From Carnobacterium iners (GTDB lineage Bacteria > Bacillota > Bacilli > Lactobacillales > Carnobacteriaceae), in the NCBI RefSeq assembly GCF_900177385.1, contig NZ_FXBJ01000002.1, positions 1,244,001 through 1,308,000 of the forward strand: 64,000 nt of DNA. The letters run 5' to 3'. The notes under the pieces are model-generated. The model saw only the letters and a program-made list of their open reading frames with translations. It did not search any database and was not told the origin of the DNA. This document shows positions 1 to 64,000 of the stretch, in pieces (position 1 is the stretch's first letter; each line of letters starts with the position of its first letter). The translations under genes were made by a program, and so were the position numbers.

Positions 1-1
1 C

Positions 2-40
2 AAAAAGAAGAAAACCCTATTAATGGTTTTCTTCTTTTTT
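2..40. terminator. Bidirectional intrinsic terminator
   Basis: Perfect 15-bp inverted repeat (2-16 and 25-39) with an 8-nt loop. An A-run on one side and a T-run on the other let it work in both directions. The stop codon of the HesB-like gene on the minus strand lies inside the hairpin, so this is its terminator. Confidence 0.85.
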
Positions 41-397
41 ATACGAATGTAGCGTAAATACAGAGAGACCTGAATCATTAATCAATAGGACGTTCGCATT
101 GATTAAACCGCTCTCGCCTCGTAGGATTAAAGCAGATTTTTTTTGATCAAAATCAAGTTTTAAATCGTTGTCTAAGAAATCTAAACTCCATCCTTGGACA
201 GGCAAATCACCAATCGTTGTGCTAATGAAAGAATCTACTTCAGGATCTTCTTTTTGCGTTATTTTTAAGGTAAATAAGCCGCTATTCCCACAAACACAAC
301 CAATGTTAGATTCATAATAGAGAATAAGATTGCCAGTAGCTAACTTTTTCGCTAAAGAAATCCGTTCTTGAGCCGTTTTTGTTAGTGTTAAAAACAT
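20..397 (-). CDS. HesB/IscA-like iron-sulfur biosynthesis family protein
   Basis: 125 aa, cytoplasmic, no membrane segment. The segment YYESNIGCVCGNSGLFTL (about residues 27-44) resembles the YqkB-type branch of the HesB/IscA family, which is tied to iron-sulfur cluster assembly. The usual three-Cys A-type carrier pattern is not clear: only the CVC pair is visible, so a role as a real cluster carrier is uncertain. The ATG start has a TTATTCCTCC-complement RBS just upstream. The gene is monocistronic, with a terminator overlapping its stop and a second one separating it from the upstream amino-acid transporter genes. Confidence 0.75.
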   Translation of the reverse strand: MFLTLTKTAQERISLAKKLATGNLILYYESNIGCVCGNSGLFTLKITQKEDPEVDSFISTTIGDLPVQGWSLDFLDNDLKLDFDQKKSALILRGESGLINANVLLINDSGLSVFTLHSYKKEENH

Positions 398-472
398 TAT
401 TTATTCCTCCTTGTGCTTCACTTAATGGTAACGTAAATGTGGATTAAAATCCAATGACAAAACTTAAAGAAA

Positions 473-509
473 TAAAAAACTTTGCCCATTTGAATGGACA
501 AAGTTTTTT
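473..509. terminator. Terminator of the amino-acid ABC transporter genes
   Basis: CTTTG, CCATT and their complements form a stem around a 2-nt loop with one C/A mismatch. An A-run on the left (T-run on the minus strand) and a T-run on the right flank it. It starts one base after the stop of the ATPase gene. Confidence 0.8.
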
Positions 510-1241
510 CTATACTAAAATTTTATTTAAAAAGTCTTTCGTACGCTCATTCTTAGGAGAATTGAATAACTCTTCAGGAGTCCCTTCTTCAACAATATAA
601 CCAGCATCCATGAAGATAACACGGTCAGCTACTTCTTTGGCAAAGCCCATCTCATGAGTAACGACAACCATGGTCATGCCTTGACGAGCGAGGAGTTGCA
701 TAACTTCTAATACATCTCCAACCATTTCAGGATCTAACGCACTAGTTGGTTCGTCAAAGAGCATAATATCAGGTTGCATAGCTAATGCTCTAGCAATAGC
801 TACACGTTGTTTTTGACCACCAGATAAGGAATTCGGATAATCGTTAGCTTTTTCAGATAAACCGACTGTTTCTAGCAACTCTAATGCACGTGCTTTAATT
901 TCATCTTCTTTTTGATTTTTTAATTCTTTTGGAGCTAAAGTAATATTTTCCAATACGGTTAAGTGAGGGAACAGATTAAAATGTTGAAAAACCATTCCGA
1001 TGTTTTCTCTAATTTTATTAATATTTTTTGAATGATCACTTAAATTATTATTATCTATAGTAACTTTTCCACCAGAAATATCTTCTAGTTGGTTAAGGCA
1101 ACGTAAAAATGTACTTTTACCCGACCCAGAAGGTCCAATGATGCAGACAACTTCGCCTTCTTGTATCTCTACGTTCAAATCTTTTAAGACCTCTAATGAG
1201 CCAAAGCTTTTTTTAAGGTTTTCTACTTTTATTTTAGTCAT
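510..1241 (-). CDS. glnQ: Polar amino-acid ABC transporter, ATP-binding subunit
   Basis: 243 aa, the usual length for the GlnQ/HisP ATPase family. It shows Walker [10 protein letters not shown] (about 36-44), a Q-loop in VFQHFNLF, the signature [15 protein letters not shown] (about 139-153), Walker [14 protein letters not shown] and the H-loop VVTHEMGF. It energises uptake of polar amino acids, probably glutamine or glutamate, from the cytoplasmic face. Its start overlaps the stop of the upstream binding-protein/permease fusion by 8 bp, so the two are translationally coupled and probably form a complete importer. The exact substrate cannot be read from the ATPase. Confidence 0.92.
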
Positions 1242-2688
1242 TGTTTAGTCTCCGTTCCAAATAATTTGAAATTTTAGTGAGGATAGTAATAACAATAAGA
1301 TACATTAAAGCAATAACTAACCACATGTTTCCTGATGAGAATGTACGAGAAATAATAATTTTTCCTGTTTGAGTTAATTCTACTATTCCGATAACAGATA
1401 AGATAGACGTATCTTTTAAAGTGATAACGAATTGGTTAATAAAAGAAGGAATCATAATCTTAATTGCCTGTGGGAGAACAATCTTACGCATGGCAGTATT
1501 GTAAGGAAGTCCTAAACTTCTTGCTGCTTCTAATTGTCCATTATCGACAGCTTGAATCCCTCCACGAACAAGTTCGGCAATATAAGCAGCGGTATTCAAG
1601 CTTAATGTAATAATACCAGCTACCGTTGCAGAAAGACGCAAGTCAAGCAATTGTGGAATTGAGAAGTAAACGAAAAAGGCTAAGACAATTAAAGGAATAC
1701 CACGAAATAAATCTACATAAAGAGAAGCGATAATATTTAGTGCTTTGTTAGGTGAAGCACTAAATAGTCCTAGGATAACTCCGACAATTGTAGCAATAAC
1801 GAATGCGACAAAAGTTAAAATCAAGGTACGTCCTAGTCCTTTTAATAGTTCACCACTATTTTCTGTGATTAAACCAAAGAAACCAATATCTGATGCTGCA
1901 GATACAGCATCTTCACCAATATACGTATCTAAAATTTCTTGATATTTTCCATTTGCTCTAATATTAATTAGTCCTGCATCAAACATTTCAAGTAATTCAG
2001 GATTTGTATCTTTATTTACAGCAAATCCATATTTATCACCCGGTTCAGGATCTAAAGGCGTTTTTAATTTTAAACGATCATTTTTTAATGCATATGCCAT
2101 AACTGGATAATCTTCAAAAGCAGCGTCTGAGTTACCAGCTTGAACATCTTCGTACATATTTGCTGAATCTTCGAAAGTATTTATCTTGAAATCAATATCT
2201 TTTTGAAGCGTTTCAGCAAAGGCAGAACCAGTTGTTCCTGTTTTAACAGCAACAGTCTTACCTGCTAAGTCTTCATAACTTTTAATTGATTCATCAGATT
2301 CAGCGATAGCCATAACGACACCACTTTCAAAATAGGGCTCTGAAAAGTCAAAAGTTGCTTTACGCTCATCTGTGATACTCATTCCGGCAATCATTCCATC
2401 GACTTGATTGGTTTCTAGAGCTTGTAAAGAGGCGCTAAAACCAAGTGGTTTTACTTCGTATTCAAAACCTTGATCTTGGGCGATAGCTTTTAGAAGATCC
2501 ATATCGATTCCAACGTAGTTTCCGTCAGTATCTTGGTATTCGAAGGGAGCAAAAGTCACGTCCGTTCCGATAATATATTTACCATCTTTTGCTTGTGCAG
2601 AGATTTCTTGCGGGTTAAGAGCTGCAGAAAAAAGCCCTAGTAATAGTATTATTGCTGTTAAAAATAACGAGCGCTTGTGAATAGTCAT
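1234..2688 (-). CDS. Amino-acid ABC transporter, fused substrate-binding and permease protein
   Basis: 484 aa. An N-terminal signal or membrane segment (about 7-24) is followed by one periplasmic-binding-type domain (about 38-260; motifs [38 protein letters not shown]). A HisM/GlnP-type permease domain with several membrane helices follows (about 275-480), carrying the EAA-like loop [22 protein letters not shown]. One-polypeptide binding-protein/permease fusions of this kind are typical of lactic acid bacteria (GlnP type), though some have two binding domains and this has one. With the overlapping ATPase gene it forms a full importer. AAAGGAGG precedes the ATG. Confidence 0.92.
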
Positions 2689-2715
2689 AAGTTTCCTCCT
2701 TTATCATATTTTTAT

Positions 2716-2744
2716 AGTCTAATTTAAATTTAAGCAGATTGCAA
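2716..2744 (-). promoter_or_regulatory. Sigma-A-type promoter for the amino-acid ABC transporter
   Basis: Minus strand: TTGCAA (2739-2744), 17-bp spacer, TAGACT (2716-2721), about 30 bp before the start codon. Confidence 0.5.
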
Positions 2745-2805
2745 CCACTATATCATCTGGCGGTGTAAGAACTTCTAACATGTTTTTTCATCAATAATGA
2801 TTCAG

Positions 2806-2834
2806 TTGAAATTTATCTTACTCTTAGCTATAGT
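2806..2834 (+). promoter_or_regulatory. Sigma-A-type promoter for the GNAT gene
   Basis: TTGAAA (2806-2811), 17-bp spacer, TATAGT (2829-2834), 30 bp before the GTG start at 2865. Confidence 0.6.
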
Positions 2835-2864
2835 TGTAAATGAAAGTAAGGAGTGAAATAAAAG

Positions 2865-3428
2865 GTGATAAGAATGGCTGAAAAAAAAGATATAAAAGAA
2901 TTATGTGACTTAATTTGGATCGTGTTAAAAGATATGGAATTACCTATATTAAATGAATTGCCTGAAGAATCATTAAAAAAATTGATGCAAGAAGCGATGT
3001 TGAATGAGCATTATCGCTATGGCTATCGCAATGGTATAGTTTGTGTTCGCGACAATCAATTAGCAGGAGTTTGTTTTGGATATAAAGGGGAGTTAGAACC
3101 TATTATTGATCAACCTTTGATCAAAATCATGGAAGAATTGAATTTTAAAACCCGATTATTATTTACTGATGAAGAAACTCAATCAGGGGAGTGGTATTTA
3201 GACACTCTTGTAACCGCACCAAACTTTCGCAGACAAGGCGTTGCGTTAGAACTTCTGTCAGCTCTTCCTGATTTTGTTAAAAAGCAAGGAGAGACCATCA
3301 TTAGCTTAAATTGTGATCAAGATAACGAATCTGCTAAACAGTTATATGAAAAGATGGGTTACAGAAAAGTTGGAGAGCGTACGATTATCGAGCATCGCTA
3401 CAGTCACATGCAGTATACAATAAAATAA
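2865..3428 (+). CDS. GNAT family N-acetyltransferase
   Basis: 187 aa with a single GNAT fold. The acetyl-CoA binding region is WYLDTLVTAPNFRRQGVALELLSAL (about 109-133), carrying the RRQGVA form of the Q/RxxGxG/A loop. The motif-B segment LNCDQDNESAKQLYEKMGYRKVGE (about 147-170) follows. The acceptor is unknown; substrates of this group cannot be told from sequence. The GTG start at 2865 has AAGGAG 11 nt upstream; an in-frame ATG at 2874 is an alternative. It has its own promoter, and a 20-bp-arm terminator follows. Confidence 0.85.
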   Translation: MIRMAEKKDIKELCDLIWIVLKDMELPILNELPEESLKKLMQEAMLNEHYRYGYRNGIVCVRDNQLAGVCFGYKGELEPIIDQPLIKIMEELNFKTRLLFTDEETQSGEWYLDTLVTAPNFRRQGVALELLSALPDFVKKQGETIISLNCDQDNESAKQLYEKMGYRKVGERTIIEHRYSHMQYTIK

Positions 3429-3464
3429 GGATAGCAAAAACTGAATTCACTTTAGTATAGGAGT

Positions 3465-3515
3465 AAAAAATAGGAATGAGGAGTCAATAATCTCACTCCT
3501 CATTCCTATTTTTTA
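3465..3515. terminator. Bidirectional terminator between convergent genes
   Basis: Perfect 20-bp inverted repeat (3465-3484 and 3495-3514) with a 10-nt loop, A-run at the left and T-run at the right. It serves the GNAT gene and the convergent LURP-type gene. Confidence 0.9.
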
Positions 3516-3520
3516 GAGGA

Positions 3521-4039
3521 TTAAATGAATTGAATAGCTTGTTTTTTTAGTCGCTTTACTTTAGCAGGTTCTCGTGTCACCGATAGGTGATCAACGATAA
3601 CAGCTAGGCACAAACAAATAGGTACATTTTTTTGTTGTTCAATGGATAGAGTATAGGAATCGCCAAAAGATAAATAGGTTTTTTCCATTTCCATAATCGT
3701 TTTTTTACCCTTTTTAACCCTATAATGGTTAGTATTAAAATCACCTTTTACACTCCAAGCTAGCGGACTAACTTTGAAATAAGGTCCTTTTAGACCACGA
3801 TATTTTTTTATCGTCGCTATTTTTTTACCAGCAATAATCAAATTAAATTTAGGAAATAGAGAGAGGGTAGTTTGTTTTACTTCAATAATTAAATCGCCGT
3901 CAATTCCAAAAAGAGAAAATCCATCGCCAACTCGACCCCATTTACCAACAATGAGATAACACTCTTTGCCCTTTTCATCTGAAACAATTAGGCTATTTTT
4001 TGTAGACACATAGTCTTGTTTTATATGAAGATGAATCAT
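3521..4039 (-). CDS. LURP-one-related / Tubby-like beta-barrel family protein
   Basis: 172 aa, soluble. Repeated beta-strand blocks of the LURP-one-related (YxjI-type) family are visible: YVSTKNSLIVSDEKGKECYLIVGKW near the N-terminus, then FNLIIAGKKIATIKKY and PLAWSVKGDFNTNHYRV in the middle. The family adopts a Tubby-like barrel; bacterial members have no firm function. The ATG at 4039 is preferred because GAGGTG lies 6 nt before it; the upstream GTG at 4048 sits inside that RBS. A terminator follows the stop. Confidence 0.75.
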   Translation of the reverse strand: MIHLHIKQDYVSTKNSLIVSDEKGKECYLIVGKWGRVGDGFSLFGIDGDLIIEVKQTTLSLFPKFNLIIAGKKIATIKKYRGLKGPYFKVSPLAWSVKGDFNTNHYRVKKGKKTIMEMEKTYLSFGDSYTLSIEQQKNVPICLCLAVIVDHLSVTREPAKVKRLKKQAIQFI

Positions 4040-4141
4040 TTTACTCACCTCAATTTAGTTTTTAACTCTTTTTTCTTCTTAATTATAACAAAAAAATAGG
4101 AGAAAACGAAGAGTTCAACGAATGAGAATACAGTTAAAAAT

Positions 4142-4204
4142 AAAAAAAGAGTTGAATTAATGAAATCTCTGCTAAAAAAGCGAAGAGCATTGATTCAACT
4201 CTTT
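4142..4204 (-). terminator. Terminator-like hairpin downstream of the YvrJ-type gene
   Basis: Perfect 12-bp arms (4146-4157 and 4193-4204) enclose a 35-nt loop. On the minus strand the structure is followed by seven T. The long loop makes it weaker than a standard terminator. Confidence 0.5.
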
Positions 4205-4209
4205 AACAA

Positions 4210-4377
4210 TTACCTATTTGTATTGTTAAAGACATGGTTTAAATCTTGGATAGCTTTAACTAATTCGTCTAACTTATTTTCCATTCGTTGTAAAAGAAAC
4301 CAAGCGACAAAAATAGGAAATCCAAGATTACCAATGACTTCTACAATAACAGATAGCCATTCTGGATTTGTTTCCAA
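4210..4377 (-). CDS. YvrJ family small protein
   Basis: 55 aa, read by hand on the minus strand. It begins METNPEWLSVIVEVIGNLGF, continues PIFVAWFLLQRMENKLDELV and ends NNTNR. The hydrophobic stretch with the GFP turn followed by LLxRxExKLDxL is the pattern of the YvrJ family, small Firmicute proteins of unknown function. The start is TTG at 4375-4377, with AAGGAG 7 nt upstream. One short membrane helix (about 9-30) and an amphipathic tail are visible. It sits alone between the pdxK terminator and the LURP-type gene. Its short length and TTG start make it easy to miss. Confidence 0.75.
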   Translation of the reverse strand: METNPEWLSVIVEVIGNLGFPIFVAWFLLQRMENKLDELVKAIQDLNHVFNNTNR

Positions 4378-4481
4378 ATAAATGCTCCTTTCTTAAATTA
4401 GTCGTTCTAAAAGATAACGAAAGATGAAAAAAAGGTGTAACCATTTAGTTAAATACTGTAAGAGAAAACAAGAAGAAATAA

Positions 4482-4525
4482 AGCAAAGAACCCACTCTAA
4501 TAGAGAAATAACTAGGGTAGGTTCT
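4482..4525 (-). terminator. Probable terminator of pdxK
   Basis: On the minus strand AGAACC pairs with GGTTCT, with partial pairing further in, and a T-rich tail (TTTGCTTTATTTC) follows. Confidence 0.45.
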
Positions 4526-4580
4526 GCTATAATCGTTAAAAGTAGTTATCAGGTTTTAGAGCAATAAACGAGTTAGTTAA

Positions 4581-5408
4581 TTAAATCGTCTCTTGTTTAG
4601 ACAAGCGGTAACCACTGTGGTAAACAGAACCAACGTATTGGTTGTATTTAAATCCGCTACGAATAGCTTCTGTTACAAAATCTTTTGCTTTTATAATCGA
4701 TTCTTCAACGCTTAATCCTTGAGCCAACCCAGCTGTAATGGCTGCGGCAAACGTACAGCCAGCTCCATGATTATAGGCAGGAGCAATCTTTTCACTCTTT
4801 AAGACGTTGAAAGTTGACCCATCATAGAATAAATCAATAGCTTTATCGCCTGCCAGAGCTTTTCCACCTTTGATTACGATATTTTTTGCTCCAAGTTCGT
4901 GTATTTTTATAGCAGCTTTTTTCATGTCTTCTAGTGTAGTTAATTTTCCGAGACCAGAAAGGACACCTGCTTCAAACAAATTAGGTGTCACAACAGTTGC
5001 TAAAGGTGTTAAAATATCGCGTAATGCATTAGCATTTTCTGGATTTAACACTTCGTCTTCGCCTTTGCAAACCATTACTGGATCAATAACGATATTTTCT
5101 AACTGGTTGTCTTTGATCGCTTTGGCAACAACAGTGATAATCTCTACATTTGGTAACATACCTGTTTTCACAGCTGCAATTTTCTCATCGCTTGCGAAAA
5201 TTGTTTTTAATTGAGCTTCTATGACGGGAATGTCAATCGTTGTTACACCATGGCTCCAGTTGTTATCAGGATCCATTGTAGCAATTGCGGTTAGGGCAGA
5301 TAGGCCATAAGTACCATATTCAGCAAATGTTTTAAGGTCTGCTTGTATTCCAGCACCGCCACTTGAGTCGCTTCCTGCAATTGTTAGTGTTCTTTTAATA
5401 TCTGCCAT
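4581..5408 (-). CDS. pdxK: Pyridoxine/pyridoxal/pyridoxamine kinase (ThiD-like type)
   Basis: 275 aa. Motifs of the ThiD/PdxK ribokinase-like family: AGSDSSGGAGIQADLKTFAE (about 11-30), VKTGMLP, VIDPVMVCKG (about 107-116), VTPNLFEA and the catalytic loop NHGAGCTFAAAITAGLA near the C-terminus. The VMVCKG block and HGAGCTF loop match the Bacillus subtilis PdxK type more than true HMP-phosphate kinases, which carry GTGCTLS. It therefore probably phosphorylates B6 vitamers to form pyridoxal phosphate. A thiamine-salvage role is not excluded. No thi genes are nearby; it appears monocistronic. Confidence 0.85.
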   Translation of the reverse strand: MADIKRTLTIAGSDSSGGAGIQADLKTFAEYGTYGLSALTAIATMDPDNNWSHGVTTIDIPVIEAQLKTIFASDEKIAAVKTGMLPNVEIITVVAKAIKDNQLENIVIDPVMVCKGEDEVLNPENANALRDILTPLATVVTPNLFEAGVLSGLGKLTTLEDMKKAAIKIHELGAKNIVIKGGKALAGDKAIDLFYDGSTFNVLKSEKIAPAYNHGAGCTFAAAITAGLAQGLSVEESIIKAKDFVTEAIRSGFKYNQYVGSVYHSGYRLSKQETI

Positions 5409-5505
5409 TCTTATTCCTCCTAAAATTTAATCACTCTCTCGTAAAAAATCACGATAAGTAATCCTATTATACTGTTTTTTGTTCGTAATTCAACTACCTA
5501 TCTAT

Positions 5506-6393
5506 TTATTGAGCGAGTTGTTTGGCCATCTCATCATTTAATGCTAGTAAAATAGACTCAGCTACACCATTTTCACTATTTGTAGAAGTAAGGTATTTGG
5601 CATGTGCTTTTACACCTTCTTCAGCATTTTCAACAGCTACGCTATAACCGGCAACCTTTAGCATGGATACATCGTTGTAGTTATCTCCAAGAGCCATGAT
5701 ATCATCTGTATGAATGTCTAACGCTTGGGCCGCTCGAACTAAAGCTAAACCTTTTTGCGCTTTAACATGATTAATTTCAATATTATTAACAAAAGAAGCG
5801 GTTATGGCTAAGTCACCAGTTTCCTTCAAATCTTCAGCAAGTGGTTGAAGAACTTTTGGTCCAGCTCCACTAAACACAATAATTTTTAAAATCTCAATAG
5901 AATCGTCATCTATTAGTTCCTTGTAGTCTGTAACATAATTAATATTCATAATTTCTAAACGTGCTGCGGCTAAAACAACAGCCATTTTGAAAGAGGTGTC
6001 TGGATTCGTTCGATAAATTAATGAAGCAACAGCTTCAATACGTTTTGCCTTATTATCTGAATAAACTCCCAGAGAAGTTGTCATCTCACAGTACAAACCT
6101 AGTGCTTTAGTTTTTTCTAAAATAGCTTTAACTGTTTCTTTACTCAAGCCAATATTTTCGATAATCTCGCCTTTTTCATTGTATACTTGTGCACCATTAA
6201 GCGTGATTAAGGGGCAAGAGATACCAACTTCTTCAATCAAAGGTTTAGCTTCTGAGTATCCTCGACCTGTAGCGATCATAAAATGAATCCCTTTTTTTTG
6301 AGCAGCTAAAATTGCTTTAGCATTTATATCTGAGATGACCATCTTTTCGTTAAGTAAGGTCCCGTCCATATCCGACGCAATTAGTTTAATCAT
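5506..6393 (-). CDS. Cof-type HAD family sugar phosphatase
   Basis: 295 aa. HAD motif I is DMDGTLLN at the N-terminus; the ATGR block (FMIATGRGYSEA) and motif IV GDNYNDVSMLKVAGYSVAVENA near the C-terminus mark the Cof/YidA (type IIB) subfamily with its large cap between them. Such enzymes dephosphorylate sugar phosphates or flavin nucleotides with loose specificity. The ATG has an AGGAGGAAA RBS. It is separated from pdxK by about 100 bp and may be transcribed separately. Confidence 0.88.
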   Translation of the reverse strand: MIKLIASDMDGTLLNEKMVISDINAKAILAAQKKGIHFMIATGRGYSEAKPLIEEVGISCPLITLNGAQVYNEKGEIIENIGLSKETVKAILEKTKALGLYCEMTTSLGVYSDNKAKRIEAVASLIYRTNPDTSFKMAVVLAAARLEIMNINYVTDYKELIDDDSIEILKIIVFSGAGPKVLQPLAEDLKETGDLAITASFVNNIEINHVKAQKGLALVRAAQALDIHTDDIMALGDNYNDVSMLKVAGYSVAVENAEEGVKAHAKYLTSTNSENGVAESILLALNDEMAKQLAQ

Positions 6394-6580
6394 GAATGTA
6401 TTTCCTCCTAAGTGCCTTTTTATCCTTATTCAGTCTACCATTTTTTTAATCAAAAAAGTATCTATACCTTCTATTTTTAAGCAAAGAAGGTACAAATAAG
6501 GTAGCTGAAATACTTGTGTAGAAAGATAAACTTTAGTACGATACAGATGGAATCAAAAAGAGAGAGAGAGAAGGCTAAAG

Positions 6581-7261
6581 ATGAAGATACCCATTGAAAA
6601 TGATTGGCTTCCAATTTTAAATCAGCCTAATTTAGATGCAACTTATCAAAAACTAACCTTATTTTTGACAAACGAATACCAAAATAAAACGATTTACCCA
6701 GAAAAAGAGCAAATCTGGCAAGCTTTTGAATGGACACCCTATCGAGATGTTCGAGTCGTTATATTAGGACAAGATCCTTATCATGGCCCTAACCAAGCTC
6801 ATGGATTAAGTTTTTCTGTTAAACCAGGTATAAAAACACCTCCTTCTTTAGTAAATATTTATAAAGAACTTGAGACAGATCTAGGATGTGATCGAGTTAA
6901 CCATGGATATTTAAAGTCTTGGGCCGAGCAAGGTGTGTTATTATTAAACACTGTATTGACGGTACGAAAAGGTGAAGCTCATTCACACCGTAAAAAAGGA
7001 TGGGAGGAGGTTACGGATCACGTTATTAAAGAATTGAGCAACCGAGAAGAGCCGATAGTTTTTATTTTGTGGGGGAATCCTTCTATCGATAAAAGAAACT
7101 TAATTAATGAGGAAAAGCACGTTGTCTTAACTTCCTCGCATCCAAGTCCGCTTTCAGCGTACCGTGGTTTTTTTGGTTCAAAGCCTTTTTCAAGTACAAA
7201 TGTAGCATTAGAAAAATTGAATCAAGCTCCGATTAATTGGCAACTCCCTGAAAAAGTCTAG
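6581..7261 (+). CDS. ung: Uracil-DNA glycosylase
   Basis: 226 aa, family 1 UDG. The catalytic water-activating motif is GQDPYHGPNQAHGLSFSV (about 63-80). LLNTVLTVRKGEAHSHRKKGW follows in the middle, and the DNA-intercalation loop is SSHPSPLSAYRGFFGSKPFS near residue 190. It removes uracil from DNA to start base-excision repair. AGAGAGAGAGAAGG lies upstream of the ATG as the RBS region. Length is normal. Ung followed by pta is a common neighbour pair in lactic acid bacteria. Confidence 0.96.
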   Translation: MKIPIENDWLPILNQPNLDATYQKLTLFLTNEYQNKTIYPEKEQIWQAFEWTPYRDVRVVILGQDPYHGPNQAHGLSFSVKPGIKTPPSLVNIYKELETDLGCDRVNHGYLKSWAEQGVLLLNTVLTVRKGEAHSHRKKGWEEVTDHVIKELSNREEPIVFILWGNPSIDKRNLINEEKHVVLTSSHPSPLSAYRGFFGSKPFSSTNVALEKLNQAPINWQLPEKV

Positions 7262-7360
7262 TTTTTAGTACAGACGTAGGATATAGGGTGGAACTGTACT
7301 AGTTTAGATAGACGAATTGTAAGGAAATCAATTAAACAAAGTGTATTCTGGGGAAACAGA

Positions 7361-7381
7361 AAGAAATAACTGTTATTTCTT
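7361..7381. promoter_or_regulatory. 21-bp palindrome upstream of pta
   Basis: Two perfect 10-bp arms, AAGAAATAAC and GTTATTTCTT, sit around one central T. A one-base loop is unsuited to an RNA hairpin, so a dimeric regulator site is more likely. A TATGAT box at 7394-7399 would place the palindrome over its -35 region. The regulator is unknown. Confidence 0.4.
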
Positions 7382-7440
7382 GTTGAGAACGAGTATGATA
7401 GAGAAGAAGTGAAAAAACACACAATGTGGAGGGAATTAAC

Positions 7441-8424
7441 GTGGAATTATTTGACGGTTTGAAATTTAATATTGTAAGGAAAAATATTCGTATTGTTTTT
7501 CCAGAAGGAACAGAACCCCGTATTATTGGAGCTGTTGTCCGTTTACAAGCAGAAGAACTGATCCAACCAGTTTTACTTGGTAATCCAGAAGAAATTAAAG
7601 AGGTTGCTAAAAAACGTGGATTTAATGTAGATAATATTGAAATTATTGATCCAAATAATTATGAAGCTGCTCAAGAAATGATTCAATCTCTTGTAGATCG
7701 TCGTAAAGGAAAAGTAACGATTGAGCAGGCAACAGAAATGATTAAAGATGAGAATTATTTTGGCACGATGCTAACATATATGGGTAAAGTTGATGGACTA
7801 GTTAGTGGAGCTATTCATTCTACCAGTGATACAGTACGCCCAGCACTGCAAATCATTAAAACAAAACCTGGTGTGAGTCGCACAAGTGGTGCATTTATTA
7901 TGCTACGCGGCCGTGACAATGAAAAATACTTGTTTTCAGATTGCGCAATCAATGTTAATCCAAATGCTCAAGAATTAGCAGAAATTGCTGTTGAAAGTGC
8001 AAAAACAGCTGAACTATTTGGTATAGAGCCTAAAGTTGCTATGCTAAGTTTTTCAACTAAAGGATCAGCTAGAGCAGAAGAAGCAACTAAAGTAGCGGAA
8101 GCAACAAAAATTGCTCAAGAATTAGCTCCTCATTACGAAATTGATGGCGAGTTACAATTTGATGCAGCATACGTTGCATCCGTTGGACAACAAAAAGCAC
8201 CAAATTCTAATGTTGCTGGTCAAGCAACTGTCTTTGTTTTCCCGGAATTGCAATCAGGAAATATTGGTTATAAAATCGCGCAACGTTTTGGTAACTTTGA
8301 AGCGATTGGACCCATTTTACAAGGCTTAAACAAACCGATTTCTGACCTTTCACGTGGATGTAATGAAGAAGATGTTTATAAATTAGCTATTATCACAGCT
8401 ACCCAAAGTTTAATGAACGAATAA
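7441..8424 (+). CDS. pta: Phosphate acetyltransferase
   Basis: 327 aa with the GTG at 7441 chosen because GGAGGG lies 6 nt upstream; the in-frame GTG at 7426 overlaps this RBS. It interconverts acetyl-CoA plus phosphate and acetyl phosphate, feeding the acetate kinase route. Family blocks include VFPEGTEPR (about 20-28), SGAIHSTSDTVRPALQIIKTKPGVSRTSGAF in the middle, FSTKGSA, and the C-terminal PNSNVAGQATVFVFPELQSGNIGYKIAQRFG. The length matches the short single-domain form of Firmicutes. A terminator follows. Confidence 0.95.
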   Translation: MELFDGLKFNIVRKNIRIVFPEGTEPRIIGAVVRLQAEELIQPVLLGNPEEIKEVAKKRGFNVDNIEIIDPNNYEAAQEMIQSLVDRRKGKVTIEQATEMIKDENYFGTMLTYMGKVDGLVSGAIHSTSDTVRPALQIIKTKPGVSRTSGAFIMLRGRDNEKYLFSDCAINVNPNAQELAEIAVESAKTAELFGIEPKVAMLSFSTKGSARAEEATKVAEATKIAQELAPHYEIDGELQFDAAYVASVGQQKAPNSNVAGQATVFVFPELQSGNIGYKIAQRFGNFEAIGPILQGLNKPISDLSRGCNEEDVYKLAIITATQSLMNE

Positions 8425-8435
8425 GGTTGGTTTAA

Positions 8436-8468
8436 AAAGTAAAGCCTCTCCAGGGCTTTGCTTTTTTA
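8436..8468 (+). terminator. Terminator of pta
   Basis: An 11-bp stem (8436-8446 with 8454-8464, one U-G pair) with a 7-nt loop is followed by a T-run. Confidence 0.8.
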
Positions 8469-8520
8469 TTTTAACTATTTTGAATTCCTCTTATATTAGT
8501 ACATGCTCAAGGGGGAATGT

Positions 8521-8550
8521 TTGCGCTTACGAATAGAAACTCACTATAAT
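8521..8550 (+). promoter_or_regulatory. Sigma-A-type promoter
   Basis: TTGCGC (8521-8526), 18-bp spacer, perfect TATAAT (8545-8550), 32 bp before the next gene. Confidence 0.55.
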
Positions 8551-8582
8551 AGAAGAAGAGAAGAAATGAAGGAGGAAAAACC

Positions 8583-9218
8583 ATGAGAATAGGAATTATA
8601 GGAGCTACGGGGAGAGCCGGTTCTCGTATTGTTGCGGAAGCTCTTGTTAGAGGATATTTAGTTGTTCCGTTAGTCCGAAATGCTCATAAATTAAAAGAAC
8701 AAAACTGGGAAGTTGTAGAAAAAGACTTATTTGACTTATCTTATACGGATCTTGCAGGACTGGATGTGGTAGTAGATGCCTTTAAGCCGTCCCAAGGACG
8801 AGAAGAACTGCATCAAAAGAGTATCGAACACTTGATTACTCTATTAGAAGGCCACAATAAGCCGAGATTAATTATAGTAGGTGGATCAGGTAGTTTAATT
8901 GTAGATAGACAAACGGGTATACGCCTATCTGAGACGGAAGATTTCCCCCATAGCTCAAAACCTACTGCTTATCATATGGGAAAATCATTAGAGCTATTGT
9001 TAGCTGCTAAAGAACTGAATTGGATCTATATTAGCCCTTCAAAACATTTTATACCAGATGGGATTCGAATTGGTAGCTACCAATTGGGTACTGATTTTCT
9101 TTTAACCAATCATTTAGGACAAAGTGAGATTAGTTACGCTGATTATGCTATTGCATTAGTAGATGAAATTGAAAATAGGGCTTTTGAAAATAGAAGAATA
9201 AATTGTTGTAGTAAATAG
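8583..9218 (+). CDS. NAD(P)-binding Rossmann-fold protein (atypical SDR, NmrA/YwnB-like)
   Basis: 211 aa. The N-terminal dinucleotide motif is GIIGATGRAGSRIVAEALVRG (residues 4-24), the GxxGxxG of atypical short-chain dehydrogenases, followed by VVDAFKPSQGREELHQKS and IIVGGSGSLIVD. No classical YxxxK catalytic pair is placed as in canonical SDRs. These enzymes act as flavin or quinone reductases or as redox sensors; the substrate is unknown. GGAGG precedes the ATG at 8 nt. It lies upstream of tsaE but is probably independent of it. Confidence 0.8.
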   Translation: MRIGIIGATGRAGSRIVAEALVRGYLVVPLVRNAHKLKEQNWEVVEKDLFDLSYTDLAGLDVVVDAFKPSQGREELHQKSIEHLITLLEGHNKPRLIIVGGSGSLIVDRQTGIRLSETEDFPHSSKPTAYHMGKSLELLLAAKELNWIYISPSKHFIPDGIRIGSYQLGTDFLLTNHLGQSEISYADYAIALVDEIENRAFENRRINCCSK

Positions 9219-9361
9219 TAAGAAATCAAACGGACTATTTCATTAGTGGCTAAAGAATATTAGCCCGTTAATTGAATAGTTTGGCTTTTTTAGAATTCAT
9301 CTATTATAATCATAAAAGGAACCTACAAAGCAGAAAAGTAAGAAAGATAAGAGGGATTAAA

Positions 9362-9829
9362 TTGAATCAACTTTATGCAAATAATGAATCAGAAACAAAG
9401 CAAGTTGCACAAGAATTAGCAAAGTTTTTAGAGCCTGGGGATTTAATTTTGTTAGAAGGAGGTTTAGGTGCGGGAAAAACAACTTTTACTAAAGGATTAG
9501 CAATTGGGCTAGGGATTAAGAAAGTCATCAAAAGTCCAACCTATACGATCATTCGCGAATACTTAGATGGTAGATTGCCGCTCTATCATATGGATGTCTA
9601 TCGCTTAGAAGAAACAGGTGGAAGGGATTTAGGACTAGAAGAGTACTTTGAAGGAGAAGGCGTTTCAATCGTTGAATGGGCTAAATTTATTCCAGAAGAC
9701 TTGCCAACAGACTATTTACAAATTAAACTTCAGCCAGCTGGACAAGACTTAATGGAAAGAGAAATTTTATTCCACGCTGTTGGAGAACATTACAATCAAT
9801 TACTGAATCTTTTTTTAGAAGAGAGATAA
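9362..9829 (+). CDS. tsaE: tRNA threonylcarbamoyladenosine biosynthesis ATPase TsaE
   Basis: 155 aa from a TTG at 9362 with AGAGGG 6 nt upstream; the reading frame opens at 9272 but the extra 30 residues are unlike the family. The P-loop is LEGGLGAGKTTFTKGLA (about 34-50), followed by KSPTYTIIREY and HMDVYRLEE. TsaE is the ATPase that works with TsaB and TsaD to place t6A at position 37 of ANN-decoding tRNAs. tsaB and tsaD are not in the window. Confidence 0.92.
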   Translation: MNQLYANNESETKQVAQELAKFLEPGDLILLEGGLGAGKTTFTKGLAIGLGIKKVIKSPTYTIIREYLDGRLPLYHMDVYRLEETGGRDLGLEEYFEGEGVSIVEWAKFIPEDLPTDYLQIKLQPAGQDLMEREILFHAVGEHYNQLLNLFLEER

Positions 9830-9858
9830 AAAAACCAACACTAAAAAAAGTGTGGGTT
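9826..9858 (-). terminator. Terminator of the exonuclease gene
   Basis: AACCAACACT and AGTGTGGGTT pair with one mismatch; the A-run at 9828-9834 supplies the T-tail on the minus strand. It can partly serve tsaE as well. Confidence 0.6.
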
Positions 9859-9880
9859 CTATAAAATAAAGGCTATTTAA

Positions 9881-10414
9881 TTAAACGTGTTTAACCAATT
9901 TCTTAAGAAGATCTGTACCAAAATGATTTTCTAAATACAATAAGATTTCAGCACTCGCATTGCTATCATCTAGAGCGTGATGGTGATTTTCTAATTGGAT
10001 GCCTAAATGAGCTGATACCGTATTTAATTTATGATTAGGAATCCCGGTAATTAGTTTACGGCTAGATTGAACGGTGCAAAGTGTTTGGAAATGAGGTTGT
10101 TCAATATGGTAATAGTCGAGAGTACCTTGTAAAACACCTCTGTCAAAGGGAACGTTATGGGCAACGATTAATTTATTCTCCTTAAAACAAGGCTTAATAT
10201 CTTCCCAAACACGGTCAAATCTTGGTGCGTATCGAACATCTTCTGGATGAATACCATGTACTTGAATATTTCGCCATGAGAACTCTGTCTCTGGTTTAAT
10301 TAAAGTATAGTAGTGATCGACAATCCGGCTATTTTTAACAATCGTTAAAGCAACAGAGCAAGCGCTATGACGTTGGTGACTGGCAGTTTCAAAATCTAAT
10401 GCAACAAAATTCAT
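9881..10414 (-). CDS. DnaQ-like DEDDh 3'-5' exonuclease domain protein
   Basis: 177 aa, a single exonuclease domain. Exo I is FVALDFETAS (residues 3-12, acidic D and E), Exo II is IVAHNVPFDRGVL (about 83-95), and Exo III is HHALDDSNASAEILL (about 145-159, H and D). This makes it a stand-alone proofreading-type or RNase T-like nuclease; it is not fused to a polymerase. The role may be DNA repair or RNA trimming. AGGAGGTAAAAC precedes the ATG. Confidence 0.88.
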   Translation of the reverse strand: MNFVALDFETASHQRHSACSVALTIVKNSRIVDHYYTLIKPETEFSWRNIQVHGIHPEDVRYAPRFDRVWEDIKPCFKENKLIVAHNVPFDRGVLQGTLDYYHIEQPHFQTLCTVQSSRKLITGIPNHKLNTVSAHLGIQLENHHHALDDSNASAEILLYLENHFGTDLLKKLVKHV

Positions 10415-10500
10415 GTTTTACCTCCTCGAACAGATAGTCATTTAATAGTATAATCGCTTTCAGTCAAAAAAGCTAATTGCAATAAAATAAAAAGATAAAA

Positions 10501-10562
10501 AAGAAGTCCAGGCGAATTGAGAAGAACAGTTGATGTTTTCTCAATTCTAACAAGGCTTCTTT
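10501..10562 (-). terminator. Terminator of the P-type ATPase gene
   Basis: On the minus strand GAATTGAGAA and TTCTCAATTC (10514-10523, 10538-10547) form a 10-bp stem, extended by outer GAAG/CTTC pairing, with a T-rich tail. Confidence 0.75.
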
Positions 10563-10567
10563 TTTTT

Positions 10568-13201
10568 TTAAGCTTTTTTACGAACGATTAGTTTAGTTAT
10601 TTCCATTAAAACAACAGATCCAAAGGCTAACCCAGCAGCAATTCTCCAATGTACCCAACCAAAATCAGCAGGGATAGCAAAGAATTCACGAACGCCAGGA
10701 AGGACAGTTAAACCATATAAAGAGAAACAGAAAATAACTGCAAGTATAACATAGATATTAGAAAATAATCCTGCTCCGATAGATGTTTGAGAATTAGAAC
10801 GAGCAGGGAAAGTTTGTAAGGTTCTTGCCAATATCAAAGTAGTAAAGGCCATTGCAACACTTATTTCGTTTGAATAACCTAATCCGATGTATTGCGAAAT
10901 AATAACGGCAATACCGATTAAAGATCCACGATAAAGAACAGAGACTAGCGTTTCACCGGCGAAGATGCCTTCGTTTGGATCTCTAGGTTTACGCAACATA
11001 ACATTTGGTTCGCCTTTTTCCATGCCTAAAGCAATCGCTGGAACAGAGTCGTTAACTAGATTAATGAATAAGAGTTGTAAAGCAGTGAATGGGTTTACCC
11101 AGTCCATCAATAGCGCAGCAACAATAGCGATAATTGCTCCTAAATTACCGGCAAATAGATAGGCGATGGCTTTTTTTATGTTATCGTAGACATTACGTCC
11201 AACTTCAACTGCACTGATAATAGAAACGAAGTTATCATCTGTTAAAACCATAGCAGCAGCATCCTTAGCTACATCTGTTCCACTTCCCATTGCAATACCA
11301 ATGTCTGCTTGTTTTAAGGCAGGTGCATCGTTAACACCGTCACCCGTCATAGCAGAAACTTTGTCTTTAGTTTGCCAAGCTCGTACAATCCTGATTTTAT
11401 TTTCAGGAGAAACACGTGCATAAACAGAGATTTTTTCCAATTGTTCATTTAGCTCGTCTTCTGTTAGCGCATCTAGTTCTTGACCGGTTAAAGCAATATC
11501 TCCTTCTTGTGAGATACCAATATCACGCGCAATAGCTTGAGCGGTTGTTTTATGGTCCCCAGTAATCATAACTGTCTTAATACCTGCTTTTTTAGCTTGT
11601 TCAACAGCTCCATAGACAGCTTCACGAGGAGGGTCAATCATAGCCATAATGCCGACAAGAATTAAATCATTCTCATCTTCAAATTGAATAGTCTGTTCGT
11701 CAGCAATCGGTTTATAAGCAAACGCTAAAACTCGTAATGCACGATCTGAGAAAGCTTCGTTTTTATCTTCTATTATTTTTAAACGTTCGTCAGTTAAAGG
11801 AACAATTTCTCCATCGATTAAAACTTTTGTACTGCGATCAAAAATAACGTCTGGTCCACCTTTAGTTAACATCATAGATTCATCGTCTATTTTATGAACA
11901 GTAGACATCAATTTACGATCAGAGTCAAAAGGCAGTTCAGCAATACGAGGGTGTTTTGTACGTATCTCATCGTAGGGCTGGTTTACTTTATTGCTAAAAG
12001 AGACCATAGCGACTTCGGTAGGATCACCTAGCTCTTGTCCTGTTTCGCTGATCGTTGAATCGTTAGCTAAAACAGCAATTTGCATAAGACGTTTTTCATC
12101 AAATGTCCATGTTTCTGGTTTGTCATTAAAAGGAGCAGATTGACCGTTTAATAAGAAGTAGTCAACAATAGTCATTTTATTTTGCGTTAAAGTTCCTGTC
12201 TTATCGGTACAAATAACGCTCGTTGCACCCAATGTTTCTACAGCTGGTAACTTACGAATAATCGCATGACGTTTAGCCATTTTGTTGGTTCCCATTGAAA
12301 GGACAATCGTAACAATCGATTGTAAAGCTTCAGGAATCGCAGCAACAGCAACGGCAACAGCAAACATAAAGGCATTTAATAAGTCTACGCTAAGATTAGC
12401 TGTACCACCAAAGTAAATACGGACGGCTTCAATAACAAAAATAAGAATAGAGAGAATTAAAATTCCAATTCCAAGTTGTTTGCTAAATTGATCCAATTTT
12501 TTCTGTAATGGCGTTTGTTTTGTCATAGCACTTTCCAATAAATTAGCAACTTGGCCAATTTCAGTTTGATTTCCTGTTGCAGTGATAACAAATACACCAC
12601 GACCATAGACAACCAGTGTTCCGCTATGAACCATATTAGAACGATCTCCAACTGGAACAACGTTTGAAAGAGTTGCGATATCTTTATCGGCCGGAACAGA
12701 TTCGCCAGTCAGCATGCCTTCATCAATTTTTAATGAACCAGCTTCGATTAAACGGCCATCAGCAGGTACATAATCTCCTGCATCTAAAATAACGATATCA
12801 CCAGGTACTAATTGATTAGCAGCTAAAGATATTTTTTCTCCATTTCGAATCACTTTAGCTATCGGAGCAGACATATTTTTTAAAGCATCTAAAGAGCCCT
12901 CAGCTTTTTTAGTTTGAACCACACTAACGACTGAATTAATCATTAGAACGGCAAAAATAATAAGAGACTCAACAACCGAACCGATTAAAATTTGAACGAC
13001 GGCTACAATTAATAAAACGATAACCATTGCATCTTTGAACGTTTCTAGAAAAAGCTTCAAGACTGAATCTTTTTTTACTGATTTTAACTCATTGGTTCCA
13101 AATTTTTTAAGGCGACTGTTTACTTCCTCGTCCTTCAATCCATTGGTTGTCGTATTTAATTCTGCTAAGATATCTTTTTGTTCTTTTTGGTAATCTTTCA
13201 A
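10568..13201 (-). CDS. Cation-translocating P-type ATPase, probable Mn2+ (or Ca2+) exporter
   Basis: 877 aa from a TTG at 13201. AAGGGG lies 8 nt upstream of it, while an upstream GTG at 13210 is too close to this RBS. Type II P-ATPase order: N-terminal cation_ATPase_N domain, actuator loop DEGMLTGESVPADK, helix motif AAIPEALQSIV, phosphorylation motif CTDKTGTLTQNKMT, nucleotide domain with TKGGPDVI, hinge MTGDGVNDAPALKQADIGIAMG, and the C-terminal helix block ending near ALGMEKGEP. Length matches the Listeria LMCA1 and Lactococcus YoaB group. The yybP-ykoY-like leader argues for manganese export, as with yoaB of Lactococcus and mgtA of pneumococcus. Confidence 0.9.
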   Translation of the reverse strand: MKDYQKEQKDILAELNTTTNGLKDEEVNSRLKKFGTNELKSVKKDSVLKLFLETFKDAMVIVLLIVAVVQILIGSVVESLIIFAVLMINSVVSVVQTKKAEGSLDALKNMSAPIAKVIRNGEKISLAANQLVPGDIVILDAGDYVPADGRLIEAGSLKIDEGMLTGESVPADKDIATLSNVVPVGDRSNMVHSGTLVVYGRGVFVITATGNQTEIGQVANLLESAMTKQTPLQKKLDQFSKQLGIGILILSILIFVIEAVRIYFGGTANLSVDLLNAFMFAVAVAVAAIPEALQSIVTIVLSMGTNKMAKRHAIIRKLPAVETLGATSVICTDKTGTLTQNKMTIVDYFLLNGQSAPFNDKPETWTFDEKRLMQIAVLANDSTISETGQELGDPTEVAMVSFSNKVNQPYDEIRTKHPRIAELPFDSDRKLMSTVHKIDDESMMLTKGGPDVIFDRSTKVLIDGEIVPLTDERLKIIEDKNEAFSDRALRVLAFAYKPIADEQTIQFEDENDLILVGIMAMIDPPREAVYGAVEQAKKAGIKTVMITGDHKTTAQAIARDIGISQEGDIALTGQELDALTEDELNEQLEKISVYARVSPENKIRIVRAWQTKDKVSAMTGDGVNDAPALKQADIGIAMGSGTDVAKDAAAMVLTDDNFVSIISAVEVGRNVYDNIKKAIAYLFAGNLGAIIAIVAALLMDWVNPFTALQLLFINLVNDSVPAIALGMEKGEPNVMLRKPRDPNEGIFAGETLVSVLYRGSLIGIAVIISQYIGLGYSNEISVAMAFTTLILARTLQTFPARSNSQTSIGAGLFSNIYVILAVIFCFSLYGLTVLPGVREFFAIPADFGWVHWRIAAGLAFGSVVLMEITKLIVRKKA

Positions 13202-13353
13202 GTGGAACACCCCTTAATTTATTATTTTTTTATATAGATGCAGTAAAAAGCGATTTAGATATTGGCTTATCGGTTGAATACTAGCTAACAACCCAACAAA
13301 TTGTATCTGTTAACCGGTATGAGAATACCTCCTTAAGTTTCTTTTAAGAAAAA

Positions 13354-13413
13354 TGATAAAAAAAGAGACTTATGCAGAATTATCTCTTTGCAGAAACAAT
13401 GTGCATAAGTCTC
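13354..13413 (-). terminator. Riboswitch-controlled intrinsic terminator
   Basis: On the minus strand two perfect 12-bp arms (13402-13413 and 13365-13376, GAGACTTATGCA and complement) are followed by a T-run (13354-13364). The upstream arm contains the 3' strand of riboswitch helix P1, so aptamer folding and terminator folding exclude each other. Metal binding should therefore switch transcription on. Confidence 0.85.
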
Positions 13414-13504
13414 ACCGTTTAAGACAACACCAGTAAATTTTGCGAATTTACTTGTTGGTGATGTTGCCACAGCCAATGCTGCCGGTTACTCCCTTATGTA
13501 TGAA
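13402..13504 (-). promoter_or_regulatory. yybP-ykoY family manganese riboswitch
   Basis: The minus-strand RNA starts CATAAGGGAGTAAC and closes with GGTGAGACTTATG. CATAAG and CTTATG form P1, and the GGGAGUA and GUGAGAC segments are the conserved halves of the yybP-ykoY motif. Between them lies a long paired arm (AACACCAGTAAATT with its complement). The family senses Mn2+ and commonly precedes Mn2+ exporters. Here it lies upstream of a P-type ATPase and overlaps a terminator, exactly the arrangement expected of an ON switch. Confidence 0.85.
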
Positions 13505-13535
13505 AATAGGTAGCTTATCTTTTTTCTTCTTTTAC

Positions 13536-13564
13536 AGTATATAATTTTTTTAAAAATAAAGCAA
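13536..13564 (-). promoter_or_regulatory. Promoter of the riboswitch-ATPase transcript
   Basis: Minus strand: TTGCTT (13559-13564), 17-bp spacer, TATACT (13536-13541), ending about 32 bp before the aptamer. Confidence 0.6.
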
Positions 13565-13622
13565 TTAAAACAATCTTTTAGATCTCAATTGTCTATCTAG
13601 TTTTATAAAATGAAATAATTTC

Positions 13623-13651
13623 TTGTGTTCGCTTTCATTTAAATGTATACT
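13623..13651 (+). promoter_or_regulatory. Promoter of the phospho-beta-glucosidase gene with overlapping cre-like site
   Basis: TTGTGT (13623-13628), 17-bp spacer, TATACT (13646-13651). The sequence TGTGTTCGCTTTCA (13624-13637) matches the CcpA cre consensus TGWAANCGNTNWCA at all but two positions and covers the -35 box and spacer, so CcpA would block initiation (carbon catabolite repression). TATAAT at 13661 is an alternative -10. Confidence 0.55.
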
Positions 13652-13702
13652 TGTTTTAAATATAATGTATAGACAAATAAAATTAAGAAGGAGAGAACAA
13701 CA

Positions 13703-15091
13703 ATGAAGTATCAATTTCCTGAAAATTTTTGGTGGGGCTCAGCAGCAAGCGGTCCTCAAGCAGAAGGTATTTACGAAGGAGACAAAAAAGGAGAAAGCAT
13801 TTGGGACCATTGGTATGAAGAAGAACCCGAAAAATTTTTTAATCAAGTAGGACCAGAAAAGACGTCCCGTTTTTATAAAAAATATCAAGAAGATATTCAA
13901 TTAATGAAGCAAACTGGACACAATAGTTTTAGAACCTCTATCCAATGGAGTCGACTTTTTCCGGATAATACAGGAAAAGTAAATCAAGTAGGCGTAGACT
14001 TTTATAATGCCGTTATTGATGAGCTAATTGAAAAGGATATTGAACCGTTTATAAACTTATATCACTTTGATATGCCTATGTGGTTACAAGAAAAAGGTGG
14101 TTGGTTGAATCGTAATACAGTAGAGGCTTATACTCTATTCGCTAAGACTTGTTTCGAGTTGTTTGGCGATCGTGTAAAAAAATGGTTTACACACAATGAG
14201 CCAATCGTGCCGGTTGAAGGAGGTTACCTTTACCAATTTCATTATCCAAATGAAGTCAATATGAAACATGCGGTCCAAGTAGCATATCATGAGGTTCTTG
14301 CAAGTGCAAAAGCAATAAAAATTTACCATGAGATGAAACTTGATGGTGAGATTGGAATTATTTTAAATCTTACACCAAGTTATCCTCGTGATGAAGCGAA
14401 TCCTGAAGATGTAAAAGCAGCTACTATTGCAGATGCATTCTTTAATCGTTCTTTTCTTGATTCTGCAGTAAAAGGAGAATTTCCAAAAGATCTAGTAGAT
14501 TTGTTGCGCGCTATCAGTCATCTTCCTGAAACTGAAATAGGTGATTTAGCTATTATCAAAGAAAATACAGTTGATTTACTAGGCGTAAACTATTATCAAC
14601 CAAGAAGAATCAAAGCAGAAGAGTCTGATGAAAAATTAGCACAAGGACCAATGCCAGATGACTATTTTGATAATTATGTAATGCCAGGACGTAAAATGAA
14701 TCCCTATCGTGGATGGGAAATTTACGAAAAAGGCATTTACGATATTCTAACGAACTTAAGAGAAAATTATGGGAATATTCGATGTTTCATTTCTGAGAAC
14801 GGAATGGGTGTTGAAAATGAAGAACGCTATATTAATAAAGAGGGCGTAGTAGAAGACGATTATCGAATTGAGTTTGTTAAAGACCATTTAGCTTATGTCC
14901 ATCAAGCCCTTCAAGAAGGAAGCAATGTTCAAGGTTACCACATGTGGACGTGCATGGATAACTGGTCATGGATGAATGCTTATAAGAACCGTTATGGTTT
15001 TATTTCGGTTGATTTAAATCAAGAAGGAAAGAGAACAATTAAAAAAAGTGGCCACTGGTTTAAAGAAATGACCAGCCAAAATGGATTTTAA
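13703..15091 (+). CDS. 6-phospho-beta-glucosidase, GH1
   Basis: 462 aa, a full-length GH1 barrel. It shows the N-terminal FPENFWWGSAASGPQAEG signature (about 5-22), acid/base glutamate in FTHNEPIVPVEGG (about 163-175), nucleophile in ISENGMGVENEERYI (about 362-376), and the C-terminal YKNRYGFISVDL, whose Lys/Tyr context is usual in enzymes acting on 6-phosphoglucosides. It should cleave PTS-imported, 6-phosphorylated beta-glucosides such as cellobiose-P in the cytoplasm. AAGGAGAGAAC precedes the ATG. It lies upstream of the EIIC gene but ends in its own terminator. The IS-disrupted EIIC may have left it without its main substrate supply. Confidence 0.93.
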   Translation: MKYQFPENFWWGSAASGPQAEGIYEGDKKGESIWDHWYEEEPEKFFNQVGPEKTSRFYKKYQEDIQLMKQTGHNSFRTSIQWSRLFPDNTGKVNQVGVDFYNAVIDELIEKDIEPFINLYHFDMPMWLQEKGGWLNRNTVEAYTLFAKTCFELFGDRVKKWFTHNEPIVPVEGGYLYQFHYPNEVNMKHAVQVAYHEVLASAKAIKIYHEMKLDGEIGIILNLTPSYPRDEANPEDVKAATIADAFFNRSFLDSAVKGEFPKDLVDLLRAISHLPETEIGDLAIIKENTVDLLGVNYYQPRRIKAEESDEKLAQGPMPDDYFDNYVMPGRKMNPYRGWEIYEKGIYDILTNLRENYGNIRCFISENGMGVENEERYINKEGVVEDDYRIEFVKDHLAYVHQALQEGSNVQGYHMWTCMDNWSWMNAYKNRYGFISVDLNQEGKRTIKKSGHWFKEMTSQNGF

Positions 15092-15111
15092 TAGAATAAT
15101 AAAGTAAAGCG

Positions 15112-15158
15112 AAGAAAGATTCCGATTGAGATTATTCTCATACGAATCTTTCTTTTTT
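15112..15158 (+). terminator. Terminator of the GH1 gene
   Basis: Perfect 11-bp arms AAGAAAGATTC (15112-15122) and GAATCTTTCTT (15144-15154), then a T-run. Confidence 0.9.
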
Positions 15159-15346
15159 CATAAGTTTCTTACCGGTTAGTCATAGGATGGATATAGGAAA
15201 TAAACGTGTGTAGCACTTAATACTGCCTGTCAAATGGACTGATTAGTTACGATTTTACTGAAATAATGATAATTATAGGATAGAAAAATAAAATGAAACA
15301 TACCTTAAGCTACGCTCATTTTGTTAAAAGATATGGTTTAGATAAT

Positions 15347-15401
15347 AAAAGACTAGACATTAATTAAATAAAATGGTATTCTTTTTATGTAATCGATTTT
15401 A
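15347..15401 (+). promoter_or_regulatory. Probable GntR operator and cre site upstream of the PTS EIIC gene
   Basis: AAAAGACTAGACATTA (15347-15362) shares its first ten bases with the left half of the palindrome upstream of the GntR gene (19221-19240), and both are centred on CTAG. TGTAATCGATTTTA (15388-15401) fits the CcpA cre consensus with one mismatch. Together they suggest specific repression by the local GntR protein plus catabolite repression of EIIC. Confidence 0.45.
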
Positions 15402-16185
15402 AAAAAAGATAGGTTGACTAAAACTAGGCCAGTTATCAGTCAGTAATAAATTAAAGAAAAGAGGACAAATCAATGAATGAGTTTATTGATAAGTTAGGTG
15501 AAAAATTACTTCCTATTGCCGGGAAACTTGGTGAAAACCGTTACCTTAAAGTTCTACGTGATGCGTTTATGCTTGCTTTCCCTATTACCATGTTTGGATC
15601 AATTGTAGTTGTATTAAATAACTTGCCATTTTTTAGTGATGCAACAAAAGGTACTTTAGGAAACTTATTTGGAAATGGACAAAATGCGACGATGTCAATT
15701 ATGACGATTTTTGTTACCTTTGGTATTGGATATTACTTAAGCAAATCCTACGATGTTGAAGGTATCTTTGGTGGAGCAGTTTCACTAGCTTCTTACTTAA
15801 TTTTGACACCGTTCTCAATGTTAAGTGAGTCAGGAGAAGTAATACCCGGTGTATTAGCATTAGATCGTTTAGGTGCAAAAGGCATGTTTATCGGTATGAT
15901 TGCAGCATTTGTTGCTGGAGAAATTTACACACGAATGGTTAAAAGAGGATTTATCATCAAAATGCCTGAAGGCGTTCCGCCAGCAGTTGCAAATTCATTT
16001 GCAGCCTTATTACCTGCTATTATTACTTTAACAACTTTCTTATTACTTAATGCAGTAGTAGTTGGTTTCTTTGATACAAACTTACATGATCCTGAATAAT
16101 TCATAGCTTTTCTAAAAATACTAATCGATGTTGATTTTACAGCGTTTAAACTAATTTGCTTTATCACCCATTAGGTGATGAAAAA

Positions 16186-16241
16186 AGAACCCCTTTCTGC
16201 TATGGTTATATCATCACAACCAACCAATAGAAAGGGGTTCT
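16186..16241 (+). promoter_or_regulatory. IS-encoded hairpin covering the transposase RBS
   Basis: Perfect 13-bp arms AGAACCCCTTTCT (16186-16198) and AGAAAGGGGTTCT (16229-16241) end 4 nt before the transposase ATG. The downstream arm contains the AAAGGGG ribosome binding site. Transcripts entering from EIIC would fold and hide the RBS, while transcripts starting inside would not, a known way IS elements limit activation by outside transcription. Confidence 0.6.
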
Positions 16242-16245
16242 CTCA

Positions 16246-17565
16246 ATGATTACTTTACAAGAAAAAGCAATGAAATTCAATAACCATTTATAAGTCTCTC
16301 ATACAGGTGGTCGTTTATCGAGTGATTCAGGATTAATTTTAGTTGATGAATTAATGGATACTTTTCATTTTGAAGAATTGTCAAAAAAACTCATTTCATA
16401 TAATGAAAATCGTCGCTATTGGAAACACACTAACCATAAAATTTTAAAACAACTAATTCTTCAACTAATTGCTGGCTATAAAGCTGATTCGTCTGCGACT
16501 ATCTTACAGTATGATCCAGTATTACAAACTCTATCACAAGAAGAGTGTTTGGCTTCTCAACCGACTATCTCTCGGTTTCTTGATCGCATTACAGACCAAA
16601 CGATTAATGATTTACAAACCTTTAATCAAACATTAATTGACCAAGCGAGATTTGTTCGCAATGATATGAATATGATTATTGATTTGGATTCTACACACTC
16701 TGATACCTTCGGTATTCAGGAACAAACAGATTATAATGCCCACTATCGAACAAACGGTTATCATCCATTAGTCGCATTCGATGGATTAACGGGCGATTTT
16801 TTAAAAGCTAAACTTCGTTCAGGAAATTAATACACGTCTAAAGGAGTTAAAGAGTTTCTTGAACCGTTATTAGATCATTATAATCAAGCAATCCCTACGA
16901 CAGATATTTTAGTGCGTGGAGATAGTGGATTTGCAACACCTGATATTTATGAGTTATGCGAAGAATATGGGTCAAACTTTGTCATTCGCCTAAAACATAA
17001 TAATAATTTATACCGATTAGCAGAAGAGTTTGTGTATTACGACGATAATTATCCTTGGAATGAAAAAGAAGAATACTATTATTCCGTTTCCTATCAAGCA
17101 GCGTCTTGGTCTAAACCGCGTAGAGTATGCATTCAATCCATTCGAGAAATGGGTGAATTACTTTTCAAGCATACGTTTATTGTCACAAATTTTTCAGAAA
17201 ATATTTCATCAAAACAAGTTTTTAAGACGTATAAAAAGCGTGGTGCTATGGAAAACTACATTAAAGAAGCAAAAAATGGTTTCTATTTTGATAAGACAGA
17301 TAGCCCTAAATTTATTGAAAATCATGCACGTATGATGATAAGTGTCCTTGCATACAACCTAATCAATTTTTTGCGTACAACTTGTTTTGATAAAAATTAT
17401 AAAGGACTTCAAATTAATACGATTCGTCTTCGCTTATTCAAAGTAGCTGGCAAACTAGTGAGTACTGCGAGAGAAATGTATCTAAAAATTTCTAGTTCGC
17501 ATGTTTATCAAGCGGAGTTTTATGCCGTCTTTAATCGAATCCAAAGGATTCGGCATTATATTTAA
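16246..17565 (+). pseudogene. IS1380-family transposase with two in-frame TAA codons
   Basis: 440 codons in a single frame from ATG 16246 to stop 17565, interrupted by TAA at codon 16 (16291-16293) and codon 195 (16828-16830). No frameshift. Recognisable blocks: VSHTGGRLSSDSGLILVDE after the first stop, catalytic IIDLDSTHSDTFG, GYHPLVAFDGLTGDFLKAKLRSGN before the second stop, then ILVRGDSGFATPDIYELCE and the C-terminal KEAKNGFYFDKTDSPKF. Both stops could be single-base changes of CAA or AAA. As read it is inactive unless suppressed, or the element was moved by a related transposase acting in trans. Confidence 0.88.
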
Positions 17566-18454
17566 AAACTCCTTAATTTTTTTTAAAAAAACCAATCAAA
17601 ACCAAGGACCAACTATGCCCAAAATTCGTACTTTCTTAATGAGAAACCAATAAATAAATGAATTAAGTACCAAAAAGTAAAACTATTAAACGTTAATTTG
17701 AAAAAAATTTGAAAAAAGTGTGTTAATTGATTAAAAACAACAAAAAATTAAAGGTATGAATTATTCAGGATGATGTTGTTTACACTGCTATTCAACAACC
17801 TCTTACAGCTCTTGGTAGTGGATTACCGGCTACATTGATTGCAGTATTCTTAGTTCAATTCCTGTGGTTCTTCGGACTACATGGTCAAATTATTGTTAAC
17901 TCAGTAATGGACCCTATTTGGAATACGTTAGCTTTAGAAAATCTTGATGCTTATAGAGTTGGTGAAACTTTACCACATATTGTAACTAAACCATTTATGG
18001 AAATTTATACTGTTGGTATGGGTGGATCAGGAAGTACACTGATTGTTGTGTTACTATTAGCTTTTGTTATGAAGAGTAGACAAAATAAAGATATTGGTCG
18101 CTTAGCTCTAGGGCCTGCAATTTTCAATGTAAATGAGCCTTTGATTTTCGGTATGCCTCTAGTATTAAATGCTTCAATATTTATCCCTTGGATTTTAGCT
18201 CCATTAGCAACTACGGCCTTTAACTATTTTGTAATGGCTGCAGGAATATTCCCAGTCCCAACAGGGGTATTGGTCCCATGGACAGTACCTGTTATTATTA
18301 ATGGCATCATGGCTACAAGTTCATTTATGGGCGGGTTACTTCAAGTAATAGATATGGCTCTTATCGGAGTTATTCGGTTCCCATTCTTAAAATTAGTTGA
18401 TCGTGCTAACTTAAATCAAATAAAAATGAGTGAACCTGAAAAAGGTTAATAAAA

Positions 18455-18493
18455 AAACAAACAACTAATCAAAAGGTTAGTTGTTTGTTTTTT
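18455..18493 (+). terminator. Terminator after the EIIC gene
   Basis: Perfect 14-bp arms (AAACAAACAACTAA at 18455-18468 and its complement at 18477-18490), an 8-nt loop and a T-run. Confidence 0.9.
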
Positions 18494-18499
18494 AATTCT

Positions 18500-19215
18500 T
18501 GGTCTCTAAAATAAGGTGTTTTACTCTAGACCTTTAACAAAGCAGTGACCCTTGTCATCGGGATAGGAGTGACTGTTGTTTGGTAATTTTACAGCTAGTT
18601 CTTACTTTAGACTGCTATAGCGGTTTTTTATTTTATGATACGTTCTAAGGTGATTTCTTACAGCTAAATGACGATTGATAGTTTCTATTATCCTCTTGAA
18701 ATATAGGTGTATAATATGTTCGATTACCGCTGCCATTTTCTAAAAAAGCCTCTTCCTTTCACAACACCCTCACTAAGAACTTCGCGGGTAAATAGGTGTC
18801 ATTTGAAGTTTAAAGTAGTCAAGCGCTTCAATATGAATCACTACTGTTATAATATTGATGACTGGTTTAGCTTTTAATTGACAAACAGAAGTGCTCCTAA
18901 TGAAGTGTTCCTAATATAGTGAATGGTTATTAACCCAAACCCAAAGAAATGGCTGTATTTTGTTGTGTTCTGTTACATCAATTTTTATAGATAAATAGTC
19001 TTTATTCTTAAGAAAAGTAGGAGACGTGGTCAAATTAATAAAATATCGTAAATTTCAAGTAGGCATCCGATTATGTATAAAGAACAGCAGATTTTTTACT
19101 TTTAGTTATGATCTGTTTCGTTTTTTAGTGTTATAAAATTTTTTTAGTTCATTCAATTGATTAAACCGAAAAAATATTTTTGGAATGAATAAAACCCCTA
19201 AAATAAATAAGAATA
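18500..19215. other. Gene-poor intergenic stretch
   Basis: About 700 bp with no ORF that I can assign. A 45-codon minus-strand reading frame around 18590-18735 has no family resemblance I recognise and no RBS. The region is AT-rich and looks like decayed sequence between the beta-glucoside genes and their regulator. Confidence 0.5.
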
Positions 19216-19220
19216 CTCTT

Positions 19221-19240
19221 TGAAAAGACTAGTCTTTTCA
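19221..19240. promoter_or_regulatory. Perfect 20-bp palindrome, probable GntR operator
   Basis: TGAAAAGACTAGTCTTTTCA is fully self-complementary and lies 45 bp before the GntR start codon. Position, symmetry and the CTAG centre suggest an autoregulatory operator. A close half-match is found at 15347 upstream of EIIC. Confidence 0.6.
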
Positions 19241-19285
19241 AGCGGTATAAGGTATGATAAACGTTATGTAAGAGGAGGTACGAAA

Positions 19286-20002
19286 ATGGTAAAATATGAA
19301 GCCATCGCTAATGAGATGAGACAGCGAATATTAACAGGTACGTACCCTATTGAATCCCTTATCCCGGATCAAATTAGTTTAGCCAAAGAGTTTAGAGTCA
19401 GTCGGATGACAATGAAAAAAGCCTTAGATATTCTTGCAATGGAGGGTCTTATTTACCGACAGCGTGGGTCAGGTACATTTGTAATGAAAACAGCCCTATT
19501 AAATCAACAAGACTCAGCTGTAAATGAATATGAAGGATTAACCAAACAGTTGAGTGGAAAAAAAGTCACGAGTAAAGTAATTGAATTCAATGTAGAATTC
19601 CCTTCAGAAGAGATAATGAAACATTTAATGATTAAAAAAAAGCAACCCGTTTATAAATTAGTCAGATTGCGAGTAGTGGATGGTAATCCTTATGTCTTGG
19701 AGCATACATATATGCCAGTTGACTTAGCAGTAGGATTAACGGAAGAAATTTTAGAACAATCTATTTATCGCTACATCCATGAAGAGCTAGATTTACATTT
19801 TGGTGGTGCGTTTAGAAAAATTCACGCAGATAAGTCCTCTCATTACGATCAAGAGTACCTCAATTGTAAAATAGATGATCCAATATTAGAAGTAGAACAA
19901 GTCGTTTATTTGAAAGATGGACGTCCATTTGAGTATTCTCGGAGTCGCCATCGTTACGATACACGAAGCTATACCATATCAGATATTAATAGAAATAACT
20001 AA
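19286..20002 (+). CDS. GntR family regulator, HutC type
   Basis: 238 aa from the ATG at 19286, chosen because AGAGGAGG lies 8 nt upstream; the frame is open back to 19220, which would run through the operator palindrome. The N-terminal winged helix (about 3-70) has YEAIANEMRQRILTG and EFRVSRMTMKKALDILAMEGLIYRQRGSGTFV. The C-terminal UTRA effector domain (about 95-230) includes PVYKLVRLRVVDGNPYVLEHTYMP and the usual EVEQVVYLKDGRPFEYSRSRHR block. HutC-type regulators next to GH1/PTS genes usually respond to a sugar phosphate; I infer control of the adjacent beta-glucoside genes. Confidence 0.88.
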   Translation: MVKYEAIANEMRQRILTGTYPIESLIPDQISLAKEFRVSRMTMKKALDILAMEGLIYRQRGSGTFVMKTALLNQQDSAVNEYEGLTKQLSGKKVTSKVIEFNVEFPSEEIMKHLMIKKKQPVYKLVRLRVVDGNPYVLEHTYMPVDLAVGLTEEILEQSIYRYIHEELDLHFGGAFRKIHADKSSHYDQEYLNCKIDDPILEVEQVVYLKDGRPFEYSRSRHRYDTRSYTISDINRNN

Positions 20003-20007
20003 TACTC

Positions 20008-20047
20008 GAAAGCATCCTAACCTATGTTCAGTAGGATTAAGATGCTT
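20008..20047. terminator. Bidirectional terminator between gntR and exoA
   Basis: AAAGCATC pairs with GATGCTTT with further partial pairing inside; it separates two convergent genes. Confidence 0.65.
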
Positions 20048-20055
20048 TATCTCTT

Positions 20056-20808
20056 TTATTTTAGAATCAATTCTACAGGACAATGATCTGAACCCATAAT
20101 TTCTGAGTGGATTTTTACATCGGATAGCTGACTTTCAAGCCGATTGGAAATACAAAAGTAATCAATTCTCCAACCAGCATTGTTTTTACGAGCATAGAAC
20201 CGATAGCTTCACCATGAAAAAGCACCTTCTTCACTAGGGTAAAAATAACGAAACGTATCTATAAAACCTCTATCAAGTAAAGCAGTAAAATTAGCTCGTT
20301 CTTTATTTGTAAATCCTGGGCTCTTATGATTGGTTTTCCAGTTTTTTAAATCAATGTTTTTGTGAGCAACATTTAAATCGCCACAAAAGATAACAGGTTT
20401 TTCTTGATCTAATTTAGCTAGATAATCAGAAAAATCTTGATCCCATTTCATTCGGTAGTCTAAACGAGCTAAATCGTTTTTTGAATTAGGTGTGTAACAA
20501 GTGACAACATAGTATTCAGAATAGGTGAGAGTGATGACTCGTCCCTCATTGTCGTGTTCTTCTTTGTTGATTCCATAAGATACACTAATTGGTTCATGTT
20601 TAGTAAAAATAGCCGTTCCAGAATACCCCTTTTTTTCAGCATAATTCCAGTAACTATAGTAACCAGGTAAGTCTAAGTCAATTTGGCCTTCTTGTAACTT
20701 TGTTTCTTGCAAACAAAAAAAATCTGCATTAAGTTCGTCGAAGATATCAATAAATCCTTTTTTTACAACGGCACGTAAACCATTTACATTCCATGAAATA
20801 AATTTCAT
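20056..20808 (-). pseudogene. exoA: Exodeoxyribonuclease III with one in-frame TGA
   Basis: The frame from ATG 20808 (AAAGGGG RBS; the ATG at 20832 is too far upstream) starts MKFISWNVNGLRAVVKKGF and carries CLQETKL, GYSGTAIFTK and FCGDLNVAH. At 20209-20211 it hits TGA directly after TTC TCA TGG. Reading on, the same frame gives SYRFYARKNNAGWRIDYF and then IMGSDHCPVELILK up to a TAA at 20056. Exonuclease III normally has WWSYR here, so a TGG to TGA change best explains the stop. The lost part holds the catalytic GSDHCP histidine, so the shortened protein should be inactive. It is the main AP endonuclease family of base-excision repair. Confidence 0.88.
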
Positions 20809-20902
20809 CAGAAATAAACCCCTTTCGTCCAAATGTTTTAGTTTTATTGTACAGGAAGGAATAAAAATAGTAAATTTAGGTAGCAGATAAAATGAAAAAA
20901 AT

Positions 20903-22288
20903 CACTAGTGTTGCATGAAACATTATGTATTTCACAAATTTGTTTATATTATTCCAATATGCAAAAAAGTCCTTTATACTGAACTCAGATGACTCATCCA
21001 AGACCAATAAAAAGGACCTAACACATGGATAAGTATAAAACAAATTCTGCTTTTAATAAATGGTTTTCTTCCATTAAGCTAAATCTTTTACCAAGCCCTA
21101 TTCAAAAAAAGATTGTTGACTTTGATAAATACCATAAGAAACTTAGTTTCTTCCAAGCTCTTCAACTTTTTCTTCATGGAATCAATGACGAAAAAGAAAG
21201 TCTTAGAGAGATGGATGCGGCTTTTGTTTCGAAAGAACTTCAAAAAGAAATGGGTATGACTAGTATCAGTTATTCTCAGCTCTCTAGAACTCTCTCAAAA
21301 ATAGATTCAGAGATTCTTTTAGCCATTTTTAGTCAGCTAGTTAGTCAGGCTAAAAATAAAAGGCCCGTAACGAAACGAAATAGTCTCTACCTAATTGATT
21401 CTTCGACGTTTTCACTTAACCAAAACCTTTATCAATGGGCTGATTTTCGTAAAACAAAATCAGGAGTTAAGCTTCACTTAAAACTCTGCTTTATGGATAA
21501 TGACCATCTTTACCCAGATGAATTTACACTGACTAACGCCGTCGAGCACGATACAAATCAGTTAGAAGTATTGGTTAATCAACCTGAAGCGACTTATGTG
21601 TTTGATCGCGGTTACCTTGATTTTGAACGATTAGATACGATGCACTCGCAGGGCTACTTCTTTGTGACAAGAATCAAAAAGAATACAAAAGTTCATGTTT
21701 TAGAACCATTAGTAGCTTTCAAGAGTGAGTCCGTTATCAGCGACCAAATGGTCGCATTAGGTGCTCAGAACCATCTAACGTCCAGATTTCGTTTAGTAAC
21801 CGTTCAAGACAAAAAGGGGAAAACTCTCCAGTTTATTACCAATCGTTTTGACTGCTCCTCTACTGACATTGCAGAAATGTACAAAGCACGTTGGCAAATA
21901 GAGCTGTTTTTCAAGCATATTAAACAACATATGACGATTAAAAAGTTTTTTTCGAGAAGTGAAAAAGGGGTTGTCAATCAGCTGATTTTAGCCATGATTG
22001 CCAGTTTATTAACCTATTTGATTAAGTTAAAAACAAAAAGTAAACAGTCTGTTTTCCAAATCAAACGATTTTTTCGTTATCTGTTATTTCAACCGGCAGA
22101 AGAATGGTTTAATCTTTTGATACCGACTTAGACCCTTAAAGAAAGGGTGTCCGTTGGTAATGGAATCAGTTGAATAAGCAAAATTTTCTGGAAATAGTCA
22201 TCTTTTGCGTAAGCACTCCCTTTTTTTGCCTTTTTTCAGAAAAACAAGAAATGAGGTCAAATTAAGCTATGTTTATGCAACACTAGTG
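20903..22288 (+). mobile_element. IS4-family insertion sequence
   Basis: 1386 bp. The left end starts CACTAGTGTTGCATGAAACA and the right end reads inward as CACTAGTGTTGCATAAACAT, one difference in the first 16. A 9-bp direct repeat, GAAAAAAAT, flanks it (20894-20902 and 22289-22297). It lies between exoA and the oxidoreductase gene and breaks no ORF. Confidence 0.9.
21025..22131 (+). CDS. IS4-family transposase
   Basis: 368 aa, apparently intact. Catalytic DDE elements: LYLIDSSTFSLN (first Asp, about 122-133), YVFDRGYLDFERLD (second Asp, about 191-204), and the Y-(2)-R-(3)-E-(6)-K signature in YKARWQIELFFKHIKQHM (about 286-303). The N-terminal region is the DUF4372-like part of this subgroup. 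The complete frame together with matching ends suggests an active element. Confidence 0.93.
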   Translation: MDKYKTNSAFNKWFSSIKLNLLPSPIQKKIVDFDKYHKKLSFFQALQLFLHGINDEKESLREMDAAFVSKELQKEMGMTSISYSQLSRTLSKIDSEILLAIFSQLVSQAKNKRPVTKRNSLYLIDSSTFSLNQNLYQWADFRKTKSGVKLHLKLCFMDNDHLYPDEFTLTNAVEHDTNQLEVLVNQPEATYVFDRGYLDFERLDTMHSQGYFFVTRIKKNTKVHVLEPLVAFKSESVISDQMVALGAQNHLTSRFRLVTVQDKKGKTLQFITNRFDCSSTDIAEMYKARWQIELFFKHIKQHMTIKKFFSRSEKGVVNQLILAMIASLLTYLIKLKTKSKQSVFQIKRFFRYLLFQPAEEWFNLLIPT

Positions 22289-22329
22289 GAAAAAAATATA
22301 AAAATAATAATCAGAAATGAGGAACAAAG

Positions 22330-23232
22330 ATGTTAAAAATTGGTATAATTGGATTAGGTAGCATTGCACGAAAAGCTTATTTACCTGTTGATATGGAAAT
22401 GCAAGATAAAGTAGAATGGCATCTTTATACTCGTAACCAGAACAAACTTCAAGCGATTGGAACCCAATACAACAATACGAATCTCCATTCTTCTATAGAA
22501 TCCCTTATTGAGAGTGGGATAGAGGCGGCTTTTGTTCATACAGCTACACATACACATGCCAAAATCGTTAAGCAGCTAATCGAAAATGGTATTCATGTTT
22601 ACGTAGATAAGCCGATTAGTGAAGACTTAGAAGAAGTGGAAGAGTTGATTCAATTAGCCAAGCAAAAGCAAGTTTTACTTACAGTCGGTTTTAATCGACG
22701 ATTTGCTCCAATGATTCAAAAATTAAAAGATATTCCAGATAAAAATATGATTTTTATTCAAAAAACAAAACCAAATAGTACTGGAACGGTTAAATTCGCT
22801 ATTTATGATATGTTTATTCATGTGTTAGATACGGCTTTATTCCTATTAGACAGTCCTATTATTGATATATCTTTTAGTGTGAATGAAAAAGACGGAGAAT
22901 TAAAAAATTCTGTAGTCAATCTGACTACAGAAAAAACTGTTTGTATTGCATCGATGAATTATGTTTCTGGTGCGAACTACGAATCTGCTGAGGTTCATTC
23001 TCCTACCGGGATGCATCGCGTTATCAACTTAACAGACTATTCTAGCGATATAAACGGTATACAGACTACACAAATGTTTGGCGATTGGGAACCAACGCTA
23101 GAAAAAAGAGGGTTTGCACCTTTAATTCGTTTGTTTTTAGCAGCGGTCGAGTCAGGTATTAATCCAGTTTCAACCCAAACGACTTTATTATCCCATCAAT
23201 TGTGTGATAAGATTGTTAAAATTAAGAAATAA
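22330..23232 (+). CDS. Gfo/Idh/MocA family oxidoreductase
   Basis: 300 aa. The N-terminal Rossmann motif is KIGIIGLGSIARKAYLPV (residues 3-20), with the family EKP-like motif as VYVDKPISEDLEEVEELIQLA (about 91-111) and VGFNRRFAPM. The C-terminal domain follows. The substrate, probably a sugar or inositol derivative, is not determined. GAGGA precedes the ATG at 7 nt. The IS4 element ends 41 bp upstream, so the native promoter may have been displaced. Confidence 0.85.
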   Translation: MLKIGIIGLGSIARKAYLPVDMEMQDKVEWHLYTRNQNKLQAIGTQYNNTNLHSSIESLIESGIEAAFVHTATHTHAKIVKQLIENGIHVYVDKPISEDLEEVEELIQLAKQKQVLLTVGFNRRFAPMIQKLKDIPDKNMIFIQKTKPNSTGTVKFAIYDMFIHVLDTALFLLDSPIIDISFSVNEKDGELKNSVVNLTTEKTVCIASMNYVSGANYESAEVHSPTGMHRVINLTDYSSDINGIQTTQMFGDWEPTLEKRGFAPLIRLFLAAVESGINPVSTQTTLLSHQLCDKIVKIKK

Positions 23233-23428
23233 AAATTAACTAAAAAAATTTACGTAAAAAAATGAATTGCAGTAGACTGTAAAAAATAAAATAAACGAAT
23301 CCATTGAGAAGAATCCATTCAGAATCATCCCTTGCTGTTAGAATAATCTACTAATAGGCTTTACTTTTCTATTAATGAGTCTATAATACATTTGTGCGTC
23401 TAAGATTTTTGAGAAAGAGGTTGCCTTT

Positions 23429-24808
23429 ATGTTATCTGATAAATTTAGAAAACTATCGATATCGACTCGAATAGCTTTCAGTTTTGCTTTTGTTATTTTT
23501 ATTGGTTCATTATTATTAAGTTTACCCATCAGTACAGCGGTTACTTCGCAAAATACGTACTTTGATAACTTATTTACAGCTGTTTCTTTAACATGTGTTA
23601 CAGGATTATCTACTACCCCAATATCTGAATCGTATACTATTTTTGGACAAGTTATCTGTATTATTTTAATGCAAATAGGTGGACTTGGACTGATGACAAT
23701 CATTGCAACTATTTTGATGAGGCTAGGTAAAAAAATTAGTTACACGGATACGATGGCAGTAAAAGAAGCTTTAAATAGAGAAAAGCTAGGCGATTTCAAA
23801 ACATATGTATTATCGATATTCAAATACACACTAGTCATTGAAGGAATCGGCATGTTTTTGTTAGCACTGCGTTTTGTTCCTGATTTTGGGTGGGCTAAAG
23901 GCTTATTTACCTCTTTATTTTTAGCTGTTTCAGGTTTTTGTAATGCTGGATTTGATAATATGGGAGCGATTAGTCTTCAAAATTATGTTCATGATCCTTT
24001 GGTGACGTCAGTTATTGCAACACTAATTATTTTAGGCGGAATTGGATTTTCTGTTTGGTTTGATGTGACATTTAATGTGTATTCTATTATTAAAAATAAA
24101 AAGAAATTAGGATTTAAAAAAATGTATCGCTTGCTGAGACCTCATACACGTTTAGCGATTAATATGTCGGTTATTTTATTAGTTGCAGGAACAATTATGT
24201 TTATGGTGGTGGAATGGAATAACGCTTCTTCAATTGGAAATTATACAGTTCCTCAAAAAATTATGGTTTCTTTTTTTCAATCTGTGACGATGAGAACAGC
24301 TGGTTTTGCAACGATTGATTACGCAACTGTTTTACCATTCTCGTTATTATTTTCTATCTTCTTAATGTTTATTGGTGGGTCCCCTGGTGGTGCAGCTGGA
24401 GGAATAAAAACAACAACCTTTGCATTGGTCGTCTTATTAGTCATAAATGAAATAAGAGGTCAAAACAATGTTAACTACGCAAGCCACTCTATTCCGGTAG
24501 AAACAATTCGTAGAGCAATCGTAGTCGTCTTTACTTTTTTTGCTTGCTTAATGACAGGCTTTAGCGTCTTGCTAATTGTTGAAGAACAACCGTTTGTCAT
24601 TTTATTGTTCGAAGCAGTTTCAGCACTTGGTACAGTTGGAGTGAGCGTTAATTTAACGCCAGAACTATCAAGAATTGGTCAAACTGTTTTGATGTTCTTA
24701 ATGTTTATTGGACGAATAGGTCCAATTACAATTTTTTTAAGTCTTGTCAGAAGAAAAGGAAAAAGAAAAGAACGAGTTTATGCTAAAACAAATATTTTAA
24801 TTGGATAG
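23429..24808 (+). CDS. ktrB: Ktr-type K+ transporter membrane subunit
   Basis: 459 aa, TrkH/KtrB family with four repeated M1-P-M2 units. The selectivity-filter stretches are visible: TCVTGLSTTPIS, SGFCNAGFDNMGA, TMRTAGFATID and SALGTVGVSVNL. A hydrophilic loop carries the KNKKKLGFKKM stretch. It forms the Na+-dependent K+ channel-like dimer in the membrane, gated by the RCK subunit encoded directly downstream. Length and topology are normal. KtrD and TrkH names overlap here; the small partner makes KtrB most apt. Confidence 0.92.
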   Translation: MLSDKFRKLSISTRIAFSFAFVIFIGSLLLSLPISTAVTSQNTYFDNLFTAVSLTCVTGLSTTPISESYTIFGQVICIILMQIGGLGLMTIIATILMRLGKKISYTDTMAVKEALNREKLGDFKTYVLSIFKYTLVIEGIGMFLLALRFVPDFGWAKGLFTSLFLAVSGFCNAGFDNMGAISLQNYVHDPLVTSVIATLIILGGIGFSVWFDVTFNVYSIIKNKKKLGFKKMYRLLRPHTRLAINMSVILLVAGTIMFMVVEWNNASSIGNYTVPQKIMVSFFQSVTMRTAGFATIDYATVLPFSLLFSIFLMFIGGSPGGAAGGIKTTTFALVVLLVINEIRGQNNVNYASHSIPVETIRRAIVVVFTFFACLMTGFSVLLIVEEQPFVILLFEAVSALGTVGVSVNLTPELSRIGQTVLMFLMFIGRIGPITIFLSLVRRKGKRKERVYAKTNILIG

Positions 24809-24820
24809 GAGAAAATGAAT

Positions 24821-25492
24821 ATGCCCATAAAAACAATTGGTGTATTAGGATTAGGTATATTTGGTTCTTCCATTGCTAAAGAATTAAGTGAATTTGATTG
24901 CGAAGTAATCGCCGTCGATATAGATGTTAGCAATATTAATAGAATAGAACCTTTTGTAACAGAAGCGATACAAGGAGATATTACAGATTTAGAGTTTTTA
25001 AAAAATATTGGACTTGAAAATTGTGATGTTGTTGTCGTAGCAACAGGAACAAGTCTTGAATCAAGCGTTTTGGCAGTGATGAATTGCAAAAAATTAAATA
25101 TTGATAGAATTATTGCGAAAGCTAAAAATAAAATGTTTATGGAAGTTTTAACCGCTGTTGGGGCAACAACAGTAGTCCGTCCGGAAAAAGAAATGGGAGA
25201 AAGAGTAGCTAAAAGCTTGCTAAGACGAAACATTACAGATATTGTTGACTTAGATGAGCAATACGCTGTAATTGAATTTTACCCACCTATAAAATGGGTT
25301 GGACGTTCTTTAGAAGAATTAGATCTGCGAAAGCGATATGAGATGAACATTATTGGCATTAGAAAAAAAACAATCAGAAAGCTAGATGTTTCATTTGGTC
25401 CGGATTACGTTATTCAAAATAATGATATCATAGTAGGAATAGCAGAATCTGAAATATTCGAACGGTACGACTACCTTAATAAACTAAGATAA
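24821..25492 (+). CDS. ktrA: Ktr-type K+ transporter regulatory RCK subunit
   Basis: 223 aa from the ATG at 24821, which has GGAGA at a proper distance; the ATG at 24815 is too close. The RCK_N Rossmann domain begins IKTIGVLGLGIFGSSIAKEL (about 3-22) with acidic VDIDV after the second strand. A C-terminal TrkA_C domain follows (about 140-220). It binds ATP/ADP and often c-di-AMP and gates KtrB. The two genes are 12 bp apart, forming a ktrBA operon. Confidence 0.92.
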   Translation: MPIKTIGVLGLGIFGSSIAKELSEFDCEVIAVDIDVSNINRIEPFVTEAIQGDITDLEFLKNIGLENCDVVVVATGTSLESSVLAVMNCKKLNIDRIIAKAKNKMFMEVLTAVGATTVVRPEKEMGERVAKSLLRRNITDIVDLDEQYAVIEFYPPIKWVGRSLEELDLRKRYEMNIIGIRKKTIRKLDVSFGPDYVIQNNDIIVGIAESEIFERYDYLNKLR

Positions 25493-25651
25493 TAAATTAA
25501 AAAGAGTACGAAAGAAAAAAGCTGAAGTTATTTAATTATCTTTAGCTGAGGATCTAAGAATGGTGTGAGGAAAAGTATAAAAAATTTTCAAATACTGAGT
25601 CGGCATGTTAGAATATTGAAAAGCAAATTAATTTTGAGGGGTCATTATGTA

Positions 25652-26557
25652 ATGCTAATAACAAGAATGAAAGAAAAATTTCCTGATTCAATCATAAAAG
25701 AAAAAGAACCTTTGTCTCTTTACACTTACACAAAAACTGGCGGACCGGCAGATATATTAGTATTGCCTCAAGAAAAATCTGAGGTAGTTGAGTTAGTGGA
25801 ATGGATTAACGAGAATAACTTGTCTTTAACAGTTTTAGGTAACGCCAGTAACTTGATTGTGAAAGATGGTGGGATACATGGTGTGGTAATGGTTTTGACT
25901 GAAATGAAGGCTATTTCTATTTCAAAAACACATATTGTTGCACAAAGTGGAGCGCGCTTGATTGACACGTCTTATGCGGCGTTAGATGCGGAGTTAACAG
26001 GTTTAGAATTTGCCTGTGGTATACCTGGCAGTATTGGTGGAGCAGTCTTTATGAATGCTGGTGCCTATGGAGGCGAAGTTAGTGAAGTAATTGATATGGT
26101 AACGATTTTAACTCGTTCCGGTGAAGTAAAAGAATTGAAAAACAAAGATCTTGAATTTCGTTACCGCCATAGTGCAATACAAGAGACGCGAGATATTGTT
26201 TTAGAAGTAGAGTTTCACTTAGAAAAGGGTAAAGCGAGTGAAATCAAAGAACGGATAGAGGAATTAACTTTTTTACGTAAAGCTAAACAACCCTTAGAAT
26301 ACCCGTCCTGTGGAAGTGTATTTAAGCGCCCAACGGGCTATTTTACAGGGAAATTAATCCAAGAAGCAGGATTACAAGGTAAGATATACGGGGGTGCTCA
26401 GATTTCAGAGAAGCATGCGGGCTTTATTGTGAATATTAACCATGCTACAGCAACGGACTATATAGAATTAATTGCTCATGTACAAAAAACTATTTTAGAA
26501 AGTACAGGTATTGAACTTGTACCAGAAGTTCGTATCATAGGTGAAAATATCCTTTAA
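25652..26557 (+). CDS. murB: UDP-N-acetylenolpyruvoylglucosamine reductase
   Basis: 301 aa from ATG 25652 with GAGGGG upstream; the open frame reaches back to 25565, but that extension is not family-like. The FAD-binding part has YTYTKTGGPADILVLPQ and VLGNASNLIVKDGGIHGVVM, then GLEFACGIPGSIGGAVFMNAGAYGGE. The C-terminal catalytic part has PSCGSVFKRP and LIQEAGLQGKIYGGAQISEKHAGFIVN, ending with EVRIIGE. It makes UDP-MurNAc for peptidoglycan. The murB then potABCD order is common in streptococci and relatives, but a strong terminator separates them here. Confidence 0.95.
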   Translation: MLITRMKEKFPDSIIKEKEPLSLYTYTKTGGPADILVLPQEKSEVVELVEWINENNLSLTVLGNASNLIVKDGGIHGVVMVLTEMKAISISKTHIVAQSGARLIDTSYAALDAELTGLEFACGIPGSIGGAVFMNAGAYGGEVSEVIDMVTILTRSGEVKELKNKDLEFRYRHSAIQETRDIVLEVEFHLEKGKASEIKERIEELTFLRKAKQPLEYPSCGSVFKRPTGYFTGKLIQEAGLQGKIYGGAQISEKHAGFIVNINHATATDYIELIAHVQKTILESTGIELVPEVRIIGENIL

Positions 26558-26573
26558 TAATAAACTAATAGCT

Positions 26574-26617
26574 AAAAAAATCAAAAACAGAATTTATTTT
26601 CTGGTTTTGATTTTTTT
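26574..26617 (+). terminator. Terminator of murB
   Basis: Long stem formed by AAAAAAATCAAAAACAGAA (26574-26592) and its near complement up to 26617, then a T-run. Confidence 0.9.
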
Positions 26618-26618
26618 A

Positions 26619-26646
26619 TTGATTTTAGTTTGATAAAAACTATAAT
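26619..26646 (+). promoter_or_regulatory. Promoter of potABCD
   Basis: TTGATT (26619-26624), 16-bp spacer, TATAAT (26641-26646); it starts just past the murB terminator. Confidence 0.5.
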
Positions 26647-26858
26647 TAGAAGGTATGAGTAAAAGCATTCGTTGGTGCTAATCTACTAAAAGGCAAAACA
26701 ATAAAGAGATAACGTTATGCCTAATCTTTTGTGAGAAAGAAAAAATATGGAATAGAGCTTATTTTTATTTTTTTCAACAAATGGCTTTAAAAAGACAAGC
26801 GATAGATACTTTAAATAAAATGATGAAAATAAAGCTATTTACAAAAGGAGTATTAAAA

Positions 26859-27953
26859 ATGACAGAAAATATCATTATCCGTTTTGAACATGTAAAAAAG
26901 CAATACGATGACGACGAGCCGGTATTAAAAAATATTAATTTTGAAATTGAACAAGGTAAATTTTATACGTTACTCGGACCATCAGGTTGTGGGAAAACAA
27001 CCATTTTACGATTAATTGCAGGATTTACTGAAGCAAATGAAGGAACCATTACTTTAGATGGGAAAGTTGTCAATGATTTGCCAGCTAATAAGCGTAAGGT
27101 AAACACTGTTTTTCAAGATTATGCTTTATTTCCACATATGAATGTTTATGAAAATATTGCTTTTGGGTTGCGGATTAAAAAGATAAATAATAAAACAATT
27201 AAAGAAAAAGTTGAAATGGTATTAAAGATGGTTCGTTTATCAGGTTATGAAAATCGCGATATTAGTGAAATGTCCGGTGGTCAACGTCAACGTGTAGCGA
27301 TTGCGCGCGCGTTAGTTAATGAACCTGAAGTTTTATTGTTAGATGAACCGTTATCTGCATTAGATTTGAAATTAAGAACAGATATGCAATACGAGTTGCG
27401 TGAGTTACAACGTCGACTGGGTATCACATTTGTTTTTGTTACACATGACCAAGAAGAAGCACTAGCGATGAGTGATGAAATCTTTGTGATGAAAGACGGA
27501 GAAATCGTACAAAGTGGAACACCTGTTGATGTATACGATGAGCCAATTAACCGGTATGTTGCTGATTTTATTGGAGAAAGCAATATCGTTAAAGGGCATA
27601 TGATTGAAGATTACCTTGTTTCTATTGTAGGGCATTCACTCGAGTGTGTGGACGCTGGAATGAAACCTCATGAAAAAGTTGAAGTGGTTTTACGTCCAGA
27701 GGATCTAGGTTTAACGACTGTTGAAAAAGGAAAGATTACCATTAAAGTAAATACACAGCTTTTTAGAGGGGTCCATTATGAAATTATTGGACATGATCGC
27801 GAAAACAATGAATGGATGGTTCATTCAACTAAAAAGGCAACAGTTGGAAGTGAAGTAGGGCTATATTTTGAACCTGAAGACATACACGTGATGCGCTTTG
27901 GAGAATCAGAGCAAGAATTCGATGCACGTCTAGAAAGCTATGAAGAGGAGTAA
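26859..27953 (+). CDS. potA: Spermidine/putrescine ABC transporter, ATP-binding subunit
   Basis: 364 aa from ATG 26859, which has AAAGGAG 6 nt upstream. Walker [16 protein letters not shown] (about 37-51), signature [19 protein letters not shown], Walker [18 protein letters not shown]-loop [14 protein letters not shown] and a C-terminal TOBE domain (about 280-355). It drives polyamine uptake with PotB, PotC and PotD encoded next. Confidence 0.95.
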
Positions 27954-27965
27954 GGAGGACAAAAA

Positions 27966-28781
27966 ATGACGAAACAATCAAAATTATTTTATTTTATACC
28001 TTATAGTTTGTGGCTGATATTTTTTGTCGCTACCCCTTTACTATTAATTTTTTATCAATCTTTTTTTACAGTCGAAGGACAGTTTACACTAGCAAATTAC
28101 CAAACGTATTTTGAATCAGGTACTTATTTAAGAATGACAGTAAACTCAGTTTGGTATGCTTTTTTAATAACGATTTTGACCTTGCTGATTAGCTATCCAA
28201 CAGCCTATTTATTAAATAAAACAAAACATAAGCAATTATGGCTATTGCTAATTATTTTACCCACTTGGATAAACCTATTGCTAAAAGCTTATGCTTTCAT
28301 TGGGATTTTTAGTATTAATGGCTCGGTAAATGATTTTTTAATGTTTATTGGAATTGGCAGACAACAAATCTTATTTACCGATGTTAGTTTCTTATTAGTA
28401 GCAACGTATATTGAAATTCCATTCATGATTTTACCTATCTTTAATGCATTAGAAGAACTAAACCCATCATATGAACGAGCTAGTCGTGATTTAGGAGCCA
28501 ATGGACTAGATACATTTAGACGGGTAGTCTTTCCTTTGACTTTAAATGGTGTTAAAAGTGGGATTCAAGCTGTATTTATTCCGTCTTTGTCTTTATTTAT
28601 GTTAACTCGTTTAATTGGTGGAAACCGAGTTATTACCTTAGGTACAGCTATTGAACAACACTTTCTTGTTACACAAGACTGGGGTATGGGTTCAACAATT
28701 GGAGTTGTCTTAATTGTTGCGATGCTTTTAATTATGGTTTTAACTGGTGAAAAGAAAAAGAAAGAGAGGAGACGTAAATGA
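27966..28781 (+). CDS. potB: Spermidine/putrescine ABC transporter permease
   Basis: 271 aa with six predicted membrane helices. The EAA coupling loop is ALEELNPSYERASRDLGANGLDTFRRVVFPLT (about 160-191), which contacts PotA. AAGGAGG lies upstream. It overlaps potC by 4 bp (ATGA), so the two are translationally coupled. Confidence 0.93.
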   Translation: MTKQSKLFYFIPYSLWLIFFVATPLLLIFYQSFFTVEGQFTLANYQTYFESGTYLRMTVNSVWYAFLITILTLLISYPTAYLLNKTKHKQLWLLLIILPTWINLLLKAYAFIGIFSINGSVNDFLMFIGIGRQQILFTDVSFLLVATYIEIPFMILPIFNALEELNPSYERASRDLGANGLDTFRRVVFPLTLNGVKSGIQAVFIPSLSLFMLTRLIGGNRVITLGTAIEQHFLVTQDWGMGSTIGVVLIVAMLLIMVLTGEKKKKERRRK

Positions 28782-29611
28782 AAAAGAAATCGATTAAGTG
28801 GTCTAATTTTTATTTGATTGCTGTTTTTATTGTTCTTTATGCTCCTATATTTTATTTGATTTTCTATTCCTTTAACTCAGGAGGAACGATGACTAGTTTT
28901 GAGGGATTTACTTTGGACAATTATTTAGCTGTTTTTGAAGATACACGTCTAATTACGATTGTACTAAATACGTTACTTGTTGCTTTACTTTCTTCATTAG
29001 TCGCAACAACTATTGGAACCTTCGGAGCTTTAGCTATTTATTATACAAAAAAAAGACAAACGCGTACGACATTACTTAGTTTGAATAATGTCTTAATGGT
29101 CTCGCCAGACGTTATTATCGGTGCCAGTTTTCTGATTCTATTTACGTTTATTGGTTTCAGTTTAGGATTTGCATCGGTTTTACTTTCGCATATTGCGTTT
29201 AGTATTCCAATTGTCGTTTTAATGGTTTTACCTAAATTAAAAGAAATGAATGATACGATGATTATGGCTGCCCGTGATTTAGGTGCTAATAATTGGCAAG
29301 TTTTAAGTAAAGTTATTTTGCCAAGCATCACTCCGGGTATCTTAGCAGGATTCTTCATGGCTTTTACCTATTCATTAGATGATTTTGCAGTAACCTTTTT
29401 TGTAACAGGAAATGGTTTTACAACACTAGCTGTTGAGATTTACTCTAGAGCAAGACAAGGAGTGAGTTTAGAAATTAATGCATTAAGCGCATTAATGTTC
29501 TTGTTCTCTCTTTTACTAGTTGTCGGTTATTATTTTATCCAACAACACAATCTATCGAAAAAACAAAAAAACAAAAAGCGATTAGCAGCTGAGGCGGTGC
29601 CGATTAGATGA
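28778..29611 (+). CDS. potC: Spermidine/putrescine ABC transporter permease
   Basis: 277 aa, six membrane helices. The EAA loop is MIMAARDLGANNWQVLSKVILPSITPGILAG (about 161-191), followed by SLDDFAVTFFVTGNG, typical of PotC. Both its start and stop overlap neighbouring genes by 4 bp. Confidence 0.93.
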   Translation: MKKKSIKWSNFYLIAVFIVLYAPIFYLIFYSFNSGGTMTSFEGFTLDNYLAVFEDTRLITIVLNTLLVALLSSLVATTIGTFGALAIYYTKKRQTRTTLLSLNNVLMVSPDVIIGASFLILFTFIGFSLGFASVLLSHIAFSIPIVVLMVLPKLKEMNDTMIMAARDLGANNWQVLSKVILPSITPGILAGFFMAFTYSLDDFAVTFFVTGNGFTTLAVEIYSRARQGVSLEINALSALMFLFSLLLVVGYYFIQQHNLSKKQKNKKRLAAEAVPIR

Positions 29612-30681
29612 AAAGAGTACTAATTATTATTATTTCAATTTTAGCCGTCAGTATGGGGTTGTATGTTTCTGTTGATCAATTGAGTAAATCACAAGGCATT
29701 ACGTCAGACAATACTCTGAATTTTTATAACTGGGGAGATTACCTTGACCCAAAATTAATCACTAAATTTGAAAAAGAAACAGATTATCGTGTGTCTTATG
29801 AAACTTTTGATTCAAACGAAGCGATGTATACTAAAATTGAACAAGGGGGAACAGCTTATGATTTAGCTGTTCCTAGTGAGTATATGATTCAGCGGATGAT
29901 TAAAGAAAATATGGTAGTCAAATTAGATCACAGTAAAATTAAAGGCTTAGAAAATATAAATGAGTTATTTTTAGATCAATCCTTTGATCCCAAAAATGCG
30001 TATTCGATTCCATATTTCTGGGGGACACTAGGCATTATCTACAATGATAAATTTATAGATAAAAAAGATATAAAGCACTGGGATGACCTTTGGAGACCAA
30101 CATTAAAAAACGAAGTCATGTTGATTGATGGAGCTAGAGAAGTAATGGGCTTATCTTTAAATAGTTTGGGCTATTCACTAAATACAAAAAATAAAAAGGA
30201 ACTAAAAGCAGCAGCAGATAAATTAAATACTTTGACACCTAATGTTAAAGCTATTGTGGCAGATGAAATTAAAATGTATATGATTCAAGAAGAAAGTTCC
30301 GTAGCCGTAACCTTTTCTGGAGAAGCAGCAGAAATGTTAGATCAAAATGAGAACTTGCATTATGTCATCCCGGAAGAGGGCTCTAATCTTTGGTTTGATA
30401 ATCTTATCATTCCTAAAACGGCAAAAAATAAAGAAGCGGCCTATGCTTTTATTAATTTCATGCTTGAGCCAGTAAATGCTGCTCAAAATGCTGAATATAT
30501 TGGGTACTCAACACCAAATGAAGCGGCAAAAAAACAATTGCCAATAGAGATAACAGAAGATGAACAGTTTTATCCTAGTGCTCAGACATTAGAAAATCTA
30601 GAAGTCTATGATGATTTAGGCAAAGAGTTTATTGGTGTGTACAACGATTTATTTTTAGAATTTAAAATGTACCGTAAATAA
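29608..30681 (+). CDS. potD: Spermidine/putrescine ABC transporter substrate-binding protein
   Basis: 357 aa. The N-terminal hydrophobic segment (about 3-20) has no lipobox cysteine, so the protein is probably held by an uncleaved anchor. The mature part starts LNFYNWGDYLDPKLITKFEKET, the PotD/PotF fold, with YDLAVPSEYMI and IPYFWGTLGIIYND as ligand-site blocks and a WxD-type VTFSGEAAEML region. It overlaps potC by 4 bp and ends the four-gene operon. No clear terminator follows. Confidence 0.93.
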   Translation: MKRVLIIIISILAVSMGLYVSVDQLSKSQGITSDNTLNFYNWGDYLDPKLITKFEKETDYRVSYETFDSNEAMYTKIEQGGTAYDLAVPSEYMIQRMIKENMVVKLDHSKIKGLENINELFLDQSFDPKNAYSIPYFWGTLGIIYNDKFIDKKDIKHWDDLWRPTLKNEVMLIDGAREVMGLSLNSLGYSLNTKNKKELKAAADKLNTLTPNVKAIVADEIKMYMIQEESSVAVTFSGEAAEMLDQNENLHYVIPEEGSNLWFDNLIIPKTAKNKEAAYAFINFMLEPVNAAQNAEYIGYSTPNEAAKKQLPIEITEDEQFYPSAQTLENLEVYDDLGKEFIGVYNDLFLEFKMYRK

Positions 30682-30839
30682 GATGAAATAGCGATGATTT
30701 AAACAAGTGTGTTCTTAGTATGGTACACTGCCTGTTGACGTTACTTAACCAAATGAACTAAAACCATTAAGTGAATGAAAAAGATTTTGAATAAATAGAT
30801 GGATTTGTTCAAAATAATGAACGGGAGCAAAGTGAAATA

Positions 30840-31298
30840 ATGATAAATGAGTCGGCAGAAGAGTTATGGGAAAATTTCAAACTTCAAAATTCTACATTAC
30901 CAAATCATTACGATTTAATGACTTTTGGAGATACCAAAGATAGAGCAAATCATTCTGCAGCATTAATTTTAGAAGGATTAAAGACAGCAAAAACAACGTT
31001 GTTGCTAGAATATCAAAGAAAAGAAAAATCCGTCCCTCAAGAAGGAAGCTATTGGATGATTCTAGATGGCAACGAACAAGCTATCGGAATAGCGCAACTA
31101 TTAAAAGTATCTATCTTAGCATTTGATCAAGTATCGGCTGAAGTGGCTTATGAAGAAGGCGAAGGAGACTGTACTTTAACTGGTTGGCAAGAGCTATACC
31201 AAGATTATTTTGAAAAACAATGCAAAGAGGAACACTGGCATTTCTCTACAAAGATAGAAGTCGTTTGTATCCAATTTGAGTTTGTTTATGCCGCATAA
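30840..31298 (+). CDS. ASCH domain protein
   Basis: 152 aa, soluble. LWENFKLQNSTLPNHYDLMTFGD, GLKTAKTTLLLEY (about 45-57), IGIAQLLKVSILAFDQVSAEVAYEEGEGD and the C-terminal WQELYQDYFEKQC pattern are typical of small bacterial ASCH (PUA-related) proteins, proposed to bind RNA or nucleotides or to act as N4-acetylcytidine amidohydrolases. Its function here is unknown. The stop codon touches the 27-bp target duplication of the following IS, so the coding region was not damaged. Confidence 0.82.
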   Translation: MINESAEELWENFKLQNSTLPNHYDLMTFGDTKDRANHSAALILEGLKTAKTTLLLEYQRKEKSVPQEGSYWMILDGNEQAIGIAQLLKVSILAFDQVSAEVAYEEGEGDCTLTGWQELYQDYFEKQCKEEHWHFSTKIEVVCIQFEFVYAA

Positions 31299-31357
31299 AA
31301 CTTTTTTTAAAAAAATATTTAAGTGTCAAGCGAAAGTTAAAATGTCCTAAAACCAAG

Positions 31358-31408
31358 GGTCACATTAATGCAAGCTTTTACTTCGCAAAAGCTTGCATTA
31401 ATGTGACC
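31358..31408. terminator. Long hairpin inside the IS1202-type element
   Basis: Perfect 22-bp arms (31358-31379 and 31387-31408) with a 7-nt loop lie between the transposase stop and the left end. No T-run follows on the minus strand, so it may block read-through or stabilise the RNA rather than act as a classic terminator. Confidence 0.55.
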
Positions 31409-31427
31409 GAATTTGTTAAAATTAGTC

Positions 31428-32813
31428 TTAAGCTGTTTGTTCAGCTTCATACTCTTCGAGTGTTTTTCCGACACTACGAAGATATCTTTTGAAAGACTCT
31501 AGTTTCCACGGGTGAGATTGTGGGGGAATATACTGGCGTCTTTCTTTTTTTTGCTCTGGAATCGAATCAAATTCTTGTGAGTAGTAGTCATGTTCTTTCA
31601 GTCTCCTTGGCGTGTATATTTTTTCAGCTATATTTACATAGATATTTCCATTAAACGCTTCGATAATTAGCACCTTTGATTTTCGCGTAAAGTATTTATC
31701 TTCACTACCTTCCGTAGGCAGGTAATAGCTATTTTGATAACGAATATGATGCCCACTATCCACTTTTCTATTAGCTACTCGTGCTAATAATAAATTGATT
31801 TCTGATTTAGTTGGTGCATTTTCATAGATGGATTCCTTCGTTTTATTACCAAACTTCTTATTAAAAGTTCTAACCCATTTTATTAAAAAGTGATTGGCTT
31901 CCTCCATAGACTGTATTCCAGCTAATTCTAAATCTACAGGAAGTCGCGATTGAACAGTCCCGTTTAAACGCTCTACACGGCCCTTAGCTTGTGGTATAGA
32001 CGTGGTATTAACCTCAATACCGAGTTGATGACAGGCAAAACCAAACTGGGTAAATGTATCTTCTTCAACCGCTCTCATGGCTTTTGATGTGTATTCAAAA
32101 ACAGTTCGTTTATCTGTTAAAAAAGCTAAGGGGATGCCTTGTTTCGTTAGGATTTGATTGAGCACATGATAATAGCCCTTGAGTGTTTCTTGCGTATCGA
32201 AATAAGCCCCAACGATGTTACCAGAAGCGTCATCAATAGCTAAATGAAGATGTGCCACATCTTTACCAAACCAGTTATAGGAGCTGGCATCCATTTGAAT
32301 AAGCTCCCCCTGATATTTCTTTCTAGGACGGCTAGGATGGCTTTTTTCGGGTAACTCCATTTGATCTTCTGCTCTTGGAACCAGTGGGTTCTCAACCTCT
32401 TTTTTTCCTTTCATTGATTTAGCTTTGATTCGAGCTTTTATTTTCTTACGCGTTTTTCTTTGAGTTTTAGGTGATAGAATATGAGCTTGATATAAAATAC
32501 GGCGAATAGTCGTATCAGTGTAACAGATGTCATGATCTTCCTTCAAAATTTCAGTAAAATGCTTCACGTTAGGTTTTATCTTAAAACTTTGATAGAGCTC
32601 AATTACTTGTTTTTTTGTTTCCTTAGGCACGGCGTGCTTAGCTATTTTTCCTCTATTACCGTGTGAAAAAACACCTTTTCCTCCTTCTTGATATTCTTGA
32701 ATTAATCTGTTGACTTGCCTCATCGAGAGCCCAAGTTCAATACAAGCTCTCTTTTTGTCCTTTCTTTTTTCTGCCACAGCTTTTATTGCTTTATATTTCT
32801 TATCTTCATTCAT
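31428..32813 (-). CDS. ISNCY-family (IS1202 group) transposase
   Basis: 461 aa, intact. An N-terminal helix-turn-helix (RACIELGLSMRQVNRLIQEYQ, about 22-42) precedes a retroviral-integrase-type core: GELIQMDASSYNWFG (first Asp), PLAFLTDKRTVFEY (second Asp), IPQAKGRVERLNGTVQSRLPVDL (catalytic Glu). A basic linker (KTQRKTRKKIKARIKAKS) lies between them. ATG with AAGGATCC upstream. Confidence 0.92.
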   Translation of the reverse strand: MNEDKKYKAIKAVAEKRKDKKRACIELGLSMRQVNRLIQEYQEGGKGVFSHGNRGKIAKHAVPKETKKQVIELYQSFKIKPNVKHFTEILKEDHDICYTDTTIRRILYQAHILSPKTQRKTRKKIKARIKAKSMKGKKEVENPLVPRAEDQMELPEKSHPSRPRKKYQGELIQMDASSYNWFGKDVAHLHLAIDDASGNIVGAYFDTQETLKGYYHVLNQILTKQGIPLAFLTDKRTVFEYTSKAMRAVEEDTFTQFGFACHQLGIEVNTTSIPQAKGRVERLNGTVQSRLPVDLELAGIQSMEEANHFLIKWVRTFNKKFGNKTKESIYENAPTKSEINLLLARVANRKVDSGHHIRYQNSYYLPTEGSEDKYFTRKSKVLIIEAFNGNIYVNIAEKIYTPRRLKEHDYYSQEFDSIPEQKKERRQYIPPQSHPWKLESFKRYLRSVGKTLEEYEAEQTA

Positions 32814-32930
32814 CGTTAGTAGGATCCTTTCATTAGTTTATTTTATCATTTTGGGACATTTTATGCTTCGACCTACTTAGGACATTATCACGTTCGAACG
32901 ATAAAAACTTTTTTTAAAAAAATATTTAAG

Positions 32931-32959
32931 TTGACAGAGCTGGCTTAAACATATAAAAT
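32931..32959 (+). promoter_or_regulatory. Promoter of codBA
   Basis: Consensus TTGACA (32931-32936), 17-bp spacer, TAAAAT (32954-32959). The -35 box starts on the first base after the IS target duplication, so the insertion left the core promoter whole but replaced everything upstream. Confidence 0.7.
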
Positions 32960-32984
32960 TGAAATTAATAAAATATCGGTACCT

Positions 32985-33096
32985 TTAAAATCAGTCCAGA
33001 GAGGCTGACAAGGTTTGCACTGTCTATTGAGGCAGTGTTGTACTGCTGTACGTATACGCAGACTCCTTGTCGTTTTTTGACAAGGGGTCTTTTTGT
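32985..33096 (+). promoter_or_regulatory. PyrR-type transcription attenuator upstream of codBA
   Basis: The RNA segment AGTCCAGAGAGGCTGACAAG (32993-33012) carries the PyrR binding-loop consensus ARUCCNGNGAGGYU. A terminator follows (33060-33071 paired with 33079-33090, then a T-run). GACAAGG at 33007-33013 can instead pair with CCTTGTC at 33065-33071 to form an antiterminator. UMP-bound PyrR would hold the first hairpin and allow termination, so codBA should be expressed when pyrimidines are low. Confidence 0.85.
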
Positions 33097-33132
33097 ATGT
33101 GCAGGTACTGGTGAATAATAAGGAGGAGTAAA

Positions 33133-34404
33133 ATGGAAAACACTCAGCAAGATAAGGATTATTCATTAGCAAAAGTAAAAAAAGAGGATAAAAAGGGATT
33201 TTGGTCTATGCTTTTTATCATGTTAGGCTTTACGTTTTTTTCCGCAAGTATGTTAACAGGTGGAACTCTTGGAGCTGGACTGTCCTTTAAAGACTTCGTG
33301 ATAGCTGTGTTCATTGGAAATTTGATCCTAGGTATTTACACAGGATTTCTTGCTTTTATCAGTTCGGGTACAGGATTATCTACTCATTTACTAGCAAAAT
33401 ACTCTTTTGGAGAAAAAGGTTCTTACCTAGTTTCATTTCTTTTAGGAGTGACACAAGTTGGTTGGTTTGGAGTAGGAATCGCAATGATTGCTCTGCCCGT
33501 TCATAAAGTAACAGGGATAAGCATTCCACTTTTAGTCATTAGTGCTGGAATTGCAATGACAACCTCTGCTTTTTTTGGAATGAAAACTCTTGCAATTATT
33601 AGTTTCATTTCTGTACCGGCTATTGCCTTATTAGGGGGTAAGTCGGTTATAGACGCAATTCAATCTGCAGGTGGGATGAAAGAGATTTTGTCTCTTACAC
33701 CAACCAATCCCATTACAATGGGCACAGCTATATCATTAACAATAGGTTCGTTCGTTAGTGGAGGCTCAACAACAGCAGACTTTACTCGATTTGCGAAATC
33801 TCAAAAAATCAGTGTTGTTACAACGGTCTTAGCTTTCTTTGTTGGAAACTCACTGATGTTCTTGTTTGGAGCCATTGGAGCAATGGTTACGGGCTTATCA
33901 GATGTTTCAGAAGTCATGTTCTCACAAGGCTTAATTATTCCAGCTATCGTCGTATTAGGATTAAATATCTGGACAACAAATGATAATGCAATCTATACAG
34001 CAGGACTTGGTTTTTCTAATATTACAAAACAACCAAAGAAAAAGATCGTCCTGATTTTAGGACTTCTTGGGACACTATCTTCTCTCTTCTTATACAACAA
34101 TTTTCAAGTATTCTTAGGTTCGCTAGGCACATTCATTCCACCAGTTGGCGGGATTTTGATTGCAGATTATTTCTTGCATGATAAAGAAAGATACAAGCAT
34201 TTTGATACGCAAGAGTTTAGAAACGTAAACGTTCATGCCTTATTGGCAACCGCGATAGGATCACTAGCTGCACTTTATGTGCCGGGAATCGCAGCTATTA
34301 ATGGTATTTTTGTAGCTATAGCAACTTATACCGTTTTGGTTAAAGTGATGAAGCCATCTCAAGTGGCATTAAAAATGGAAAGCTTAACCAATGAAATCAG
34401 TTGA
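33133..34404 (+). CDS. codB: Cytosine permease
   Basis: 423 aa, NCS1 family with about 12 membrane helices. The family start MLFIMLGFTFFSASMLTGGTLGAGLSFKDF (about 26-55), the substrate-site helix GVTQVGWFGVGIAMIALPV and TTADFTRFAKSQK (about 211-223) are typical of CodB. It imports cytosine for the deaminase encoded 20 bp downstream. AAGGAGGAG precedes the ATG. Control by the PyrR attenuator fits pyrimidine salvage. Confidence 0.93.
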   Translation: MENTQQDKDYSLAKVKKEDKKGFWSMLFIMLGFTFFSASMLTGGTLGAGLSFKDFVIAVFIGNLILGIYTGFLAFISSGTGLSTHLLAKYSFGEKGSYLVSFLLGVTQVGWFGVGIAMIALPVHKVTGISIPLLVISAGIAMTTSAFFGMKTLAIISFISVPAIALLGGKSVIDAIQSAGGMKEILSLTPTNPITMGTAISLTIGSFVSGGSTTADFTRFAKSQKISVVTTVLAFFVGNSLMFLFGAIGAMVTGLSDVSEVMFSQGLIIPAIVVLGLNIWTTNDNAIYTAGLGFSNITKQPKKKIVLILGLLGTLSSLFLYNNFQVFLGSLGTFIPPVGGILIADYFLHDKERYKHFDTQEFRNVNVHALLATAIGSLAALYVPGIAAINGIFVAIATYTVLVKVMKPSQVALKMESLTNEIS

Positions 34405-34424
34405 AAAATAAAGGGGATTAAAAA

Positions 34425-35696
34425 GTGTTAATAAAAAATGGCTGGCTTTATGATCGAAATAAAAAACAAGATATTTTAATTGAAGAAGGCATCATTACAC
34501 GGATTGAAGATAGCATTGCATTGGAACAAGTAAAAGGACATCAAGTAGTGGACGCAAAAGGTAAACTGGTATCAACACCATTTATCGAACCACATATTCA
34601 CTTAGATTCTGTTTTAACTGCTGGAGAGCCACGATGGAATGAAAGTGGAACTTTATTCGAAGGCATCGAAACATGGTCAGAAAGAAAGCAATTTCTTACA
34701 ATTGAAGATGTGAAAACAAGAGCTCGTAAAGCCTTGAAAATGCAACTAGCTAATGGCATTCAATTTGTCAGAACACATGTAGATATCACTGATCCTTCTT
34801 TAACTGCACTAAAAGCATTGATTGAATTACGCGAAGAAATGAAAGACTATGTAACCATTCAACTTGTGGCCTTTCCACAAGAGGGTATTTTATCTTATCC
34901 TAATGGACTTGGTTTATTGGAAGAAGCTTTGAAGTTAGGAGCAGACGTTGTTGGGGGTATTCCACATTATGAATTTACGCGCGAATATGGGGTTGAATCA
35001 ATCAACCAACTATTCGAATTGGCTATAAAATACGATGTACTTATTGATGTTCATTGTGATGAAATTGATGACGAACAATCGCGCTTTTTAGAGGTGCTAG
35101 CTACAAGAGCTTACGAATATGGTGTTGGAGATAAAGTTACAGCTAGTCACACAACGGCAATGGGTTCTTACGATGACGCGTATACGTCAAAGTTGTTTCG
35201 TATATTGAAACTATCTGGTATTCATTTCGTTTCAAACCCATTGGTTAATATCCATTTACAAGGCCGATTTGATAGTTACCCAAAAAGAAGAGGACTAACA
35301 AGGGTAAAAGAATTGCTGGCAGATGGAATGAACGTAGCATTTGGACACGATGATATTTTTGACCCTTGGTATCCTTTAGGAACGGGTAATATGTTACAAG
35401 TTCTGCATATGGGGCTGCATGTTGGCCAAATGATGGGGTATGAAGAAATCAATCAGTCACTTCACTTAATTAGTACAAATAGTGCTAAAGTGATGCATGT
35501 CCAAGAGCAATACGGGATTGAAATAGGTAAGCCAGGTAATATAATTATTTTAGATGCAGATAGTGGGTATGAAACTGTCAGAAGACAAGCTGTTGTCTTG
35601 TATTCTATTCGTAATGGACAGATTATTTCCCAAACAACTCCAGCAATTTCTATTGTAGAAATTGCTGGAAAAGAAGAAATTACTTTTTCAAAATAA
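34425..35696 (+). CDS. codA: Cytosine deaminase
   Basis: 423 aa, amidohydrolase fold. The metal ligand pair is in [20 protein letters not shown] (about 53-72), the third histidine in [14 protein letters not shown], further metal/catalytic residues in [12 protein letters not shown] and [21 protein letters not shown] (about 305-325). It turns cytosine into uracil and ammonia. GTG start with AAGGGG upstream. It forms a two-gene operon with codB. Confidence 0.94.
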
Positions 35697-35795
35697 AAAG
35701 AGAGCAACGTTGTTAATAGAAAATATAAAATAGCTAATCCTTCTTATTCTGATAGATAAGAAGACTACTAAATACTGCTAATAAATGTTTGAAAT

Positions 35796-35854
35796 AAAAC
35801 CTACAAACTAAAATCAAGAGCGAAAAGACTCTATTTTAGTTTGTAGGTTTTTTA
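35796..35854 (+). terminator. Terminator of codBA
   Basis: Perfect 19-bp arms (35796-35814 and 35833-35851) with an 18-nt loop and a T-run, about 100 bp past the codA stop. Confidence 0.9.
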
Positions 35855-35940
35855 ATTGTTTTTTAAAAGGATATCATAGTTAGTCCGATTATTGCTTTCT
35901 AGCTAATATAAATGGTAAAATAAAAAGGTAAGACTTTTCT

Positions 35941-35959
35941 TTGACTAACAGTTAGTCAA
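35941..35959. promoter_or_regulatory. TetR-operator-like palindrome upstream of rpiA
   Basis: TTGACTAACAGTTAGTCAA has perfect 9-bp arms around one base, the form typical of TetR-family operators. Two copies of TAGCCAAA(A)GTG follow nearby (about 35961 and 35990). No TetR gene is in the window. Confidence 0.45.
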
Positions 35960-36076
35960 GTAGCCAAAGTGAAGTTAGAAAATAAGTTTAGCCAAAAGTG
36001 TTTAGAATTCTACATATTTTTTAGTTTATATTATTTTTTTGTAAAAAAAATCTGATGAAAATAAGGAGGAAATAGT

Positions 36077-36748
36077 ATGAATGTTAAACAAATGGTTGGA
36101 GAAAAAGCAGCAGAGTATGTTAAAGAAGGCATGACTGTTGGATTAGGAACAGGTTCAACGGCTTATTATTTGGTTGAAGCGCTCGGTAAAAGAGTGAAAG
36201 AAGGTCTAAAGATTACAGGAGTAACAACATCTACTCGTACAAAAGAGCAAGCAGAAGCATTAAATATCCCGCTAGCTAACTTAAATGATGTCACAAAGAT
36301 TGATTTAACGATTGATGGATCAGATGAAGTAAGTGAAAATCATCAAGGGATTAAAGGTGGTGGTGGTGCTTTATTGTTTGAAAAATTAGTAGCCAATGCA
36401 AGTGATAAAGTTATTTGGATTGTTGACGATAGTAAAATGGTGAAAACACTTGGTGCATTTCCTTTACCGGTTGAAATTGTGTCTTTTGGATACAAACAAC
36501 TTTTCAGATTATTTGAATCAAATAATCTACACCCTGAGTTGCGTTTGAATGAGTCAAAAGAAATTTATGTAACAGACGGTGGACATTATATTGTTGATTT
36601 ACATTTAGGTGCAATAGAAAATCCTCATGAGATGGCTATTTGGTTAGATGGGCTAACAGGAGTAGTTGAACACGGTTTATTTCTAGATATGGTTAATACA
36701 GTTATTGTGGGACACGGAAATACTGTAGAAGTGCTAGATATTAGATAA
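36077..36748 (+). CDS. rpiA: Ribose-5-phosphate isomerase A
   Basis: 223 aa. VGLGTGSTAYYLVEALGKRV (about 21-40) is the phosphate loop, DLTIDGSDEV (about 75-84) and GIKGGGGALLFEKLVA (about 90-105) hold the catalytic Asp and Lys residues. It interconverts ribose-5-P and ribulose-5-P. AAGGAGG lies 8 nt before the ATG. The nucleoside phosphorylase gene downstream fits a role in using pentose released from nucleosides. Confidence 0.95.
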   Translation: MNVKQMVGEKAAEYVKEGMTVGLGTGSTAYYLVEALGKRVKEGLKITGVTTSTRTKEQAEALNIPLANLNDVTKIDLTIDGSDEVSENHQGIKGGGGALLFEKLVANASDKVIWIVDDSKMVKTLGAFPLPVEIVSFGYKQLFRLFESNNLHPELRLNESKEIYVTDGGHYIVDLHLGAIENPHEMAIWLDGLTGVVEHGLFLDMVNTVIVGHGNTVEVLDIR

Positions 36749-36785
36749 AGAATAAGAATTTGATGATAAATTGCTAATAAAATAT

Positions 36786-36830
36786 CAATAATATATATTA
36801 TTGAAACCGGTAACACATCAAAGTATGGTA
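36786..36830 (+). promoter_or_regulatory. AT palindrome and promoter-like sequence before pdp
   Basis: CAATAATATATATTATTG (36786-36803) is a perfect 18-bp palindrome ending inside TTGAAA (36801-36806). TATGGT follows at 17 bp (36824-36829), so the palindrome could be an operator touching the -35 box or a weak rpiA terminator. Confidence 0.35.
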
Positions 36831-36869
36831 AAATTATACTACAAAATGAATTGAAGGAGACAGACGGAT

Positions 36870-38171
36870 ATGCGGATAGTAGACTTGATTGCTAAGAAAC
36901 AACACGGAAAATCATTAACGACGGAAGAAATTAATTTTATGATAGAAGGATTTACAACTGGTGAGATTCCTGATTATCAAATGAGTGCTATGGCAATGGC
37001 AATTTACTTCCAAGGAATGAACGATCATGAACGCAGTGATTTAACAATGAGCATGGTGAATTCAGGAGAAACAATTGATCTGTCTGCTATTCATGGAGTA
37101 AAAGTCGATAAGCATTCAACAGGTGGAGTAGGCGATACAACTACGATAGTACTGGCTCCTTTGGTAGCTAGTTTAGGAGTTCCGATTGCTAAGATGAGTG
37201 GTCGTGGATTAGGTCATACTGGCGGAACGATTGACAAACTTGAAGCTATCCCAGGATTTACTGTTGAATTAACACAAGAGAAATTTATTGATTTAGTTAA
37301 TAAAAATAAAGTAGCAGTAGTAGGTCAATCTGGAAATCTAACACCGGCGGATAAAAAATTGTATGCTTTACGCGATGTTACAGGCACTGTGGAATCGATT
37401 CCTTTAATTGCTAGCTCAATTATGAGTAAAAAAATAGCTGCTGGAGCAGATGCAATCGTTTTAGATGTAAAAATAGGTGCGGGTGCATTTATGAAGACAG
37501 AAGAAGATGCAAGACAATTAGCACATGCTATGGTTAAAATTGGAAATTTAGTTGGACGTCAAACAATGGCTGTTATTTCTGATATGAGCCAACCTTTAGG
37601 TAATGCTATTGGAAATGCATTAGAAATAAAAGAAGCTATCGACACACTAGAAGGACATGGTCCAGAAGATTTAGTTGATCTTTGTTTAACATTAGGTAGT
37701 CAAATGGTTCATCTAGCTGGAATAGGCAGTAACTTAGCTGAGGCCAGATTACTACTAGAAGAAAACCTAAATAACGGTAAGGCTCTTGAGAAATTTAAAG
37801 AATTTGTTGCTTCACAAGGTGGAGATGCTTCGGTTATTGATCATCCCGAACGTCTTCCACAAGCTGCTTATCAGACAGAAGTATTGGCTTCTCGTGATGG
37901 TGTTCTTTCTCAAATCAATGCAGATGAAATCGGAATAGCAGCGATGATGCTAGGAGCCGGTAGAGCAAACAAAGAAAGTGTTATTGATTTAGCTGTTGGT
38001 TTAATGCTGCGTAAAAAAGTTGGAGATACCGTTAAAAAAGGCGAGTCTCTTGTGACTATTCACAGCAATCAACTAGACGTAACGGCAGTAGAAAATAAAA
38101 TCCAGGAAAATATCATGATTTCAGAAAAAGCAGAACCTATTCAATTGATTCACGAAGTTATTCTTGATTAA
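36870..38171 (+). CDS. pdp: Pyrimidine-nucleoside phosphorylase
   Basis: 433 aa. The phosphate and pyrimidine site is [48 protein letters not shown] (about 79-126), followed by [23 protein letters not shown] (about 168-190); the C-terminal PYNP_C domain contains [22 protein letters not shown]. It splits uridine, thymidine and deoxyuridine to base and (deoxy)ribose-1-P. The length and Lys/Ser layout suit the Firmicute Pdp type rather than strict DeoA. GAAGGAGAC precedes the ATG. Confidence 0.95.
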
Positions 38172-38206
38172 TGAGTTTAATTTAATTAAGTTTTAAATAA
38201 AAAAAT

Positions 38207-38252
38207 CGATTGCTTGCCCATCACTGTTGGGTTAGAGCAATCGGTCTTTTTT
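38207..38252. terminator. Terminator between pdp and the small membrane gene
   Basis: CGATTGCT (38207-38214) pairs with AGCAATCG (38236-38243) with an inner CCCA/TGGG pair. A T-run follows on the plus strand and an A-run precedes it, so it can serve both convergent genes. Confidence 0.8.
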
Positions 38253-38448
38253 ATTCAACAAATAAGTAATGCAGGATAGAAACCATAATTAGGAAAATAC
38301 CAAGAAACAAAATACTGCTCATAAAGACATGTAAGTAAGCCCAAAATCCTCCGCTTGCTACGATTAAACGAAATGCTGATGAAAATAGATACACTAAAAA
38401 ATAAAGACAACTAATAAAGAAGATACGTAACAGAAATTTTTTTAGCAT
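38251..38448 (-). CDS. Small predicted membrane protein, unknown function
   Basis: 65 aa from MLKKFLLRIF; the in-frame ATG at 38475 is possible but AGAGGG lies upstream of the one at 38448. Two membrane helices (about 5-27 and 38-62) are separated by a short loop with SGGFWAYLH. I do not recognise a family. Monocistronic; the stop is beside the shared terminator. It is kept as a gene because of the RBS, the hydrophobic pattern and the well-placed terminator. Confidence 0.55.
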   Translation of the reverse strand: MLKKFLLRIFFISCLYFLVYLFSSAFRLIVASGGFWAYLHVFMSSILFLGIFLIMVSILHYLFVE

Positions 38449-38589
38449 TATTTTACCTAACCCTCTTTTTATCATTTAGCTAGTAGACTTAGCATAGCAA
38501 AATAGATTTAACAGTACAATACCCTCTTTAAGATAAATAAGCATAAATTGATTTTAATTAAAATTAGATGAGGAAAAGAGAAAGGAATA

Positions 38590-38598
38590 TGCTATACT
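38590..38598 (+). promoter_or_regulatory. Extended -10 promoter of azlCD
   Basis: TGCTATACT lies 35 bp before the azlC start; the TG extension can make up for a weak -35. Confidence 0.5.
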
Positions 38599-38633
38599 AG
38601 CTGTTACTGTTTTTGTGTTAAGGAGGAAAATAA

Positions 38634-39353
38634 ATGAAAAGAAAAGATTGGCAAGATGGGCTTAAAATTATTTTCCCGGTAATGTTAGGGTATATTCCAT
38701 TGGGCCTAGCTTGCGGCATGCTTTTGTATGATTCTGGTTTTAGTATTTCAGCTATTTCATTGATGAGTTTCATTGTTTTTGCAGGAGCTGCTCAATTTAT
38801 GGCTGCTTCAATAGTTGTCATCGGATCAACGGCTCCAACGATTATATTAATGGTTTTCTTTTTGAATATTAGGCACTTATTAATGAGTTCTAGTTTATCT
38901 GGTTTTTTCAAAAAAAGCTCTATTCCTTTTATTTTATTATTTGGCCATACGCTAGCAGATGAGGCTTATGCTATTAATTACAACCAGTTTAAAAATCATG
39001 AGTGGACACACTACCAAGCGTTAGCCACAAACGTGTTAGCCACAAACGTGTTAGCCTACTTAACTTGGGTTGTTAGTACAACAATTGGGGGATTTATTGG
39101 TAGTACATTAACGATTGATATCACGATTATGAATTATGTTTTAATTGCGATGTTTATTGCTTTGTTAATCAATCAGCTTGTTTCTAAATTATTTGTTTTT
39201 GTAGGATTAGTAGCGGGTCTTTTATCGGTTGGTTTGATGGAATTATTGCATCATAATATTGCTTTAGTTATTGCAGCAATTCTAGCGTCTCTTTTCGGTT
39301 ATCTAGTAGATAAGACTAGCGATGAACAAAAGGTAAAGGGGGCTTTACATTAA
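38634..39353 (+). CDS. azlC: AzlC family branched-chain amino-acid exporter, large subunit
   Basis: 239 aa, several membrane helices. The family start DGLKIIFPVMLGYIPLGLACGMLLYDSGFS and FVFAGAAQFMAA-type helix (here IVFAGAAQFMAASIVV, about 47-62), then FLNIRHLLMSSSLS and LADEAYAINY, are typical of AzlC. It exports branched-chain or other amino acids with AzlD. A 15-bp in-frame duplication gives LATNVLATNV at about residue 130. AzlD starts on the next base after the stop. Confidence 0.92.
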   Translation: MKRKDWQDGLKIIFPVMLGYIPLGLACGMLLYDSGFSISAISLMSFIVFAGAAQFMAASIVVIGSTAPTIILMVFFLNIRHLLMSSSLSGFFKKSSIPFILLFGHTLADEAYAINYNQFKNHEWTHYQALATNVLATNVLAYLTWVVSTTIGGFIGSTLTIDITIMNYVLIAMFIALLINQLVSKLFVFVGLVAGLLSVGLMELLHHNIALVIAAILASLFGYLVDKTSDEQKVKGALH

Positions 39354-39677
39354 ATGAAATTAAATCCATGGACTTTGATTATTGGCATGGCGATAGTAAC
39401 GTATTTGCCTAGAATGTTGCCAATGCTTGTGTTGAGTAAACGAACAATTCCTGAAAAACTAGCCAAATGGATGTCGTTTATTCCCGTTTCTATTTTTTCA
39501 GCATTGATTTTTTCTGATATTTTTTTCTGGGATGGGAATTTAACTATTGATCCATTAATTAATTTTAAGTTAATCCCATCCATTTTAACAGCAGGAGTAG
39601 CTTATTATACTAAAAGCTTATTGTGGTCAATGGTTGTAGGAGTCGCTAGTCTCTCTTTGTTTATTTATTTAAATTGA
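39354..39677 (+). CDS. azlD: AzlD family branched-chain amino-acid exporter, small subunit
   Basis: 107 aa, four predicted membrane helices. IGMAIVTYLPRMLPMLVLSKRTIPEKLAKWMSFIPVSIFSALI (about 10-52) is the typical AzlD start. It follows azlC with no gap (TAA then ATG) and AAGGGGG in the end of azlC as RBS, so the pair is translated together. Confidence 0.9.
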   Translation: MKLNPWTLIIGMAIVTYLPRMLPMLVLSKRTIPEKLAKWMSFIPVSIFSALIFSDIFFWDGNLTIDPLINFKLIPSILTAGVAYYTKSLLWSMVVGVASLSLFIYLN

Positions 39678-39708
39678 AAAATTCTACAAGTTATCCTTAA
39701 AAGAACCA

Positions 39709-39717
39709 TGCTATAAT
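39709..39717 (+). promoter_or_regulatory. Extended -10 promoter of the thioesterase gene
   Basis: TGCTATAAT, a perfect extended -10, 57 bp before the start codon. Confidence 0.55.
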
Positions 39718-39773
39718 AAGCTAGAAAAGAGTTTAATGTGGCGCAATTAAAATAGACTTACTGGAGGAAAGAT

Positions 39774-40310
39774 ATGCCTAATTTAATGAATCGCGCGACA
39801 AAAAAATGCATTGAGTCAAAAGCAGTCCAAACCCATCGTGTATTGCCATCCGATTTGAATCATCACCAAACTTTATTTGGTGGGAATTTAATGAGTTGGA
39901 TTGATAACACAGCTTCTATTTCAGCGGCTCGTCATTCAAGAGGCATAACGGTGACAGCTTCAATCGATTCACTAGATTTTTTGCACCCCTTACCAAGCAA
40001 CCATTCTGTTTGTATTGAAAGTTATGTTTCAGGAGTAGGGAAATCCTCTATGGAAGTTTTTTGTAAAATTATGGGAGAAAATTTAATGACTGGAGAACGG
40101 TACTTAGCAGCAACGAGTTTTAGTACGTTTGTTTCAATGAAAACTGAATCCAAACAAAGTGTTGTGGTACCTTTAATCGAACCCACAACGAAAGAAGAGA
40201 AATTAGTGTGTAGTGGTTATGAAAAGCGCCACGAAAAGCGTCTTTTAAATCGTGAATTCAATGAAAAATTTGCAAATATCATTTCTTATTCAACTGCTTG
40301 GGAAGACTAA
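39774..40310 (+). CDS. Acyl-CoA thioesterase, hotdog fold
   Basis: 178 aa, one hotdog domain of the YciA/BFIT type: THRVLPSDLNHHQTLFGGNLMSWIDNTASISAARHS (about 20-55) carries the catalytic N/D region, with VTASIDSLDFLHPL and the Y/F-rich TFVSM strand after it. It hydrolyses acyl-CoA; chain length is unknown. GGAGGAAAG precedes the ATG. The C-terminal tail EEKLVCSGYEKRHEKRLLNRE is typical of the longer Gram-positive form. Confidence 0.88.
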   Translation: MPNLMNRATKKCIESKAVQTHRVLPSDLNHHQTLFGGNLMSWIDNTASISAARHSRGITVTASIDSLDFLHPLPSNHSVCIESYVSGVGKSSMEVFCKIMGENLMTGERYLAATSFSTFVSMKTESKQSVVVPLIEPTTKEEKLVCSGYEKRHEKRLLNREFNEKFANIISYSTAWED

Positions 40311-40346
40311 AATAAAAGTAAATAGAAACGATTAGGAGGAACAATC

Positions 40347-41177
40347 TTGATATACAAATGCACCGATAACCAGAGGGATTTAGTTCTAGATTTTTTAACA
40401 ATCGATCCAATAACAAATTTATTTGTCATCGCAGATATAGAAAGACATGGATTTGATTCTTTAGATCAAGATATTTGGGCATACACAAATGATCTTGATG
40501 AAATTACAGGAGTATTGTTGAGGTATAGAGATATTGCTATTCCGGTTCATGGAGAAGAATTTTTTGGTTTAGAGACGTTTTTACCTTTATTGCAGAGTTT
40601 AGATGAGATTAAAGCAATTAGTGGAGAAAAGAAAGTGATCGATCAGTATATCGACTATTTTCCGGAACTAGAAAAAGCTGAAACCGTTATTTCTGTTTGT
40701 GATGAATTACTAGTGCTTCCTCAAAAGATGGATTTTGTACAAACGTTAGAAAAAGCAGATATTCCTGCTTATATCAACTGGCAAAAAGAGTGTTTTGAAA
40801 CTTTATCAGAAACAGAGAGAGTACTATCAGAACTGATAGAAAACGACGATATTCGCATAAAAATCATTAAAAATGAAAAGAATGAAATTATTTCTTCAGG
40901 AAGACTATCAGCGGAGAGTTCAACGGCAGCGATGATTACCCGAATAGGTACAATAGAGTCTGAGGAAGGCAAAGGATATGCTAAAGCTATTGCAGCTTCT
41001 CTTACTCAAGACTGTCTAGAGAAAAATAAAAAAGCTTGTCTGTTTTATCATAATCCAGTAGCTGGAAGTATATACCATCAGCTAGGCTTTAAAGATACAA
41101 ATAAAAATTGGGTGATGTTAAATCCAAAAAAAGAAGAAGAAGATAAAAAAAATATTTTTCAAGAACTGATGAGTTAG
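40347..41177 (+). CDS. GNAT family acetyltransferase with N-terminal extension
   Basis: 276 aa from a TTG with AGGAGGA 6 nt upstream. The C-terminal half (about 135-265) has the FR47-like GNAT fold with ITRIGTIESEEGKGYAKAIAASLTQDCL as acetyl-CoA loop and FYHNPVAGSIYHQLGFKDTNKNWVML as motif B. The N-terminal half resembles the degenerate partner domain found in this subfamily. The acceptor is unknown. It follows the thioesterase by 36 bp and may be cotranscribed. Confidence 0.82.
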   Translation: MIYKCTDNQRDLVLDFLTIDPITNLFVIADIERHGFDSLDQDIWAYTNDLDEITGVLLRYRDIAIPVHGEEFFGLETFLPLLQSLDEIKAISGEKKVIDQYIDYFPELEKAETVISVCDELLVLPQKMDFVQTLEKADIPAYINWQKECFETLSETERVLSELIENDDIRIKIIKNEKNEIISSGRLSAESSTAAMITRIGTIESEEGKGYAKAIAASLTQDCLEKNKKACLFYHNPVAGSIYHQLGFKDTNKNWVMLNPKKEEEDKKNIFQELMS

Positions 41178-41186
41178 TAAAAAAAA

Positions 41187-41225
41187 GAGGAAGAGGCTAG
41201 GACAAAAATGTCCTAGCTTCTTTCC
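41187..41225 (+). terminator. Terminator of the thioesterase-GNAT unit
   Basis: GCTAGGACA and TGTCCTAGC around an AAAA loop, extended by GGAAGA/TCTTTCC. Confidence 0.75.
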
Positions 41226-41234
41226 TACGTTTTT

Positions 41235-41268
41235 AATAATGCATTCAAACTAGTTTGAATGCATTATT
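41235..41268. repeat. Perfect 34-bp palindrome between convergent genes
   Basis: The two 17-bp halves, AATAATGCATTCAAACT and its exact complement, meet at 41251/41252. It lies after the GNAT terminator and before the end of the minus-strand quinone oxidoreductase gene. It could be a back-to-back terminator, although T-runs are short. Confidence 0.7.
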
Positions 41269-41276
41269 TAGCATCT

Positions 41277-42272
41277 CTACTTTATTTTTACAAGTGTACG
41301 TCCTTGCATATTGCCAGCTAAAATTTTAGAAAAAGCTACAGGTAAGTCAGTTAAATTAATTTGTTGATCAATCATATCAGCCAAACCATTAGGCTTCATA
41401 TCTGTTGCAAGTCTTTGCCATAGTTGTTTTCTTAACTCGGTTGGGCATTCAACAGAGTTTATCCCGATTAATTTTACACCACGCAAGATAAAAGGCAAAA
41501 CAGTTGTTTCGAACTTTATGCCACCAGCATTTCCGCTTAACGCAATTGCCCCGTTATAGTGCAGTTGAGCTAACAAAGTGCTTAATTGAGGACCTCCAAC
41601 TGGATCAATAATAGCTGACCAACGCGGTTTAGCTAATGGCTTAGGTTTTGGTAAGTCAATATCAGCGATAGATAAAATAGATTTAGCTCCTAAGCTAGAT
41701 AAATAATCGGCTGATTGTTCTTTTTTACGAGAGACAGCTTCAACAGAATAACCTAGCTTGTCTAGCATAGCAATAGCCATACTGCCTAAACCACCTGTAG
41801 CACCTGTAACTAGTATATTGCCTTGGCTGAGATTGATTCCAGCTGATTCTAACGCTTGAATAGACTGTGCAGCTGTAAAACCAGCTGTTCCGATAATCAT
41901 CGCTTCTTTTAAACTTAAACCTTCTGGTAATGGAACGACCCATTCACTCGGAACACGAGCATACTGACTATACCCACCGTCGTGTGCCACTCCTAATTGA
42001 TAGCTTGTAACAATAACAGAATCGCCTTTTTTAACTGTCGGAACAGCGGACTCAACGACGATCCCACTTAAATCGATCCCTAGCGTAAGTGGGTAATTCC
42101 TTACAACGCCACTACCTGATGTTGCAGCTAAAGCATCTTTATAATTGACACCTGAGTAGTGAACCTCGATTAAGACTTCTCCTGCAGGTAACTCTTCTTT
42201 AGTTATCTGTTGAATAGCAGTGACAAGTGTGTTGTTTTCTTCCTTTGCAATAAAAGCTGAAAAAGACTTCAT
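41277..42272 (-). CDS. YhdH/YhfP-type quinone oxidoreductase (MDR superfamily)
   Basis: 331 aa, zinc-free medium-chain reductase. VHYSGVNYKDALAATSGSG (about 37-55), LGIDLSGIV and the NADPH loop VTGATGGLGSMAIAMLDKLGYSVEAVSRK (about 154-182) are the YhdH/YhfP signature. Relatives reduce acryloyl-CoA or quinones. The natural substrate is unknown here. It has its own RBS and is separated from the mevalonate genes by a terminator. Confidence 0.9.
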   Translation of the reverse strand: MKSFSAFIAKEENNTLVTAIQQITKEELPAGEVLIEVHYSGVNYKDALAATSGSGVVRNYPLTLGIDLSGIVVESAVPTVKKGDSVIVTSYQLGVAHDGGYSQYARVPSEWVVPLPEGLSLKEAMIIGTAGFTAAQSIQALESAGINLSQGNILVTGATGGLGSMAIAMLDKLGYSVEAVSRKKEQSADYLSSLGAKSILSIADIDLPKPKPLAKPRWSAIIDPVGGPQLSTLLAQLHYNGAIALSGNAGGIKFETTVLPFILRGVKLIGINSVECPTELRKQLWQRLATDMKPNGLADMIDQQINLTDLPVAFSKILAGNMQGRTLVKIK

Positions 42273-42341
42273 TAATAAAACCTCATTTCCTTTTAGTTAG
42301 ATGCTGACATTTCGCCTATTTTTCTGTAGGAATCTTCAAAC

Positions 42342-42384
42342 AAAAAGACGCGATACTAAGAATCCAATTTATATCACGTTTTTT
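42342..42384 (-). terminator. Terminator of the mevalonate operon
   Basis: On the minus strand ACGTGATA and TATCGCGT form an 8-bp stem (one U-G) with a TTTTTG tail, directly after the fni stop. Confidence 0.65.
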
Positions 42385-42387
42385 TAA

Positions 42388-43455
42388 TTAGTTTGTTGTC
42401 GAACGAACAGCGAAGCGAGTGTAATCAATCCCGCGTGCTAGACACCAATCTTTTACTTCACCAGTAAGAATAAAATCTGTTTGTTGTAAATCGGAAACAG
42501 TTTTTTTACCGACTAGTGTCATGATGGATTTTAAATTTTCTTTCCAGTCATTGATTTGGCTAATGGTCTCATCGACACCATCTTTAATCATCATATTTAA
42601 AATTAGAGAAGAGATACCTACCGCTTTAGCTCCTAGAGAAAGAGCCTTTACGATATCTAATGGGTGACGAATCCCACCTGAAGCAAGGATATCAGCAGTG
42701 GTTAAGAATTCTTGTGCTTCTAGCAAAGAGATAACTGAAGATTGTCCCCAATTTTCTAAATAATCTATTTTATTTGTTTTACGACGGTAGTTTTCAATTT
42801 GAGCAAAGTTCGTGCCGCCTTTTCCACTAATATCGATTGTTTTTACGCCAGTAGCCAGAATGGATTCGATTGTTTCTCGGCTCATACCAAAACCCACTTC
42901 CTTAGCAATAATAGGAACATCTAATGCAGCGGTGATGGCACTCAATTGTTCAAGCCAATTAGAAAAATCGCGGTCTCCTTCAGGCATAATCAACTCTTGA
43001 GGAGCATTGATATGAATTTGCAAAGCGTCAGCCTTCAGCAAATCTACAGCTTTTTTAGCATTTTCAACTGTTTGACCTGTTCCGAGATTAGCAAAGACAA
43101 GACCAGCTGGATTAACCTCTCTGATAATCGTAAAGCTATCTTTTACACTTGGATCTTTTAAAGCTGCACTCACTGAACCGGTTGACATAGCGATACCTGT
43201 TTCGTGAGCAACAGTAGCGAGCTTTTTATTGATTTTTTTTGTCCAGTCACTGCCACCGGTCATAGCGTTAATGTAAAAAGGGAAATCCAACCGAAATGAA
43301 GCAAAAGAGGTTGAAAGATTAACCTCTTCAACAGACATTTGTGGGAAAGAATGATGGACATAATGGAGTGCATCAAAATCAGACTTAGAAGATTCTTGGA
43401 AAAAATTCATTGCTAAAGAGACGTGTTCATTTTTCCGGTTATTTGCAGGGTTCAT
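42388..43455 (-). CDS. fni: Isopentenyl-diphosphate delta-isomerase, type 2 (FMN-dependent)
   Basis: 355 aa from the ATG at 43455 (AAAGGATGATTTTC upstream; the ATG at 43464 is part of that RBS). NRKNEHVSLA near the N-terminus, INAMTGGS, ISGKGGTNFAQIENYRR (about 209-225) and ASGGIRHPLDIVKALSLGAKAVGIS are the type 2 IDI signatures for FMN and substrate. It interconverts IPP and DMAPP and is the last gene of the operon. It lies 25 bp after mvaK2. Confidence 0.95.
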   Translation of the reverse strand: MNPANNRKNEHVSLAMNFFQESSKSDFDALHYVHHSFPQMSVEEVNLSTSFASFRLDFPFYINAMTGGSDWTKKINKKLATVAHETGIAMSTGSVSAALKDPSVKDSFTIIREVNPAGLVFANLGTGQTVENAKKAVDLLKADALQIHINAPQELIMPEGDRDFSNWLEQLSAITAALDVPIIAKEVGFGMSRETIESILATGVKTIDISGKGGTNFAQIENYRRKTNKIDYLENWGQSSVISLLEAQEFLTTADILASGGIRHPLDIVKALSLGAKAVGISSLILNMMIKDGVDETISQINDWKENLKSIMTLVGKKTVSDLQQTDFILTGEVKDWCLARGIDYTRFAVRSTTN

Positions 43456-43480
43456 GAAAATCATCCTTTCTTTATATAAG

Positions 43481-44557
43481 TTATTTATTTGTATAAACGT
43501 GTAGAGGCAAATTCGTGATGCCTTCTTTTTCCCAAGCCGTCATTAAAGGCAATAATCCTTCTCTACGATTAAACAAGACAATTCCACAGTCGCCTCCACC
43601 AGCACCAGACGATTTTGCTGCACCATGATACTGTTCAGCTACGTTACATAATTGAGTTAAGGCAGGAGTTTCAATAATGACACCCGTATCTTGGCTCATT
43701 TTTATTAAAAGCTCACGGTTTTTTCTAATTTGTTGTTGAATCATCTGGATGTCGTTATGCTGAAACCCTTCAATCATTTGGTTCACACATTGCTTGCTGT
43801 CTTTTAAAAAGTTGTCATACGCATTTTTATCACGATTTCTTTGATTGGTTACTTCATCAACTAAATCGGAAGTAGAAGCAGGCGAACCTGTCCAGCCAAT
43901 AACCAAACGCAAATCGCGAGGTGGCGTTAAAGGCTTAATAGAAAGAAGAGGCCAGTCGTTATCAATTAATTCTTTTATAGAATACTGTTCTTTTTTTTGT
44001 TGAGAAGCGACCCAATCACGATCAAAAGTAGTAAAGGCTATCCAGCCACCATAAACACTAGCTGCTACATCGCCACAAGACCCGTTACTTTTGACAGACA
44101 GATGAGCTAAAGCAGCTAGTTTAAACACTAATTCATCATTAGAATCTAAGTTGTAAAACTGACACAAAGCTTTGATAGTAGCGACAGTAACAGCGGCGCT
44201 AGAGCCTAAGCCATACTTTCGACCGTTAGAGCTGTCTAACTCGCTGTCTATTGTTATACTAAAAAAAGCGAGCTCTTTGTTTAGTTCTTTAGCGTATTTT
44301 TCTGTAACTGTAATAGCTGCCAAAATATAATGAAAAGGATTTTCTCGTTTATCTAAGACCAGTTGATCATTGTGTCTTCTCCATAAAATAGGTAAATTTC
44401 CATATTGGAAGGAAGTAATACTGCCAACATGTTTTGTCTGTTCAAGAGATACCGTAATAAATTGATCAACGGCTACGATAATAGCCGGATGGCCAGGTTC
44501 GACCACGGCGTATTCACCCGCAATATAAAGCTTACCAGGTGCTGAGACTTCTATCAT
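43481..44557 (-). CDS. mvaK2: Phosphomevalonate kinase
   Basis: 358 aa, GHMP kinase. APGKLYIAGEYAVVEPGHPAI (about 5-25), ATP loop KYGLGSSAAVTVATIKAL (about 113-130) and the C-terminal AKSSGAGGGDCGIVLFN are typical of PMK. It makes diphosphomevalonate from phosphomevalonate. AAGGAGG precedes the ATG. Confidence 0.95.
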   Translation of the reverse strand: MIEVSAPGKLYIAGEYAVVEPGHPAIIVAVDQFITVSLEQTKHVGSITSFQYGNLPILWRRHNDQLVLDKRENPFHYILAAITVTEKYAKELNKELAFFSITIDSELDSSNGRKYGLGSSAAVTVATIKALCQFYNLDSNDELVFKLAALAHLSVKSNGSCGDVAASVYGGWIAFTTFDRDWVASQQKKEQYSIKELIDNDWPLLSIKPLTPPRDLRLVIGWTGSPASTSDLVDEVTNQRNRDKNAYDNFLKDSKQCVNQMIEGFQHNDIQMIQQQIRKNRELLIKMSQDTGVIIETPALTQLCNVAEQYHGAAKSSGAGGGDCGIVLFNRREGLLPLMTAWEKEGITNLPLHVYTNK

Positions 44558-44592
44558 TTACTATTTCCTCCTTTGAGATTCAATCGAAATCT

Positions 44593-45570
44593 CTACTTTG
44601 TCAGAACTTTGAGACCTTCACCAGGTTTAGCAATAATTAATTGCTCTGGATTAAATTGTTTTGCAAATCGTGCTTTTATTTTTTCACTATCCGTTAAGCG
44701 ACAAAGAACTTTGACGTTCGGGCCTGCATCCATTGTAAAATAACACGAAATACCTTCTTGGCGCAATTGTCGGACCAGCTGCATTGCAACGACACTATCT
44801 GGTTCCCAATAAGAAAGAGGGGGGTTAGCGCCTAGCATTGTGCCATGCATTTTCATTCCATTGCTTTCAGTTATTTCGCCCATTTTTTGGAAATCTTGTA
44901 AGCGAATAGCTTTTTTTATTTCGATTAAATCGTTAGCCGTACTGTCTAGCCAACCGGTGTAAAAAGGTGAGGTTTCTACTGTGTTTTTCATCCCTTCACG
45001 ACTGGACATTTCTTTTTTACGACTGTTAACAACGACGACAAGCATCCCGATATCCCAATCAGCGTCGTCAATTGGCACAGCGTAAGAATCAGCAGCACAA
45101 GTACCCATCTGCCATTCAACAAAGCCACCATAGATACTACGTGTAGCTGATCCAGACCCTCTACGTGCATAGAGAGACAATTCACGTTGAGTTAATTGAA
45201 GATGACACGCTAAGTTAGCAGCACCTGCCAAAGCAGCCATTCCAGATGCAGAAGAAGCTAGGCCAGCTGCCGTAGGAACAAAGTTGGTACTTTTAATTAA
45301 TGCAGGAGAAGAAATGCCGGCAGGTTTTCTAAATAAATTTAGGAAAGTGCTGACTTTTTCTGTAGCTGTTTTATTTTGTAAACGATCATTTAAGTAAAAA
45401 GTATCGGATTGAAGAGAGTTATCAAAAGTAACCGAAGTATCCGTATAGAAAGCATCTAACGTTAAAGAAAGACTACTACTCGCTGGTAAGATAAGTGCTT
45501 CGTCTCTTTTTCCCCAGTACTTTATCAAAGCAATGTTTGTATGCGCTCGAACTATTTTTTCAGTCATCAT
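44593..45570 (-). CDS. mvaD: Diphosphomevalonate decarboxylase
   Basis: 325 aa. RAHTNIALIKYWGKRDEALILPASSSLSLTLD (about 9-40), ATP loop TAAGLASSASGMAALAGAAN (about 99-118), RGSGSATRSIYGGFVEW and the FTMDAGPNVKVL block are diagnostic of MvaD. ATP-dependent decarboxylation gives isopentenyl diphosphate. Its start overlaps the mvaK1 stop by 11 bp. Confidence 0.96.
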   Translation of the reverse strand: MMTEKIVRAHTNIALIKYWGKRDEALILPASSSLSLTLDAFYTDTSVTFDNSLQSDTFYLNDRLQNKTATEKVSTFLNLFRKPAGISSPALIKSTNFVPTAAGLASSASGMAALAGAANLACHLQLTQRELSLYARRGSGSATRSIYGGFVEWQMGTCAADSYAVPIDDADWDIGMLVVVVNSRKKEMSSREGMKNTVETSPFYTGWLDSTANDLIEIKKAIRLQDFQKMGEITESNGMKMHGTMLGANPPLSYWEPDSVVAMQLVRQLRQEGISCYFTMDAGPNVKVLCRLTDSEKIKARFAKQFNPEQLIIAKPGEGLKVLTK

Positions 45571-46501
45571 ACCCGTCCTTTCTCATGTTGTAAAGCCATG
45601 TGTGCTGAGCGCCTGCTTCTAGCAAGTCCGTAGCTAGTCGTTTAGCAGCAGTTTCGTTTTTTGCTAAGGCAATCATACAGCCCCCACGTCCGCCGCCGGT
45701 TAGTTTCGCACCCAATGCACCTGAGTCTAATGCAGTATCAACAAGGCAATCTAATTCGCGATTACTGACACCTAATGAGCTAAGTAACTTGTGTGCTTGA
45801 GTCATATTAGTTCCTAAGGTAATAGCTTGATTTTTTTCGATGGCTAATTTAGTCTTTTTAGCTAATTGACCTAATTGTTTTATCAAATAACCGGTTTGCT
45901 TAGGTGCAGATTGATACAACTGCGCAATGTGTTCGACTGCTTCTTTTGTTTGGCCTGTGATACCTGTATCGGCTACGACTAAGTAAGCGGTCATATTAAG
46001 TGGAAAGAATTCAAATTCTTGGCCTTTAACATAGTAAAGAGGAGAATTGCTACTGGTCATTGCCGCATCTAAACCGCTCGGATTGCCGTGTGCAATCGTT
46101 TCAGAGATATTGGTTAATTCTAACAGAACAGTATTCGATAAAGGTTCATCAAAATAACGAAACAAAGCACGAATAGTTGCTACAGCAACAGCGGCACTAG
46201 AGCCCATTCCTCTTTCAGCAGGAATCGTACTGCTAATAGTAATAGTAAAGTTCTCTAAGGGTTTAGCTAAGGTCTTGACGGTTTCTTTAATGACTGTTGC
46301 TAAATTTAATAAACGTTTAGGAGCTTGAGATAACGGTCCTTTATAAAAAAAACAATCTAGTATAACCGGTCCAGTCGTTGTTTCAATGACCGTTTCAATC
46401 GCAGTAGCAAGAAAGGGAATCGCGATAGCGGGTTCACCGTAAACAACGGAATGTTCGCCTATCAAGATAATTTTTCCGTTTGATATGCCCGTTTTTTTCA
46501 T
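45560..46501 (-). CDS. mvaK1: Mevalonate kinase
   Basis: 313 aa, GHMP kinase. GKIILIGEHSVVYGEPAIAIPF (about 9-30), ATP loop ERGMGSSAAVAVATIRAL (about 93-110), NPSGLDAAMTSS and the C-terminal AKLTGGGRGGCMIAL mark mevalonate kinase. It phosphorylates mevalonate at the start of the lower pathway. AAGGAGA precedes the ATG, 28 bp after the TctA-like gene. Confidence 0.96.
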   Translation of the reverse strand: MKKTGISNGKIILIGEHSVVYGEPAIAIPFLATAIETVIETTTGPVILDCFFYKGPLSQAPKRLLNLATVIKETVKTLAKPLENFTITISSTIPAERGMGSSAAVAVATIRALFRYFDEPLSNTVLLELTNISETIAHGNPSGLDAAMTSSNSPLYYVKGQEFEFFPLNMTAYLVVADTGITGQTKEAVEHIAQLYQSAPKQTGYLIKQLGQLAKKTKLAIEKNQAITLGTNMTQAHKLLSSLGVSNRELDCLVDTALDSGALGAKLTGGGRGGCMIALAKNETAAKRLATDLLEAGAQHTWLYNMRKDGYDD

Positions 46502-46529
46502 AAGAGATCTCCTTTTTCATTCTGTTTTT

Positions 46530-47888
46530 TTATAAGAGTGTTAATTTTTCAATAATCCAAGGTGCAGCATATAATGTCATAAACTGAATACCATAATTGA
46601 CACCCATCTTATTTAATGAACCGCAAACAATTCCAATTAATAAGACTCCAAAGATGTTAATCAGTCCTGCATCCATATAAGCTAGCAATAAAATGAAAGA
46701 AATAAATAATCCGAGAACAGCTTCATGCGGAATTTTAGTTAATACAAACCGCGAAATGACTTCAGCGTAACGATTAATAACAAAATAAGAAAGGCTGCTC
46801 GCGATTAAAGCTCCAACTAAAATAGCCCAAACAAAATCGCTTCTACTCAGTAGATGGTGTAAATTATTATCAACAGTAAAAACAGGTGGGGCATTGAATA
46901 AAGCATTTCCTGGTCCAATAGATGTCGGGGACAAAGGAATACCTAAAGCAATTAACGGGATAATGATACCAGATAAGTACGTTGATTGTGCTAAAGCACT
47001 CATTACTGTAATGCTTGTAGAAGCTTTTTCAATTAGATCTTTTTTTCTATTTCCAGCAGCTCCACCAATTAAAATAATCAAACCAACCGGACTTAAAACA
47101 AAGAAAAAGTTCGCTAGCATAGCGGCAAAAGAAGCAGATTTCACTTCTGATTTTGTTAGAATTTTAAATGGATTTAACGTTTGTTTGCCACTCATTTTAT
47201 TAGAAAGTGTAATAGATTTTGGCTGATCTGTTAGCATACTTGCTAGACCTTCTTTTGTTAATAGTGAAAACAATGAGATAATTAAAGGTCCAATCGTAAT
47301 TCCTAAGAAGAAAGACGTCGTAATAGTGGTTTCTCTAGGGACAACTTCCATTCCCCAATAAAGGTAGCGCAAACTTTGAAACAACAGCGCCAAAGGAACA
47401 ATGCTTAATAAAGCTAGGACTTTATTTTTTCCGATTAAGGATAAAAAGACAGCTCCAATAACAAATAATAGTGGAGCATATGGCTGAATAATTGTACCAT
47501 AAGGAGCGAGTAAATTAGCCACAATAAGCGAAATAGGAATAGCAATAACGGTACCAATCAATGAACCAGCAGCCATTTTTTTGATTGTGATAGCGGATAG
47601 GCCTTTATTTTTCAAAAAAAGAGCGTGCTCAATCATTGGACTAGACATTACGCCGCCCGGTAAACCAACGAGTGCAGTTGGCATCGCATTAGTTAAATTC
47701 AGTGTTATGATAGCTGAAATAAAAAAAGTTAAGATAATGATTGGTGGTGCTCCAGCTAGAACAAGTGCAAGTGTGACGGGAAGAAGCACCGATGTTTCAT
47801 CCGTTCCTGGAATAAAACCAATAAAGGTATACAATAAAAAAGCTGATAAAGAAGCAAAAATCATTTGAGAGAGTAAAAGAATTGTCAT
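46530..47888 (-). CDS. TctA-like (DUF112) membrane permease
   Basis: 452 aa with about 11 membrane helices. IGFIPGTDETSVLLPVTLALVLAG (about 22-46) and ALVGLPGGVMSSPMIEHALFLKNKGLSAITIKKMAAGSLIGTVIAIP (about 71-118) follow the paired GxPG repeats of the tripartite tricarboxylate transporter permease TctA, with a second pseudo-repeat (IGGAAGNRKK, IALGIPLSPTSIGPGNALF). No TctC binding protein is present. A 96-aa small membrane protein upstream overlaps it by 4 bp and may take the TctB position. Its link to the mevalonate genes suggests transport of an isoprenoid-related or carboxylate compound; that is inference. Confidence 0.75.
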   Translation of the reverse strand: MTILLLSQMIFASLSAFLLYTFIGFIPGTDETSVLLPVTLALVLAGAPPIIILTFFISAIITLNLTNAMPTALVGLPGGVMSSPMIEHALFLKNKGLSAITIKKMAAGSLIGTVIAIPISLIVANLLAPYGTIIQPYAPLLFVIGAVFLSLIGKNKVLALLSIVPLALLFQSLRYLYWGMEVVPRETTITTSFFLGITIGPLIISLFSLLTKEGLASMLTDQPKSITLSNKMSGKQTLNPFKILTKSEVKSASFAAMLANFFFVLSPVGLIILIGGAAGNRKKDLIEKASTSITVMSALAQSTYLSGIIIPLIALGIPLSPTSIGPGNALFNAPPVFTVDNNLHHLLSRSDFVWAILVGALIASSLSYFVINRYAEVISRFVLTKIPHEAVLGLFISFILLLAYMDAGLINIFGVLLIGIVCGSLNKMGVNYGIQFMTLYAAPWIIEKLTLL

Positions 47889-48169
47889 TCGTCATTCATT
47901 CCTTTTTGAGTAAGAGCTTGCTTATCTTGTTCAGTAATTGCAACGGCATTTGTTATCACGCGCTTTGGTTTAATAACTACACTGGAAACAATAAAACCAA
48001 TCAAGGCTCCAGCTAATCCAAAGAATAATTGTTTGGTTTTATCGCCAGCAGGAGCTAAGAAAAAAGCACCCATCGTCGAGAAACTTGAAAATGAAATGGC
48101 TAAAACTAAACTTCGAATAGCGACAACATCCCCCCAAATTTCAACCAATTTATTTTTGCTTTCTTTCAT
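47885..48169 (-). CDS. Small membrane protein, possible TctB-like partner
   Basis: 94 aa from the ATG at 48169 (AGGAGG 6 nt upstream; the ATG at 48175 touches the RBS). Two helices are visible: LVLAISFSSFSTMGAFFLAPAG and LFFGLAGALIGFIVSSVVI, with a charged tail KPKRVITNAVAITEQDKQALTQK. The stop overlaps the TctA-like start (ATGA), so the two proteins are probably made together. I do not recognise a family. It is the first gene of the mevalonate operon. Confidence 0.65.
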   Translation of the reverse strand: MKESKNKLVEIWGDVVAIRSLVLAISFSSFSTMGAFFLAPAGDKTKQLFFGLAGALIGFIVSSVVIKPKRVITNAVAITEQDKQALTQKGMNDE

Positions 48170-48397
48170 ATTCATCCTCCTATTAATAGCAATACATCTT
48201 GCGCCAAAACAATAAAAAAAGAGGATAAGTATTCTATCCTTAACAAACTAATACTACACTAAATAGCGTATTCCTGACTAGTTAAGTTTCTTTAAAGATA
48301 ACGTACTTAATTAAACGCATTTAAGAGAAGACTACAAAAAAAACAAATTATTTGTTATACTTATACAGAAGTTTATAAGAACATGGAGGGCCGCTGT

Positions 48398-49321
48398 ATG
48401 AAAGAATCAGCAACATTTCATATCATCGAACGGGATGAATGGAAAGAATTAAATATAAAGACAGTTGCTCCACTGAGTCATCAAGAATTAGAAGAGTTAA
48501 CGGGTTTAAATGACCGCATTTCTCTATTAGACGTTGAAGAAGTTTATGTACCTATTATTCAATTATTAGATGTCTATATTCACCAATATGAACATTTGCA
48601 AGCAAAAAAGAATGCTTTTTTAGGACAAGAAATTGTTAAAAAACCTTATATTATTGGGATAGCAGGAAGTGTTGCTGTGGGCAAAAGTACGGTTGCGAGG
48701 TTATTACAGACGCTCCTTTCTCGTGTTTACAAGGATAAAACTGTTGATATGATCACTACTGATGGCTTTCTTTATCCAAATGAGATTTTACGAAAAGAAC
48801 AGCTAATAGATCGAAAAGGCTTTCCTGAAAGTTACGATATGGCAAGGTTGATTACTTTTTTAGGAGATGTGAAAAATGGGAAGGAACGAGTCGTTTCTCC
48901 GGTTTACTCACATCAAATTTACGATATTATAGAAGATGAATTTCATGTGTTGTACCAACCCGATATCCTAATAGTAGAGGGAATCAATATTCTTCAGTTG
49001 CCAACGAATGAGCAAATTTATATTAGTGATTTTTTTGATTTTTCCATCTATGTAGATGCTGAACCAGACCAAATTGAAAAATGGTATTTGGAACGCTTTG
49101 GTACATTGTTGGATACAGCCTTTATGGATCCAAGTAACTATTATTATCCCTATGCTCAAGGTGATCGAGCAGACGCATTTTTAATGGCGCGAGGTATTTG
49201 GAAAAAAGTTAACTTAAAAAACTTAACGGAGTTTATTATGCCAACCCGAAATCGGGCAGATCTAATTTTGCATAAAAGCGAAAATCATTTTATTGATCGC
49301 TTATTGCTTCGAAAGTATTAA
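48398..49321 (+). CDS. coaA: Pantothenate kinase, type I
   Basis: 307 aa from ATG 48398 with GGAGGG 7 nt upstream; an ATG at 48383 overlaps the RBS. The P-loop is IGIAGSVAVGKSTVARLLQTLL (about 89-110), then VDMITTDGFLYPN and KGFPESYDMARLI, the substrate region VEGINILQLP and the C-terminal block RADLILHKSENH. It commits pantothenate to coenzyme A synthesis. A run of 16 A starts at the stop codon. Divergent from the mevalonate operon. Confidence 0.95.
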   Translation: MKESATFHIIERDEWKELNIKTVAPLSHQELEELTGLNDRISLLDVEEVYVPIIQLLDVYIHQYEHLQAKKNAFLGQEIVKKPYIIGIAGSVAVGKSTVARLLQTLLSRVYKDKTVDMITTDGFLYPNEILRKEQLIDRKGFPESYDMARLITFLGDVKNGKERVVSPVYSHQIYDIIEDEFHVLYQPDILIVEGINILQLPTNEQIYISDFFDFSIYVDAEPDQIEKWYLERFGTLLDTAFMDPSNYYYPYAQGDRADAFLMARGIWKKVNLKNLTEFIMPTRNRADLILHKSENHFIDRLLLRKY

Positions 49322-49452
49322 AAAAAAAAAAAAAAGCGTTTTCGACATATTGATTTGTCAACTCATACTCGATACAATGAAGCGTAACAGAGAAGTATAA
49401 TCTAAATTAGATAACGAACTGGAATGAATAAAAAACAGATGGGGTGAATTGT

Positions 49453-51009
49453 GTGGCACTAACGACTGATTTAACAGAGGTTGAAAAGATTGTTGTACTG
49501 GATTTTGGGAGTCAATACAATCAATTAATAACACGACGCATTCGAGAATTTGGCGTGTTTTCTGAACTGATTTCTCATAAAGTAACAGCAGAAGAATTAA
49601 GCAAGATGAATGCCAAAGGAATTATTTTCTCAGGTGGACCAATGAGTGTGTACGATGAAGGGGCTTATTCTGTTGATCCTGCAATCTTTAAATTAGGTAT
49701 TCCTATCTTAGGTATTTGTTATGGTATGCAATTGATGACAACGGCATTAGGTGGAAAAGTAGAAGTAAGCTCAAATCGCGAATATGGTAAAGCAGACATC
49801 AAACTAACAGATACCTCTGCACCTCTATTCGGTGGTTTAGCAAGAACAGAAACGGTCTGGATGAGTCACGGTGATTTAGTTACTCAAGTGCCTGTAGGCT
49901 TTGAAGTTGCTGCAACAAGTCTCCACTGTCCAATCGCATCAATGGTTGACTCGAAAAGAAATTTCCACGCAGTCCAATTTCATCCAGAAGTACGCCATAC
50001 TGAACAAGGAAATGCGATGCTAAAGAACTTTGCTTTTTCTGTCTGTGGATGCGAAGGAACTTGGAGTATCAGCAACTTTATCGAAATTGAAATTGCAAAA
50101 ATTCGTGAAACAGTTGGAACTAAAAATGTCTTGTTAGCTCTATCAGGCGGAGTAGACTCAAGCGTTGTTGGGGTCCTATTGCAAAAAGCTATTGGCGATC
50201 AATTAACCTGTATTTTTGTTGACCATGGCTTATTGCGTAAAAATGAAGGCGATCAAGTTATGGATAGCCTAGAAGGCAAATTCGGCTTAAATGTCATCAG
50301 AGTAGACGCTAAAAAACGCTTTATGGATAAATTAATAGGCGTGAGTGATCCTGAACAAAAGCGTAAAATTATTGGAAATGAATTTATTTATGTTTTTGAT
50401 GACGAAGCTACAAAATTAAAAGGCATTGAATTCTTAGCACAAGGAACCCTTTATACAGATGTGATTGAAAGTGGAACAGATACCGCTCAAACGATTAAAT
50501 CACACCATAATGTAGGTGGGCTTCCTGAAGACATGCAATTCAAATTAATTGAACCATTAAATACCTTATTCAAAGACGAAGTTCGTGAATTAGGAATTGA
50601 ATTGGGTATGCCTGAGAGCTTAGTATGGCGTCAACCTTTCCCAGGTCCTGGCTTAGGAATACGTGTACTTGGCGAATTAACAGAAGAAAAAATAGAAATC
50701 GTTCGTGAAAGTGATGCTATTTTACGTGAAGAAATCGCCTTAGCTGGACTAGATCGAGACGTCTGGCAATACTTTACCGTCTTACCTGGTATCCGCAGTG
50801 TCGGTGTGATGGGTGATGGTCGTACGTATGATTACACTGTTGGTGTTCGTGCTGTTACTTCAATTGATGGGATGACAAGTGACTTTGCTCGTCTTCCATG
50901 GGATGTCTTGCAAAAAATATCCGTTCGTATCGTAAACGAAGTGGCGAACGTTAACCGTATCGTATATGATATAACGAGTAAACCACCATCAACTATCGAG
51001 TGGGAATAG
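49453..51009 (+). CDS. guaA: GMP synthase (glutamine-hydrolysing)
   Basis: 518 aa from GTG 49453 (GGGGTG upstream; GTG at 49444 lies within it). Glutaminase triad: Cys in [10 protein letters not shown], His and Glu in [12 protein letters not shown]. The synthetase P-loop is [16 protein letters not shown], and the dimerisation domain contains [17 protein letters not shown] and the C-terminal [12 protein letters not shown]. It converts XMP to GMP. No purine riboswitch is visible upstream. A strong terminator follows. Confidence 0.96.
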
Positions 51010-51015
51010 AATAAG

Positions 51016-51065
51016 AAGAAATAGCCTTACAAGTTTTATAAAAAAACTTGTAAGGCTATTTTTTT
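51016..51065 (+). terminator. Terminator of guaA
   Basis: Perfect 19-bp arms (51019-51037, 51043-51061) with a 5-nt loop and a T-run. Confidence 0.92.
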
Positions 51066-51812
51066 CATCACAAGATTTGGACACCTTTTATTATGAATAG
51101 ATATAAACACGCAACAAAAGCCTCTTTCTATAGCCGTAGATAATATAGAAAGAAAATCGTTTATGTAAGATTAAATCGTGTTTAATGAAAATCGAAGTGA
51201 CAAAGAATGAATATAATTGTATGTGTATCACTAAAACTAAAATACAATCTAGTAAGAAAAAATAATCGTTTGATTGATTTTGATTGAGCAGTTTTTTTAC
51301 TTAAAATAGCTTGTTCAACTATTCTGCTTATTTTTTCTTTCTCAGCTATTGACCGATAGTATTTATCGCGTTCGTATATAGTGAATGTGTCAGATTATTG
51401 TCGCGATTAAAATGAAAGTAGTATCATGTTTTGTTTTTAAATTAACCTCTTTCGAATACTTCATGGTATAATTAAATTACAAAAAAAATAGATAAAAATA
51501 AGTATAATTAGTAGGTTTCTAATGAATACGTTATTGAAACTTTATATAGAATTGCTAAAGGATTTATTTTAACTAAGGGCAAGCATTCTTAATTTATACC
51601 ATGCGAATTTAACGTTGTTTATTGGGAATGCATTAGCATCAATACACCACGGAAATTACATGGTTTTTTTTATTATAAAAACTATAGCAAAACGGTCTAT
51701 TCAGTAAATAGTATAATGAATATATTTAAATTATGATAGAGCTAATATTTACTGAAAAATCATTGAAAGAGTAGCTATGAACTATGAATGAATTTAAGGA
51801 GGTGATAAGAGC
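51066..51812. other. Long AT-rich non-coding stretch before the surface-polymer cluster
   Basis: About 750 bp with no ORF I can support on either strand and no riboswitch that I recognise. A TATAAT near 51713 without a good -35 is the best promoter candidate for the downstream cluster, about 95 bp before its first gene. The size suggests regulatory sequence or a junction scar. Confidence 0.5.
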
Positions 51813-52625
51813 ATGAAATCAAAAATTATCAAAATTGGATTTTTGTTCTTTATTGGCTTGTTATTATTTTTCTTAATAAGACCTTTAGTTTCTGAGACAC
51901 CAGAAAAAACAAAAATAGTTATTTTCGGTCTTGGAAAAGCAGACAGCATTTATATAGAAAGCGAAAATGAAACAATTTTAATTGATGCAGGGTTAAAGTC
52001 AACTAAAGAAGAATTAGCATTAAAGTTAAAAGCAGTAAGAGTGAAAAGATTAGATTATTTAATCTTAACTCATCCAGATAAAGATCATGTAGGTGGTGCG
52101 TCATATATCTTAGATGGATTTGAAGTTGGCAAACTCATTCAGTCCAATCATTTTAAAGATACTAAACGTGAGGCGCGAATCCAAAAAGTTGTAGATGAAA
52201 AAGAAATTGAAAATGTACGACTAACAGAAGACTTATCATTTGAGTTAGGCACCTTGAAAGTTACAATAATTACTCCAGAAGAAAATGACTATAAGGGGGA
52301 TAACGACCATTCTTTAATCACTTTAATAGAAGATGGAGACTTGAATTACCTTTTTGCTGGAGATGCTGAAGAAGAATTATTAGAAGAAACGCTAAAAATT
52401 GATCTTCCTAAGATAGACTTATACAAAGTAGCTCATCATGGTAGAGAAAATCCTAACTCAGAAAAATTTATAGAGAAGATATCGCCCAAGCTATCGGTTA
52501 TCACAAATTCTAAAAAGGATAGTGAGGTAGAAGATTTATTGGAAAAACAAGGCTCCACTGTTATGTATGCGTTTGAAAAAGATATCCATCTCTCTAGTGA
52601 TGGAAAAGAAATAGAATATAAATAG
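51813..52625 (+). CDS. Membrane-anchored metallo-beta-lactamase-fold hydrolase (ComEC C-terminal type)
   Basis: 270 aa. An N-terminal membrane helix (about 6-24) is followed by an exported MBL domain: ILIDAG (about 55-60), metal motif LTHPDKDHVGG (about 85-95), DNDHSLITLIEDGDLNYLFAGDAEEELLE and VAHHGRENPNSEKF. The arrangement matches the extracellular nuclease-like domain of ComEC/Rec2 and free-standing relatives. Substrate unknown: nucleic acid or another phosphoester. It is the first gene of a seven-gene run, 6 bp before the VTC gene, with AAGGAGGTGATAAG ahead of the ATG. Confidence 0.85.
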   Translation: MKSKIIKIGFLFFIGLLLFFLIRPLVSETPEKTKIVIFGLGKADSIYIESENETILIDAGLKSTKEELALKLKAVRVKRLDYLILTHPDKDHVGGASYILDGFEVGKLIQSNHFKDTKREARIQKVVDEKEIENVRLTEDLSFELGTLKVTIITPEENDYKGDNDHSLITLIEDGDLNYLFAGDAEEELLEETLKIDLPKIDLYKVAHHGRENPNSEKFIEKISPKLSVITNSKKDSEVEDLLEKQGSTVMYAFEKDIHLSSDGKEIEYK

Positions 52626-52631
52626 GAGGAC

Positions 52632-53342
52632 ATGATGGCTGATAAAACGCTAAGGGTTTCTAGAGTAGAGTTAAAGCATCAAATAAATTACTTTCAGTAT
52701 CTTTCACTTTCTCATAAGCTGGCAAATGTTTTGGTTGCAGATAAGCATAATGGTGTTATGGGTTATACAATTAGATCTCTTTATTTTGATGATTTTGCAG
52801 ACAGTGATTTTTATGAGAAACTTGCTGGAATTGAAAATCGTAAAAAAATCAGATTGAGAGTTTATAGTCTAAATGCCAAGCAAGCAAAGCTTGAAATAAA
52901 AAGAAAATTTGGCGATAGTCAAGAGAAAAAAACGGTATTAATAGATAAAGCTGACGCAGAAGAGCTAATTAAGCAAAATTATGAAGTACTCAGAAAATAT
53001 GATTCTGAAACAGCACAATCAATTTATCTCATTATGAAATTAAATAGGCTTAGACCGGTTGTTCTAATAGAATACAGGAGAAAAGCCTTTATTCATCAGA
53101 TGAATAACATAAGAGTGACTCTTGATAATGATATTAGATCAAATGAGATTGATTTTGGATTGTTTGATGAAAAAGTTATTATGATACCAACGGATGATTA
53201 TGATACAAATATTTTAGAAGTAAAATACAATAATTTTATATTCAAATATATTACCGATATATTTTCACCTCTTGATTTAGAGAGACAATCTTATAGTAAA
53301 TATATGGTCTCGCGAAGAATATTTGAAAGATATATGGGATAA
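52632..53342 (+). CDS. VTC-domain polyphosphate polymerase family protein
   Basis: 236 aa, one VTC tunnel domain and no membrane helix. The charged tunnel residues expected of the family are present: ELK (13-15), R48 in IRSLYFDD, RLR (74-76), EIKRK (88-92), EYRRKAF (147-153), RVTLDNDI (161-168), LEVKY (195-199) and the SKY end motif (222-224). In yeast Vtc4 such residues bind ATP, metal and the growing polyphosphate chain. Intact residues suggest real catalysis. It lies between the MBL gene (6 bp) and the DUF4956 gene (14 bp), the typical neighbour of bacterial VTC proteins. Confidence 0.88.
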   Translation: MMADKTLRVSRVELKHQINYFQYLSLSHKLANVLVADKHNGVMGYTIRSLYFDDFADSDFYEKLAGIENRKKIRLRVYSLNAKQAKLEIKRKFGDSQEKKTVLIDKADAEELIKQNYEVLRKYDSETAQSIYLIMKLNRLRPVVLIEYRRKAFIHQMNNIRVTLDNDIRSNEIDFGLFDEKVIMIPTDDYDTNILEVKYNNFIFKYITDIFSPLDLERQSYSKYMVSRRIFERYMG

Positions 53343-53356
53343 GGGGGATTAATTAG

Positions 53357-54022
53357 GTGAGAGAAGTTCTTTATAATTTATTATATGAAAATTCAACAAC
53401 TGTTTCACCGATATTTGTGATTCAAAATATGAGCGTAGCTCTCGTATTAGCACTTATAGTATGTATAACCTACAAGATAACATATAGCGGCGTGTCTTAT
53501 AGTAAAAAATTTAATACATCCTTACTAATGATGAGTCTGATAACGACTATGGTTATGAGTATATTAGGTAGTAGTCTAGCCTTATCTTTAGGGATGGTTG
53601 GGGCTTTATCTATAGTAAGGTTCCGTACGGCTGTCAAAGATCCAAGAGATACAACGTATATATTTTGGGCTATTTCTATTGGTTTAGGAGCTGGATCATC
53701 TAACTATTACATTATTATAATTGGAACGATATTTGTTGCAATTATTACTGTAATAGGCGATATAACCTTCAAAGGAAAAGAAGTGTATTTAGTCATTGTA
53801 AGAGGAGATTTAACTAGTCTAGAAGAGGTAAGATCTGCTTTATTTAATACTTATAAAGCTGGCAAACTTAGAGCTGAAACAATAACCGATGACTATGCCG
53901 AGATTGTTTATCAAGTCATGCTAAAAGATAACAGTTCTATTGGCGAATATGAAAAAATTAAAAAAATAGAAGGTGTATATTTCGTGAATATGGTTTCTAA
54001 AGATGGTGAAACTTTAGGATGA
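53357..54022 (+). CDS. DUF4956 family membrane protein
   Basis: 221 aa. Four helices in the N-terminal two thirds (about 21-42, 55-75, 105-130 with the conserved GMVGALSIVRFRTAVKDPRDTTYIFWAISIGLGAG block at 79-114) and a soluble C-terminal domain (about 140-221). The GALSIVRFRTAVKDP motif is the family signature. Function is unknown; members occur beside VTC and CotH genes in many bacteria. It overlaps the CotH-type gene by 4 bp. GTG start with GGGGG upstream. Confidence 0.88.
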   Translation: MREVLYNLLYENSTTVSPIFVIQNMSVALVLALIVCITYKITYSGVSYSKKFNTSLLMMSLITTMVMSILGSSLALSLGMVGALSIVRFRTAVKDPRDTTYIFWAISIGLGAGSSNYYIIIIGTIFVAIITVIGDITFKGKEVYLVIVRGDLTSLEEVRSALFNTYKAGKLRAETITDDYAEIVYQVMLKDNSSIGEYEKIKKIEGVYFVNMVSKDGETLG

Positions 54023-55521
54023 AGCATACAAAAATTGTTAAGAAAAAGAAAAAGATGGTTATCTTATTGTATTTGGGCCTAATGATAGCTGGTTTTTTTT
54101 TAGTTATCAATTTGTACCTAAATCCAACTAATGCAGATAATAGTGTTACAGAAGACAGCCATTCTGATTTTACTGAATTGAGAGAAGAGAAGAAAAACAA
54201 TTTGCCTATCATGGTAATAGATACAAATGGCCAAGTAATAGAGTCCAATCTTGAAAAAAAAGAAGTGGAAATAAATGGAGTAGAAAGAGAAGTCTTTCAG
54301 CCTTCTAAAAAATACCAAGTGAGTATGAAATTATATGAACCCAATTTAGCTGGTTATACGGTTGTAGATAAGAATGCCACGCCAACAGTTGAATCAGATT
54401 TAGTTATAAATGTGAGAGGACAATCGTCTTTAAGGTATAAGAAAAAACAATATACAATTAGGTTAATAGATGAGTACGAACTAGAAAACCCTCAAGAATT
54501 ATTAGGAATGAATATTCATGATAAGTGGGTTTTAAATGGTATGTATAGCGATAAAAGTCTAATTAGAAACTATTTATCTTACAAAATGGGGAGAGATACT
54601 ATGGAATACGCTCCTGATACAAGATTTGTTGAACTCTATATGAAAACTACTGACGAAGAGATAAACTTTCAAGATGATTATATGGGAGTCTATCTGTTAA
54701 CTGAAAAAATCGAACGAGATGAAAATAGAATTGCTATCGATAAGAATAATGATAAATACAAAGATATCAGTTTTATTATTTCAAGAGATAAAATAAAGTA
54801 TGAAGATACTGTATTAAAAAGCGATTGGAACATGTTAGAAGATGATTTTATAGTAGATGAAAATAATAATATTAAAGCGAGGACCGTTTTTACGACAACG
54901 TATCCTAGCAAGAGCAACATGACTGAATTGTATGAACAAGGGATAATAGATTATATTAATAAGTTTGAATATTCTTTGAGAGCTAGCAATTTTGATGATA
55001 AAAGAGAAGGATTTAGAAAATATGTAGATGTTGAATCATTTATAGATTATGCCATTATAAATGAAATTACTAAAAACGTAGATGGTGGAGAAGTGAGTGC
55101 TTACTTTCACAAAGATATAGGCGGCCTTCTTAACGCAGGCCCTATCTGGGATTTTGATCAAAGTCTGGGTAATACTCTTTTGGAAGAAATGAATGAACCA
55201 ACTGGTTTTCGTATGGTAAACATTATTTGGTATGAAAGACTATTTCAAGATGAAGCCTTTGTAAAGAGATATAAAACGAAATATAGACAATACAGAAACA
55301 CAATCTGGTCAGATAAGAATATTGACAAATTGATTGACGAAGCGATACTTGAATTAGGGCTAAGTGCAGATAGAAATAGAAGGAAATGGTATATACAAGA
55401 TTCTAAACAAGATTATGAGAAAGAAGTAGAGGACATAAGAGTTTTTCTGAAAGAAAGGTTTTCTTGGATGGATGAAAACATTAATCTTTTAAATAGAATC
55501 AAAGAAAATCCTATAGAATAG
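54019..55521 (+). CDS. CotH kinase-like protein, membrane-anchored
   Basis: 500 aa. A basic N-terminus and one membrane helix (about 12-32) put the rest outside. The CotH core runs from about 125 to 420: NVRGQSSLRYKKKQYTIRL, GMNIHDKWVLNGMYSDKSLIRNYLSYKMGRDT, YMGVYLLTEKIERDENRIAID, and GPIWDFDQSLGN with the metal-binding DFD. Spore-coat CotH is an atypical protein kinase; secreted homologues are also found in non-spore-formers like this one. It may phosphorylate an outer-envelope protein or glycan. It overlaps the DUF4956 gene by 4 bp. Confidence 0.87.
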   Translation: MKHTKIVKKKKKMVILLYLGLMIAGFFLVINLYLNPTNADNSVTEDSHSDFTELREEKKNNLPIMVIDTNGQVIESNLEKKEVEINGVEREVFQPSKKYQVSMKLYEPNLAGYTVVDKNATPTVESDLVINVRGQSSLRYKKKQYTIRLIDEYELENPQELLGMNIHDKWVLNGMYSDKSLIRNYLSYKMGRDTMEYAPDTRFVELYMKTTDEEINFQDDYMGVYLLTEKIERDENRIAIDKNNDKYKDISFIISRDKIKYEDTVLKSDWNMLEDDFIVDENNNIKARTVFTTTYPSKSNMTELYEQGIIDYINKFEYSLRASNFDDKREGFRKYVDVESFIDYAIINEITKNVDGGEVSAYFHKDIGGLLNAGPIWDFDQSLGNTLLEEMNEPTGFRMVNIIWYERLFQDEAFVKRYKTKYRQYRNTIWSDKNIDKLIDEAILELGLSADRNRRKWYIQDSKQDYEKEVEDIRVFLKERFSWMDENINLLNRIKENPIE

Positions 55522-55530
55522 GTGATATAA

Positions 55531-57672
55531 TTGAACATTAGAAAATTTACTCTCGTCTCGATAACCTCAGTGATACTGATAGCACTTTTGTTTTTACTTT
55601 CTTATCAAAGGTATTTTTCAGATAACCTGAATACGGAATCTGAAAGTTTATCTAATTATTCTAGAATTGTAAAGACCGATGGAAAAGATATAAAAATCTA
55701 TAAAGATGCTGAGTGGGAAACCATTAAATTAAAAGGAGTAGAGTTGAATTCTTTCAAGCCAGGGCATACTAGATTTGAAACAAGTACTCCTAAAAATGAA
55801 ATAATAAAATGGTTAGATGAAATAGGAAAGATGAACGCAAATGTTATAAAGGTTCCATACATCCAGTCTCCTAGCTTCTACGCTGCTATTTATGACTATA
55901 ATCTTAATAGAGAAAAACCGATTTATGTGATGCACGAGATTATGTTAGATGAAAAAGCGGTATTAGAAAAATATGATGCTTTTAATGAAAAGATTCTTGA
56001 TAATCTAAAAAAAGATGTAAAGAAAACAATAAATGTAATAAACGGGCAAGCTCTAATCCTGAGTAATAAAAGAAGTCACAGAGGCCTTTATCTAAAAGAT
56101 ATTTCTAAGTATAATTTAGGCCTTATAATCGGGACAAATACAAACCCAGAAATAGTGACACTTACAAATGAAAGGCACAAAGAAAAAAAAGAATACGATG
56201 GAAAATATTTTTCAGTCAAGGATGGCAGTGCATTTGAAGTTTTTATAGGAGAAGTGTTAAATTTTTCTGCTAAGTATGAGATTGAAAAGTATGGAAAATC
56301 TAGTCTTTTGTCTTTTTTGACATCTGCTGAAACAGATTCATTTGAATATAAACATGAATCTAATTTAACAAAACATGCGAATATAAATATTGAACATATC
56401 ACCCCAAAAAAAGGCAATAATCTGTTTGTGAGTTATAAATACCATATAGCTTCTTTAGATTTCTTAGAATATGAATATGAAGAACATGAAAAATCGTTAG
56501 GTAACGGCACATCTGTAGTTCAAAAACATTTGGATAGATTAAATAATTTTTATGAAATACCGATAGTTATTTCTGATACAGGAATTTCATCTTCTAGGGC
56601 TAAATCAAAAATAGATCAAATTGACGGTTTTGATAGAGGAGGATTTTCAGAAAAAGAACAAGGTGAAAGAATCGTTGATTTGTTAGAAAAAATAAATACA
56701 TCGGGTGCAGCGGGGGCAATAGTAAGTTCTTGGCAAGATGATTGGACAAGATTAACAAGCTTTGGTTTGGTTGAAGATTATTTAGACTTAAATAATTCAA
56801 GCTACTGGCATGATTTACAATCTAGTGATGAAAGTTTTGGTTTTTTGAAGTTCGAATCTGGTAACGAGGAAGATAAAGTATATCTTGATGGTAATTTTTC
56901 GGACTGGAAAGATACAAAGACTATCTTGGAAGAAGATGAGATAAATCTCAAAATAAAAAATGATTTATCTCATCTTTATATACTGATAGAGAAGGAGAAC
57001 TGGTCATTAACTGAAGACTTACTTTACCTCGGGATAGATGTTACTCCTTTAAGCGGTTCTAATAAATGGGAAGATGAAGCTGAATTTTCTAATGATGCAG
57101 ATTTTATAATAAAATTACAAGGATACAACGAATCTAGAATAGTAGTAAATGAAAGGTACAACCTATTCAATTATCTCTATAAATATTATGCCAATATAAT
57201 AGAAAAAAAGAGCAAAGTACCTGATAAAGATAGTGAAAAATTTGAAGCTATTTACCTACTAAATAGAAAGAAATTTTATTTGAAAGATAACAATCGAGTA
57301 TTGTTTCCAATTTATTATGAAACTGGCAAATTAGCGTATGGAATAGATAACCCAACGAATGAAGAATTTAATTCTAAAGTGGATTTTAATAAAGAAGGAA
57401 ATAAAGTTGAAATCAAGATTCCGTGGTCATTATTAAATGTAAAAGATCCATTACAAAGAAAAGCTTACGGAGATTTTTACTCAGATGGTTTAGATAGTCA
57501 ACAGAAATTAGAAAAATTAGGATTTTCTATCAATTATAAAGGTAAAGAAAAAAATATTATAACAAAAGAATCATCGTATAATATAGAAAAAATAAAAAAA
57601 ATGGTTTACTTTGAAAGATTAAAAGATTCTTACTATATAGTAAAAGATTATTGGGCTGAAAACCCTGAATAA
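55531..57672 (+). CDS. Membrane-anchored protein with glycoside-hydrolase-like barrel and CBM9-like C-terminal domain
   Basis: 713 aa. A single N-terminal helix (about 8-24) is followed by a region (about 65-440) that looks like a GH-type TIM barrel: KGVELNSFKPGHTRFE, MNANVIKVPYIQSPSFYAAIYDYN, PIYVMHEIMLDE, IPIVISDTGISSSRA and AGAIVSSWQDDW. The region about 475-700 starts VYLDGNFSDWKDTK and contains LYILIEKENWS, like CBM9 or DOMON carbohydrate-binding sandwiches. A catalytic pair cannot be assigned safely. It is TTG-initiated with TAGGTGATATAA before it. Its role is probably processing or guiding the polymer made by the GT2 enzyme downstream. Confidence 0.65.
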   Translation: MNIRKFTLVSITSVILIALLFLLSYQRYFSDNLNTESESLSNYSRIVKTDGKDIKIYKDAEWETIKLKGVELNSFKPGHTRFETSTPKNEIIKWLDEIGKMNANVIKVPYIQSPSFYAAIYDYNLNREKPIYVMHEIMLDEKAVLEKYDAFNEKILDNLKKDVKKTINVINGQALILSNKRSHRGLYLKDISKYNLGLIIGTNTNPEIVTLTNERHKEKKEYDGKYFSVKDGSAFEVFIGEVLNFSAKYEIEKYGKSSLLSFLTSAETDSFEYKHESNLTKHANINIEHITPKKGNNLFVSYKYHIASLDFLEYEYEEHEKSLGNGTSVVQKHLDRLNNFYEIPIVISDTGISSSRAKSKIDQIDGFDRGGFSEKEQGERIVDLLEKINTSGAAGAIVSSWQDDWTRLTSFGLVEDYLDLNNSSYWHDLQSSDESFGFLKFESGNEEDKVYLDGNFSDWKDTKTILEEDEINLKIKNDLSHLYILIEKENWSLTEDLLYLGIDVTPLSGSNKWEDEAEFSNDADFIIKLQGYNESRIVVNERYNLFNYLYKYYANIIEKKSKVPDKDSEKFEAIYLLNRKKFYLKDNNRVLFPIYYETGKLAYGIDNPTNEEFNSKVDFNKEGNKVEIKIPWSLLNVKDPLQRKAYGDFYSDGLDSQQKLEKLGFSINYKGKEKNIITKESSYNIEKIKKMVYFERLKDSYYIVKDYWAENPE

Positions 57673-57689
57673 AATAAAAAATAAAGGAT

Positions 57690-58847
57690 GTGAAAGTTAT
57701 GACTGTTTATACTGCATATTTTAGTTTTATCGTGTTTGTATTGCTACTGCTTTTAATAAACTCATATTTTTTAATCTCTTTGAATATTGAAAAAAGAAAA
57801 TACAATGAAATAGAAAAGCGAAAAGAAGGAATTAAAGAATCGCTCATAAATATTCTTGAAAATAAAGCAACAAATAAAATAGAAGAAATAAATAAGCTTA
57901 AAGACTGTTTTAATAGAAAAACGGATATCCAAGCATTTCACAAAGCAGTTAAAGAATGCTATGAAGACAACCTCTATAAAGATGAGCTGTCACACTTATT
58001 GGAAGAAATTGTAAATATTAATAAGATAGTTAAAAGTGGAATTGTTAGAAAAGAATATAAAGAGAGCTATGCGCTATATTTACTTTCTGAATTTAAAATG
58101 AGAAATGAAGAAACTGGAGAGTTTGCTTTATCTGCTCTAGACAAAAATTCTTTGCATGTTAGAAACAATGCTTTGAACGTGATAAATAAAAACAACGATG
58201 TAACGATTATGATGAAAGCAATAGAATTAATTAATAGCAAAAAACATTATTTTAATGATAAGACAATTATAGATTTTTTAGATAATTATGATGGCGATAA
58301 GGACACGCTCGATAATGAAATATATCTACAAATGGATAGATATAACACAAATCTAAAAAAAAATATTATTAGTCATTTTATAAATACAACTAATGGAACT
58401 CAAAAGATAAAAGATAAAATATTAAATTATCTTCAACAAACAAATGAAAAAGAAATAGTCATTTCTAGTACCAGATATTTTAATAAGATCATAGATCAAA
58501 GATCCAAAAATAGCATAGTAGAAAATATAGAAAGCGAAGACTGGGAAGTAAGGGCAGTAAGCGCAAGAGTAATTCGCAACTATCCTAGTGAACAAATTAT
58601 AGAAAAACTCAAAAACACACTTACAGATGTAAACTATTATGTTAGATACAATAGTGCAGAATCATTTTTAAAACTAGTAGATAAAAAAGCCGTTATAGAA
58701 GAGGCGATTAAAAATGAAGATCGATTTGCAAGAGATATATTATTGTACTCTATGAATACAAGAGGAATAATAACAATCGAAGACTATGAGACTCTAGTAA
58801 TAAAAAATAAAGAGGCTGAAAATATGAAAGGAAGTGCTTTGATATGA
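57690..58847 (+). CDS. Membrane-anchored HEAT-repeat protein
   Basis: 385 aa. One N-terminal helix (about 6-27), a basic coiled segment (about 30-70), then helical repeats; the C-terminal third has clear HEAT units, e.g. NIESEDWEVRAVSARVIRNYPSEQ and TLTDVNYYVRYNSAESFLKLVDKKAV. It probably acts as a cytoplasmic scaffold for the synthase, since its topology would place the repeats next to the GT2 catalytic domain. It overlaps the GT2 gene by 4 bp, supporting joint action. ATG with AAGGATGTG upstream. Confidence 0.8.
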   Translation: MKVMTVYTAYFSFIVFVLLLLLINSYFLISLNIEKRKYNEIEKRKEGIKESLINILENKATNKIEEINKLKDCFNRKTDIQAFHKAVKECYEDNLYKDELSHLLEEIVNINKIVKSGIVRKEYKESYALYLLSEFKMRNEETGEFALSALDKNSLHVRNNALNVINKNNDVTIMMKAIELINSKKHYFNDKTIIDFLDNYDGDKDTLDNEIYLQMDRYNTNLKKNIISHFINTTNGTQKIKDKILNYLQQTNEKEIVISSTRYFNKIIDQRSKNSIVENIESEDWEVRAVSARVIRNYPSEQIIEKLKNTLTDVNYYVRYNSAESFLKLVDKKAVIEEAIKNEDRFARDILLYSMNTRGIITIEDYETLVIKNKEAENMKGSALI

Positions 58848-60268
58848 ATATAGTTGATATTATCTATGCGATTAACGTATTTTTCTTTTTTTATATGTTT
58901 CTGTATGCATTAGTATTCTTTGCAACGACAATATTTTCAGCATTCAACTTAGATGATTTTTTTAAAAGGAAAAACCATATGAGCCAAACAGTCATAAATA
59001 ATCGAGCTAACTTCATTCCGATATCTATTTTAGTTCCAGCGTATAATGAAGAAGTTACAATAGTAGACAGTATAAAATCTCTTTTAAACTTAGATTACCC
59101 GACATACGAGATTATTATTGTAAACGATGGTTCAAAAGATAAAACTGTAGAAACTGTAATTGAAACTTTTAACTTAAAAAAAGTTTTAAAACCTTATCGA
59201 AGATTAGTTGAATCTAATGAGGCCTTAGGAATATATGAAGGCGGAGAAAAAATTAAGATCATTTTAGTGGATAAAGAAAATGGTGGTAAATCGGACGCCC
59301 TTAATATGGGAATAAACGTAAGTTCGTTTCCGACATTTTTATGTGTAGATGCTGACTCAATGTTACAAGTTGACGCTCTTCAACGTATTGTAGAGCCGTT
59401 TCTAGAAGATGATACAACTGTTGCTGTTGGAGGAAACATAAAAATATCAAATCATGTAATCATAGAAGAAGGTAAGGTTTTGGAGGTAGAGAGTCCGAAA
59501 AAAGCTTTGGTTATCTTCCAAATGATAGAATATCTTAGAGTGTTTTTAAATTCTAGAATATCTTTAAATGGCATAAATGGGAATTTAATCATTTCTGGTG
59601 CCTTTGGTTTGTATAACAAACAGGCGATAGTAAATATTGGTGGATACACAAATGGACTTATGGGGGAAGATATGGAAATTGTAATGAAAATCCATTCTTT
59701 CTATAAAAAAAACAAAATCCCATATAAGACTTCTTATGTTCCAGATGCTATTTGTTGGACACAAGTACCAGAAGACTTAAACACGCTTAAAAGACAAAGA
59801 AGAAGATGGCATGTAGGTCTTGGACAGAGCCTAAAAATGCATAAATATATGTTCTTGAATCTTAAGTATGGATTAGTCGGAATGATATCATTCCCTTACT
59901 TCCTTTTATTTGAATATATAACACCTTTTTTAGAGGTGCTAGGCATGGTAACCATTACCTTATCTTACCTGCTTGGAATTATAAATTTGAATTTCTTTTT
60001 GTTTTATTTACTGATCTATATGGGTTATAATATTATTGTTTCTATGATTTCTATAATTATAGAAAGATATATGTTTAGTGCTACTACTAGCACAAGGCTT
60101 ACTCTAAAACTTATTTTTTATAGTATCGTAGAATCTTTTGGGTATAGACAAATGATGTCTCTTTTTAGAATTGGAAATATATTTAAACGAAGCCACCAAT
60201 GGGGAGAAATGACCCGTAAAGAAGGGAAAAAAGCAGAAGTTGACCATAGCGTAGAAGTTCCAAAATAA
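58844..60268 (+). CDS. Processive family 2 glycosyltransferase, membrane-bound
   Basis: 474 aa. A helix at about 8-32, a cytoplasmic GT-A domain (about 58-330), and about four C-terminal helices (340-450). Catalytic elements are all present: NDGS (94-97), VDAD (168-171), GED (274-276) and QRRRW (318-322). These mark synthases of the cellulose, hyaluronan and PNAG type, which polymerise and export a beta-glycan. No PilZ domain is fused. The product cannot be read from sequence. It is the last of the seven genes; a terminator follows. Confidence 0.9.
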   Translation: MNIVDIIYAINVFFFFYMFLYALVFFATTIFSAFNLDDFFKRKNHMSQTVINNRANFIPISILVPAYNEEVTIVDSIKSLLNLDYPTYEIIIVNDGSKDKTVETVIETFNLKKVLKPYRRLVESNEALGIYEGGEKIKIILVDKENGGKSDALNMGINVSSFPTFLCVDADSMLQVDALQRIVEPFLEDDTTVAVGGNIKISNHVIIEEGKVLEVESPKKALVIFQMIEYLRVFLNSRISLNGINGNLIISGAFGLYNKQAIVNIGGYTNGLMGEDMEIVMKIHSFYKKNKIPYKTSYVPDAICWTQVPEDLNTLKRQRRRWHVGLGQSLKMHKYMFLNLKYGLVGMISFPYFLLFEYITPFLEVLGMVTITLSYLLGIINLNFFLFYLLIYMGYNIIVSMISIIIERYMFSATTSTRLTLKLIFYSIVESFGYRQMMSLFRIGNIFKRSHQWGEMTRKEGKKAEVDHSVEVPK

Positions 60269-60352
60269 AAATCAATAAAGTATTGCTTACTGGAGAACTC
60301 AAACGATTTACGTTTAAGAATATAGGTAAATTTAAAGGCTAAATAGTTATAC

Positions 60353-60392
60353 AAAGAACCATTCAAATTAATATTTTGAATGGTTCTTTTAC
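60353..60392 (+). terminator. Terminator of the seven-gene cluster
   Basis: Perfect 15-bp arms AAAGAACCATTCAAA (60353-60367) and complement (60375-60389), a 7-nt loop and a short T-run. Confidence 0.85.
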
Positions 60393-60408
60393 TTCTTTTA
60401 AAAAAAGC

Positions 60409-61400
60409 GGCTCTTTGTCGAATCATGTCGATGAATCCAGAATTATAAAACAATACAATGACTTTATAAAACTTATTCAACTAAATGATGAATGAATCAA
60501 TTTTTAAGTTCGAAGTGTATTGCAATGAAATTAAAATCTTGATTTTAAATTTAAAGAAGCTTCAAAAAACGAAGTTAATTTTTTTGAAACTTTTAGTGCA
60601 TTGTCTGTCGCCCCAATAGGACCGTTATTGTGTCGATATTTTAAACTCGTTTTTATATAAGAGGACAACCTTTTAGAGGCTTCATTTAAGTAATCAAGAG
60701 AAAGATTATAATCCTTTTGAGCAAACGCATAAATTAAATTCTGATATAACTTGTAACTAACTTTAAATTCTTCGCCTAGCTTCAATAATACCCGCTTGAC
60801 TTTTATGCTTTTAAACAAACGTCGATAAGTATAAGAATAGCCATTTAAATGAGACTTTCTTTTTGGAATTAGTTTCCAGTAATATTCAAGTTTTCTAAAT
60901 CCTCCGAATTTGATGTACGATAGTGATTCATTATTTTGATTCTAGCTTTATCAAGAGAACGACCAATTAACTTTACAAGATGAAAAGTATCTATAATAAT
61001 TTTAATTTTAGGAAATAGTTCATAAATCAATGTTAAATAAGCCATATTCATATCTATCATACTAGTTCCTACTACTGCACAAGTCTGCTGGGATTAGTCA
61101 ATAAAGTTATTCCATAAGGAGTTTAATCGTCTATCTGACAAAATATCTATGATAGCGTGCTTTTGAATCGATGTAAATGAAACTTACTTTTTTATTTACA
61201 GACTGAAAGTCATCAAAAATAAGTGATTTGATAATTTGAACGAAATTGATTACCGATTTCTACTAGTATTTTAGATGCCATCAAGAGACTAAAGTACTAT
61301 TTTTTCGCTAAGTTTTTTTCTAATGTTTTATCTTTATCTTCTACTACACAATCGTAGAATTTTCTTTTTTCCTCCTATAATTTGTACACCGATTGGTTGT
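60409..61400 (-). mobile_element. Decayed ISL3-family element
   Basis: GGCTCTTTGTCGAATCATGT at 60409 looks like an ISL3 terminal repeat. Minus-strand pieces of an ISL3 transposase follow: a C-terminal part at 60531-60818 (LYQNLIYAF and NNGPIGATDNALKVSKKL), a middle part at 60869-61060 (MIDMNMAYLTLIYELFPKIKIIIDTFHLVKLIGRSLDKARIKIMNHY), and beyond that, in broken frames, DDFQSVNKKVSFIYID around 61170-61230. Several frameshifts and stops separate them. No matching right end was found, so the upper boundary is approximate. Confidence 0.75.
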
Positions 61401-61803
61401 ATAGGATAGAGTACCAAATAGCATTTTTAACAAGTATCATTTTACTTATTTTTTTCATGAAAAATTTCTGGAAAGGTATTATTTTTATCTTTCAAATCAA
61501 GTATAATTCAAATATAATGAGAATGAGATAGCTTAGGACCTCCTTAGATTTGGTTGTGGTAACTATTATTCTATCGGATTTTCTTATATATTTCTATTTT
61601 TTTACATAAAAATAGTCGTTAGTGATTTTTATATTTCCAACATTATAAGTTATACATCTAAAAAAGTCTGTCTCTTTAATTTTTAGATGTTTCAAGTATA
61701 ATAAAAGCAAGTTAAGGTAATTATTTTTGATAATAAATTCAAGAATTGTTTTGCTAAAGAGTTAGCTATTTTTTAATGTGCAGGTGTATGTGTGTTACAA
61801 ATC
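61400..61803. other. Non-coding stretch between the ISL3 remnant and the acetamidase gene
   Basis: About 400 bp of AT-rich sequence without a supportable ORF on either strand. Confidence 0.5.
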
Positions 61804-61831
61804 TTGACATTTTGAGCAATTTTGATAAAAT
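61804..61831 (+). promoter_or_regulatory. Promoter upstream of the acetamidase fragment
   Basis: Consensus TTGACA (61804-61809), 16-bp spacer, TAAAAT (61826-61831), followed by a leader of about 180 nt. Confidence 0.55.
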
Positions 61832-62014
61832 TACACAAACAACTTTTAAACTAAGTAAGGATAGTAAAGTAACCTCCTTAGTTTACTTACAAAGCGATTT
61901 AAAAAATAACGCTAGCATAGTGTGTAGTTAATTTAATTTCTTCTGTCTATGAGCTTTTGAAGATTTTACAGATATAAGGCCAGTTAAACGATTAATTTTA
62001 ATAAGGAGGCAGTT

Positions 62015-62421
62015 ATGACTAAGATACATGAATTAAAAGCAACAGTCGAGACAGTGAAATGGGGATATTACGATAATTCTTGGAAGCCTGTGTTAACGAT
62101 TGAATCAGGGGACTTCGTTGATATTGAAGCATTGAATCATCAGTCTGGAGATGCACCAGATTTATTATTTGACGAGGCTATCAAAGAAATTTACGATGTT
62201 GTACCTAGAGATATGGGAGATCATATTATAACTGGGCCAATCTATGTTAAAGATGCTGAGCCTGATGATATTATTGAAATGAAGATTATCGAAACAAAAC
62301 CTAGAATGAACTATGGATCAAATGTTATAGCGAATTGGGGTAATTTATCCAATAGTTTTAATCGTGAAGAATCTATCTTTATTTACGAAGTGGATCCAGA
62401 ACAAGGAATAACTTATCCTAT
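62015..62421 (+). pseudogene. Acetamidase/formamidase family protein, truncated by an IS21-type element
   Basis: About 135 codons of host sequence: SGDFVDIEALNHQSGDAPD, then VVPRDMGDHIITGPIYVKDAEPDDIIEMKIIETKP and ESIFIYEVDPEQGITYP. The family is normally above 300 aa and continues after this point; here the frame runs into IS sequence (VCGRIKVQNSAA) and stops at 62461. The C-terminal half with further catalytic residues is missing, or lies beyond the IS outside the window. GGAGG precedes the ATG. These enzymes hydrolyse short amides to ammonia and acids. Confidence 0.82.
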
Positions 62422-62553
62422 TGTTTGTGGCAGAATAAAAGTACAGAACTCTGCAGCGTAAGAGTACAGAGTTTTGCAACGAAAAAATCATTGCCAGCCA
62501 CCCGATAAACCTTTAATGTTTTAGTGTCGAAGCTAAACATGGAGGTTGGAAGG

Positions 62554-63966
62554 ATGCTGACAATGACTGATATTAATACTATCAAAAATTTGCGAAATAA
62601 TCACGGACATTCGGTAAATAAAATTCGAAAAGATTTAAAAATTAATTGGAGAACAGCTAAAAAATATGCTGATGGTGATCAAGTACCATCAGAAACGATT
62701 CGTTTAAAAAAAGGAATGATGTATGAAGAAAAATGGGGAGATATTGTAAGTTCTTGGTTGGCAGAGGATGCCAGATTGACGAAGAAAAAACGACGGACGA
62801 ATACCCAATTCCATAAGGAATTAAAGGAAATCGGTTTTAATGGTTCTTATCGTACCGTTTGTATGTTTGTTCAAGAATGGCATGTGACCCACGTTGATGG
62901 TGGTGTGGATAATGGATTTGAACGGTTAGAGCACCCTCCTGCCGATGCGCAGTTGGATTTTGGAACCATGGAAGTGGAACACAAAGGTGAGTTTAAAGAT
63001 GTTAAAGCACTTGTTATGACCTTTCCATACAGTAATGCAGGATTTGCAGTAGCTCTTCCATCCGAAAATCAAGAGTGTTTGCTTATTGGAATGAAACAAC
63101 TTTTTGTGCAAGCTGGCGGTGTTCCAAAAAATATCCGCATTGATAATATGTCAACGGCTGTAAAGAAGACGAAATCAAAGTTCGAAAAAGCCCAGTTGAC
63201 CGATGGTTTTCAACAGTTTGCCAATCATTATGGATTTAACACACAAGTTTGTAATCCAAGGAGTGGGAATGAAAAAGGAAGCGTAGAAAATAAGGTTGGT
63301 TATGTGCGCTATAACTTCTTCCCAACTGCTCCTAGAATGATTGATTACAAATCATTGAACAAAGACCTTTATACTCAGCTGATTAAAGATAGAAATCGCC
63401 AACATTATGAAAAGAACTCACTAATAGAAGAGTTATGGACAGATGAAGCACAAGCCCTTTGGGCACTTCCTGAAACAGATTATCCAGTAAGAAGAGAACT
63501 AATTGTTACTACGAATAAGTATAACGAAATTCTATTGGATAATACAAAAACCCATATTTCGCGTGCGAGAAATCACTCCTTACTCACTGCTTATCTGACA
63601 TGGGATAAGTATAAAATTGTTTCTGGAAATGGTGAAATCATTGGTGAAGGGGATCGTCCGTATATGGGCAATTCTCGTAGAATCCCTTGGGAAATAATTA
63701 TGAAAGATTGGCGCCGAAAATTGAGTACTATTCATTATTCAAGATATTGGAAATATTTGCCTGGTAGAATCCAACATTACTTAAATACAGATGATTTGCA
63801 CATGCTTTACGACAGAGTCTCAGAAATTTCAAGCTTGCTGGCACACAATGACATGGCAACCATTAATGAACGATTCTTTGAACTTATTGGGAAACAAGCT
63901 GAAGACTCTGATCCGTATCAAGTTAGCTGGTCTGCTTACGACAAACTTACAAAGAGGGCAAACTAA
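62554..63966 (+). CDS. istA: IS21-family transposase IstA
   Basis: 470 aa from ATG 62554 with GGAGG 8 nt upstream (the open frame begins at 62524). The N-terminal helix-turn-helix is HSVNKIRKDLKINWRTAKKYADG; the integrase core has DAQLDFGTMEV (first Asp), KNIRIDNMSTAVKK (second Asp) and PRSGNEKGSVENKVGYVRYNFF (Glu). It seems intact. Confidence 0.92.
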   Translation: MLTMTDINTIKNLRNNHGHSVNKIRKDLKINWRTAKKYADGDQVPSETIRLKKGMMYEEKWGDIVSSWLAEDARLTKKKRRTNTQFHKELKEIGFNGSYRTVCMFVQEWHVTHVDGGVDNGFERLEHPPADAQLDFGTMEVEHKGEFKDVKALVMTFPYSNAGFAVALPSENQECLLIGMKQLFVQAGGVPKNIRIDNMSTAVKKTKSKFEKAQLTDGFQQFANHYGFNTQVCNPRSGNEKGSVENKVGYVRYNFFPTAPRMIDYKSLNKDLYTQLIKDRNRQHYEKNSLIEELWTDEAQALWALPETDYPVRRELIVTTNKYNEILLDNTKTHISRARNHSLLTAYLTWDKYKIVSGNGEIIGEGDRPYMGNSRRIPWEIIMKDWRRKLSTIHYSRYWKYLPGRIQHYLNTDDLHMLYDRVSEISSLLAHNDMATINERFFELIGKQAEDSDPYQVSWSAYDKLTKRAN

Positions 63967-64000
63967 ATGAATAATCAATTGGACGATTTATGTAAGTCAT
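63967..64000 (+). CDS. istB: IS21-family helper ATPase IstB, N-terminal fragment at window edge
   Basis: ATG follows the istA stop directly (TAAATG). The visible start reads MNNQLDDLCKS. Identity rests on the fixed istA-istB order of IS21 elements, since only 11 codons are visible. Confidence 0.7.
   Translation, partial: MNNQLDDLCKS

Follow-up and report, generated by a model that had tools for sequence, protein, structure and literature searches.

A conserved six-gene order around a GT2 glycan synthase in Carnobacterium iners and other Bacillota, with a candidate polyphosphate/kinase cassette

Introduction

The closest described relative of the operon reported here is the pathogenicity-associated locus NELoc-2 of Clostridium perfringens (CP4_0463-CP4_0468; Lepp et al., 2010, PMC2879425, Table 4). 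Its authors took the gene at the DUF4956 place for tubulin/FtsZ, and the portion of the paper available to us names no polysaccharide operon. Table 4 also lists a second VTC-"tubulin" pair, a resolvase and a sigma-factor gene, and contains no MBL gene. A 2024 survey adds a polysaccharide deacetylase gene at NELoc-2 (PMC11677781).

The second precedent is the Pel operon of Gram-positive bacteria, whose accessory set comprises cotH, a poly-phosphate polymerase gene, DUF4956 and DUF4832 (PMC7112168), and corresponds to SIR_1591-1594 in S. intermedius (PMC12345266). As described in these sources, the VTC, DUF4956 and CotH genes (hereafter the trio) are contiguous with an exopolysaccharide synthase operon, and a TIM-barrel glycosidase gene is also present. 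Deletion of SIR_1592, which we infer to be the DUF4956 gene from its MgtC/ACT description and from PMC7112168, or of the cotH-type SIR_1594, lowers Pel-dependent aggregation without abolishing it (PMC12345266). The same 2025 paper states that its analyses detected no such three-gene arrangement other than at Pel.

The locus studied here lies in a window of 64,000 nucleotides from Carnobacterium iners, which is the whole stretch of DNA that was analysed. Its synthase is a GT2 enzyme with a HEAT-repeat partner, whereas that of Pel is PelDEFG. We read it, with a probability of roughly 60%, as a synthase-dependent exopolysaccharide operon that includes a polyphosphate/kinase cassette. The joining of the two gene sets, pointed out in the initial annotation, is not new as a list of genes: it already stands in NELoc-2 (PMC2879425, Table 4), and the trio has been published as a Pel accessory set (PMC7112168, PMC12345266). 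This kind of operon is therefore known as a gene list, not by function: a search of open-licence papers found no described product, and the parts of PMC8250860 and PMC7356697 that were available contain nothing on it.

Results

Organisation of the operon

Seven ORFs, all intact, occupy positions 51813-60268 on the + strand, as initially annotated (Table 1). The recomputed gaps are, in order, 6, 14, -4, 9, 17 and -4 bp, which agrees with the maximum of 17 bp given earlier; two 4-bp overlaps were counted (DUF4956/CotH and HEAT/GT2) where three had been claimed. A hairpin does follow the GT2 stop codon; with 6 terminator-like sites in the scan vs 4.7 expected by chance, it is a plausible rather than a proven terminator. 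Between 50 and 64 kb, sigma-70-like sites showed no excess (67 vs 72.7 by chance). A riboswitch or other known RNA upstream was rejected, none of the 10 Rfam matches at E<=2 in 50500-64000 reaching its family gathering score.

Table 1. Features of the C. iners operon and its flanks (positions in the window).
Feature	Position	Strand	Remarks
Upstream intergenic region	51010..51812	+	~800 bp, no ORF >=80 aa; presumed promoter region
MBL-fold protein	51813..52625	+	Pfam PF00753 5e-19; one N-terminal membrane anchor; predicted outside
VTC-domain protein (polyphosphate polymerase type)	52632..53342	+	Pfam PF09359 1.3e-37; soluble, predicted cytosolic
DUF4956 membrane protein	53357..54022	+	Pfam PF16316 2.1e-14; helices and C-terminal ACT/MgtC-C-like alpha-beta domain
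CotH-type kinase	54019..55521	+	Pfam PF08757 2.1e-51; N-terminal anchor, predicted extracellular (hydropathy)
TIM-barrel protein, 713 aa	55531..57672	+	predicted structure; N-terminal anchor, predicted extracellular; C-terminal half beta-rich
HEAT-repeat protein	57690..58847	+	PF13646 27.2 vs 27.7 bits, just below cut-off
GT2 processive glycan synthase (PgaC/cellulose/hyaluronan synthase-like)	58844..60268	+	Pfam PF00535 6e-24
Intrinsic-terminator-like hairpin	60353..60389	+	15 pairs; 84 nt past last stop

Recurrence of the gene order

The order VTC-DUF4956-CotH-barrel-HEAT-GT2 on one strand was found in 18/84 loci, the window included, and was kept in all 18 loci that hold the six genes. Because it recurs in this way, the arrangement is taken to lie beyond chance, and the order of these predicted genes is maintained in distant Bacillota. 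Rows L001-L009, L033-L036 and L071 were dropped because the copies were short or duplicated (L009 is the same as L014), and 82/84 loci were scored for the barrel, L013 and L070 having been read and found to lack it; the genome surveys scored only some first-look candidates per genome, so that misses are possible. Three loci depart from the usual form: L086 has its cotH split into two pieces, L083 likewise its GT2 gene, and L078 has an extra ORF.

All six genes recur in NELoc-2, listed in matching order and at similar lengths, as judged from the published table rather than from sequences. Its proteins measure, in amino acids against those of the window, 230/236 (VTC), 222/221 ("tubulin/FtsZ" at the DUF4956 place), 497/500 (CotH), 685/713 (a conserved hypothetical protein at the barrel place), 377/385 (HEAT) and 466/474 (a glycosyl transferase with a "chitin synthase" match; PMC2879425).

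The initial proposal of a seven-gene unit thus stands for six genes, and the trio and the GT2-HEAT-barrel set do meet elsewhere, contrary to the outcome that the initial annotation had named as refuting it. The MBL gene was rejected as a core member and is better called accessory, being found in only 2/84 loci (the window and L015), with the stretches of L014 and L044 beginning too close to the operon for it to be judged. Its best NCBIfam scores fall far under the cut-offs (AHM-type MBL model, 154.8 vs 590 bits; ComEC/Rec2, 101.9 vs 190). A further MBL match lies at L139, near a trio set without a barrel gene. Between the window and L015, identity is 78-85% for VTC, DUF4956 and GT2, 57-63% for CotH, barrel and MBL, and 51% for HEAT; a divergence contrast between inside and outside proteins was dropped as a clue, since HEAT, a predicted inside protein, diverges most.

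The VTC, DUF4956 and CotH genes

Single-sequence phmmer gave 0 matches for CotH and, for VTC, a lone weak match to 8erw (E 0.008) that was taken as spurious, so profiles were used for both. The VTC profile matches yeast Vtc4 (3g3q, E 1.4e-11), and R11, E13, K15, R48, R74, R76, E88, K90, R150, R161, D165, E196 and K198, which we take to be the catalytic tunnel residues, are invariant in 14/14 rows. The CotH profile matches spore coat protein H (5jd9, E 6.5e-14), and the candidate catalytic/metal residues D355 and D378 are invariant in 15/15 rows. The family assignments first made for these two proteins, polyphosphate-type polymerase and CotH-like kinase, were thus borne out at profile level. 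The 23-residue spacing of D355 and D378 equals that of D228 and D251 in B. subtilis CotH. The D228Q variant of CotH is reported as inactive (PMC7821199).

The model of DUF4956, built from an alignment of 4 rows (pLDDT 72.9, pTM 0.52), has a tail with weak Foldseek matches to the MgtC C-terminal domains 2lqj (E 1.1e-3) and 7qa5 (E 2.6e-3). DUF4956 as a look-alike of the VTC channel was rejected, as Foldseek gave no match to this model at E<=1e-3 and the best ones were ACT/MgtC-C-like and confined to the tail. In a separate survey, 60 of the 74 DUF4956 loci found were read, and 58 of these had a same-strand VTC gene no more than 5 kb away, for which reason VTC and DUF4956 look like a pair; at the level of gene families, this pair is fixed and the third gene varies (CotH, Cthe_2159). 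No barrel gene was found near DUF4956 in any of the 60 stretches, so the VTC-DUF4956(-CotH) module appears independent of the barrel-HEAT-GT2 synthase. By profile search, the trio also exists outside Pel loci, here in a genome in which PelG, the Pel gene searched, gave no PF16933 match at E<=0.001. This runs counter to the printed statement of the 2025 paper, as far as the available part of it goes (PMC12345266).

The barrel-HEAT-GT2 core

The motifs of a processive synthase named in the initial annotation were confirmed in the GT2 protein: DxD (169-171), GED (274-276) and QxxRW (318-322), like D95, are invariant in 19/19 aligned rows and are flanked by hydrophobic segments at 6-24 and 353-406. 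The closest curated family is that of the PgaC/IcaA poly-beta-1,6-GlcNAc synthases, whose cut-off is missed (150.8 vs 422.3 bits), as is that of the CelA family for a BcsA-type cellulose synthase (36.1 vs 699.1 bits); cellulose and hyaluronan synthases are among the matches in the PDB. Unlike PNAG (pga/ica) loci, the operon has no Pfam or NCBIfam match to a polysaccharide deacetylase or to PgaD/IcaD among its seven proteins. Positive charges follow the single hydrophobic helix at the N-terminus of the HEAT protein, which is therefore predicted to be cytosolic and membrane-anchored.

In 59/82 barrel loci both HEAT and GT2 are found no further than 9 kb from the barrel gene; these 59 split into 40 counted as trio-less, 18 with all three trio genes and one with two. 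In 11/18 six-gene operons the spacing between HEAT and GT2 is -4 or -1. The three predicted genes form a core unit that often adjoins diguanylate cyclase genes. In L010 (same family), L016 (Thermobrachium) and L017 (Trichococcus) the core families are those of the window, with barrels 31-34% identical in the alignment and both putative catalytic Glu kept; these loci differ in lacking the trio and in having a GGDEF or GGDEF/HD-GYP gene next to the barrel gene, and in L017 HEAT and GT2 are fused in one protein. Synthases of this kind are usually switched by cyclic di-GMP. A GGDEF gene lies within 9 kb in 27 of the 40 core loci counted as trio-less and in 9/18 full trio-plus-core loci. The idea that the trio replaces c-di-GMP control fitted the first 24 annotated loci and then failed on the latter figure; the GGDEF label changes 13 times along the GT2 tree. 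In that tree (60 rows, quick search, midpoint root) the 20 trio rows and two contig-start rows form one group (SH-aLRT 99). That loci with the trio fall in a single group of predicted GT2 synthases is new.

A barrel with altered active-site residues

The barrel protein gave no Pfam match at E<=1, and a profile sequence search of solved structures gave 0 matches at E<=1. Its predicted structure (pLDDT 80.4, pTM 0.81) has a TIM-barrel fold resembling LaGH157 (PDB 9g4n, 9g5g, 9fz9), best matched by 9g4n (Z 30.3, rmsd 2.7 Å, 312 residues aligned). Against GH157 structures Foldseek gave E 1.4e-11, with low whole-length TM-scores (0.35/0.46); identity is 14%. The suggested CBM9-likeness found no profile support, none of 18 barrel relatives matching CBM9 at E<=0.01; two of these 18 match GH113 (best E 4.5e-4). 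We take the structural matches to belong to clan GH-A, in which strands beta4 and beta7 each end in a catalytic Glu. In the window these putative places are taken by Asn203, which follows strand 195-200, and by Asp349, within strand 345-350, and the Glu pair is absent. Because both putative catalytic Glu are replaced, the modelled protein is probably a pseudo-hydrolase of GH157-like fold, and hydrolysis by this copy is unlikely, against the initial proposal that the barrel protein processes the polymer.

Both Glu are kept in 58/58 readable trio-less loci vs 8/22 trio loci, a Fisher comparison that is descriptive since 8 barrel pairs are >=90% identical and the loci are not independent. A locus counts here as "trio-less" if the barrel's strand carries at most one trio gene within 9 kb, and for each locus the best barrel copy alone was counted; less than 3 kb is readable upstream in 7/60 such loci (L027, L045, L069, L072, L081, L095 and L096), and the remaining 53 are all E/E. 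Among best barrel copies, loss of these residues thus occurs only in trio loci. L018, with CotH on the barrel's strand, DUF4956 on the opposite one and an E/E barrel, was counted as trio-less; as a trio locus it would bring those keeping both to 9/23. A second barrel copy in L030, without the trio, has Asp at the beta4 place.

Discussion

The genes predict a membrane GT2, an overlapping anchored HEAT protein, an outward barrel, an outward CotH-type kinase and a VTC-DUF4956 pair. GT2 would likely polymerise and extrude a beta-linked glycan, with HEAT as its probable cytosolic partner or scaffold, while the barrel, whose GH157-like site is intact in relatives, would here have turned into a pseudo-hydrolase that binds or guides the glycan. 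The link of the operon to phosphate chemistry is one that we infer. Less certainly, and by family name, VTC may make polyphosphate from ATP in the cytosol and CotH may phosphorylate the glycan on its way out or a partner at the surface, thereby charging the polymer or switching export by phosphate state; the target of CotH might be a protein instead of a glycan. DUF4956, from its ACT/MgtC-like tail, could be the membrane partner of VTC, as a pore or ligand-sensing gate, and the MBL protein an optional outer-face hydrolase.

NELoc-2 and the Pel accessory set together suggest a single hypothesis open to testing, in which a transferable polyphosphate/kinase cassette serves different surface-polymer synthases, next to a now named barrel-HEAT-GT2 core common to c-di-GMP-type loci. 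This Carnobacterium, in which the operon is single and compact and PelG gave no match, may be a simple place to learn the jobs of non-spore CotH and bacterial VTC. It is conceivable, if speculative, that VTC-DUF4956 is a polyphosphate synthase-exporter supplying an outside CotH. Polyphosphate would then be the phosphoryl donor, without ATP on the outer face, and CotH would act on the nascent glycan or its partner to give a phosphorylated exopolysaccharide. The cassette, portable between the unrelated synthases Pel and GT2, would make the polymer's hydrolase dispensable and let it decay into a pseudo-enzyme.

The reading of the locus as an exopolysaccharide operon with a cassette has to be weighed against several others. 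The trio could leave the polymer alone and turn export on or off, with DUF4956 sensing a ligand through its weakly matched ACT/MgtC-like tail, VTC adjusting phosphate or polyphosphate pools and CotH phosphorylating a protein, tentatively the barrel protein or outer synthase loops. Regulation of Pel through protein phosphorylation has been suggested (Whitfield 2020, PMC7112168), yet a second switch is often already there in the form of the nearby GGDEF genes, and we hold this account as possible but not favoured. That the barrel is still active, its Asn/Asp pair supporting altered chemistry (e.g. transglycosylation with an Asp nucleophile) by which the operon trims its own polymer, seems rather unlikely: Asp349 is retained at the beta7 place in all four members of the window's sub-group (the window, L014, L015 and L044) and some trio loci keep both Glu, but the acid/base place is Asn in the window, and the trio loci L031 (Thr/Ser) and L060 (Gly/Ser) lack a carboxylate at both positions.

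Another account puts two mechanistically unlinked functions on one transcript, a synthase for a surface glycan and a polyphosphate/stress module of general use, since each set mostly occurs without the other. The invariable order of the six-gene loci, the clustering of trio rows on the synthase tree and the joining of the trio to Pel as well, where two trio genes affect Pel output (PMC12345266), make this unlikely. Least probable of all is a passenger island, recently acquired and possibly silent or decaying, in a hot spot after guaA, the gene that the operon follows. Its GC content is 0.28-0.31 vs 0.32-0.41 across the first 52 kb of the window, a transposase comes after it, and 3/4 other genomes of the genus lack the barrel gene and carry nothing of the operon after their guaA. 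Against this, all seven ORFs are intact, and a congener MAG, whose contig begins ahead of the remaining genes, keeps five operon genes open at 69-92% identity, which argues for selection on them.

Operon layout and predicted proteins

The operon is real, conserved and mobile, and it is read as an exopolysaccharide-synthase locus (probability about 0.8 for this reading alone); the fuller reading, which adds the proposed roles of the 713-aa TIM-barrel protein and of the VTC, DUF4956 and CotH proteins (the trio), is somewhat favoured. All seven ORFs are intact, with intergenic distances from MBL to GT2 of 6, 14, −4, 9, 17 and −4 bp. The seven same-strand genes and gaps of at most 17 bp described in the initial annotation therefore stand, while its three 4-bp overlaps were recounted as two (DUF4956/CotH and HEAT/GT2). 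Pfam matches were obtained for MBL, VTC, DUF4956, CotH and GT2; HEAT falls narrowly below the cut-off, and nothing in Pfam matches the barrel protein at E ≤ 1. Hydropathy predicts MBL, CotH and the barrel protein to lie outside on N-terminal anchors, HEAT to be anchored inside and VTC to be soluble. The GC content is 0.28–0.31 across 52–60 kb, against 0.32–0.41 across the first 52 kb of the window.

Coordinates of the operon and of neighbouring or related features
Sequence	Feature	Position	Strand	Basis
Window	Mevalonate-pathway-type genes (GHMP kinase, diphosphomevalonate decarboxylase, FMN-dependent protein)	42388–45570	−	
Window	Region directly after guaA	51010		
Window	Seven-gene operon	51813–60268	+	
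Window	Terminator-like 15-pair hairpin with T-containing tail	60353–60389		sequence scan
Window	Broken ISL3-type transposase-like pieces, just past the operon	60531–61400	−	by eye
Window	148-aa acetamidase/formamidase-like ORF (start of gene), directly followed by 480-aa rve-domain transposase	62015–63966		by eye (ORF)
L078	Unlabelled 584-aa ORF between VTC and DUF4956, six-gene operon otherwise intact	4213–7349		

The synthase motifs of GT2 noted earlier (DxD, GED and QxxRW) hold up: together with D95 they are invariant in 19 of 19 aligned rows. Its closest curated family is PgaC/IcaA, with a score well under the cut-off. The VTC profile matches yeast Vtc4 (E = 1.4e-11), and DUF4956 is modelled, modestly, as helices with an ACT/MgtC-like tail, in agreement with the description of SIR_1592 in the available portion of PMC12345266. 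The CotH profile matches spore coat protein H (5jd9; E = 6.5e-14). Its D355 and D378 are invariant in 15 of 15 rows, and their spacing of 23 residues is that of D228 and D251 in Bacillus subtilis CotH. The B. subtilis D228Q variant is called inactive in the excerpts available of PMC7821199. Together, VTC, DUF4956 and CotH would put phosphate on the polymer or on a surface protein. In the boldest scheme, which appears unlikely, VTC makes polyphosphate and DUF4956 passes it to the outside, where CotH would use it as phosphoryl donor.

The barrel protein and its putative catalytic pair

An AlphaFold2 model of the barrel protein (14 rows; pLDDT 80.4, pTM 0.81) has GH157 enzymes as its top Foldseek matches in the PDB (E = 1.4e-11; whole-length TM-scores 0.35/0.46), followed by other glycoside hydrolases of the clan GH-A type. 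VIA-align, run on the Foldseek list only, superposes it on LaGH157 with Z 30.3 and 2.7 Å over 312 residues. In an 18-row alignment most relatives carry GxEWDP after strand beta4 and [AS]EFG in beta7, the two glutamates of which we take, from the fold and the clan rule, to be the putative catalytic pair. The window protein has GTNTNP (Asn203, directly after strand 195–200) and SDTG (Asp349, within strand 345–350) at these places.

Retention of the pair goes with the absence of the trio. When only the best barrel copy of each locus is scored, and loci with fewer than two trio genes on the barrel's strand within 9 kb count as trio-less, the beta4 glutamate is kept in 59/59 readable trio-less loci versus 8/22 trio loci, and the beta7 glutamate in 59/59 versus 16/22. 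Both are kept in 58/58 trio-less loci with both sites readable versus 8/22 trio loci, and still in 53/53 trio-less loci after dropping seven whose readable upstream stretch is shorter than 3 kb. Two observations count against the link: the second barrel copy of locus L030 (1033 aa) has Asp for the beta4 glutamate without a trio, and both glutamates are retained in L018, where CotH adjoins the barrel gene and DUF4956 is on the opposite strand. Two barrel-type genes lie side by side in L030, L021, L076 and L077. Because the replacing residues differ (Asn, Asp, Gly, Thr, Ala), the data suggest that the glutamates were lost more than once, although four changes suffice on the GT2 tree. This trio-associated loss of putative hydrolase residues is new.

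Distribution of the operon and its core

Barrel-profile matches occur in 16/295 genomes of the order, 23/398 of the phylum and 27/391 of the class of a Tissierella MAG (G690), and further loci came from genome contigs (16) and plasmids (3). Among the 84 loci read around barrel matches, window included, 18 have VTC-DUF4956-CotH-barrel-HEAT-GT2 in a single order on one strand with mostly tight gaps, so that the trio and the barrel-HEAT-GT2 core, joined in the initial annotation, do co-occur elsewhere. The exceptions within these loci are an extra ORF in L078, a split cotH in L086 and a split GT2 in L083. MBL is present in 2/84 loci. HEAT and GT2 lie within 9 kb of the barrel gene in 59/82 barrel loci, and the full trio in 21/82; one more (L014) has two trio genes, its contig starting at the second. 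This wide distribution of the operon is new.

The core also exists in a form associated with c-di-GMP-type genes, a relation that is likewise new. A GGDEF gene lies within 9 kb in 27/40 core loci counted as trio-less, and in the Carnobacteriaceae genus g3 a gene for a PAS-GGDEF-HD-GYP protein stands between barrel and HEAT. Replacement of c-di-GMP control by the trio was considered and rejected, since a GGDEF gene lies nearby in 9 of the 18 loci that combine the core with the full trio. In a GT2 tree of 60 rows (20 trio, 40 not; IQ-TREE quick search, midpoint-drawn, with long branches such as L032, L046 and others), all 20 trio rows fall in one 22-row group (SH-aLRT 99). Its two remaining rows, L081 and L095, come from contigs that begin at or within the barrel gene, so any trio genes would lie off the contig.

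The gene list of the operon is already in print. Table 4 of Lepp et al. (2010; PMC2879425) gives Clostridium perfringens NELoc-2 CP4_0463–0468 as VTC (230 aa), tubulin/FtsZ (222), CotH (497), hypothetical (685), HEAT (377) and glycosyl transferase (466). Because this published table, compared as such rather than by sequence, matches the window operon in gene order and lengths, NELoc-2 is taken as the same kind of operon, with its DUF4956 misnamed tubulin/FtsZ. The portions available of a 2016 RNA-seq study (PMC4983038) and a 2024 farm survey (PMC11677781) also mention NELoc-2 and give no product there.

The VTC-DUF4956 pair and the trio outside Pel

DUF4956 was found in 64/398 phylum genomes (74 matches), of which 60 matches were read; the window's own and that of G457 (L060), both with a barrel gene, were left out because they were covered among the barrel loci, as were 12 weaker ones for their part. 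On the same strand and within 5 kb, VTC lies in 58/60 of these stretches and CotH in 28/60; a barrel gene is present in 0/60. The next gene was checked in 10 of the 32 loci without a CotH match, mostly where it was long, and encodes a Cthe_2159 carbohydrate-binding protein in nine and an S41 peptidase in one. Given the 58/60 for VTC, the 28/60 for CotH and these other third genes, VTC-DUF4956 looks to be the fixed unit, with a variable third partner that is presumably a surface protein. In L109, L110, L114, L120, L122, L126 and others, an opposite-strand gene pair (~225 and 410–470 aa) flanks VTC-DUF4956 and, by its sizes only, may be a two-component system. A Tissierella MAG has a second VTC-DUF4956 pair (L070), and the sequence read around it gave no CotH match.

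Whitfield et al. (2020; PMC7112168), in the part available, place cotH, poly-phosphate polymerase, DUF4956 and DUF4832 genes contiguous with Pel operons in streptococci and clostridia. In Streptococcus intermedius, deletion of SIR_1592 and SIR_1594 lowered aggregation, and the analyses described in the accessible text of that 2025 study (PMC12345266) find no three-gene arrangement outside Pel. In contrast, PelG searches and locus readings here place trio sets outside Pel: PelG scored above the cut-off in 3/64 DUF4956-bearing genomes and within 5 kb of DUF4956 in two (G399, G689). This independence of the trio from Pel is new.

Genomic setting and mobility

Besides the window's own, four genomes represent the genus. 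Three of them (G004, G005, G006) have no barrel match and nothing of the operon 3′ of guaA, which is present at 91–95% protein identity to the window's; in the fourth (G007) the operon sits on a separate short contig. Within the family, 6/18 genomes have a barrel match, including the window's own and a weak, broken fragment in G010. The window guaA product is 97% identical to that of G007, 75% to G228 and 59% to G690 (residues 206–521 only), versus GT2 identities of 88.6% (L014), 85.1% (L044, from a two-contig genome) and 82.0% (L015, a MAG contig for which misbinning is possible) in the same genomes. Compared with the housekeeping gene, the operon is thus more similar between families and classes and less similar inside the genus, a pattern which indicates that it has moved horizontally.

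Directly after guaA, three congeners (L103–L105) differ, with unlike ORF lists and no operon genes, and from these sequences the site looks like an insertion hot spot. Near the window's end, an acetamidase/formamidase-like ORF without a Pfam match at 1e-5 appears as if cut by the transposase, which is of IS21 type by eye (rve score 32.4 bits, cut-off 32.6). A 95-aa ORF among the ISL3-like pieces has no Pfam match at 1e-5. On the Planococcus maritimus XJ11 plasmid NZ_CP059541.1 (L031), a possible vehicle for the operon's spread, the six-gene operon lies near a gene annotated QatC (Qat anti-phage system).
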